From: Rhytidiadelphus loreus
Taxonomy: Eukaryota; Streptophyta; Bryopsida; Hypnales; Hylocomiaceae
DNA: 64,000 nucleotides
NCBI GenBank assembly: GCA_947034895.1
Contig: OX344761.1
Span: 78,243,839-78,307,838, forward strand
Direction: 5' to 3'
Every line of letters begins with the position of its first letter. Within the stretch, counting starts at the first letter, position 1. The position numbers and the translations under genes were made by a program. Under the pieces are notes generated by a model. That model did not search any database. It saw only the letters and a list, made by a program, of their open reading frames with translations, and was not told the DNA's origin. Shown piece after piece: positions 1-64,000 of this stretch.

Positions 1-2235
1 AAATTTTTTTTTGCCATACCTTGATCAATTAGATTTTTTTACTTTGAATCTTCTTAATATATCAAAAATTTGCACTATTGATTTTAAAAGTTAGAATTTC
101 TTACATTGAAGAATTGAGATGAAAGTTCAAGATAAATAATTTTTAAATTTTTTTTAAATAAAAGTAGGGAGGAAATAAAAGGAAAATTTAAATCATTATT
201 AGTTCTCAAATGAAATTGAAACACAATAATTCCAATAGTGCAATTGTCCTAGCAAACAAACTAAATGTCGTGAAAATTGAATATAAAAATGAATAATATA
301 AGTTATTTTTTGAAGAAGATGCTCTAAAAAATAAATAATCATTAATACGACTTAAGTTAAGATTTGATAAATTTAGAGATTATCAATATAAATGTAGTCC
401 AAAACAATGAATATACATAGAAAGGAGTTTGATTATTTAATATTTATTATATAATAAAATATACGAATTAATCTTTGAATTTGACAAGTATGTTTTTTTT
501 TTCAAGTTTTCTCAAGACTGATCACTTGATTTAAAAAAGTTTTGATTGACTTTTGATGGTCACCTCAACAAAGTTAATATTTGATCTTGATGTGGTACAT
601 AAAATTTGGTTTAAAAAATTAGAGAGCCCTAATCTCCTCTTTGCTTGAATTTTTTAAGAATGAACCATGTAGTTGCAAGAAAGATGCATACTATTTTGTT
701 GATTAGTCGCAACTCTTGTGAATATTTTGAAGTACATCAAAATTAGAAACAATTTTTTTTAAATGAAAAAACGATGGATAAGGATGAGACTTATAAAAAG
801 ATTTTATAATTAGAAGATAAAATATAGAATATTTTTTGAAGTTGGAGAACAAAAACATGCAAAATCTCAAGAAAGTAGTTTTGAATATTCTAATTTTTAA
901 ACATGGAAATATAAAAATAAATGACATCAATTTTTTTAATGTATGAAAATTCTATGAGATGGTTATACACCAAAAAATCACTATAATATATTATCCCATG
1001 TGCGCAAATGGATGTTGAAGGGACCTTAAATTGCTAATCACACTACACAACATAGAATTTATTTATTTTTGTATGTCTTTTTACAACCATTGAAAGTCTT
1101 TCATAAAAACATCCATTTTAAATTTAGCTTCAAATTCTTAACAAGGGTACTTAATTATGATTGTGCTACCAATCCATAAATGCGCTAGTATGACATATTT
1201 ACATAAATCAAAATTCAAAATTAGATTAATTTTAATGAATAAAATAATATTGAAATAAAATAAAATGTTTATATTTATAACCACCTATAGTATGATTTTC
1301 CACAATATTGGACAATATGGTATGCAAAGGGTGATCAATCAATAAGTAAAAATAAAATGCACATTTTTACCAATAGTATAGAACAACATGGTATCAATGA
1401 ATTTAAATATGAATATGAAGTTTTGAATATAATAACTTATGCAAAAAGACATGAATATGAAATGACAAAAGTTGAAATTAATCATTTTAAAAATTCAATG
1501 TTTTTTGCAAACTACCTGAGGAATGAAATATGAAACATTTTCAATGAACATGTAACAAAAATAAACAAGTGTTGCATTTGAAAATGAAGAATTTGTCAAT
1601 AATGATTTTCTACATTCATTATTGTGTTCAATTTCAACTTGAAATTGTCAAGAATCAATTGAATGTGATCATTTCAATAATATCTTATAATGACTATGTA
1701 TGCCCTTCCATTGAAGTTTTGTTGACTTTGTAATGTCATGATTACCCCCTAAAGGCCCAGGCATTCAAATTTCAAACAATGAATGAATACAAACACATCC
1801 CAAACAAGCAAAAAATACAAACAAGTAAAATAAAAGTAAAATAAAAATCTTCAAAAATCACTATGCTTAGAACTTAACATTTTGAAATTAGAGGGAATTT
1901 TTTTTGGTATAAATCACAAATATTCAATCTCCAATAGATTTAGAAGGAATTTCTCAATTTTGAGCTTCAAATATTATTGAAAAATATTGGTTTGTATACT
2001 AGTTTATCTAATTCTATAGATATAATCTATGGATCATATTTTACAACTATAGTTTGAGATTCATTATTAAATTATTATTTTAAATTGTATTTTATAATAC
2101 ATCTACACAATTTTGAAAATCTAAACTACCCCCTTGTCTTTAGGAGTTAAATATGTCATGCATGGGATAAACTATATGTGTGTCAACTCAAGTAAAATTG
2201 CATGAAATACATGTTAACATTTTCTTGTTGAACAG
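1..2235 (+). other. Long AT-rich intron of receptor kinase copy A
   Basis: By alignment with 42070-44304 this stretch is the intron between the LRR-capping exon (off the left edge) and the transmembrane exon at 2236. It has no coding frame of note. It contains one TTAA-type MITE at 1746-2146. Confidence 0.7.
1746..2146. mobile_element. TTAA-type MITE in intron (copy A)
   Basis: The left end CCCCTAAAGGCCC follows TTAC (expected TTAA). The right end CTTTAGGAG is followed by TTAA. The orthologous element sits at 43781-44219 in copy B, so insertion predates the duplication. Same family as the elements at 11092, 29994 and 31135. Confidence 0.55.
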
Positions 2236-5156
<2,921 letters not shown>

Positions 5157-6250
5157 TTATATTGGTGGTATTGATACAAATTTCATAGTTAGATAAGATG
5201 GCTTACAATGTGCTAAATTGATTACAATCAAAATGTGATGGTAATTGAATGAGCATTTTGATGCTTTTTGAATCTATAATTGCCCAAGGATATGGTTGTA
5301 TCTTCTAGGTTCAATGACCTTCTACTAAATTACACATGGTGATTTATTTTGAATCTTATGAAATTGACAAATGATATTGTCAATGAGCTAATGATGATGA
5401 TAGAAGTAATAGTTTATTGTGGGTTTTTAAAACAAAGTTTAGCCCATGTATTCATATTTGAGATGTCATAAAAAAATAATTTGTGATATTGATTTAAATT
5501 GAAGAAAAACATTTCAAGTAGCCTTTACATACTTTCAAATTCTTTTGTGAATTCTTAGCATTCCTAGATATTAAAACTTTCAAGGGCTAGAGTAATAGCA
5601 TTTTCAATTTCTAAATTATTTTGAAAAAAATGTAATTTTTTTGAAAATATTGTAGACTAGATTCACATTGCAATCATCACCCCTAATACCAAGTGCAAAC
5701 ATATGTTTATCTATGTATGTGAAGACCTAGAATCTATGAGTTTTTAGATTTTTTTGCAAATTTTTCCATTTTACAATGGACAATGTTGCCTTTAATCATT
5801 CTAGAACTTACTATCCCCTCAAAAGCAATCCCATTGATAAAATGAATATTTTCCACTTTAGGTTTTTAATATTTCACTTTTTCCATATTTGACACTAATA
5901 GGTGATCCTACCTTATTTACCATATTTTTTGAAGCTACACTGATCCTAGGATTCCTAGCTACACTAGTGATTTCTATGTTCGACGTGAAGGTTCACAGAT
6001 TAATTGTTTTTCCACTAAAACCTAAATATGTAGTCTTTTATGACTTCTTTTTCTATTAGAGATCAAATAATTAGGGTTTTGAAATTTAGGTCAATCAACA
6101 ATAAATTCAAATATAACTTGTGGAATTTTTTCTAAGTTTTTCAAGCCTAGTGCCAAAGTTTAGAGTTTGAGTGAGATCCAAGCATTTTCTTGTGAAGGCA
6201 GGGTGTTGCATTAATTAATTTTAAGTTGAATTTATTGTATTTTCAAGAAA

Positions 6251-6347
6251 ATGGTAAGACCAAACATGAAGATGTTGTGCATGGTGATGGTGTCATAGCT
6301 CACCGTTCTAGGATTTGTAGAGTTGGGGCAGCAAGCTTCAACTGAAG
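6251..6347 (+). pseudogene. Possible relic signal-peptide first exon
   Basis: An ATG opens a frame reading MKMLCMVMVS, a TAG stop, then LTVLGFVELGQQASTE. The frame ends at a donor GAAG/GTAATC in phase 1. Apart from the stop it looks like a hydrophobic signal peptide plus a short mature start. Phase 1 is the same as the first exon of the LRR kinase at 35207. No following exon is recognisable, so this is only a guess at a decayed first exon. Confidence 0.25.
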
Positions 6348-7122
6348 GTAATCAATATGATTGTACTTACTTAAGGTTGTATGTATAACATGGAATGTGA
6401 GAGATAAGTTAGAAGATACTATTTGTGTCATTTTTAACCCATTTGTGAGTGTGCTTTAATTAGTGTTGAAATCACTATGGAGAGTTCATTTGGGGTATTA
6501 CAAAAGCAAAACTCTCTTGTAATGTTTGATGATTTCTTATATAGTCATTCAAAATGCAAGATTGTAGACCATTGTTGAAGGGTGACAATACATAACTCCA
6601 TTTTCTATTCAGACATTGATGGATACCGACCAATTTAGCCAAGTTGTATTTACATGAAGGGGTTTTATAGTACGCCATCTTTGTAGGGTGTTTTTAGATA
6701 AGAAGATGCCAAAACTTCTAGATAGGAGATTGAGGGAAAGGCTATGTGTATGTAGAAACCTCTAATGACTATTAGGGCCTTTGCCATGCCCAAGTATCCT
6801 ATTTGCTGTCCTTTCTACACACGTTTCCAGTGTTGCAACACTTGAAGGTTTGGTTTTTGTTGCTCTTGTGTTTTGTACAACATAATTGTTTGACAATCTT
6901 GTACATAATTAATTCTAACCACTAGCATGTGCCTAGATTTTTAAGTGACACTTATCTCCAATGGCTGCAATTGTTTTGAAGTCCTATGTTGCTTTTTGAA
7001 AGAGTTTGTTTGGGAAACTAGGTGCCCAAAACTATAGGCTCATACAAAATTTGGTTGGTTATATGATCATCTTGTGTGGTGATGAGAATTGCTCCACGTG
7101 CTATAGGATATTCATCATGCAA

Positions 7123-7145
7123 TAGACTAGACTAGACTAGACTAG
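7123..7145. repeat. (TAGAC)n microsatellite
   Basis: Four to five perfect TAGAC units occur in a row. Confidence 0.85.
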
Positions 7146-7430
7146 TTTGTTTCAATTCACTTGAAGAGAAATGAGGCCATCGAAAGATTGTTTTAGAGTT
7201 GTGAACTAGGTTGTAAACCAAAGCATTTCTAGTCAAAATATTTTAAATTTTAAAATATTTTGAGTAATTAATTAAATAATATTATCTTACGTCGCAGTCT
7301 CCCAACGGCACGTCATATTTTTGATGTGGCCAAGTTCCCAATCATTCGTAAACAATTTTTTTTTTAAATTATTGTTTTTTCATGTCATTAAATTGTCATG
7401 TACAATTCAAGTATTGTAGTATGCTAAATT

Positions 7431-7452
7431 GGGGGGGGGGCTTGGGGGGGGG
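7431..7452. repeat. G-tract
   Basis: Ten G, then CTT, then nine G. It is possibly quadruplex-prone or error-prone sequence. Confidence 0.8.
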
Positions 7453-8094
7453 CCATTATTCCCCTTTGTCTAAGAACTTGCGGTCTTATTCAGGCCTAAA
7501 ATCTCATCTTATGTTTTTACTTTAGATAGGTTAGATCTTTGTTCTTGTGACTACATTTGCCTAGTTTGGTTGAAGTAAGAGATATCAATCAAGGACATGG
7601 TTATCAAAAATTATAATTGTGGCAATTACAAACATAAATCCAATGCAAATAGTATTTTTAACTTCAAATTAAATTGTGATCCTTCCATTATTTATCTTTG
7701 CTACCTAATTTGCATGATCAAATTGTAGTATTTGAAGACCATGTTCTCTTTGTTCTACTTTGAAATATTTAGTTGTATATTCTAAGTATATTAAAAGATC
7801 ATAATAGTCAAAGTTTTAAAACTCTCTCCTTAGTATCAATTTCTTGTTGCTCTTTTTTAAACATAGGCAACTTTGAATGTGAAGCAAGCAAGGCAAGAAA
7901 GAGCACCAATTGCAGGAGGTGTCCAAACAAAGCAAATTTGAAAAATGAATGGATTTGTTTTAGTGATTGTTCTAAACTTGTCATTACAAATGTAAAGAGC
8001 ATGGCTAGCTACTATTAGACAATTATTCACCTAAGTTTCCAATCAAAACCACGTGGTGAGAAAAACATCATCTATTGCATCTAATAGGAGATAC

Positions 8095-8546
8095 CATTAG
8101 AGGAGATTTCAGGCTGCTGGAGGGCTGCGAGTTCCCAGCCTGTTCCCAACGCGGGAACACTAGTAGAAAATCTGAAATTTCTGTCATTTTGGACGCGTTG
8201 TTTTGGACAAAATCTAATAGAAATTTGTTGTTTTCTACAGATTTCTTTTAGATTTTGTCCAAAACAACGTGTCCAAAATGACAGAAATTTCAGATTTTCT
8301 ACTAGTGGAACTGCGCTCCCGCAGCGTAGTGACGTGGATTGGAGACTGCCACGTCATTTTTAGAGAAAAAAAATTTAAATTAAATTTTTTTTCGATTTCT
8401 TTTTTCATTCTAAGAAGAATTTTTTTTTTTTTTTATAATTTTTTTAAAACGGTGACGTGGCAGCGCTGGCATTCGCAAGGACTGCTGGGACCAGCGCCGG
8501 GAAGTGCTTGAAACGGCCCTCCAGGAGACTGAAATCTCCTCTAATG
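8095..8546. mobile_element. CATTAG-type MITE, interrupted by a nested CACTA MITE
   Basis: The left end CATTAGAGGAGATTTCAG is repeated inverted at the right end, and GGAGGGC follows about 20 bases in on both sides. The interior is GC-rich at its ends with an A/T-rich middle. Without the nested 150-bp element and its 3-bp duplication it is about 299 bp. A relative with CATTAGAGAAAAAATGAGG ends lies at 31596-32004. No clear target-site duplication was found, so the superfamily is open. Confidence 0.7.
8158..8307. mobile_element. CACTA-like foldback MITE, nested
   Basis: Starts CACTAGTAGAAAATCTG and ends with the exact inverse. The terminal inverted repeat is about 58 bp with one mismatch (GCG against ACG), so the element is mostly hairpin. 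It is flanked by the 3-bp direct repeat GAA (8155-8157 and 8308-8310). CACTA-type ends plus a 3-bp duplication are the hallmark of the CMC (En/Spm) superfamily. Confidence 0.9.
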
Positions 8547-9899
8547 CAATTACTATTCATTTAAATAGAGTTGTTGAATTTGGAACTTTATCCTTATTAA
8601 CTTGCACTTCATCCTTATTGTGTTGGGTACCTAAATGAAAAAATGACAGTCAAGTAGCAATTTCAATTGTATTCTCCATACAAATTTCATTGTTTCTATT
8701 GTTTGTCTAACACTTGATGAATTGGGTTTCAACAAGTTTGTTGAAAATACTAAGTAGAAGACCTCAGGTTTCAAGAAGTTTGTTGAAATCAATTGTGGCT
8801 CCCCTTAATGCATCATTGTTGTTGATACTTTAATGGTAGATTTTGCACTATGTAATTGTTGTTGTTTAATAAGCTCATTAACAAGATTGACAAATAAGAT
8901 TGTTTTAACAAGATTGTCTATTATATAGCTACATAATAAAGTTATTCAAATGGAATGTTAGAATTTAGAAGGGTTGCCTTGATAAAAGTCTTCATGATCA
9001 AAAGATGTGAAATTCCTTTGCTATTTGGAGGAAGCTCCTTAGTTTGGTTCTATTGTGAGTGATAATAAATGCTTGACTTCTACTAACTAAAGGTACTTTT
9101 TATCTTCTCGTTTATCTTACAAACGATAGATTGATGCCTTTATCTTACAAACGATCACTTTATGAGAGACATAGTTGGAGGATAAAAACTTTACTTTGGT
9201 AGAAAGCCCAATTAATGTGAACTATTTGGATTACATTTATTGGAAAGAATATTCTACAAATATATTGGTCATCTCATTTTCTTAAAGGAAAGAATACATT
9301 ATAGGAGGTCAAAGTAAAATCACATAGATTCCCATTGTGGATTGTAGGGGACTTTTCTTACTTTTTAAGATACTTTTATGACTTTTTAAACTCTCCACAT
9401 GGTTACAATGACAATCCAAAAGTGTCTTCTTACAATGTAAAATAATGTAGAAATCTCTTATCATATGTAGAAGTCCTATGGTGGTGTTCATTGAATTCAT
9501 GAAATAGTGACTTTTCAATGTAATTCCAACCTTTTGAATCCTAATTGCACATTATGTGCAATTTCTATTGCATTAAATTCAAGAGAAAAAGATTGGATCT
9601 TGAATTAAGAATATGAATTGGGATTTTGCCATAATGGATTTATCTACTTTAATTCTAGAGTGAAAAGTAAGTTCATCTTCACAAATTGAAAGATTACAAA
9701 CATTACATTTACTTTATTTACATATAAACAAATAAAAATCATAGTTTTTTTGAAATGTTAAGTCTTTGGAGAATTTTTGTATTTTTGTAGAATTACATGC
9801 TAGATGGTGGTGTTCTTGCGTAAATTTTGCACATCTAGGTAATGCACTCAGCCAATTCAATGTAGCAAATAAATCTCACAATGGAAACCTCAAGCCTAG
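8547..9899. other. Intergenic, nothing recognised
   Basis: AT-rich sequence without a supported coding frame, strong inverted repeats or tandem repeats. Confidence 0.5.
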
Positions 9900-9901
9900 T
9901 A

Positions 9902-10498
9902 CTCCCTCCGTCCCAAAATGATCTTCCTGTTGGATAAAATGTTCCGGATTAAAGCTGAAAGTAATGTTTTTTCAAAAAAAAATTGAGTTTTAAGTAGAGT
10001 TTGGTGCACTCCTAATATTCTGAAATTTTGAGTTTTTGAACTCTTTGCAAAATATAATTTTTGAGCACTCAAAAATGAGATTTTTGAAGTGATTTTGAGA
10101 AGCACCGGTGGCCATTGATCTGGTCAGTTATTGTGGACCCGGGGCAAGATTTAATTGATCAAATTTCAACAGTACATTATGGCCAGCCTGTTTGTCCCCA
10201 TGCGCCATAAGGATGGCACCATGTGGCCATTTAATTTGTCACCTGTGATGTAATCCAACCCTGAAATTAGACATTGTTGCTTTCTGGAACTCATGTCAAC
10301 AGTACTTGGTCGTGATTGGAGTTTCGTTTTAATAGTATGCTCTCAATGCTTGTGATTGGATTTTTGTTCCTTCTCTACAGGAAGTGCTTCTAGCCCCTTT
10401 TCCTTCTATATTAGTTCCATATTAGAATATGATTCAGGAAGATCATTTTGGGATAGAAAATGAAAGGCAATCGGAAGATCATTTTGGGACGGAGGGAG
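9902..10498. mobile_element. Stowaway/mariner-like element
   Basis: Starts CTCCCTCCGTCCCAAAATG and ends with its inverse CATTTTGGGACGGAGGGAG, flanked by TA on both sides (9900-9901 and 10499-10500). The inverted repeat extends through GATCTTCC. Ends and TA duplication are those of plant Stowaway/Tc1-mariner elements. The 597-bp body has no transposase frame, so it is non-autonomous. A partial third copy of the end motif lies inside at about 10437-10460. Confidence 0.92.
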
Positions 10499-11091
10499 TA
10501 CTATTTAACCTTTAAAGGACATTTCATCAAAAAACTTCAATAGATTTCTACATTCAAATACACATTTCAAAAATTTGATATTTTTTTTCCTATAGTAGTA
10601 TATGTCTAAAATTCAACCTCACTTTTTCATAATTACAAACATTAGATTGAATTTTACATGATTTTTTAAAGAGATCTCTTTGTACAAATTCATAGTATTT
10701 ACAAAAATGCTTAAAATAGTATGAAATTTTTAAGAAAAATGGAAATAATAGTGACAAATATAATTCATGATATAATTGATTTAGTCCTTGAGTACACACC
10801 AAGAGAAATTCATTAGAAAAAGTTCATTAGTAGTGCATTTTGAGCTTTCAAGATGTTATCTTGAAAGTGTCACAAAAATTACAATTTTATTAATTTTGAA
10901 ATAAACTAAAATGGAATAAATAGTAGAATATTGGAGCTACATTTTCTTAGGTAGCTTAAAAACATTCTAAATCAAGAACTATGTGAAAATTCAAGTTTTG
11001 ACTTTCAAAATGCATATGAAGCTTGCAATGTTCTTTAAGGGTTAAGTAGGTAGAATTTGTTAACCTTGTTAGTTGTGCTTATGTTGGTTAA
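10499..11091. repeat. Dispersed repeat (partner 32950-33195)
   Basis: The part from about 10800 to 11045 aligns with 32950-33195 in the same orientation, with shared phrases around GAAAGTGTCAC and TTGGAGCTACATTTT. Both end at a CTTTAAGGGTTAA or CTTTAACCCTTAA motif, the kind of end used by the TTAA family. It probably is the right part of a decayed element of that family. Confidence 0.55.
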
Positions 11092-11844
11092 CCCCTAAAG
11101 GACCAAGGCCATTTTTTTGTCAAAAATGCTCAAAGCTACCATTTTTGTTGCATTCACCCAAGAAAACAAAAACGTTTTTTAGATGAAATTTGAAGGCTTC
11201 AAAAGACTATAAGTTCTCGGATTGTGAAAACTCTGGGATCTCTGTCACATTTGTAGTTTGACATGGCTGAGACCATGAAATGTTAGATATTAATATTTAA
11301 TTAATTTTGAATTTATAAAAAACTTAATAATTTTAATTTTTAAAAATTTAAAAATTTAAAAATAACAAAAAATTTAATATTCCGATTCTAATACTATAGT
11401 TCCCAATATAGAAAATAGGTCTGAAATGACCTTCCTTTTCCCTCAAACCTCTTCTAATGAAATAGTTTTGTAGAATCTAACTGTAGGATCTTGTACATTA
11501 CTTGTTTGAGATCATGTAGTAAAAAATTTCATAAAGTTTGACTGTATAGATGAGAAGATATTAGCATTCAAGTTGGAAGATTATGTAGACAAAAATATAA
11601 TTAATGAGGAATTTTATTTATTTATTTAATTTCAAGATTTTGTAGATTTCTTTTTCTGCCCATCAATGAGAAAATTATGTTTAGGATGGCATAACTTTTG
11701 CTCCCAAGCAGTGATTGATATAAACAATTATATTCCCACGAAGCTAAGTTTTTTTTTTTCTATCTTATGAGAAAGTTTCAAAAAGTTCCACTAAAAATTG
11801 AGGTCATAGAAACTTGCCCAAAATCCATTTTATCCTCTTAGGGG
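11092..11844. mobile_element. TTAA-flanked element
   Basis: Left end CCCCTAAAGGACCAAGG, right end CCTCTTAGGGG, with TTAA immediately outside both ends (11088-11091 and 11845-11848). It is 753 bp with no coding frame. TTAA duplication with CCC-starting ends is the rule for piggyBac elements, but the assignment rests on ends alone. Confidence 0.7.
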
Positions 11845-11848
11845 TTAA

Positions 11849-12259
11849 AGTCTTTGATAATCATTTACTGATTTTGTATTAGTTTCTAATTGAAGTAGAA
11901 CATTGACAAAAGCAACTTCGAAGGACATTTGAGGAGGACCTTACTAAAAAAACTCTTCCAGTCTCTCAGTTTTGTAAGTAACGTTGAAAAGACATTCATC
12001 ACACTATTTTATAATCCAACCAAGCGACTATGCCAACTCGGAGGCTGGGACTAAGCTTACCACGTTACTTCGCATTCGGTCCAACGTACTTCGATGTGCC
12101 TCCTTCGCTTGGTATAATAAATGAGCTGCACTCGCACTCCAATCTCATCCCAATTCGAAACTGCCTCCACCGACACACTCGCTAAGTTCTCACTCCTTAC
12201 TATACCGACTGACTAGCTAGCTGTGACTCCACCCAATCAATCGGCGGGGGGCCTCCATT
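11849..12259. other. Upstream region of the GDSL pseudogene
   Basis: Base composition changes here from AT-rich to about balanced. No other feature was seen before the TATA-like motif at 12260. Confidence 0.45.
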
Positions 12260-12267
12260 CTATATAA
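12260..12267 (+). promoter_or_regulatory. TATA box of the GDSL pseudogene
   Basis: CTATATAA lies 138 bases upstream of the ATG at 12405, a normal distance for a plant promoter with a short 5' UTR. Confidence 0.5.
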
Positions 12268-12404
12268 CTGGACGACTCCAACTGAACACCACTTGATTAA
12301 TATTATGTTGGTTTCCTGGTCGAATCGATCGAATCGAGCATTTGCTCCGCTAGCTGGTGGATTAGTAATTCTACTGCGCGGCTGGCGACGACGTCAAGTC
12401 AAGA

Positions 12405-13899
12405 ATGGCGTCCACCTCGAGCCTGGGGATGCTCTGCTGGGGAGTCCTCGTTGCTGCTTGCTTCCTGCAATCCATGCACGTGGCTTTGGCCGAAGAGGCC
12501 TTGCCCGAGTGCAAGTTCCCGGCGGTGTATGCGTTCGGCGACTCGCTGACCGACAAAGGAAACTCCATCGCGGCCTTCCCCGATCAGTTCGCCCACGCCG
12601 AGCTCGACCCCCATGGCATTCTGTTTCCGCAACATGCCGCGGATCGATACACAGAAGGAAAATTGTTGCTCGACTTCCTTGGTAAGAACTGAACGCGGCT
12701 CACTCAAATCCAATCCTGGGACCCTCAAATACCAATTACTAAAAGACTAGATCTGCAAGCTAAATAGCACCACCACTTAAGAACTTTGCAGATTCACAGT
12801 CATTACGACTGGAGCTCCGGGATGAATTACAACTGGTCTGTGTCGTCAGTACGTGGTGAAATGTATGGAGTTGCACCGAGATTCATTAATGGTTTGTTGT
12901 ATACAATTTACTGATTGGATTGGCTGTTGGATCTGTGAATGGCAGCTTCCGGAATCGGACGATGCCCCATATACCCCGTGCTGCGAGGCACCGGAGCCGA
13001 CTTCACCAACGGCACCAACTTCGCGGCCTATGGCGCGCCGGCGCGCACCGTGAAGGTGTGGTGCAGGGATGCGGGATTCAACAGCCCGTTCTCCCTGGAC
13101 GTGCAGCAGCAGTGATACGAGCGCCCCATCTTCCACACGAGCGGGCTCAACCAGAGCCTGCCCAAGCTGGCCACCGTGAGCGAGTTGTTGTTCCTGGTGT
13201 GGTCCGGCTACCAAGACGACGACTACTTCTCCAGCCTGTACGACAAGATGCTCAAGCCACGCCAGACGCGCTCCATTGTGCCCCAGGTGGTGGAAGCCAT
13301 CGAAACACACATCAAGGCGCTGCTGACTCCCCCGGCGACATCCACGCTGCAAATGCCCCCGGCCCACACCACACTGGTGGTGAACCTGCCTTCCTTGGGC
13401 TGCATGCCCGCCATGTTGTCGATGTTCGGCGGCCCTCACGCCAAGTACGACTGCCATGGCTGGCTGAGCGACCTCAACCAAATCACGCGCCACCACAACC
13501 AGCTGCTGGGCGAGAAGATGGAGGAGCTGCGGGCCAAGTACCCGCAGGCACAGCTGCTGTACGGCGACGCTTCCGGCGTGTACACGGACATCCTGAAGGA
13601 GCCGAAGAAGTACAACGTGACGGCGCTGCTGAAGGCTTGCTGCGGTGCGGGCGGCGCTTACAACTTCAACAAGGACGTGACTTGCGGTCACTCGGGCCTG
13701 ATTCAGAACCAGTTCGTGAATTTGACTTCGAACGTCGTACTGTGCGGATCCCGCGGCGCATTTGAGCTGGGGCGGCATCCACACGTCCAACACGTTCAAC
13801 AAGGCCGCCGTGACGGCGTTCCTGCTGGGCAAGCACATCACCCGCAAGGGCGGGCTCAAATGTTCCCCCGACTTCACGCACTTTGACGACCCCCACTAA
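12405..13899 (+). pseudogene. GDSL esterase/lipase pseudogene (secreted)
   Basis: Exon 1 is 12405-12681 and exon 2 is 12946-13899, joined in phase 1 (DFL/A). A signal peptide of about 29 residues ends near LAEEA. Block I reads YAFGDSLTDKGNS with the nucleophile Ser; the block around NFAAYGAP follows exon 2's start. GDSL proteins are extracellular esterases acting on lipids, cutin or sugar esters. Two lesions break it: TGA at 13113-13115 after QQQ, where a Trp codon is likely ancestral, and a one-base frameshift at about 13740. Beyond the shift the frame with CADPAAHLSWGGIHTSN continues to TAA at 13899. The family's GxND block reads SGYQDD, and the Asp two residues before the catalytic His is Gly (WGGIH), so even the unbroken protein might have been atypical. 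The coding GC is far above the surroundings. Confidence 0.88.
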
Positions 13900-15782
13900 T
13901 TAATTCAATCAAGAGGGGGTACCCGTGGGCATTTAGAGGACATATGGTCGCTCTGATCCCATGACTTAGAATGATCGAGCGACTTGTACAATAACGCTTC
14001 AATCGTTAGTGATTCAACATTCTTGTTGACAACGCAGCATTGTTAGTCTTGATGAAATTCATCGGAATCGATATTCATGAATAATTTCATGGATCCTGAA
14101 TTCGCAATTGCGTCAATTATGTGCTCATGGCGTTCGTCCGAGTATAATTTTACTCGATCACTCAATTTATCATTGAACAAGGCGGTTGTCACGGATTTAT
14201 TGGTGGGCAAGGACATGAGCACATACATAATTCACCCCCAAGGGATACCCCGACTGCGACGTCATTGTTTTCAGTTCATTTTAGCACCTCATTAGACCTG
14301 TAAATAATTCCAAGTGAAAGAGTAATTTGCACAAATTCCAAACCTATCCAGATTCTCACCGTCATTTGTTTAATTACCACTTAGAGTCACTGAAGCCAGT
14401 GCGGTCAAATTCATTCAATTGACGCTATTCAGAGGGCCCAAATTGCGACATTCCATTGCGTGAAGCTTTAAATACGAGGACTCGGTGGTATAGGTCGAAG
14501 TGTACGGGACGGGATGGGCGTTCGAAGTCGTCTCAATTTCGTGAATTTCTGCCAATTTAACGAATTTAGATTTGAGGTTGCAAGCCAAAGGTCTTCCATG
14601 GCTATGATGATCCATTCCAAATTGCTGTTTTTCTTCAGTACAGACCCTGAATGCAGGGCGAAATTCAAATGATCTCACAAGTTGGAGCGAGTAGGGACTT
14701 GAGGATGAAAACATCTGATCGTGCTTTCTGTAAAACGTACTAATATATATCAACTACTTCTTGAGTCGATTCTTACGACCTTCATTAATTGATTCCCCAA
14801 AACGTGAATCCTTTGTTCCGAGTGCTTTTGTTAATGTTTGGCGCACGGGCATCTGGGACAGCCATAGTCACAACGCACACCTGGCAGGTTGTGATATATC
14901 AGGGACAGAAACATGAGACCAAACAGCACATGAGCAATTTTTCGCTCCTTACAAGCCCTTCACCGAAACCAGGGTGGACAAGTTACTAGAGCGAGTTCCT
15001 CGTACTAACGGCATCTTTTGCACCCACCGGAAGGCGGAAATTTGCGGAGTAGTTGCGATGGATCATTTAGGAAACACAGTGACCGGCGCTGACCTAATTG
15101 AACTTCCGTTTGGGTATAGATTTGCGTTTGAGTTTAAGAATTTATAGGTTGGTTTTGGATGAGCTGACGTGTTTGCGGCTTGATTGCAGGTTTGTTCATG
15201 AGTTCCTCAAAATAAACCCGAAATAGTGGTTGACACTGAACGTGGAGGGACTATATATATCGATGTGAGTGACGAGACTCTGTTTTGGGGTACTGTGGTG
15301 GATGCCTTGCTTTCTACTGAGAATGAATTGATATTCATTTTGGTAAGCACAAATACTCTGGGTGATTTGGTAGCTATGATGTTTTTGTTCTATTAGGCTT
15401 GCTGCTGTATTAATTGTTGATTACAACAGTTATGAAGTGGTTATGCTCCACAACCACTCCCCCTAACCCTAGCCCCTAAAACCCTTTCTCCAGTATTGGA
15501 TCGCCAGATCATAACACTCTTTTTAAGACTAAGAAACTTAAATCTGGAGCCAAGAATACTACTGGCCACTTTCGTGGCTCAGCGTGTACAGTTTTCCACA
15601 AGCAAATCCGTAGTTGAGTTACTGAGGACGACATAAATCTGCAGAGTGCAGACTACCTGAAGCCCGCCATGAATCATACCATGACAGACTCTAGGATTAC
15701 GAATTAGCAACACAAAAAACGGTACGTACTCTTGAGCGAGCGGCAATTCGAAATCCTGCACAGGTCAGCTCAAGATACCTGA
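13900..15782. other. 3' flank and intergenic
   Basis: No recognised gene. GC is moderate near the pseudogene and falls away. It holds one short open stretch (14917-15147). A CCCTAA-like run at 15460-15485 is too short to be telomeric. Confidence 0.5.
14917..15147 (+). other. Open 76-codon stretch, possible exon remnant
   Basis: This frame is stop-free from after TGA at 14914 to TAG at 15145-15147 and has protein-like composition, for example FFAPYKPFTETRVDKL and then LIELPFGYRFAFEFKNL. It has no ATG near its start and no clear flanking splice sites were fixed. I do not recognise it. It could be an exon of an unseen gene or chance. Confidence 0.25.
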
Positions 15783-16530
15783 CACAGGGAGATTATTTCG
15801 TTTTACTACCTAGGAAAACAGGGCATTTTACTACCTATTTTCCTATGTACTTAAGACTAAAGTAGTAAAAGACAGAATGTAGTGAATGCACTACCATCTC
15901 TACATTTTGAAAGTAGTAAAATGACAAATGTAGTGAATGGAAAATGTAGTAAATTGGGAACGTAGGAAATGGAAAATGTAGTAAACTGAAACAAGGAAAG
16001 CAGAGTGTAGTCTTTCATGGACCAATTATTTATGAGAAATATTAATATCAATACACCATTTTGTTCCTTTCGTAACAATACAAAGGATACATTATTGTAT
16101 GCTGTATAACATTGTAGTGTACAATGTACCCCACAGTGCAATACTTTGCACATTCCACATGGAGGCAAAAACTGCGATGCAACTATGTGGGAAGCTTGCA
16201 TCTTATACTCCACCGGAGTCTCAACAGCGACAATCCTTATGGGATAATGTCCTCAACAAAAAACTACATGGTAAAATCACATTTTTTTTCAAATGTGTGA
16301 GAAAGTAGTAAAACTGGGTTGTTTCCTATGTTATGTATTTTACTACAATCATGCATAATAGGAATGTATGCTAGAAAGTAATAAATTGGGTTGTTTACTA
16401 TGTAATGTACTAAAATGACTGAAATTCTACATAGCGATTCCAAATCTCTACATGCTCACACTTTCGAAAGTGGTGTTTTCCTTGATTTTACTACATTGAT
16501 AATGTAGGAAACGAGAAAAATCTCCTTGTG
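15783..16530. mobile_element. CACTA-like non-autonomous element
   Basis: Begins CACAGGGAGATTATTTCG and ends AAATCTCCTTGTG, which is the inverse with few mismatches. It is flanked by TGA on both sides (15780-15782 and 16531-16533). The interior is rich in repeated TAGTAAA and ATGTAGT phrases on both strands. The 3-bp duplication and CAC start fit the CMC superfamily. It has no transposase frame. Confidence 0.72.
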
Positions 16531-16681
16531 TGAATCTCGGTGATATTTGATGCGATTGATCACATGATGATTGCTGCAGTTGCCCCGAGCTCCTTTAAAA
16601 TCCTCTCATCTGCTACAGCTGGTCAAGCCATAGTCGCTCACCACGATTAGGATTCCAAGGACAACCTTAATTCTTAGATCT

Positions 16682-16870
16682 ATGGCGCAAAATGGAAAAC
16701 TGCGCAATCTTGTTCCATTTTCGTGTTGCGTCTTGCTCTCGTGAAGTCGTTGCTTGTAAGCCGCGCCACCTGCACCGTGACGATCCGCAACTGGACGACT
16801 CGCACCATAGTTGTGTTGACAGCCACAGGGAACCTTGTCCGGTTCACTGGGCAGTGAATCCGGCGCAAAC
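16682..16870 (+). pseudogene. Broken copy of the small secreted-protein gene
   Basis: Aligns with 23412-23580 of the intact gene. The upstream sequence about CACCACGATTAGGATTCC is shared as well (16637 against 23150). One base is missing where the intact gene reads AAAATTGCG (here AAACTGCG), so the frame is lost within the signal peptide. Similarity fades after about 16870. The matching 3' coding end lies displaced at 18303-18420. Confidence 0.8.
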
Positions 16871-17099
16871 AGCTCGCGTTGCCCCGTGATCTGTTACGCA
16901 CTGGAACTTTCTTTTCTTTCGACGCGCGCGCGACGAGGTGGTGCGTGGCCTCGCTCACACATGCCCTGGAGCCGCTAACTGGTGGTTTTGATTGGGCGCT
17001 GGGACAGAGGGTGACGATGGGTTGCAGTTTTGGCCAGTGCGGCTCGAAAAGTTATCCCACTTATTTACAAATTGGATTTACCAAACTCGCAATTAATAT

Positions 17100-17575
17100 T
17101 AATTAATTGAAATTTTAAGGCATTCTTTTAAATTCAATTTTTAAACCCTAATTAAAATTATTTGATTAATTTTTTGGGGGTAAATTCAGATTTTGTAGAG
17201 TTGGATTCATCATATTTTTATCAATGTTAATTAAATAAAATTTGAAAGCATTCTTTTAAATTCGATTTAAAAACCGTAATTACAATTATTTGATTAATTT
17301 TTTGGGCGATAAATTCACTTTTGTAGAGTTGAATTCATCATATTTTTATTAATGTTAATTAAAAAAAAATTGAAGGCATTCTTTCAAATTTGATTTAAAA
17401 ATCCTAATTAAAATTATTTGATTAATTGTTTTTGGGATAATTTCACCTCTGCACAATTGGATCCATCATATTTTTATTAGTGTTAATTAAATAAAACTTG
17501 AAGGCATTCTTTTAAATTCAATTAAAAATCCCCAATTAAATTTTATTTTTTATTTTTTGGGGGTATTTCAAGAGA
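17100..17575. repeat. Tandem repeat, about 128-bp unit, four copies
   Basis: Four AT-rich units, each with a GGCATTCTTTTAAATT-like phrase (about 17118, 17246, 17372 and 17501), TTTGATTAATT and ATTCATCATATTTTTATT. They separate the two parts of the broken secreted-protein copy. Confidence 0.85.
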
Positions 17576-17836
17576 ACAATTTGAGTCTATTCATTGTTGA
17601 GAGTAAATACAAGCACATTAAGGTAGCCTCCTCTTGAAGTGACCATTTAAGTGTTAATTGCCTTTTCGGAGAAGCTAAACTCCTTGAAACAATTTTCATT
17701 AAGATTACATAGGAAGAAAAAAGGAATTGGCATTTAACCCGAGTCGTTTCATATTTTTTGGACCATTTTGGAATTAGTTACAAATTTTTGAAGCTGAAAC
17801 ACAATGGTCACTAAAAGCGACCACCTCCTAAAAACA

Positions 17837-17925
17837 TTGAGAACATAGAGAATGTAGAAGCCTTCTCAAAATATTGAGAATGTAGAAGTCTTCTCAAAAT
17901 ATTGAGAATGTAGAAGCCTTGTCAA
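17837..17925. repeat. 33-bp tandem repeat, three copies
   Basis: The phrase GAGAATGTAGAAGCCTTCTC followed by AAAATATT is repeated in a row with single-base changes. Confidence 0.85.
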
Positions 17926-18224
17926 AATCCAAATAGTCTTGTACGGAAACAATGGAATGTCACGTGTTGATATCAAAGGACTATGCACAGAAAAAATCAC
18001 AATCTTTGATTGTACATAATAGAAAATATACACATTCAAATGATGAAGTACAAAAGGAAAAAAAAATTGGTCAGTACTTTTCATTCTATTTTGTAACTAC
18101 TCTAGTATAGGGACTTGTCCATTTTGTCTTTCACTGTCTATATTTTGTTATTTAGAGCATTGCCATACAAGGGAGAGAAACCTGGAGGCCATACAAAGAT
18201 TTCTAAAATCTACTCATGTACTAG

Positions 18225-18292
18225 ATGTTACTTTTACAGTTCAGACCGGGCGATCTGAAAATGGCACCTGGAATACCACCATTTTAACGAAA
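18225..18292 (+). mobile_element. Right end of a palindrome-family element (fragment)
   Basis: In order it holds GATGTTACTTTTACAG, the degenerate dyad TTCAGACCGGGCGATCTGAA, GGAATACCACC and the inverse terminal repeat CCATTTTAACGAAATTGCC. This is the same order as at 22500-22865 and the inverse of the element end at 49241. No matching left end was found. Confidence 0.75.
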
Positions 18293-18302
18293 TTGCCCAT
18301 TA

Positions 18303-18670
18303 GTGGACAACATGAGCGACTCCATTGACGGAATTGTTGTGGACGACGAGGGAAACAAGATGTCAAGATTCAAACCTTGTTCATGAACCTAGTATGAAGG
18401 TTCATAAAAAGCGTACGTACATGCAGAATATCGAAAAATTCCATTTCAATAGAACCTAAGAATTTCTCTGTCTCCTTGGTCCACATGCAGAGCAAACATA
18501 GTAACCTACAATCAGCAATAGCATCATCGAATTACAGTTCACAGTAGACTTGATAGACAACCTGAGCCATGCCATCGACTGAGGAATCCTCGTAGACCTA
18601 AACTGAAACAAGATTCAAACCTAAGGTTTGTTCACAAAAGGCTTGCTTGCACGTAGGTTATCAAAATTTC
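18303..18670 (+). pseudogene. Two decayed copies of the secreted-protein 3' coding end
   Basis: The first unit (18303-18420) matches 23711-23825 and encodes DNMSDSIDGIVVDDEGNK before an 8-bp insertion breaks the frame. The second (18553-18670) is more diverged and has an in-frame TGA. The spacing of about 250 bases is like that of the units at 23.7-24.3 kb. Confidence 0.75.
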
Positions 18671-20149
18671 TCATTTCAGTAGAGACTTACAAAACTCGAT
18701 CTCCTTAGTTCAGGAAACATGGTAACCTAAAATGCAGCAATAGCTAGAGCATAATGGGATACTAATTGGACAAGCAATATTGCATGTGTGATTTTGACAT
18801 TCACCTCAGCCCTTGGATATGCAAATTGCCATGCAAATTGCATTTCATCCACAACATTGTGTGAAATGCTAAGTTAAGATTTCCACCCCCATCCCCTCCC
18901 GGCTACATAATTAAATCATTTCATGTCCATTTCTTGCGGGTCCACTGCGTGGTTTCAAAGGAATTGACGTTTAATTTGGGTTATGATAGCGGAACCGCCA
19001 CGTATCAGGTGATGCATAGCAGTTGCTACTTATGTGCTGGAAAAATTCCAGCTCGGTCTTTACTGACCAACAAGGAGATAAATTATGATCCTGTGGAGGT
19101 TCAATTGGCAAAAAAATTTACTAATCTTTAAATATAGCATTTGTGTACATCTCTTTGTTGGCAACAGGAAACTACACTAAAGATGATATTTAGTGTCTTG
19201 TACACTAAATACGAAGGCATACACTAAAAGCCAATTACCCTATGAAAGTAAGTAACATTAAATGTCAATTCAAACACTAAATGTGAACCAGAGTTGTCAT
19301 ATCAGACGGAATATCACTGTTCACCGACAGAATCGGACCGATTAGGGCTAGGCGGCTGCAAACTTCAGAGCCTTGTAACTTTTGCAAAAATTCTTCAAAT
19401 AAGGAAAATGAGATGTTTTTCGGCATAATGAGATGTTTTTCGGCATTTACAAAAACGCACGTTAATCCTAAGGAAAACGAAAATTCTGAATCAGTTCATG
19501 CCCAATGCAGTGCCATAACTGAAGTTCGGTAGTGTTTTTTCAATTAACGGCACCACCAGTCCGGTAGCATTCGAATTCGGAGGGTTTTGCAACGTGATTC
19601 AGCAATAATTTTAGCTACATGCAACTTTTTGTAACATGCTTGAGCAAAGTTTTTCAGCAAACATGCAAATTTTGGAGCACGCTTTCGGAAACATGAAACG
19701 CTTTTAGCAAACAGTTTGTGCAAAGTGTACGACGCTCAACATGGAAATATCAATATTGGAATCACGTTTTGTACGTGTTATCAGAAACATTTGAAATTGC
19801 TCCAAAAATTGTATTTAATTTACGAAGGGGTGAATTCTATTAACTCCTGAAGGTGATAACAGATCCTACCTGCACCAGATTGATCACACTCAGATTTTAT
19901 CTCACAAATGAGCCTAGCTCCGCAATGTCAGACAAGAACCAATTGAAACGCACAAATCTTTCAACAAACTGAAGCTTTTCAGTCGAATGTATGCAGCTGT
20001 GTAAGGCGTCAAGTGAGCAACTTCAAAGCCGTGGTAACATTAATGTCAAATCATTGTCACAATGTGTGAATAGAGAATTAGGAACTGTACTCTGTTCATC
20101 TGAAATGAATCTGTACAAACTAATTGGTATTTTGAGTTTGGAACTGAGG
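18671..20149. other. Intergenic, nothing firm
   Basis: No supported gene. ACACTAAAT-like phrases recur at 19170-19290. Confidence 0.45.
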
Positions 20150-20390
20150 GGTGGCTGTTTAAAGAGAGTCTAGTGGCGTGAGTAGATATCAACTTTGAAA
20201 ATGGATAGAACATTGCGTATGTCACAAACTTACGAAACTACTTGTCTGAGTAGACTTTCTCTCAATGAAGGGGGATTAATATTCTTACACTAAAAATCAC
20301 AATGGAGACCACCTAGCTAGTTCGGTGTCAGAAAGAGTGTCAGTTTGGTTGCTTCTTCCTTAGTCGGATAAGCCACAAGGATCTTGTCAG
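20150..20390. repeat. Duplicated intergenic block (partner 25605-25830)
   Basis: Aligns with 25605-25830 in the same orientation. Both contain GAGAGTCTA, TTTCTCTCAA and the shared TTAGTCGGATAAGCCACAAG near the right edge. Confidence 0.8.
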
Positions 20391-21801
20391 TCCAGGAGAT
20401 TTTCATTCCCTCCCTCACACAAAGCGTGGGAAACCTCTAGAGCTATTCCAGTAGGTGTCGAATTTCTCGAAGCGTGTTAGGGAGGCTGGCCGGGGACATG
20501 CATGGAAACCAACTTACGGATTGTTTCTGAAATGAATTTAAAGAAATTCTGTTTCTTTGTTTCACATTGTGTTCCAAGTATCCAGAGTTGCGAACCCACT
20601 TAAGTACTGACATTCGGTACTAGGTAAGCGTTTTCCCTGGGGGTGTATTTTTACTGGGCTTCTTCCTTTGCCTTTTCGTATTCCATTATAAGACTTGATT
20701 CTTCTCGAGTGCCCCTGAGCACATGTCCTTATCAACAGAATTCCTACGTACTAAAAATCTAAAACATTTGAGTTACCGAGAGCTAGTACGTATGTACTTT
20801 CAAGATAGCCCGCGTGGAGCTAAAGTCCACCAACTTGCCGAACCACTGACCGAACCTATGAAGTCCTATACTGTAAGTCTCTGTATGCACCGTCCAACGT
20901 AACACTCATCGATCCCGACTTAATTAATTAGTTCGTTGTTTGCTAATGAAAGCAGGACTGCTGATCGTACCTAGCTACGCACTAAAAATCTACAATAAGT
21001 GAGAGTATGTATTCTCAAGATGTATGTACTGTCAATAAGTGAGAGTATGTACTCTCAAGATAGTCCGCGTGGAGTTAATGTCCACCAAACGCGCCAGGAC
21101 TGCTGACCGTACCTATGAAGTCCTGTGCTGTCTGACTGCTGTATAGTGTATACTGTCTGTGTCTGTCTGCACACTCCGTCCAGCACTCATCGATCACTTA
21201 TTTAGTTAATTCGCTGTAGCTTGTGTGACCGGTGATCAGTTCCAGAGCAGCTAACTTAGCCTCAGTACTCAGCTCCTCTGTGCCCGGGGAGTTTCATCTT
21301 CGACGCTAGCAAATGCATTTAAACGTACGTAAGAAGGAGAACCCGTTCAATGGAGCTATAGGATCGTTGAGTGCAGTATCCAGTTCTTGGCTTGATTATT
21401 GAGAACGTATTTCACTAACTAAATCATCAGTACTAGCTAGATCGATCGATATCAACCTCCCGCCCGTGCACCCGGGCCTGTTATGGCCAGATTCGCATGT
21501 TCTCGACCACTGGGGAAGATGGAGAGTCGTTACAAGGCGGGCGTGATCATGGCGTCGACTCGAAGTGGCGAAGTCCGCTTGCGGTCTGATGGGGTGCAGT
21601 TGTTAGGCTGTCGAGGTTTCCTCATGGTCGCTCTTCTCGTCGTCACGGCGACCACGTTCGTGTTCCAAGACGTTCAGTGCAGCATCACTACCGACGCCCT
21701 CGCACCTGCACCCAATCCGTCGCCTCAGCAAACGCAACTCAATGTGACATTCAATCAATACGAAGGTAGTCCTCTTGATGATTGTGTTGCACGTGCATGT
21801 C

Positions 21802-21972
21802 AACGTCAAATTCGTTAAAGTGGCGCGATTCGATCAAAATTGTGACATGAATGTGCATAATAGTTTAAAATCTACGATTAACATGGATTTATGTTTCAGA
21901 ACGCTTATACTGAAAGGTGCTCTCAGAAGTGCCAAAGTATTGGAATACCGCCAATTTAACGAACTTGTCGTT
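21802..21972. mobile_element. Palindrome-family MITE in intron 1 (fragment gene)
   Basis: Left end AACGTCAAATTCGTTAAAG, right end CCGCCAATTTAACGAAC followed by TTGTCGTT. These are versions of the terminal repeat at 49241. The orthologous copy is at 35532-35681, so this one predates the duplication. Confidence 0.75.
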
Positions 21973-21978
21973 TCTTGC

Positions 21979-22273
21979 CAGGGTTGTCACCGTCACGTCC
22001 TGTTCGTCCGTCAGGATGTCCGGACGGACGTCAGGATTCAACCCTGGCGTCCGTCAGGATTAAAAAAAAAAAAAAAAAAAAAAATTTTTTTTTTTTTTTT
22101 TTGACGACCTGGCTGTTCACTGGTTTGCTCCAGGGTGCTAAACAGGCTGTCAAAAAAAAAAAAAAAATTTTTTTTTTTTTTTTTGGGCTGACGGCAATAC
22201 CGACGCGTCAGGACGGACGCGTCATGACATCCGGACGTGAAAAGCCCACGTCACGTCCGGATAGACAACCCTG
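21979..22273. mobile_element. hAT-like MITE
   Basis: Ends CAGGGTTGTC and GACAACCCTG are perfect inverses, flanked by the 8-bp direct repeat TTTCTTGC (21971-21978 and 22274-22281). The duplicate locus at 35678-35690 has TTTCTTGC once, an empty site. An 8-bp duplication and CAGGG ends mark the hAT superfamily. Inside are two A-run/T-run blocks. Confidence 0.93.
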
Positions 22274-22420
22274 TTTCTTGCTGCTGAGTCCCCGGCCCCT
22301 GAGCCCAAATTCAACTGAACGGCACAAAATGAAGTATGTCTGAGTGTCTAAATAGTACCAAATTTTCTCGGTTCCACGAACAAGCTAGATCACTGGCAAT
22401 TGGGTCACATTATATGTATG

Positions 22421-22865
22421 GGCAACTTTGTTAAAATAGCGTCATTCCCCTACTTAGGCAGTTTTTAGGTTTAGACAAGGCGGTCTGAAATGTACAATTA
22501 TCCTAGATGTCACTTTTACAGTTTGGACCACGCAGTCTGAAATCTATATCATTCCTAGATGACACTTTTACGGTTCACACCGAGCGGTCTGAAAGGGCCA
22601 GGGTGAATTGACCCCCTCATTGCCCCTCCAGGGCAAACCCTGGAATTTTTTATTTGCAAGGTTTAATTTTTTTTTGAAATTCTGAATTCATATTTGCAAT
22701 CAGAGGCCCCAAATTACTCTAGGGAGATGCAAGTATTACCAAAAAATTGGCACAACATAGGGGGCTTTTTTTTCAAACCAACGTTGACCGGAGCAATGAG
22801 GGGGTCAATTCTCCCTGCGCGTCTGAAAGTGGCACACGTAATACTGTCATTTTAACGAAATTACC
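22421..22865. mobile_element. Palindrome-family MITE, with a nested MITE
   Basis: Left end GGCAACTTTGTTAAAATAGC, right end GTCATTTTAACGAAATTACC, flanked by TGTATG on both sides (22415-22420 and 22866-22871). The duplicate locus at 35836-35855 lacks it. Three degenerate dyads lie inside at about 22470, 22514 and 22572 (for example ACACCGAGCGGTCT), each separated by CCTAGATGYCACTTTTAC. The ends and dyads tie it to the large element at 49241. Confidence 0.88.
22596..22820. mobile_element. Mutator-like MITE nested in the previous element
   Basis: Left end GGCCAGGGTGAATTGACCCC; the inverted right end reads GCGCAGGGAGAATTGACCCC, and both continue CCTCATTGC. It is flanked by the perfect 9-bp repeat GTCTGAAAG (22587-22595 and 22821-22829), which is half of a dyad of the host element. 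A 9-bp duplication is typical of Mutator-like elements. Confidence 0.9.
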
Positions 22866-23405
22866 TGTATGTATATATACAGTATATAAAAGTCCATTGG
22901 GTGATGCACTCATTAATTACATGCGTGCTTGCTTTATCTAGCTGCCCCGTGTAGAAATGCTCCACCACTTGATTAACCTTAATGCTTCCTTCACTAGCTG
23001 GTCGAAGTTTGATCTTAGGGTTCTTTCATGGGAAGCTGAAGCTGAAGTGTGTTTTGTTGGATACTCGATCACTGTGGCAGCAGATGCTTTGAACGCCGTT
23101 TTCCACAGTCGAAGCAAGGGTCCAAAGAAACATAAGTGTTTACTTCGAAGCACCACGATTAGGATTCCAAGGACAACCTCAATTCTTACATCTCTAACTT
23201 GTTTCACCTCTCAGTCACTCCCGTCGTGTTGCTGTTATTGCTTCTTCTACGAACCTTTGTTTCGAAAAATCAATGCATCTCAGATCCTTGTCCGTCACTA
23301 AGTTAATATAGTAGTAAAGCTTGCTCCCCTCTGTAGCTCCTCCTCTATACCTAATCGGATAATTTGATCATCACGCAAGATCGATAGAACGACACGCCAA
23401 CAAAG

Positions 23406-23825
23406 ATGGCTATGGCGCAAAATGGAAAAATTGCGCAATCTTGTTCCATTTTCGTGTTGCGTCTTGCTCTCGTGATGTTGTTGTTTGTAAGCCGCGCCAC
23501 TTGCACCGTGACAATCCGCAACTGGACGACTCGCACCACAGTGATGGTGACAGCCAGTCCAAGAGGAGCGGCCGAGGACCTTCTGCCCAGTCAGTGGATC
23601 GAATACACGATCATCAGCAACAAAAGGAGCGCCATGTTCACCTTGGCCACAAACAAACCTGACAACAAAGTGGTCACCGTCTTGCTATATGATGGCCAGG
23701 AAGTAGCGTTGATAGACAACATGAGCGACTCCATTGACGGAATCCTTGTGGACGACAAGGGAAACAAGATTCAAACCTTGTTCATCAATTTGTTAAGGTT
23801 CACAAAAAAGCTCACATACATGTAG
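23406..23825 (+). CDS. Small secreted protein of unknown function
   Basis: A single-exon frame of 139 codons. A signal peptide covers about residues 12-33 (hydrophobic LRLALVMLLFVSRATC). The mature part begins TVTIRNWTTRTTVMVTA, with QWIEYTIISNKRSAMFTLAT in the middle and the end DNMSDSIDGILVDDKGNK before IQTLFINLL. The mature part has no cysteine that could form a disulphide pair. A beta-rich fold is possible, but I recognise no family. ATG at 23406 was chosen because a second ATG two codons later is the one conserved in the broken copy at 16682; either could start translation. Two further copies of the 3' coding end follow at 23961 and 24201. Expression is unproven. Confidence 0.62.
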   Translation: MAMAQNGKIAQSCSIFVLRLALVMLLFVSRATCTVTIRNWTTRTTVMVTASPRGAAEDLLPSQWIEYTIISNKRSAMFTLATNKPDNKVVTVLLYDGQEVALIDNMSDSIDGILVDDKGNKIQTLFINLLRFTKKLTYM

Positions 23826-23960
23826 CTAGGTTCTCAAACTTTCGTTTTCAGTAAAGATTTACAAATTGTCTGTCTCCTTGGCTCTACCAACAAACATGGA
23901 AACCCAATAACCAGCAATAACATCATCAAAGTTGACAGTTGACAGTGGAGTTGGTAGCTA

Positions 23961-24310
23961 GATAACATGAGCCACTCCAGCGACGGAACCCTCGTAGACG
24001 CCAAGGGAAACAAGATTCAAACCTTGTTCATCAATTTGTAAAGGTTCACAAAAAAGCTCACATACATGTAGGCTCTCAAACTTTCGTTAACCTTTCAGTA
24101 AGAGACTTGGAATCTCTTCGTCTCTTTGGTTCTCAGAGCAAATATGTTAACCACACAATAGCAATAGCATCATAGAATTAAAGTTGACAGCAACGTTCGT
24201 AGACAACATGAGCGACTCCATAGACGGAATCCTTGTGGACGACGAGGGAAACAAGATTCAAACCTTGTTCATGAACTTATTATGAAGGTTCACAAAAAGC
24301 GTACGTACTT
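23961..24310 (+). repeat. Two extra tandem copies of the secreted-protein 3' coding end
   Basis: Unit 2 (23961-24080) encodes DNMSHSSDGTLVDAKGNK then IQTLFINL and a stop at 24039-24041. Unit 3 (24201-24310) encodes DNMSDSIDGILVDDEGNK then IQTLFMNLL and a stop at 24283-24285. Together with the gene's own end (23711-23825) they make three units about 245 bp apart. All three stay open to a stop in the same place. Confidence 0.85.
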
Positions 24311-24324
24311 ACGATTTGAAGGTA

Positions 24325-24734
24325 AGGTAACATGCTCTAAAAGCGCCCATTTACGGGCTGTTCCACCTTTTTCATATGCTTATGGAGACCTTAAGAATTT
24401 TGGATTATTTTTCAGAGAAAGAAAAATGAATTCGCCAGAGAACCCAAGTGGTTTTGTAATTTTCCAAGCATTTTTGAATTACTTATGGATTTTCAAAGAT
24501 TTTAGGCGTAGGCACTTATTTGTGACCATAGGTCTCCCAAAATGCGTCCACTTGCAACTTGTAAAGAAATTTGCAGAAATCAAAGACAATGATTGGCTCT
24601 TACAATAGAAAAACAATTTTTCCTTGATGCATTCAATTGCTAAAGTGGTCCATTTAAAGATCACCCCATCTCCATTTTCCACCTAAAAATAGGGGCGGTT
24701 TGAAGAAGATGGGCGCATTTAGAGCATGTTACCT
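24325..24734. mobile_element. 410-bp MITE, copy 1
   Basis: Left end AGGTAACATGCTCTAAAAGC and its inverse at the right end, with TA outside both ends. The interior aligns with 33340-33749 in inverted orientation, and both are 410 bp. It has no coding potential. Confidence 0.85.
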
Positions 24735-25604
24735 TACAGAGACAGAGGAATAGAACCATGTGGAGTGTAATTTAGTACTAATGAAACCTTCAAGAGATTA
24801 TTATGAATCTTTGTGACATCAATTCTTGAGTTGAGTTACAACTTCCATCTTCAAATTGTAATGGATATCTAGTGAAATTGTTTATCTGAATGGCATAGTT
24901 GATTAAATTAGATAGTGGTAAAAGAAAGACAGTTGCAATTTATTTAGAATTTTGTTTGGTACCCATGAATCTTTACATTGGAGTGATTGAACTCTTGTGT
25001 TCCAGTTCTTCACCACCCACCTCTCTATAAGGTTAGTAGGTTACATGGAAGCAATTCTAATGCCATTATATATCTTGTGATTTCACAACTATTGGGATCT
25101 TGATGAGGTAATTGGATAATTGCTTATAGAGATTAGCCGTTGACCAACCTATAAGTAGTGCCCAATCTTTATCCCCAAATAGAGCTCCGTTTTGATAATA
25201 TGAGGTGCATGAATTCTAGTGATTACTTCAAGACAAATAGGTGAGCCAAAATGGATTTATAGTTGAGACAACCTCTAAACCCTTAGCCAACAACTTGCAA
25301 TAGCCCAAAAGTTCAAAACACTTTTCAATTAACTCAAACAGTTACTTACAATTAGTTGTTCATATATTCATTACTATCAAACTTCTTGACACTCTAAGCA
25401 AAGGTATTTCATTTCTCACATAAAATAGCACCACCTCTCATCTTATGCCACCTATATTTTAGCCTTGAGTCACAACTTTCATTCACCCCAAATTACAAGC
25501 TTAGTTTCAAGAGTCTCTGAGCAATCAATGAGACTAAGTTAAAAGTTTTTTTGAAACAATCAATGGGAGTTGAAGCATTTCAAACTTCAAGTCTCAAGTT
25601 TGCC
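24735..25604. other. Intergenic, nothing recognised
   Basis: AT-rich, without supported features. Confidence 0.5.
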
Positions 25605-25830
25605 AAAGTGGCCATTTAAGAGAGTCTAATGATGGCATGAGTAAGTATCAAATTTGAAAATGAATAAACGTTGCGCGTGTTGGAAACTACTTGGGTAGAC
25701 TAACTTTCTCTCAAAGACTAATATTTTTATACAAAAATTGTCATGTCGACCAACTAGCTAGTTTCAATAGAAAGACTAGTAGTTTGGGTTGCTTCTATAT
25801 TAGTCGGATAAGCCACAAGGTTGGATACTT
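25605..25830. repeat. Duplicated intergenic block (partner 20150-20390)
   Basis: Same orientation as its partner, more diverged at the left edge. Confidence 0.8.
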
Positions 25831-25947
25831 GGAACATAGGGTGGATGCAAGAAACACCGAACGATTTAGGGAGCGTTCTGCCAAAACTGTGTTTTTTCTG
25901 CCCAATACTACAAGTACTCCTAGTACTGCAAAACGGAGCAATCTCAA

Positions 25948-25970
25948 CCGTTGATTTGAAAAATCAACGG
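25948..25970. other. Short perfect hairpin
   Basis: CCGTTGATTT and AAATCAACGG flank GAA. The surroundings have repeated AGTACT phrases, so it may be the core of a decayed MITE. Confidence 0.6.
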
Positions 25971-25974
25971 CCAG

Positions 25975-26734
25975 TAGTACTTTTGAGTACTTTATAATAC
26001 TGAAATTGTACTACTTAAAAAAAATGACAGTTTGTCACAGAAACTAGATAAAGTTAAGTATAAATTAATAATAATTAGAAAATCATGAATAATAAAAAAC
26101 TAAAAATTGGCCATTTGTAGAGACGTGATAGTGATTACATTTCACCAAAAACTAAAAATTGAAACCATCATAAATGTTAGGAGCGCTATGGGCAAGGGAC
26201 CCCTATTTGCATGCATGTTGAAGACAAAGAATTGTGTTTTTTTGAATGCCCTTTGGTAGGCACATGCCCTTCTATTGTGGCAATAGCCTACAACAATCCT
26301 AGACGTACATCATCATTTTTGGATGCTCCACAGTACTAAAAAACCCTAAAACGCAAAGTGTGACAAATTAGGTAAATTACAATTTAATTAAAGGATTTTT
26401 TTTCAAAATTTCTCAAAAATAAGGAATCTGAGGACTTCCAAGTTAGCCATCTCCAATAAAAATTTCAAGTACATGGACTTCATTTCCCAAAAGATATGAC
26501 AAATTGCATTTCCATCATTCCAATTGTGACGCCAAATAGTACTGGTGTTTCTTGCATTCACCCCATAATGTGAAACAATTAAATCGTTTTGACACAGGGA
26601 GCTCATATTGACTTCCCAGTAGGAAAAATGGAAAGAATTATCAGCGTTTCTTTATTCCGAAGGTACTATACTGGGAATTTGTATTCACAACAAGAAAAAT
26701 GAAACATTCAGGGAAATTACATCATTAAATGTTT
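25975..26734. other. Intergenic, nothing recognised
   Basis: No supported feature. Confidence 0.45.
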
Positions 26735-26849
26735 TCTGGGGGGTCGGGAGGGCCGTTTCGGGGTCGTTCCTGACACTGTCTCGCCCCCCGCAATTTCAAG
26801 GAACATGCGTTCCCGATTAAATAAATAAATAAATAAATAAATATAATAA

Positions 26850-26895
<46 letters not shown>

Positions 26896-27035
26896 TTATT
26901 TATTACTCTTGAAATGAAAAAAAAAATAGAAAAGAAAAATTCATTTTTTCCGACATGGTCGCTTCTCGACCACGTCAGCTCGCAGCGCGAATCCGATTTC
27001 GACTGTTCCCAAAGGCAGGGAACTCAGAGCCCTCT
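26735..27035. mobile_element. Probable MITE with an AT microsatellite core
   Basis: GC-rich ends (GGGTCGGGAGGGCC on the left; CAGGGAACTCAGAGCCCTCT on the right) around an AT-rich middle. It resembles the element at 8095 in its GTTCCC, GACGTGG-like and CAGCG phrases. The core is (AAAT)n/(TA)n at 26818-26902. Ends are not sharply defined. Confidence 0.45.
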
Positions 27036-27410
27036 ACAACATAGAAAAAACATCTAATATAGAACATTTGGGGAAAAATCACCAAGAATTTGCAAGAAAT
27101 TTATGTTGTAATGTGATGAAGAATGAAATGATTGAACTTGAAACTAGTTACTGCCTCTTTTGAGGCTATTGTGACAAATTGTCACAATGGATCCAAAAAA
27201 AAATTATTTTAAAAGTTTTTGTTCACCCCCCCTCTTCTTTTCAAAAAATTTAAAATTTTAAAATTTTAAAATATAAAATTTAAAATATAAAATTTTAAAA
27301 TATATATATTTTTTAATTTCCACTCACCCCTCCTCCCTCCCCTCTTGTAATTTTCAAGGGGGTGTAAGAATGCCAAATAATATGGGATATACCAGACCGT
27401 ATACCAGACC

Positions 27411-27411
<1 letters not shown>

Positions 27412-27460
<49 letters not shown>
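27412..27460. repeat. (TA)n microsatellite
   Basis: About 24 TA units in a row. Confidence 0.95.
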
Positions 27461-27463
<3 letters not shown>

Positions 27464-27654
27464 CTGTATTTGTATTAATATGTATCCCATATTTGTATTC
27501 ATGTTCAATATTTGTATTCAGATCCAACGACTACAAATTTTTCTTTGAGGGGGGGTGGAAATAATTTTTTCCCTCATGCAACGACTCCTAATTTTTGGAG
27601 AGGGGGAGCTGGAACGACGGAATCACAAATAGGCTGTAATTGCCTCTTTTTGGT

Positions 27655-27905
27655 ACATTGTGATGAAGAATGAAACATTGATTATTGGATGAATGAAATT
27701 GTAACCTTGGATTGATGAACATGGATGAAAATTTTCTTTTTAGATGGATGAATAGGGATGAAAAGTTGTTGTAGGCATGGATGAAATTGACAACTTGGAA
27801 GGACAAGAAGGGATGAAAATTATTTTTTGGATGAATGGTATTGCAATATTGAATGGACAAAAATGGATGAAAATATGATTGACATTCCAATATTGGATGG
27901 ATGAA
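27655..27905. repeat. GGATGAA-type minisatellite
   Basis: The phrase GGATGAA followed by AAT or TTG returns about every 20-40 bases, more than ten times. It is degenerate. Confidence 0.75.
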
Positions 27906-27911
27906 CATCAT

Positions 27912-29150
27912 GGCTTAAGCCAATTGCACAGAATTGTCTTGTCCATGCAAATTCTACAACTGCTAGAAGAACGATTCACACAATTACTAAGACTAAATTC
28001 ATTAGCTCTCATTCTACAATATGAGCACTACCAAATATGTCGAATTTGTCCCTAATCATTTTCATTCAACTTTAGTAGTTCAAATTTCATTGTTTTGATG
28101 TAAAAAGACTATGGTAAAGTTTATTATGAAATTATATTGGTAGAATTTCAATAAGGTATATATTTGAAAGAAAAAGATACTTGAATTTTCATATAGAGAA
28201 GAAGATGTCCAAAATTTCAACTTGTTTTGTTTGTTTCAAAATAAATGCCATTTTTGGATGTTTATGTGTATAAATATTGTCTGACTTTTATATAGAAATC
28301 ATATATTATTTTGATTTTTGAAGCACGTTCTAGAAGTACATAGTGGCCTAAGTTTTCATGAATCTATAACTAAATCTATACATATCATATTTTAAATGCA
28401 AAATTCATAAATGTGTTTACATTCTAAGTCCACCTTCCTACAATTATATTTTATTGAAATATGAAATTGGTAATTTCAAGTAGTAGTATTTATTGGCTAA
28501 ATTCAAATAATATAGTAAGTATTGAACTCATTATTTGATGGAATACATAAGTTTCTCTAAAACTCATATAGTGGTCAAAGATAGCTCAGGAATAAACAAA
28601 TGACACTCTTTTGAATACACATTTGCTTTAAAAAAATCTTAAGTCTTTAAGAAGTGTAAATAAGGTTTATATTGTTGTACACATGGAATACATTCAAAGA
28701 TAGAAAGCTAGGATGAGGCTCTAACTCTCTAAGAGATGGTCAACTAAATTCTGAAATAATTTTTGTTTATTTAAAAATGTGTAGTATAAATTTTTTGAAG
28801 TAATTTTGAAGCATCTTTGAATCCTTAACATGTATTTATGCAAGGGTCCAAAGAAACATAAGTGTTTACTTCTAACGCAAATATCTTCCAATGCACAAGG
28901 TGAAGGTTTGAAATGAGTGCTACATACGTTTATACTTTTATATTGTAGGATCCTACAATGAGTTGTGCTACAAAAAAATTGACGGAAAAGTGCTTTGCAC
29001 TTTGCAATGGAAATGGAAGTTGTCATTCGCTTTGAATGAGGAAAATGTCTTGTGGATGTTGCACAAGGTGTTGCGGGTAACCCAACGACGCTAACATGTG
29101 AGCCTAGAAATGCAAGTCTACAAGCCTTGAGGTTGGATGTAAGTAGGTAC
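27912..29150. other. Intergenic
   Basis: No supported gene. A 30-base stretch at 28849-28880 is identical to one at 23117-23150, where the kinase exon 2 fragment loses homology. Confidence 0.5.
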
Positions 29151-29154
29151 TTTA

Positions 29155-29450
29155 CAATTATTTAAGGTGTCTATAACATACATATTTATAATATAAGTAC
29201 CCTATCACCATAGAAGGTGCTTATAACATAGGTACCTATAACTTACAGAGACACCTATAATATAAATATCCTATAACCACGGAAGGTGCCTATAACATAG
29301 ACATCTATAATATAATTAAGCACCTACAATATAAACATCCTATAATCATAGAAAGTACTTATGACATAGGTACCTGCAACAAAGACACCTATAATATAAA
29401 TATCCTATAACTATAGAAGGTGCCTATAATATAGGTACCTATAACATAAG
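29155..29450. repeat. Minisatellite with GGTGCCTATAACATAGG-type units
   Basis: CCTATAA, ACCTATAATATAAATATCC and GAAGGTGCCTATAACATAG recur in order, giving a degenerate unit of about 60-70 bp and four to five copies. Confidence 0.85.
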
Positions 29451-29993
29451 CTTTTAGGCTCCTAGGCTCATAAGCTCAAGATCCTAGGCTCACATGCTAG
29501 CAACCGTGGCGGGCAATCCTTTACAAATTGAGCATTGGAATTTTGAAGAATCCATGAATCTAAAGCCATGCAATTGTTGATGAATAGACTACAAATATAG
29601 ATATATAAAAACAAATTTCATTTCTACTTAAAAAAAATAAGATTTTGACACCATTAATGCTTAATATGACCATTTAGATTTACACAATTTAATATTGACA
29701 AAAAATTTGTGTAGGAATGCAAGAAGATGAATTCAAGTGCAAGAGAAACATATCATATGCTTCTTTGATTGTGTAATGAAATAAAAAATACCCAAAAAAT
29801 AAATTTGTCTTTTGTTTTTTGCCTACCAATTTTGAAGTACTATAACTCTTTTTATATGAGGTAATTTGAATGAACATCCTTGGTATAGGAAATAGTACAT
29901 GTTGAACTAACCAAATGCAACAAAAGATGTATTTGAAGAAAGTCAAAACTATTTAAAAAAAATACATCATCCCAATTATCCAATGAAATTTAA

Positions 29994-30952
29994 CCCCTCA
30001 AGGCCCAAGGCCTTTCTGGATTTAAAAATATCATAGCTTTTGAAGTGCTATAAATCTAAATGTCGCTAGGTTATACAGATCTCAACCGTACAATCTTGTA
30101 GTTCACATGTTGTAGATGTCATGGATCAAATTTGAAGTCATTTGACCGTGTTGATCGAAAGATTATAATGTTTTAGTGTTGAAAAAGTATGCTGAAATTT
30201 TCCTAAAAACACATTTGGAGGTGAAATTTGAATTTTGAACCTGCTCAAATGAAAAAACTTTAAACTATGAAGTGCTTGAAAATCAGCATACAAATACATT
30301 GGTGAAAGAAAATATCATTCGATTGACTCATTGTGTCTACAAAATGGCTTTGAAATGTCAAGAAAAGTTGCCAAAAATTACACCCAAGGCTGAACCTCCT
30401 TCCACTAAAATGCCTGTCAGTCACTCAATATTTTTTGGAATGATATGAAATTTTAATGACACAAACTAGACCAGTATGTGCAACTTTCCCAAGAAAAATT
30501 ATTGAAAACGGGCATTGTATGAAGAAGAAATAGGCCGCTACAGTTCACTATAATGAAAAACTATTAGGGTTTTGAACATTGAATTGCTCCCAAACATTCA
30601 AAATAACCTAGATTGATATGAAAATTTTACCACAAGAACTAGACTTCAAGGGGAACATAATTCAACAAATTTTATTGAAAAAAAACATTGTATGAAGGAG
30701 ATACAATCCCCCAAAGTTGCAGCCATTAGGTGCAGTTTTGTGAACTCAAATTATACTTGTGAATTTTGATTGGATTTCAAGAAACTAATACATCTTTTAT
30801 TGATCTGAAAATTTTACCACACAAACTAGAAAAGTATGCACAACTTCTCCAACAAGTTTTATTGAATTTGGACATTAGATGCAAAAGTTACATCACTTTG
30901 AATTGGACTCAATCTATGTGAGGCTACTTTTGAGCCCCTGGGCGTTGAGGGG
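29994..30952. mobile_element. TTAA-flanked element, 959 bp
   Basis: Left end CCCCTCAAGGCCCAAGG, right end CGTTGAGGGG, with TTAA outside each (29990-29993 and 30953-30956). No coding frame. Internal phrases such as TGAAAATTTTACCACA repeat at about 200-bp spacing. Confidence 0.75.
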
Positions 30953-31134
30953 TTAAAGAACAACATTGTTTGCTTGCAACATTTTAAAACAGTTATAGCA
31001 CTTTTATTTATAGATAAATGTCAAATCAAATGTTGTATTAATTTAACTTGAATAAAAAGGTATTTAATATTCATACAAGATCTTAAGCGCAACCTAGAAC
31101 TATAAAGTAGCACCAAATTTAATTGGTGTCTTAA

Positions 31135-31467
31135 CCCCTAAAGAACCATAATTGTCCTTTTAGAGGACAAATGGGATTTTTAATAAGTATGTATGGGCTA
31201 AATTTTTTATTTAAGAAGGTTCAAAGTCAAATAATCTAATCCCTCAATGTGCTGAAAAACTTGTTTTTTCCACTTTAAATGCAAATATCTTGCAATCCAT
31301 ACAGTCAAAATTTCTGAAATTTTTTCCGCACATTCTCATATTTGTTAGGTGTAAGATCCTATATTAGCTAGATATGGAGGGGAAAAAAATTCATTTTTTT
31401 TTACTCTTTGCTATAGAAATGATAGTTTTGAGTGGTTTTGGGCAAAAAAGTTTTAGTCTTTTAGAAG
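31135..31467. mobile_element. TTAA-flanked element, 333 bp
   Basis: Left end CCCCTAAAGAACC, right end CTTTTAGAAG, with TTAA outside each (31131-31134 and 31468-31471). Same family as those at 11092 and 29994; it lies in tandem with the latter. Confidence 0.65.
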
Positions 31468-31595
31468 TTAAGAAACTTGCAGACCTCTTGTACTACCTAG
31501 AATTAATAAAAGCACTTGCATTTCAATGTCAAATTGTCAATTTAATGTAAAGGAATTGGAAATTTAATGTATTGTTTTGTTCTAGTTACTTAAAA

Positions 31596-32004
31596 CATTA
31601 GAGAAAAAATGAGGCCTCCAGAGGGTTGCTCCGGAGTGACCAAACAAGGCTATTGTTTTCAAAGTAGTCCCTGGCCGGAATCTAGTTGCAGAGGAAAGTC
31701 AGCTTGGGTGAATATCGCCGAAGCAGTCAGCCCCAGTGACTAAAAATGATTATTTATTATCATTATTTTATTTATTTATTTTATTTATTTATTTATTTAT
31801 TTATTTTGCAATTAAAATTTCTATTTTTTTTGAGAAAAAAAGAAGAAGTAAAACTAAGTTCCTATACCACTAGTAGCATTGAAAACTGTAGATTTGAGGT
31901 GGGCAATTTTAGGGTGAAAAAAAAATTTGCCAAAAAAAGAAGATAGGAGGGTAGTTCAACTATTGCTGGAGCAGCCCTTTGGAGGCCTCATTTTTTCTCT
32001 AATG
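31596..32004. mobile_element. CATTAG-type MITE
   Basis: The left end CATTAGAGAAAAAATGAGG is the exact inverse of the right end. The repeat runs on through CCTCCA and an AGAGGGTTGC or AAAGGGCTGC variant. The middle holds a (TTTA)n run at 31764-31805. Related to the element at 8095. Confidence 0.85.
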
Positions 32005-32381
32005 ACTCTTTATTAATATTGACATTCATTTTTTATTCTTTTGATAAAGAACAACAAATTTTAGTTTCCAAATATTTTCATCTACAATATCTAACAAATT
32101 TAGGAAAACATTTTTGGAATGATCATAGTATAAAAGTTTGAAGGTGACAATCCAAAAAAGTTAATAAATAATGGTTGAAATAGTGGTGTTGATTTGTTTC
32201 CGCCTTAAATGTATTGTGTTGCCATTCATTTGGTAAACTATATTGTAATATAGCATTGAAGAGTATTTTCTATCCATTATTTTGGAGATGATCTTAATCT
32301 AAGAAAAAAAACATATTTGAAAACTTACTAAAATATTATTTAATGGATTTTTTTTCAAATTTTCAAATTGAGTCATTTCCT

Positions 32382-32478
32382 CTAGTAGAAAATCTGAAAT
32401 TTTTGTTGTTTTGATTATGTTGATTTGGGTCAATTTTTTGCTGATTTTGATAGAAATTTGTCAGATTTTTTATTAGTG
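32382..32478. mobile_element. Decayed CACTA-like foldback MITE
   Basis: Begins CTAGTAGAAAATCTGAAATT, like the element at 8158, and ends CAGATTTTTTATTAGTG. Shorter and diverged. Confidence 0.55.
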
Positions 32479-32608
32479 TTCAAAATAAGGAATGTAGAAG
32501 TTTAAATGAATGACATTCAAAGTTAGATTTTTGCAATAATCATTCCTAAATATGAAATTTGAAAATTAAAAATATTCAAAAGTAAATAATTAAGAGTTTG
32601 TAATTAGA

Positions 32609-32740
32609 CTACTAAAAAATTTAGTTTTTTATTTATTTGGTTGCATTACTTTTCTATTGATTTGGATAGTGATATGTTGATTTGGACAAAAATCAACAGA
32701 AAAGTGAATCAAATCAACAAAAAAACTAAATTTTCTAGTA
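32609..32740. mobile_element. CACTA-like foldback MITE
   Basis: The left arm (CTACTAAAAAATTTAG onward) and right arm (CTAAATTTTCTAGTA) pair over about 50 bp with a few mismatches. No clear 3-bp duplication was found. Confidence 0.55.
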
Positions 32741-32949
32741 AAAATTAAGAAATTTGTAGAATATAGAGTATGAGATTATTTTCCAAATTACAAGATTTTA
32801 AATCTTTAATTTTTTGAGAATTTTGAAAGTGTCAGTTGATCGTAATTGCCAACAAATCAACACTTGGAACAACAATAGCAATTTAGGAATAGAAAAATTT
32901 ACAAAAAGAAACTAAATGATATTTGTATTTATTTGTGTTAATTATTTAA

Positions 32950-33195
32950 AACAATAACACATGAAAAATTCAATAGAAAAAGTTCAAAAGTGGTGTGTTT
33001 TGAACTTTGAAGATGCTAACTTCAAAGTGTCACAAGAATTCTATTTTAACAATTTTGGAATAAATTCAAATGGAAAACAAGGTAGATTATTGGAGCTACA
33101 TTTTAAAAATTAAAAATCAAAAGCTATGTGAAAATTCAAATTTTGACTTCCTAATGTCCGCAGGGCTTCCAATGTCCTTTAACCCTTAAAGGACA
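32950..33195. repeat. Dispersed repeat (partner 10800-11045)
   Basis: Same orientation as its partner. It ends at a TTTAACCCTTAAAGG motif of the TTAA family. Confidence 0.6.
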
Positions 33196-33339
33196 AAGGA
33201 GTGACCTTGGGAATCAATCATCCCTTAATTTTCATTACCGTGTGAATCATCATCTTTAGGAATAGCAAAAGCACTCATTAAAAATCAAACTACTGGAAAA
33301 GACCTCCCCCTTTTCACAACAAAATTTCAAGAATGAATA

Positions 33340-33749
33340 AGGTAGTATGCTCTAAAAGTGCTCGCTTTCTTCAAAACCGCTCCTATTTTCAGGTGAAAAA
33401 TGGAAACTAGGTGATCCTTAAATGGACCACTGTAAAAATTGAATGCATCAAGAAAAAAATATTTTTCTATTGCAAGAGCCAAGATTGTCTTTGATATCCG
33501 CACATCTGTTTACAAATTGCACGTGAACAGATTTTGGGGGACCTATGGTCACAAATAGGTGCCTATGCCCTGAATCTTTGAAAATTTATAAGTAATTCAA
33601 AAATACTTGGAAAAATACAAAACCACTTGTGTTAGTTTCTACATCCATTTTTCTTTCTCTGAAAAATGATCTAAAAATAATTCTATCCACTTCAGCCTAT
33701 GAAAAAGGCGGACCAACTCTTAAATGGTCGCTTTTAGAGCATACTACCT
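33340..33749. mobile_element. 410-bp MITE, copy 2
   Basis: Left end AGGTAGTATGCTCTAAAAG with its inverse at the right, TA outside both ends. It is the inverted-orientation partner of 24325-24734 and has the same length. Confidence 0.88.
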
Positions 33750-35206
33750 TAGTTGCAGTTTAGTCCTACTACAAGGATTCCTGTCATCCATAAAAGTCAA
33801 ACGTCTGAGTGTGTCAACGTTTGAAAGTTAAAGTGTTACACCACCAAGTGTGACCTCGTATGCAACTCTTGGTCCCTGATTCAATGTTGAGCCTTGTGCT
33901 TTACACCTTCCTGACCACTAAAATAACTTCGCGGAAGCTTCTGGGCTGCGAATTCTTCCAACCGACCGTCCCGAGCTACTTCCAAGCCTGCTGACGAACA
34001 ACACCGCGAAAGTGCGGCGCAGTGAAGGACGTCGCGTCGGAGGGGAAACTCCGTAACTTTTCCGGTGACATGACACTCGCCGGGAGCTGAATATAAGCTC
34101 CCTGCATGTGTATTTAATTCATTTCTGAAATTGAAACAAGCGATCAGTAAGTTGCATTATATTTCTGTGCATGTCCCCGGCCTCCCTCCTTACGGCCTCC
34201 TCACATGTTCACCCGGTGGGCAAACTTTCCTCTAATTCAAGCAAGAAGACAAAAGTGGCTCCACCGATGGTCTTGCCCGGTTGGGCAAGCGGCCAACCTC
34301 ATTGGTGGAGACTTGGTGAAGACGAGGGAATCTAATACGTGGAAACTTTTTATTGTCTCCGTCCCCACCCACCGGGTCCACATGGAAGTGCAATATCTAT
34401 TTTTCACTGTAGCACCCACTGTGAAAGTTCCCCGATGACCGATACATGTGAGAGGCCCTTAGCCTCCAGAACACGCATTGAGAAAATCGACGTCTTCTGG
34501 AAGACTAGATGTTTTCTTAGTACGCTTCGTGTACGTGAGGGAGGGAATAAAAGTCTCCTGGAATCACAAGAACCCACTTCCTGGCACTGGGTACTGCTGC
34601 ATGTAGGGAGCCTTCCCCGGGGTGTGTTTTTACTGGGCTTGTACGATACTCTATTATAAGAATTGATTCTTCACTTGCCCCCATGTTCAACAGGCTAGCC
34701 TACGTACTGAAAAATAATCTAAATTAATATGTGAGATACCGAGAGTACGTACTTTCAAAGACAGCCCGCGTGGAGCTAAAGTCCACCAACGCGCCGGACC
34801 ACTGACCTTTCCGGCTTATGAAGTCCTGCACTGTCTGTAAGTCTGCGTCACTACGTATGCTTCGTCCAACACTCATTGATCCCGACTTAATAGCTACTTC
34901 GCTGTTCAATAAATAATTAATGCATCGGAGCCTGTGTACGTGTTGATCAGTTCAACAGAGCAGCTACATGTAAGTTAACCTCAGTACTCAGTTCCTCTGT
35001 ACCCGGGGAGTTAATTCATCTTCGACGCTAGTACTACGTACAGTATTACGAAGAAGGATCCAGAGACCGTTCAGTGGAGGTGTAGAATCGTTGAGTGCAG
35101 TAACTATCCAGTTCTTGGCTTGATTATTGAGAACGTATTTCACTAACTAAATCATCAGTACTAGATCGATCGATATCAACCTCCCGCCCGTGCACCCGGG
35201 CCTGTT
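33750..35206 (+). promoter_or_regulatory. Upstream and promoter region of receptor kinase copy B
   Basis: From about 34600 it is duplicated at 20590-21482. A TATTATAAG motif at 34648-34656 is kept in the other copy (ATTATAAG near 20684) and is the best TATA candidate, about 550 bases from the ATG, which would mean a long leader. CCCGCGTGGAGCTAAAGTCC near 34765 is the best-conserved block between the copies. No gene was recognised at 33750-34600. Confidence 0.45.
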
Positions 35207-47153
<11,947 letters not shown>

Positions 47154-47660
47154 TTGTTGTCTATTGAGTACGTAAAATTGGTGGCATTGAAATGAATTCA
47201 ATAGTTAGATAAGATGGCTTACAATGTGCTAGATTGATTACAACCAACATACAATCATGGTAATTGAATGAGCATTTTGATGCTTTTTGAATCTACAATT
47301 TCCCAACTATATTGTTGTATCCTCTAGGTTCAATGACCTTCTACTAAGTCACACTTGGTAATAAAATACATGGTGATTTATTTTTGAATCATGTGAAATT
47401 TGCAAATTAATGATATTGGCAATGAACTAATGACGATGATGATAAAAGTGATAGTTTATTGTGGGTTTTTAAAACAAAGTTTATCCCATATATTCATATT
47501 TAAGATGTCATAAGAAAATCATTTGTGATATTGATTTGAATTGAAGACAAATACTTTAAGTAGCCTTTACATATTTTCAGATTCTTTTGTGAATTCCTAG
47601 CATTTCTAGATATTAAGACTTTTTCAAGGGCTAGAGTAATAGCATTTTCAATTTCTAAAT

Positions 47661-49240
47661 TATTTTGAAAATATTTTATTTTTTGGTTTCTGAAAATCAA
47701 TAGTTAAGTAAAAAATTTAGAATTAAAATGGATATAATTCCACAAAAATCAAAAGATAATTTCATATTTGTCAATCTATTTAGTGGTGTCGATTATCGAT
47801 GGCCTAAGGTAACTACAAATTAGGTTTTGAAATCATGAAGTATTCAAAGGCTCAAAATGTTCTCTAATGTATTGTTGTATATTTTTTTCTTCAATGTATT
47901 AGTTGCATTTGTCTGTATACGAAGAATGAGCATATTAACCAATGGACATTGTCGTGAGGTTTTGTTGCCTATTTAGAAAATCACAAGGCTTTAAGCTATA
48001 GTAAATGTTTGTGATAGGGGAAGAAATGCAAATAGACTAAAGAAACCTTAATCCAACACCTATCCAATCCACGAAATCCAAATAGAACCATAGTTCCCAC
48101 AACAAATAAGAAACAACACTATTGCTTTAGCAAATTTCCTTCACTTATAACCCTGGAAGTAACTCTCAAACTTGTAAGATGCAATAGCATTCAAATCCCT
48201 TTCAAGTTTATCTACCGCATCTTTGCAAGCTTTAAAGTTTAACCCTCCTAAGCATACAAAAAGTAAAAGCAATCCTCAAGACCACAATTTACTCAAATAA
48301 GTGATGATATATTAAATCATTCTCAATTTGTCCCAACTTAGATTATAAGGTTTTGTTCAAACCAAGTTCATTGAAATCAAAAAAGAAAGCCGAATACCAA
48401 AAACAAGAGAGTTCCAAAGAAGGAAGCCAAGCCTTTTAAGTACTAGTCAAGAGGACTCAAGGCTACCAACAATATGGGACAAATGCCCTATCAAACCCTC
48501 CAACTGAGCCTAACAACCCTTCGAACAATAAAGGACAATTGCCCTTTCAAACCGTCCAATCAAGCCTAAGAACCTTTCGGCTTCTCCTACCAACTTTTTA
48601 ACTTGGAACCTACTTAAATGTAATAAGATGCCTAACTTTATAACTAGTAGATGGCCTACATCATGACAATGCTTATAGAGTCTTATGTGATTCCAACTTC
48701 AAAATTCATAACTAATTTGAAGAAGGTCCAAAGGATATGAAATGACTTGGATTCAATTCCGATTTTATTTTATCTTTTAAGGAAAATTTACCAAAAAGTA
48801 TTTTGGAAAGTCAAGTTCCTTAAAATTGCAAATTAGATAGTAAATGGTCACCTTATGAACCTCCTACCTTAATTGTAATCCCATTCTAGAATTGACCCTT
48901 CCATATTCTTCCCAAAAATATATGACTTCTCTTCATGAGAGCATAGGTTGATTAAAGGTATGAGAGCCTAGGTTGCATTAGAAGGGATTTAGCCCCCATA
49001 GAGGGTTGTGGATTCCCCTACGTTTCTAGATTGTGGAAATGCATAGCAGTAGTAGACTACAGTGGTTTGATGTGGCTGAAATTCGACCATGCCAAACAAG
49101 AATTTTTTTTTAAAGAAAAACCAAAGGAATTTTTTTTTCCATTTTAAGTATTAAAATTTTATTATTTTATTTGTAAATTCAAATTTTTGACAACACACTA
49201 CTCTTGCGCTGCATTAGGAACAACAAGGGGATTGATGGGG
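47661..49240. other. Intergenic between copy B and the large element
   Basis: No gene recognised. Two 65-70-bp tandem units sit at 48443-48590 (both with GGACAAWTGCCCTWTCAAAC). AT-rich until 49240, where the GC content rises sharply. Confidence 0.5.
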
Positions 49241-49936
49241 AATTTCGTTAAAATGGCGGTATTCCGAATGCCATTTGTACATGAAGGTCCGGAAAGGTGG
49301 TTTAGGATGTGTGCTACGTAGCCAGTTGGATGTGATGGTAGGGTCCGACAAAGTGATCCCACGGCACGAGAAGATGCATTTCTGCGTACTAGGAGAGGAA
49401 GGACAGACAATGGGCACAAATCTAGTTCGCAAAAGGCGGGCAAAACGAACGGGGAGATGGTGGAATATTCCTGGAATCTTTGGAACCGCAGGCTTTCTGT
49501 CGTCGCCTCAAATGGAAGGGGGGGGCATCAGGGGTAGGGGTCAGGAACCCACGATGGACAATTCGGTGTGATCATTCATGAACGCGGGATCAACAAATAT
49601 TGCACAAAGAGAACTCAAAATAGGACTCCTTCAAATGGACGAGCCCCCCCCAAAACGAAACGCATCATTTAATATTATTTCTCCTCGAAGAAAATGGTCG
49701 GTACAAAAATCGGCCAGCATGCACGCCACGCTTCCTAGAGTCTACCAAGGACCTCAACAATGCAATCTCAAGCACCAGTCCAAAACTACATGGATTGCCA
49801 TTGACCGCTCACCGTTGGCTACATTATATGTCAAATGCCGTCACTCGGCCAAAACGCATGGTAGCTGAGCGCGCATCGAAGATAAAGCTTCCAACATCCC
49901 TCTCCAGCAAAGCCCATCATAATTATTCTTCAAAAG

Positions 49937-52900
49937 TTAGTGTACCTCTTCCTCTGCAATGCGACGCAAATTGTCCACCGCAAATTGCACTTGTTGACGC
50001 GGCACAATGAAGCTCTTCCCGTCATTCTTCTTCGGTTTCCACGAGGCCATAATACTGTCCGTGGATACGTAGTCCGCCTGGCTCGCCCTACGGTCAATCT
50101 TCCATCTGAAACTGGACTTCGTGTCCCACCCGGCGTACAACCGCGCGGTGTCCTTCGAGGTGCCGCACGAGATGTACCATTGCACCAAAACTTCACGGAA
50201 GTGGACTCCCGCGGGATCGAATTGAGGATTCTCCACGGCCCTACCAAGCCACACCGGATCCTCACAATCCAAGCCCGGCCTCACAAACACGTAGAAGCCT
50301 TTGCGCAGATCAGTGGCCACGTTGTACGCTGGCGGGGGCCTCCCCTCCAGAGTGCCGATGTAAGGGTCTTCCGCCTCGTGCTCCTCCCGCGTCCGGCCGT
50401 CTTGCATGAAGTCCGTCGTGAAATCCCCAGGTTGTCGAGTCTGAGGCCAAAACCCTTGCTGCAACTCATCAGAGTCGCGAGGGTCTTCTTCTGCTCCGTC
50501 ACGTAGCGCATTTCTCACGCCGCTCCAATACGCGACCAAATAGGACATGCGCGCCTTGTACTCCGCCGTCCCGTCTCTGCATACGTCCGTCCAGTGTTGG
50601 ATGTATCCGTTTAGTCCGCGCACGATCTCGGCTTCGCTCGTCATTTTCTTGGGAGACACGCGGAGGGGATCGCCTTGCGGAAGCAGAGGCTTGTGCTCAG
50701 CATCTTCCTTCCATAACCTCAAGCCCGCTTCCGGCAACCAAGGAATGTCTGTACACGCCAGTTTGTATTGCATGATCGGCCAACCGTTGTCGTCCATGAA
50801 GAACTTGTATTGCCGGCCGTGCGAGTGGCCCACCAGTTGTTGCTTCTGCATCCCGATGTAAGGTTTCACGTAAGCCTTGAAATCCGGAACTTCTTCGACC
50901 AGGTGGGGAATGAAGGGGCCTTGTTCCATTTCCATGTACGACTGCATCAACAACGGTAAAGTGGGATGGTCCTTTTCGCGGAGTTGCATGCTCCAACGCC
51001 CGAACGATGCATCCATGTCGTCGTGCGTGTGTCCCACGATCATGAAGGATACGATCACCTCTTTCACGATCCGCCTTGCCACCAAGAGCGACCAAAAACA
51101 AAAGACGTACCGGTTCTTGTTTTCCCTCCACGAGTTGTCCATTTGAATGTGGAGCACCGGGGGCAATGGTTGGGCTTCGATGGGTTGTGGAGGAACCTCT
51201 CCCAAAGAAGCCACACAAATCTCGCTACCCGACAGCAATGCTCGATACAACTCTGTGCTGCCGCCTCTAGCAAACAAAGATCGAGAAGACTTGATGGGAG
51301 GGGCTTCCAAATCTCGCAACAGCTTGGCGATGGATCCCACGGTGAAGTTGCTGTCGCTCCGAAACACGTCCAAATTGTAATGTGCGTATTTGCCATCCCC
51401 GTGCCCGTGTGCAAAGATTCCCGTCACTTTCATGGGCAACTTCATGAGTCCATCGAGTGCCTTCGTTTTTCTCGCCAATGCGGGACACGCTGTTTTCGAA
51501 TGGTCCATCTTGTCGTGCATGATGGATAACAATTGCATGGGTTGCAATTTAGACAACCATCTACTCCGGTAGTAGGCATGCCGACAGGCCTCCTGCAGAA
51601 ACAAGTGCTTCTCAAAACGCTTTTGGATTTGTTCGTAGTCCTTGCACCCAGGTGCAAAAGAAGCACGTAATTGCTTCAAGGTGTCGCAAATGCTACATCT
51701 TGCAAAGGAATCTCCTCTTCCCTTGATGACGTACTCGGAAAAATGTTTTGTCCGGATCTTACTGAAACAAGATTGCGAAAGAGCGGACAACCCGAGTCCG
51801 GAGTTGGCCTGCAAACAGTGCCAAGCACATGGTTGTTGGATGAATCATCACAATGGACAAGGACTTTGGATCATTGTCATGAGTAATGCGTAGTGGAGCC
51901 AGTGCCTAATTCTCTGAATCTCAAGTGATGCTGTAGGTACGTGGGAAGCTTACCTCGTTCACAGTGACCAACAATTGCCCCCATTCGGTTCTGGCAGGGA
52001 GCACTTTGACGCCTACTTTCTCGCCCGTGCGCAAGGTGTGAGACAAATGGGGCATGTGGTCGGCCCTTGCCTCCAATAATGAGCGCAAAGTCTCGATGGC
52101 TTGTACAGTTGCATCCCTAGCCTTTGTATGGTGGTGGTTTCCGTGCGGAGCGCCTCTGATGCCGACCTTGGCCTTGGCTTTGTACCTCTCGAACGTGCGG
52201 CGAGTAATGTTGTGCATAACCCTCCAGGCATGCGGACAGATGTCTATGCCTTCTACGGTGACCATTTTCCTCCTTCCGCTTCCCCATGCTTCGTGCAGCG
52301 CCCTGTGTACGTCCAAATTCCGGGTGCTCCTGATTTGAAATGACTACATGTGCATTTCTGTCCGCAGCGCGCGAATGGTGGAAGGAGAGAATTTGCGAGT
52401 GCATTCCTTGTCGCAACAAAGTTGCGCGTAGACCTCGGCGATGGACTCATGTGATAGCATCTTGGTCCTTTTGTTCAATGTTGCGGCAGCTCGAGTTCTC
52501 CTGTCATAGCGATATTGTCGTCCGCCCATTCTCTTCCGGTTTCCTTGCAGTTCTTCCTCGATAGCTCGTCGTTTGCGAGCGTGATCATAAACACTGACAT
52601 ACCCGTGTTCACCGTGATAAAAGACGCGTCGCATAGGCCATCGCAAGCACATGTCGCTGACGCTGTGGTCCCCATTGAGGACCTCGAGCACAACAATGCT
52701 GACGTCATCCACGCCCAACCTGCTGTTACCATCAATGCATGCGTTCGGATTGGCATTGATGATGATGACTTCCGCGAAATCGGTGCCGTCGGCGTGCCTC
52801 GCGAGCAGTGCTTTGCCAGACCATGCGTCCCGACCAATGCCCTCACAATCCGGAATGGGAGTGGCGTCCACATCTGCCTGGGCAGGTGCCTCCAAGTCGA

Positions 52901-53046
52901 CGTCTTCCTCTTCACATTCTTGGAACCCCTGCGCATGCCGCGGTCAAGAATCAACTCGGGACGCGGAGCAGAATGCCAAGAGGTGACGCAGGGTCGATGA
53001 GTAAGTGGGGTACCTCGTCGCCGTCGGATTCCCTGCCAGAAGCCAT
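49937..53046 (-). CDS. DDE-like transposase (DUF7869-type), one in-frame stop
   Basis: Exons on the minus strand: 53046-53014, 52928-51954 and 51808-49937. The introns of 85 and 145 bp are both phase 0 with GT..AG. The product would be about 958 residues. The N-terminus is acidic. CCDKEC lies near residue 182, followed by a basic helix region (VEGIDICPHAWRVM, near 236). A zinc-knuckle-like FARCSICD starts the last exon. Then come the acidic signature blocks MDHSKTACP (near 437), QMDN (near 559), ENKN and GHTHDDMD (near 595). These blocks in this order are, from memory, those of the uncharacterised DUF7869 family; their spaced Asp residues suggest an RNase H-like DDE nuclease. That reading is inference. 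A TAG at 52344-52346 (residue 206) interrupts exon 2 in frame, with coding sequence clear on both sides; it could be a recent nonsense mutation. An 18-base GT..AG around it is too short for an intron. The stop at 49937 lies about 700 bp inside the left end of the element. Confidence 0.8.
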
Positions 53047-53163
53047 ACTGGCCCCTCGGAAGTTGTTTCCGGAAACGAAGTCTCCCACTCCACGGAGGGC
53101 CCGCACGGGAGCTCCGTAAGTTGTCGCCGGAAGTGGTAAATGCTTCCCCGACGAATTCGATCC

Positions 53164-53946
53164 GACCGCGCGGTCTGGAAGACAGGATATGCAAATCATT
53201 CAGACATCCCGTGTGCATGCATGACATGATACTCATCCGACAGACTGCAACCTTTGTCTTGAAAATGTCATTCATAATTGCCAAGTGCTCTCCAGGATCA
53301 GACCGCGCGGTCTGTTCGTGAAGAGCCACGGGAAGACCACTAGAGCAGGAGATGAACCTACGGCAACCGGTACTAGTCAGAATTCGACGGCGTCGAACTC
53401 ACTGCCAGCCTCCATACTTGCATAGGACGATATCTTCGGCAGTGAACGTGTCGTTCGTTTAGACCGCGCGGTCTAATTCGAGAGGTCTGTGGATTCATAG
53501 AAATAAGACCATGCATGTTTCGGAATCCGATGAGCGGAACCTCCCGGAGCAGTAACTTGCTCGGAACATTTTAGACCGCGCGGTCTGAACTGTTGTCCAA
53601 ACTACTCGGATCCAGTCCTTCCAAGTAGAGGTAACATGGAGCATTTCAGAGCGCGCGGTCTGGAATGAGAATCCAGAATTTCGACAAATGCTGTACGAGC
53701 AGGAAACAGTTGTCATCGCTTGGACATAAATGAAAATCCGATGTTGGAACACGAGGTGAGGTATCAAACATTTCAAACCGCGCGGTCTGAAATGTGAAAT
53801 CCGATGGATCTCCAAAATGGACTCTCCGTTGTCGGATCTCTGAATACGGTCGAAAAACATTTCAGACCGCGCGGTCTGGAATGAGTGGGGGGTGCAGTTT
53901 CAGGATATCAAATCCTCCGTCTCAAAACGTTTCAGACCGCGCGGTC
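53164..53946. repeat. Palindrome cluster 1: eight AGACCGCGCGGTCT dyads
   Basis: Cores at 53164, 53300, 53461, 53573, 53648 (one mismatch), 53775 (one mismatch), 53864 and 53934 (last base pair lost). Spacing is 70-160 bp. The cluster starts 118 bases upstream of the transposase ATG, so it covers its promoter. Several extend into longer self-complementary arms, for example TTTCAAACCGCGCGGTCTGA. They are probably protein-binding sites for the transposase or a regulator; cruciform formation is also possible. Confidence 0.93.
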
Positions 53947-53999
53947 AAAAACAAAAAGGCCTCACTCGTAAGGTGACTTCCAACCTCAATGTGTTCACA

Positions 54000-54700
54000 C
54001 CGTGCAACGTGAATAAGTCGGTGTACAGACGTACCTAATAAAACGGAGCATCTAGGTAACTAATGTGCAGTCAGGGAGGTAACACAAATGACGATGAACT
54101 GTTGTCCAAAATGCCAACCAATCGAAAGGCAATTCCACAGGGGAAGAGTGGATAATATAACAATGACAGCCAAACACAATTGATATTCTAGAAATCCATA
54201 ATGGTATTCCTAGTTGCAATGCCGGTATTCCAATGTAATGGCACCGCATTCCATTAAAATGGCACTGAATTCGCGAGACAAGAACACTACATTCCGGAAA
54301 AATGACAAGCTTGCCGCCATTCTCGCAAAATGGACCCAGTGAGCAGAATTGAACAACTGATCACAATTCTTGAAATCGGGATACACCCGAAACTGAATGA
54401 GGTAAGCCACAAATTAAATGCATGCACGCGGAGAATGACTTACATTTGCAATGGACAATATAACATTGAATGGAATGAAATCGAGCATTCATTTGGCAAT
54501 GATAGCAGATCAAACATCCATGAAATTGCAAGTACTTGATTTGAATTCGGAAAACACCTTTGCATCCATCTCATCCGAAATCAGTAGGATTCGATGAGGC
54601 CGAGCCTTCCATTCCGACCACGCAAGTCACACTACGCAAAGGAACGAACCCTACATTCTCCGACTAGGAAGCGAAATCAAACACGGAGACGTCTTCGTAC
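54000..54700. other. Spacer inside the large element
   Basis: Holds repeated fragments of the sub-terminal sequence: GGTATTCC occurs twice (54200-54235) and TTAAAATGGCAC once (54255-54266), in the left-end orientation. No gene recognised. Confidence 0.45.
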
Positions 54701-54815
54701 CTGAAAGGGAGGCGGTCCGACGTGATCTTCCGACTCAAGGCGCTGACGAGCTGCAACGCAGCGACTCACGAGCGGCAGCGCAGCGATCCAAAATTCGCCC
54801 CAAACGCGTGTCTAC

Positions 54816-54897
54816 GGAGCTCACGCGAGAACGACGACGGGAGGAAGACATGCAACGACGGAGCCCGCGGGAGAACGGCGACGGGAGGGAGACATGC
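54816..54897. repeat. GC-rich 44-bp tandem repeat, two units
   Basis: GGAGCTCACGCGAGAACGAC at 54816 and GGAGCCCGCGGGAGAACGGC at 54860 both run on to GGAGACATGC or its variant. It lies in a GC island (54700-54960) between the two genes and could be leader or promoter DNA for either one. Confidence 0.7.
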
Positions 54898-55530
54898 GGG
54901 AGACGAAGCCGGCGACCTAGAGTGCTAGACTTCCTTCATTTAATGCGCTCGGCGGCCAGCACATAAAAGCCCGTGGGGCCCACTTGGAAGCCCGTTCGTT
55001 GTGTATCTTTTTGCACCTAAATATGCTGCAGGTAGGTGATGACGTAGAATTTGGAATTTCCGAATGATAAGAAAAGATGTCACTTGGTGATAAGCAAATC
55101 AAATAACACAAGAAGAACAAAGTTCACATTATGAAAAAATAAACATGTGCGCAAACATTGACCTATACATCATATATATTGTGACCACACTTTATACTCT
55201 AATTTCAATTTCAGTTTGGGAGTATTAGTTCTGAATTGTCGAATGGAGGGAAGAGGGGGATAAAATAGAATAATCCTATTCCGATTTGCTTCATTTCCGA
55301 GGCATTCAAAATTGGATCGGGCACGAAAAATTAAAGAAGGATCACAATTAAAGGGAGAATTGAACCCGACCATGCATAGACTTGTTCTAAATTGGATTTG
55401 AACTATGTGAACCCCAACGGGGACCTGGTTCGAACAATGTCCACTGGGATATTGGAACAACTGCATTCAGAACTCAGTCACGAAAGTCATTTCCCAAAAA
55501 CATGCTCACAAAACCAGAAAGTGAACATTC

Positions 55531-55715
55531 ACAGTTCAGACCACGCGGTCTGAACTGTGAAAACGGCAGAACTTGAAAAATTCCTGCACGACAGGGACTG
55601 GACGTCTTCACAGGAATCCAGTCATAGAAATTTGTCATCCTCCAAACGAGGCCTTCTGCCTGACCTCGGAGTGTCCTTTCATATCGACAGGTTTGCATTT
55701 CAGACCCCGCGGTCT
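55531..55715. repeat. Palindrome cluster 2: two dyads
   Basis: Core 1 at 55538-55551 (AGACCACGCGGTCT) sits in a 30-bp dyad whose arms read TCACAGTT and AACTGTGA. Core 2 at 55702-55715 (AGACCCCGCGGTCT) has arms ACATTTC and AAATGT. The arms differ between the two copies. Confidence 0.9.
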
Positions 55716-56192
55716 CAAATGTGAAAGTCACGGACCTCGCGGAAATCGAACGAGGTGAAGGTGTACTGAAATTCAATCTAATAGGCACTCTACATGTCAT
55801 TGAATAATCACGAATCAGAATTACGAACTCAAATAGAAAGGGAATGATACCTTTGGAAGCTCCAAGGGGAACAATAATTTGATTTCATGTAAATTACTGA
55901 AAAAACACGAAACCAAAGGCAATGCAATGCATTCAATTTCATTTCAAAGAAAAGGTCGTTGAAAGTCAGGAATTAGTCAAAGTGGGATGGAACAAGAATT
56001 ACTAATAGTACAACACATTCATTTGTCCATCAAGCTCTGTCAATGGCTCGGGCTTCAAAATACGAGGGAAGCGACAAATACAAGAGAATCATGGGACGTA
56101 CAGTAGGGTCATCTACAGAAAACTCGTGTGATACTCTCCCATTTAATATAGTTTAAAGGAAACTCGTGTAAGTGGCGGCGCATTGCAAACGG
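55716..56192. other. Upstream of the second gene
   Basis: No recognised feature; the likely promoter of the gene starting at 56193. Confidence 0.4.
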
Positions 56193-58815
56193 ATGCAAGC
56201 CTTGTACCTTCGACGATACTTCACCTGGGATTCTTGGGCGAACTTCAAGGCGGCGTCCAAAGGAATTGGGCGCAACAAGGTAGCGGCGTTCATTTCAACT
56301 TGCACTGCATTTCGCAACATCGACACAAGGGAGGTGGACGGCCGGGTGGGAAGAAGGCGGCACAAACTCAAGCACGGGGGACGGTGGAAAGAAGGCGAAC
56401 ATCCAAACGCGGAAGAGGAGGGCAGTTTCGCGACACTCTTCACAAGGTAAAACATATTTCAATTGTTTCCATTCTTGCTTTCTTGGGATTGTGCCAGTCA
56501 AAACCGATCAACTCAAGAAATGGACATTGTCAATGGATTGATTTCAGTGTAGATGACACGCAAATGCATGCAAGTCTCAAGAGTTCTATTTCCATCCACT
56601 GCATGATGTCATAGAGAACATGTTTTCGGTTTAGGAATTATAGGAGTCACAGACTGCGCAAAGAGAGAATGCTTTCTCCTAGTACGCGCTTTCATGGAGC
56701 CTATTGTAGGAAATAAATAATACACTTCATGTTTCACTCGCCGCTTAGTAACTACGTGACTGTATGGTCAATTTCGTTAAACTTTGAACTTTGAACTTTG
56801 TAGATGTCACTGGATCACGGCTCCGCTCCCTACTGACTTGCAATGCTTGTCATTTCCGAAGTGGGATTCAAAAGGTACCTCCCTTGGCTCCAAATTGCAC
56901 AACTAAAGCATACAAGTTTCTTGGATTTGGGGGTAGGTGCACATTCGACGAGGCTCAATGGCAGACTCACGTTTCAACAAGTGCTCCCACAACCTCAAAA
57001 CTATACTTGACCATCAAAACTTCGGGTACGTTGAACTGACTTCAAGTTGTTGCTTTCCGAGCATTGTGTTCATTGAAAGCCATCACGGCCATTATGATAA
57101 TCCCATTCGACTGGCGAGGTTTAGCAACCAGGTTTCGCAAATCTATAAGTTTCTGCAGATCAGACCGCGCGGTCCGAAATCCACAACTGTCCTAGATTTC
57201 GGAAAACTGGATCACAAGTGGATGGAAGAAAGTTACAATTCACACGGACGGGACTGTCACACTTCAGACCGCGCGGTCTGAAGTTAGTCGAAGTCCACGA
57301 CTTAGGAAATCCAAGACGCTGTAGGGCCTGTCAGTCACTTTTACGATTCTCCCATAGTCCTAGATTTAGGAAAACGAGATGACATGCTTCCTAGAAGTCC
57401 GAAAACTAAAATTGACACGAACGGGACTCACGGACTTCAGACCGCGCGGTCTGGAGTCCGAGACTGCGGGATTCCATGACGATAGTGACCTTCCCTTCGT
57501 CGCTTCACGCCAACTGTCGAAGATTTGAGAAAACTGTCCAACATCAGAAAATTTCAATGACGCAACCTCCACAGTTCAGACCGCGCGGTCTGAACTCGGT
57601 ACAACTCACTCAGGAAGCCGGACACTTCGAAATGCGGTCTTCGGAAATGGTCCACAAAAACCCGCCATTTTCACGAAATTAAAGTAGAATCTGATGCTCG
57701 TGTGCTTGCCCATGTATTCTGGAAATGACCATTACTGCTGACATCAATCTTTGCGAATTCCAATTGGAATGATTTCCCAAACAGAGCTCAAGATTTCTGG
57801 CAAGGATACAAACTGTACTGCTTTGCCCATTATTCTCACTGTGATACATCCAAGGGGCTGTTCCAAGACAGCAAGATGGGTGAGTGCTATATGGACCATG
57901 TTGGGCTTCGTGCATTTGTATGCTGCATTCAATTCAAATCATTTATTTTTTAAATGGCGCGCTCGTGAATACCACTTCGGACAACATTGATGGCTTCCTT
58001 TCTGTAGGTCAAGTGATGTGTGCGTTGCAAAACACAATGGAAGTGGCATGGGGTGCACTATTTGATGCAGCGATTCGGGATGTGTGGGTCATGATGGAGG
58101 AGTATGTCCACATCCGCCATGGCAAGGACTGCAAGAACCTCAGGTGACCACTCCATGTCAATCATGTCAGACCCCATTTGGAGCAACAAGTAGTACAGTG
58201 GGTTTGTACCATGCAATCATGTTCTTCACTCCAGAATTTCTTTCGTCCTAATCATGCTCAACTGGGGGCTGCGGCGTGACATACAGAGCTCTCATGGAAG
58301 AATTCGACGATGCCAACAAGCTATCAACCTCCGAGAATGGTTCCTTATTACTACAACTCATTCAGGTTAGTAGTAAACGCTCGTCCCTACCTACGAATAG
58401 CATCTACTAGGAGATAGACAAAGATTAATATGTCCAATGCTACCTTGTCATCGAAGGGACTCCACTCTCAAATCCATGTCAAACTTCGGAAGGGACACAA
58501 CAATCTTCACCCACTTGGGAAGAAGTCATCCATGATATGCAATGATGTCGGTTAAGTTGGTAAACGAATGTTCTAAATTCATCGAGGTTCAATTGCCAAG
58601 TACCTGATACCAATATTGACTCATTGAAATACGTGTTTCCACCACTACTCTCTCAGGATGATGAGCACGGAACCGAACATCTCCACAGAGAGTCGCAAGC
58701 CGTTCATGTCGACCTAGATATTTTTGAGCAAGTGCGGGCTCGGCTGAATCAAGCACAAGTGAATCTGGCAAACCTCTCGCCTCAACCTCGCGGGGCTCGA
58801 CGTCGCAACCGCTGA
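56193..58815 (+). CDS. Unrecognised 5-exon gene next to or within the large element
   Basis: Exons: 56193-56446, 56804-56874, 58008-58143, 58287-58365 and 58657-58815. Every junction is GT..AG and the phases agree (2, 1, 2, 0), which is unlikely by chance. The product would be about 233 residues: a basic start (LRRYFTWDSWANFKAASKGI, then RREVDGRV-like basic residues and RRRHKLKHGG), CHWITAPLPTDLQ, the helical AWGALFDAAIRDVWVMMEEY, LMEEFDDANKL and a C-terminus ending PQPRGARRRNR. No known domain is recognised. The basic tail and helical middle would suit a nucleic-acid or partner-binding accessory protein, but that is only inference. Intron 2 (1.1 kb) contains palindrome cluster 3 and the inferred right end of the element, so either the element ends further right, or the gene straddles an insertion. 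The first exon is the weakest part of the model. Confidence 0.55.
57162..57591. repeat. Palindrome cluster 3: four dyads
   Basis: Cores at 57162, 57266, 57439 and 57578. Each has arms of its own: CACTTC with GAAGT at 57266, GGACTTC with GGAGTCC at 57439, and CAGTTC with GAACT at 57578. All lie within 520 bp of the inferred right end. Confidence 0.93.
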
Positions 58816-61299
58816 TCGCACTTTTTTGCGGGCTCACTGTATCTATGAGGAATCAGCTCTTGCTGAGTAGCATTGCATGGGGAACAGGTTTTATAGAAAA
58901 AAGACATTGCCCTTGTTATATTGCTTCATATTCTGTTCGTAGTCTCTTGTTTTCCTAGAACGAAAGATGTATGCTGTGAATTCCTACTCATGGCAATCAT
59001 CTATACTGCTTGGTTTTTCACTTCTGGCTTCCAATCCAGATCCTTCCAATGTCAATTATTTTGGGACTTTATGAATATAAGATTTGTTATGGTGGTCTAT
59101 ATTTGCATCCGGGGTTTCAACTACCTAGGGGGGGTGGCTCTCATATTTCAATACTTAGAATGGGTTGCCTCCGAATGATCCAAAAAAACAAGCCTCTAAC
59201 TACACACAGTCATTCATTCAGCAACGTTGAATCCTGAGTTTCTTTAAGCTTTAGAATTTTCAAATAATTCTACCTTTTCTTCAGCAATAGTATTGGACTT
59301 ACAGATGGTGTGTTTCAACAAGCCTCTCAATGAATTGGTCTAATTATATACGAATACAAAGAAATGGCAACTTCAACAAATGTGAGCATATTAGCACCGA
59401 TCTTCTCAAGCCATAGTTGGGCGGGCCGCAAATGCTCTACATCTATATTTTCCACTTACTAGGATATCTCATAGAATAAATGTCTACTTTTTCATTGGAA
59501 ATTCAACACATTTTATGTTGTATATTTCATATAATTATGCTTCTTTGCTATATTTCGTTTCCATGGAATTCATCATAGAGTGAAGCTCTCAATCATTTTG
59601 TAGTATTGGAACAGTCATGATTACATCGAATTTGTAAATAATCCAAGTTAGATAATGCTGGAGTTCACTTGCAACTCCGGGAAAACTTCAACTTCATAAG
59701 TCTGAAATATAACACTCAGTTTCTCAAGTTGTGAGTGAGCTTTAGAGAAGGTACAGTAAGCTCTGAACTTCACGCACAAAGGTGAGCAAGAAACTTGCAT
59801 TTAAAAAGCATCGGATGAGACATCTTGCTATGAGATACATGATCAAGTTCATATGTGTGAGAATCATTTAAAAAACCATGATTTTTTAAATGACAATTGA
59901 GTTTGATCATTGAGTGATTGACCTTAGGTGTACCTATTTTTTTTTTTTTTTGGGTAGTATATATGCTATTCGAAATGTCATGGTTATGAATCGATTGTTT
60001 CATTTTCACATAATTAGAAGCAAAATGAACAAGATTTTTGATATAGGGTGATTGCAAGAAACACTTCACGTTTTTTTGGTCCCCTGAACCTTAGATAGCT
60101 GGTTTTTGCTCATAACTTTTGCATCGTGTGTCCATCTTCTATGAAACTTGAAATGAAGGTACATGTGGTAGTTTCAGATGTTGAGTACTTTTTAAGGCTT
60201 TTTTTTATAGTTATTCTACTATTTTTAAATTGCCCCCGATTGGATGTCTACCGTGGCCATTTTGAAGGGTTTTAGCACTATTTTCCACCCAAAAATACGA
60301 ATTTGAAGCTCAAAATTGGTATACTAGAACTTCTACTAGAGTTACACAACCTTACCAAAGATTTTCTAAAAATAGATAATTTTCCATCTGCCACATGTGC
60401 TCAAAGTGCACTACCTTTGCGCAAGTGTAGAGAACACAATTTTATTTTTCCAATAGTGAAAATTGGTGAAAAGGAGTATCTATAAGTTAGAAAAAATAGA
60501 TTTTTTTTTGAATTTTTTGAATTTTTTACTATTTCTTAAGAATTAAATTTCAAACTGTCTATTTTCTTGCATTTTTCAACCCTCTTTGACCGTGCATAAC
60601 TCTTAGAGAAAAAAAAATTTAGGTCTGAATTTTTGCACATACCATTTTTTTAATGCTGTACACATTATCCATATTTTGTGTACCATTTTCAAAGTACCTA
60701 GTTCGAACCACAAAAGTGACATCTAGGACAGGTATAGATTTCAACAATCTTGAATTTATATAGATTTCAGAAATCTAGGATCTCTATAGATTTCAAGCGG
60801 TGTATTTTGAACTACAGAAGTGCCATCTATGACTCATGTAGATTTCAGACATTTAAAAATGATTAAGTTCTAAGAAATCTAGGTGCGAATCTAAGACATT
60901 TGAACATTTTAGACTACCCGGTCGAAATTGAAAAAATTGCCAAAGTCAGCGGTGCTAGTTTGTGAGCCTACGAGCATGATGAGATTTCAAGCGGTGAGCA
61001 AGATTGTGCGAGCGTTAAGTTCAAAAATTTAAAGAAGTACTAAAAAATTAAGAATATTGCTAAAAATAAAAATCCATCTGAAATTTTTGATCAAAATCTT
61101 CTATTTTTAGTGGATTATCGTATCTATTACTATAGACCTATTGCCGTGAACCTATTACCGTGGTTTTGTAGAATTCAAATGAAAATCAAAATTTCCAATG
61201 TTTCTTAAAATATTAGAAGTAGAAATTATAACAATCATGAACTCAATTGATGTGAAAGATGAATGGAGATGGAAATAAGTTCATATAGAATAATGATTG
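58816..61299. other. AT-rich non-coding DNA
   Basis: No supported gene. At 60710-60735 the phrase AAAGTGACATCTAGGA, the inverse of the sub-terminal phrase of the palindrome family, is present with a decayed dyad. A further decayed trace (AGACTACCCGGTCGAA) is at about 60910. Confidence 0.5.
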
Positions 61300-61830
61300 A
61301 TTACGATCTTATAGCAACAAGGGTCCTCTTAGGATTGAATGGTTGATGGGAGGGTACTAATAATTTTCTCTTAATGCATTGTTGTTAGACTTGTTTCGAT
61401 TTTAGAAAAAAAACATGGTTGATAATAATTATTTTTATATCTAATGATCTTTATCACATTGAATTTTATTTTAGTTGAACGTTGTCTTATAGCATCATGG
61501 ATCTTCTCCAAGTCAATGAAAGGGTATCAATACTTCCGTCTTGATTTGTAAGTCTGTAGACTTGTTTAGATTTTCGAAACAAAAATTTGTTCATAACAAA
61601 TAATTCATTATATGTAGAAATAGCTTAGGTGAAGCAAATTTCATTTTTGTTGGTCACTATTTTGTAGTAGCATGGATCTTCTTAGGGCTGATGGAAGGTA
61701 TCTGTATGTTTGTCTTAATGAGCGTATAATTGAGCTTGTTCAAAATTTGAAAGAAATTTTTTGGTTTATTGTCGTATGTGCTATTTAAAATATCATGGTT
61801 ATAAATCAATTGTTTAGCGGTCACATAAAA
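61300..61830. repeat. Degenerate tandem array, about 176-bp unit
   Basis: Units begin near 61309, 61487 and 61663 with TTATAGCAWCA and GGATCTTCT-like phrases and share GACTTGTTTAGATTTT-like segments. A related stretch around GGTTATRAATCRATTGTTT occurs at 59980 and 61795. Confidence 0.7.
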
Positions 61831-62846
61831 GCACAATATTCAAAATTCCTAGGTGTCAATAATATTTGAGCTACTAACAATGTCATGAACCCCTATAAGG
61901 TCTTAGTTAGTATAGATCCATTTTTCAAATCGTCAAGGTGTGATATAAATTGCAATTTTTTCTTTTCTATGATGGAATCTCATTGTGTGTAGAATTTGTT
62001 AATGTAAGAGTCTAAGTCTGTGACGATTTGAAATTATTGTTCCATCTTCAAAAGATAGACTAAGTGAAGAAATTAATATCAAATATCAAATATGATTCAA
62101 ATGTCTACTTCAGCCTACATTTCATTCTTGAAATAGGATTATATATCAAATAGGGTATTGGAAAATCTCTTGATTTAAAAAAAATAGGAGATATGAATGC
62201 AATGGTGAATAAAATCGAAGAAGAGAAGAAATTAATTTGTGCATCATGGTACATTAATAGAATTGTGTAAGTTTCAATTTTCATAAATGAAAGAATGGTG
62301 ACAAGTTTAGAGAGTAAGCCATGTTGCATTCTTTGATATCCCAAATAGACTCACATAATTGTTGTGAAGTGTAGGAGGAACAACAACTTGGCCAGGTACA
62401 ATTTCGGACACAGTTTCAGATGTTGGAAATTGAGAAGAGTTGGTACATTGATCTAGATTAAAATACCTCCACTTCTAGAATAGCAACAACGAAACACAAT
62501 AATTCAAACAAACAAATCAAGATAACAAAATCCCAAATTTAATAAACCATCCTAGTAAGTTCGTTATATTTCTAAGTACCCAGTATTGTGTTTTCAAATT
62601 ATATATCAAGTATTTTTGGATTTAGTTCACAAGAAATATGATAGTTGCAAAATTCTAAATTCTTTTTTTTTTGTTTTAGAATGGTGTGTTATGAGTGGAA
62701 AAATATGTAACTATTTATGAACAGGATTGAGTACCAATTCTTCACGGTCGCATTTTGTGTTCTTTTTATCGCAGATGCTGAAGTGATTATAACGTGGTTG
62801 CTTGACCATTAAATGGGATTATACAATACACGGAGGAAATGAAGCT
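61831..62846. other. Intergenic, nothing recognised
   Basis: AT-rich, no supported feature. Confidence 0.5.
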
Positions 62847-62850
62847 TTAA

Positions 62851-63144
62851 CCCTGCTAGCGCCAAGCATTAGTTGGGGGATGGACAAGTCAGTGGTGTAA
62901 TATATGCTTTCATTGACCAAATCCCCCAACCTGTTGCTTTATTGGGGTAAGTACCCAAACACTCAAAGTTTGGGATTTTCTTTTTACATAAAAGCTAGTT
63001 ATGTAAATCCAATTGTACCGAAAGATGACCAAATGAATTTGATTCTCCGAAGGATCCCTGGAAGTGCCATATCATTTGAATATTGCGAATAATTGAATAA
63101 GTACTTTAGAAATCAAAGTGACCACGTTTTGGTCACTAAGGAAG
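62851..63144. mobile_element. Probable TTAA-flanked element, 294 bp
   Basis: TTAA at 62847-62850 then CCCTGCTAGCGCCAAGC; the right end TTGGTCACTAAGGAAG is followed by TTAA (63145-63148). The ends are imperfect inverses. A second left-type end, CCCTTTAGTGACCGTGG, follows at once at 63149, without a right end inside the window. Confidence 0.5.
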
Positions 63145-63148
63145 TTAA

Positions 63149-64000
63149 CCCTTTAGTGACCGTGGTTGATTTGAGGGGCGGGCCTAGTTTTTCTAGAAAC
63201 TGAATTTTGTGTCCATTGCAAAGATGCAGTCTTATATCAAACCATACAAGGTGTTTCCATAAGGGAGATTCTTCAACCTAACAAAATATGAAACTCATCC
63301 AACGGTACAAATTGCTATAAATGAGGTAGGAGGTTCACAAATCAACCAATTCAAGGCTAAAATTGAAATTTGGGAAGTGAAACATTTTTAAATATTTTGT
63401 AGTAAATTTCCCTCAACAGACAAGTAGAATAGACATCTAACCGAAGTCACTTCCTATTTTTTCAAGCTTTGTAAAATTAGTTACAAATTCTTGAAGTTCA
63501 CAAAAAATGGTCATCAAAACAAAACCCCTTCTAAAACGGGTACATTGAAATGTACCTCTAAATCATGTTTGCTTCTAGAGCCTTGCTGGAGTTTGAGTTG
63601 CTTTCCTTAATTCTCAAAAATCAATGCCTTAAATGACCCTTTACAATTTATGCTACATAAATACCGATGCATAAGTTTATTGTGGACATTTATGAGGTTA
63701 CAAAGCAACCCTGATGCCTTTTGTATTTTTTGTATTTTGGTTGAAGATTTCCCGTGTGAGTTGGTAAATACCTCGATCTTCTGAAGTACATTTTAAATGA
63801 TTGATTAAGAATAAGTAGAACTCCTAATCCTCTCCAATTAAGCAAATTCTTCCCCCTTCCAGAACTAAGCATAATATACATGTTGTAATCGTTGATTTAA
63901 TTTGTAGGTAGTGCACGAGTGCATAGGAGTTGTGAGATTTGAATAAGAGTTAATGTACATATGGCCTATTTTGAGTATGTTGCCAGTCCCTTTCATGTTT
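63149..64000. other. AT-rich right edge
   Basis: It may be the body of a TTAA-family element that starts at 63149 and runs off the window. No gene seen. Confidence 0.35.

Follow-up and report, generated by a model that had tools for sequence, protein, structure and literature searches.

Palindromic dyads of a 33.2-kb moss transposon as candidate sites for an element-encoded dimeric regulator

A 64-kb window of the Rhytidiadelphus loreus genome, the whole stretch of DNA analysed here, carries a core palindrome, AGACCGCGCGGTCT, in many copies, and raises the question of what these symmetric sites serve and whether anything maintains their symmetry. A core search found 14 copies at one mismatch or fewer between 53163 and 57591 (7 exact and 7 with a single mismatch), whereas shuffled sequence, searched at up to two mismatches, averaged 0.03 matches and never gave more than 1; two further matches at two mismatches lie in the window at 18243 and 22577. 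Search and shuffles bear out the first-pass annotation, which had described 14 dyads in clusters of eight, two and four. The eight copies of group 1 (53163–53947, no strand assigned; starts at 53163, 53300, 53461, 53573, 53648, 53775, 53864 and 53934) lie upstream of the transposase coding exons, in keeping with an earlier placement over the transposase promoter. Group 2 (55538–55715, no strand) holds two copies, and group 3 (57162–57591, no strand) holds four at an internal position in the element; the latter had been assigned to a right sub-terminal zone, which is incorrect: from there it is about 25 kb to the right end, which falls beyond the window.

These three groups sit within a DNA transposon of 33.2 kb that starts at window position 49235 and ends 18.4 kb past the window. 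Its left terminal inverted repeat (TIR), ATGGGGAATTTCGTTAAAATGGCGGTATTCC (49235–49265, plus strand), is preceded by a flank ending in ATTG, and the inverted right end at window-equivalent 82404–82434 (in L022) matches it perfectly over 31 bp. ATTG flanks both ends, giving the combination of TIRs and target-site duplication found in cut-and-paste transposons. The window holds the left 14.8 kb of the element (49235–64000, no strand), which continues via L017 and L022 to window-equivalent 82434. A second copy on C1, with its left end at 1776443, matches in blocks of 95.7–98.9% identity; a search for its right TIR found none.

The main exon of the transposase (49937–51814, minus strand) encodes a DUF7869 protein whose model has an RNase-H-like strand order. 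Its match to the PF25273 (DUF7869) profile, with E = 1.7e-44 and 152 bits where the cut-off is 26, makes it a member of this family, like the DUF7869 proteins of mosses, and was the sole Pfam match of the transposase at E ≤ 1, with no MULE profile. The protein has 213 homologues, and named relatives among the matches listed come from Ceratodon purpureus and Physcomitrium patens at 41–45% identity; the element is probably a plant DNA transposon of the bryophyte lineage. A putative N-terminal exon (52347–52943, minus strand) was placed by a tblastn match (29% identity, E = 2e-16) to a distantly related DUF7869 gene in the neighbouring L023, whose 7.2-kb stretch contains no dyad. Because the 70 scored genome copies of the main exon are 92–100% identical and 39 of them are stop-free, the family looks young, and its activity could still be observable.

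Across the 33.2-kb element we counted 33 dyads at one mismatch or fewer. Eight lie upstream of the transposase exons, ten lie 220–1400 bp upstream of the first Met of a second gene (gene 2), three fall in the predicted first intron of gene 2, as placed from the ORF end and homologues, and three are in frame in the gene 2 ORF, where they read TARS. The remaining nine, which have no assigned gene, comprise the six of window groups 2 and 3 plus three at L022 1345–2863. In the window's copy, 18 of the 33 dyads are thus upstream of the two element genes, and a weak dyad with two mismatches sits 30–42 bp upstream of the first Met of gene 2.

Genome-wide the core occurs 1384 times, and all 50 of the places listed from this total lie in stretches matching the element, its subfamily or a MITE, which ties the dyads to the element family. 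A palindrome that occurs in front of genes and within an intron would also fit a dimeric host factor, so that the element might have captured host transcription factor sites, but the confinement of the 50 listed places (of 1384) to the element group makes this origin improbable. The spacing between the half-sites TTCAG and CTGAA is fixed at 10 bp: TTCAG-N10-CTGAA has 48 matches in the fetched DNA, against 6 for twelve other spacings, and 2178 genome-wide, against 432 for a mirror control.

This strict spacing argues against the view that the dyads are functionless repeats, one palindrome multiplied inside the element by tandem duplication. Tandem arrays with 82-bp and 91-bp units do exist and carry dyads in places, and copies decay at about the rate of their flanks: the core was no measurably better kept than the flanks among copies, either for CpG transitions (9/114 vs 26/210, p 0.26) or for other changes (8/164 vs 112/1614, p 0.41). 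Yet a dyad beside the gene 2 Met is common to L005, L011 and L012, which form a subfamily, and to L008 and L014, although their proteins are just 62–63% identical; in the window's own copy this dyad is the one with two mismatches. Homologues from other samples, in which dyads were read from the protein sequence alone, also appear to carry them in the same places: P0121, a 52% identical gene 2 homologue, has a C-terminal SSDRAV right after the conserved YEV, which is the reading of a dyad there, and P0130, with 47% identity across 21% of the query, includes the residues QTARSE, the in-frame reading of a dyad. Among the other eight gene 2 homologues, P0124 (RSNRAV) and P0125 (FGPRGP) resemble changed dyads and the rest have no clear one. 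Given these shared positions, we judge a functionless origin the least probable of the readings considered here.

We favour, tentatively, a different reading, in which the dyads are candidate binding sites through which a dimeric protein of the element's own would control both element promoters, similar to VANC or TnpA. An element protein would bind the dyad as a dimer on two half-sites, YAGACC, that face each other, and once bound would regulate both promoters, most likely by maintaining their activity or freedom from silencing in the manner of VANC, or by autoregulation in the manner of TnpA. The nine dyads with no assigned gene, and a core that is not measurably better conserved than its flanks, weigh against this reading. 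As the binder we weakly favour the gene 2 product over the transposase. A DNA-binding role for this product is a guess, because gene 2 has no credible Pfam domain match and its structure model is poor (mean pLDDT 42.6). Ten members of the gene 2 alignment compared with Pfam at E ≤ 10 returned weak matches to six unrelated families (best 0.027), with ParB absent, and the best hit of a PDB profile search had an E of 0.81, again with no ParB.

The first-pass annotation had taken the array to be of a kind not known from other plant elements, but VANC-target arrays of Arabidopsis VANDALs and the TNPA sites of En/Spm are close functional parallels. VANDAL/VANC systems have a Mutator-type (MULE) transposase, whereas the transposase here matches DUF7869 and no MULE profile. 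In excerpts of PMC5735166, VANC21 motifs are located upstream of VANA21 and inside introns of both VANB21 and VANC21, so that the element's own genes have a short motif repeated in front of them and in their introns; excerpts of that paper and of PMC10398659 describe a motif spread by tandem repeats that differs between subfamilies. Arrays in front of element genes and in an intron recur here, with the intron a predicted one, and so does spread by tandem repeats; the site, however, is a palindrome of 14–20 bp, in contrast to the 9-bp VANC motif arrayed in one orientation in those excerpts. With En/Spm, as described in excerpts of PMC2613891, the element shares repeated sites that are GC-rich in part, a two-protein organization and a predicted DNA-binding protein regulating its own element. 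Unlike sub-terminal TNPA sites, the good dyads here are internal, and the ends, ATGGGGAATTTC, begin with ATGGGG and have a 4-bp duplication, which sets the element apart from CACTA transposons. If the regulator reading is true, transposons with own-control site arrays in promoters and introns would extend to a further plant lineage in which the transposase is of a different family, and bryophytes would allow a test of convergent evolution of element-encoded promoter control, by anti-silencing or autoregulation. Being strictly palindromic and having coupled arms, the site also offers a defined 14–20 bp probe toward the binder.

A conserved IINGQHTW stretch in gene 2 recalls, as we take it, the ParB/DGQHR superfamily. 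Bacterial parS sites, which are bound by ParB, are palindromic, about 16 bp long and present in several copies, and the dyads here are likewise palindromic and multi-copy. Gene 2 might then encode a palindrome-loading protein for which the dyads at promoters and intron act as parS-like entry sites, from which it would spread along the 33-kb element and block silencing; outer arms would aid binding only if both match, and hence would co-vary. The element is eukaryotic, however, and Pfam and PDB searches gave no credible ParB match, and we regard this scheme as a long shot.

The array had previously been read as serving both transposase recognition and self-regulation. Self-regulation is plausible, whereas recognition as the main role, with the transposase binding dyads for the pairing and cutting of ends, seems unlikely: the outer 3.9 kb on the left and 5.6 kb on the right of the 33-kb element contain no dyad at one mismatch or fewer. 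A degenerate dyad, TTCAG-N11-CTGAA, with 11-bp spacing, does occur 44 bp from the right end, with no degenerate dyad near the left end. Small elements and isolated ends with related TIRs point both ways. In four of them a dyad lies no more than about 60 bp from an end: a 179-bp mini-element (36450–36628, no strand) whose ends are related and flanked on each side by GCAT, with the dyad TTCAGGCCACACGGCCTGAA at 36500–36519; an isolated end (18240–18300, minus strand) in which TIR-like sequence adjoins the dyad TTCAGACCGGGCGATCTGAA (18240–18259); L010 4203–4522; and L050. Dyads of the GGCC form have just three genome copies. A MITE of about 447 bp (22420–22866, no strand) contains three degenerate dyads between related TIRs that have 5 and 3 mismatches. 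On the other side, the recurrent 233-bp MITE L048, whose two ends are exact 25-bp TIRs, lacks a dyad, as read in one of the eight TIR pairs with its spacing among 100 listed places. L049 (119 bp, with one exact and one 4-mismatch end and ACAG on both sides) has a lenient dyad match at chance level, and no dyad was found in L008 7810–8051 or in the looser-ended L010 3702–3888, L010 5577–5738 and window 14403–14571. The degenerate right-end dyad and the single exact end of L049 weigh somewhat in favour of transposase recognition and against the regulator reading. Target duplications are CAAT at L008 7808–8053, GCAT at the 179-bp mini-element and ACAG at L049, and are not clean at L010 4203–4522 (TTAC/TTAT), L048 and the 21.76-Mb copy.

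The symmetry of the arms is real but partial. The arm pairs first described hold for TCACAGTT/AACTGTGA at 55528–55561, in the first copy of group 2, which has the longest symmetric arms among the 14 window dyads, and for CATTTCA/TGAAATG at dyad 53775, while GGACTTC/GGAGTCC at dyad 57439 contains one mismatch. Over positions 8–14 the window dyads form 4.93 of 7 pairs, against 3.55 (sd 0.27) with shuffled partner arms, a value reached in 0/2000 shuffles; positions 8–10 alone (110/2000) and 15–20 alone (141/2000) gave no clear signal. Grouping 144 dyads from window and genome by flank similarity gave 29 clusters, in one of which the MITE dyad L010 4344 is joined with two window-type dyads; across them positions 8–20 form 6.33 of 13 pairs against 4.92 (sd 0.28) in shuffles (0/2000), positions 15–20 alone retain a signal (13/2000), and positions 21–33 show no arm symmetry (941/2000). 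Coupling beyond half-site composition was found at positions 8 and 10–18, in Fisher tables from which a single cluster of the 29 was dropped at position 8 (G-G) and another at position 10 (C-A). Arms are thus more self-complementary than shuffled ones, as had been claimed, but many are imperfect.

The first-pass annotation further held that something keeps each dyad symmetric. In orthologous dyads from 20 of the 29 clusters (3–5 members each; five larger and four smaller clusters, rows less than 85% identical to their cluster's consensus, and columns whose polarity was unclear, were left aside), 11 changes fell at unpaired columns of the arms and 4 of these re-established pairing, against about one third expected, while 9 changes broke arm pairs. 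There is accordingly no bias toward symmetry on the time scale of these copies, and asymmetric arms stay unchanged across copies of many dyads. Under the regulator reading, whole symmetric sites would be copied and selected in active elements, giving rise to the arm coupling, and remaining copies would then decay without repair. Alternatively, arm-to-arm copying, by quasi-palindrome template switching during replication or through a cruciform or hairpin intermediate, could make and maintain symmetric arms, with binding secondary; such copying is documented for other systems in excerpts of PMC8794818 and PMC3820800. The unbiased changes and the persistent asymmetric arms leave this quite doubtful, while the coupling beyond half-site composition would be expected from it, as would two adjacent changes in one copy, at L016 8374, that jointly lengthen its perfect arm symmetry.

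A scan of the window for AGACCGCGCGGTCT recovered fourteen copies within one mismatch, seven of them exact, spanning 53163–57591, where the shuffle control gave 0.03 matches at up to two mismatches. These dyads fall into groups of 8, 2 and 4, the three clusters reported in the first-pass annotation, and the array is real and non-random. The inner 12 bp vary little between copies; the arms outside them differ from copy to copy and tend to be self-complementary inside each copy.

From the window and the fetched parts of the genome we assembled 144 dyads differing from GACCGCGCGGTC by one mismatch at most, merged homologous dyads by flank similarity into 29 clusters, and shuffled partner arms among clusters 2000 times as a null model. 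Across the 29 clusters, 6.33 of the 13 positions from 8 to 20 were paired vs 4.92 in shuffles (sd 0.28; 0/2000), and in the 14 window dyads 4.93 of 7 were paired at positions 8–14 vs 3.55 (0/2000). The window dyads alone gave no clear excess at positions 8–10 (110/2000 shuffles) or 15–20 (141/2000), and past position 20 neither set had any. Among cluster majorities, the arms were coupled at position 8 (C-G 21, T-A 4, others 4; Fisher p 0.003) and position 10 (T-A 17, A-T 5, A-A 5, others 2; p 0.013), with no coupling at position 9 and a pairing excess at every position from 11 to 18. Because of these shuffle and coupling results, the claim that arms are self-complementary beyond shuffled arms stands, with the symmetry only partial.

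That something keeps each dyad symmetric, as had also been proposed, was not borne out among the copies compared: we saw no active repair. Dyads that occupy equivalent positions in different element copies mostly inherit their arms, mismatches included. In 20 of the 29 clusters, unpaired arm columns underwent 11 polarised changes, 4 of which (near one third) created a pair; nine changes broke one. CpG sites mutated in the core much as in the flank (9/114 vs 26/210; p 0.26). At L016 8374, two adjacent substitutions jointly lengthen perfect arm symmetry in one copy, possibly through template switching, the single candidate for such an event.

The sequence at 49235 recurs, inverted, in the fetched stretch L022, delimiting a 33.2-kb element that lies mostly beyond the window and has 31-bp perfect TIRs, with ATTG flanking both. 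A second copy on contig C1 aligns in blocks of 95.7–98.9% identity and carries an insertion; the fetched DNA contained no right TIR for it. The searched genome (407 Mb, 489 contigs) holds 1384 exact 14-bp dyads and 1228 exact 25-bp TIRs, each with 0 in the mirrored control, and 2178 matches to TTCAG-N10-CTGAA vs 432 for its mirror. Transposase copies share 92–100% identity among 70 scored of 1815 candidates, and the main exon (49937–51814, minus strand) lacks a stop in 39 of the 70. This giant transposon is young-looking and its transposase family uncharacterised. All 50 listed dyad places of the 1384 (12 stretches read) lie in an element copy, a diverged subfamily or a MITE, upholding the proposed tie to this element family.

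The 33-kb copy contains 33 dyads within one mismatch and four with two. The transposase exons are preceded by eight of the 33, and ten lie 220–1400 bp upstream of the first Met of a second gene, gene 2; a further dyad, with two mismatches, lies 30–42 bp before that Met and is also present in the diverged subfamily. Gene 2 itself holds three in its putative first intron and three in its ORF (21704–23449, joined-copy coordinates), the ORF dyads all being read as TARS in one common frame. No gene is assigned to the remaining nine, which comprise window groups 2 and 3 plus three dyads at L022 1345–2863. At 44 bp from the element's right end there is a degenerate TTCAG-N11-CTGAA. At the protein level, the gene 2 homologue P0121 has a conserved YEV followed by a terminal SSDRAV, matching what a dyad in the same intron would encode, and P0130 has an internal QTARSE, matching an in-frame dyad.

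The dyads are putative regulatory sites, judging by their location in promoters and an intron, the strict spacing of their half-sites and their multiplication in tandem; through them a dimeric, probably element-encoded, protein may activate, repress or shield the element from silencing. VANC21 motifs of VANDAL21 lie in introns and upstream of its own genes and spread through tandem repeats (PMC5735166), and the En/Spm protein TNPA regulates the element that encodes it and binds repeats in the sub-terminal regions (PMC2613891). The dyad system would act like these; however, the moss element belongs to neither group, since it has no MULE profile and no CACTA ends. Element-encoded control is of a known kind, of which this array would be a variant.

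Related-TIR elements at L010 4203–4522, window 22420–22866 and window 36450–36628 carry one to three dyads. No dyad was found in the related-TIR elements L048 and L008 7810–8051, or in the weaker-ended ones L049, L010 3702–3888, L010 5577–5738 and window 14403–14571. The TIR spacing of L048 matches eight pairs among 100 listed places, L048 being the sole one read. Dyads are thus absent from some mobile short elements and not universal among them.

The predicted transposase structure ends, near residues 496–602, in a small barrel that matches BAH domains; MazF and chromo-barrel folds tie with these. Gene 2 (L017 3299–5047) has an invariant-rich stretch with IINGQHTW, reminiscent of ParB/DGQHR proteins; profile searches with gene 2 gave no credible match in support. 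A second, distant DUF7869 gene (42–49% identity) lies just past the element's right end at L023 1605–6499, with no dyad within its 7.2-kb stretch. Subfamily pieces at L011 2912–8063 and L012 1211–6362 on C1 are 99.8% identical in inverted relative orientation. Elsewhere in the window, a GC-rich ORF at 13176–13886 weakly matches GDSL lipase (24.3 bits; cut-off 23.6), and 132–5640 and 42133–47684 are direct copies about 42 kb apart, with pieces 80–91% identical, perhaps a duplicated element.
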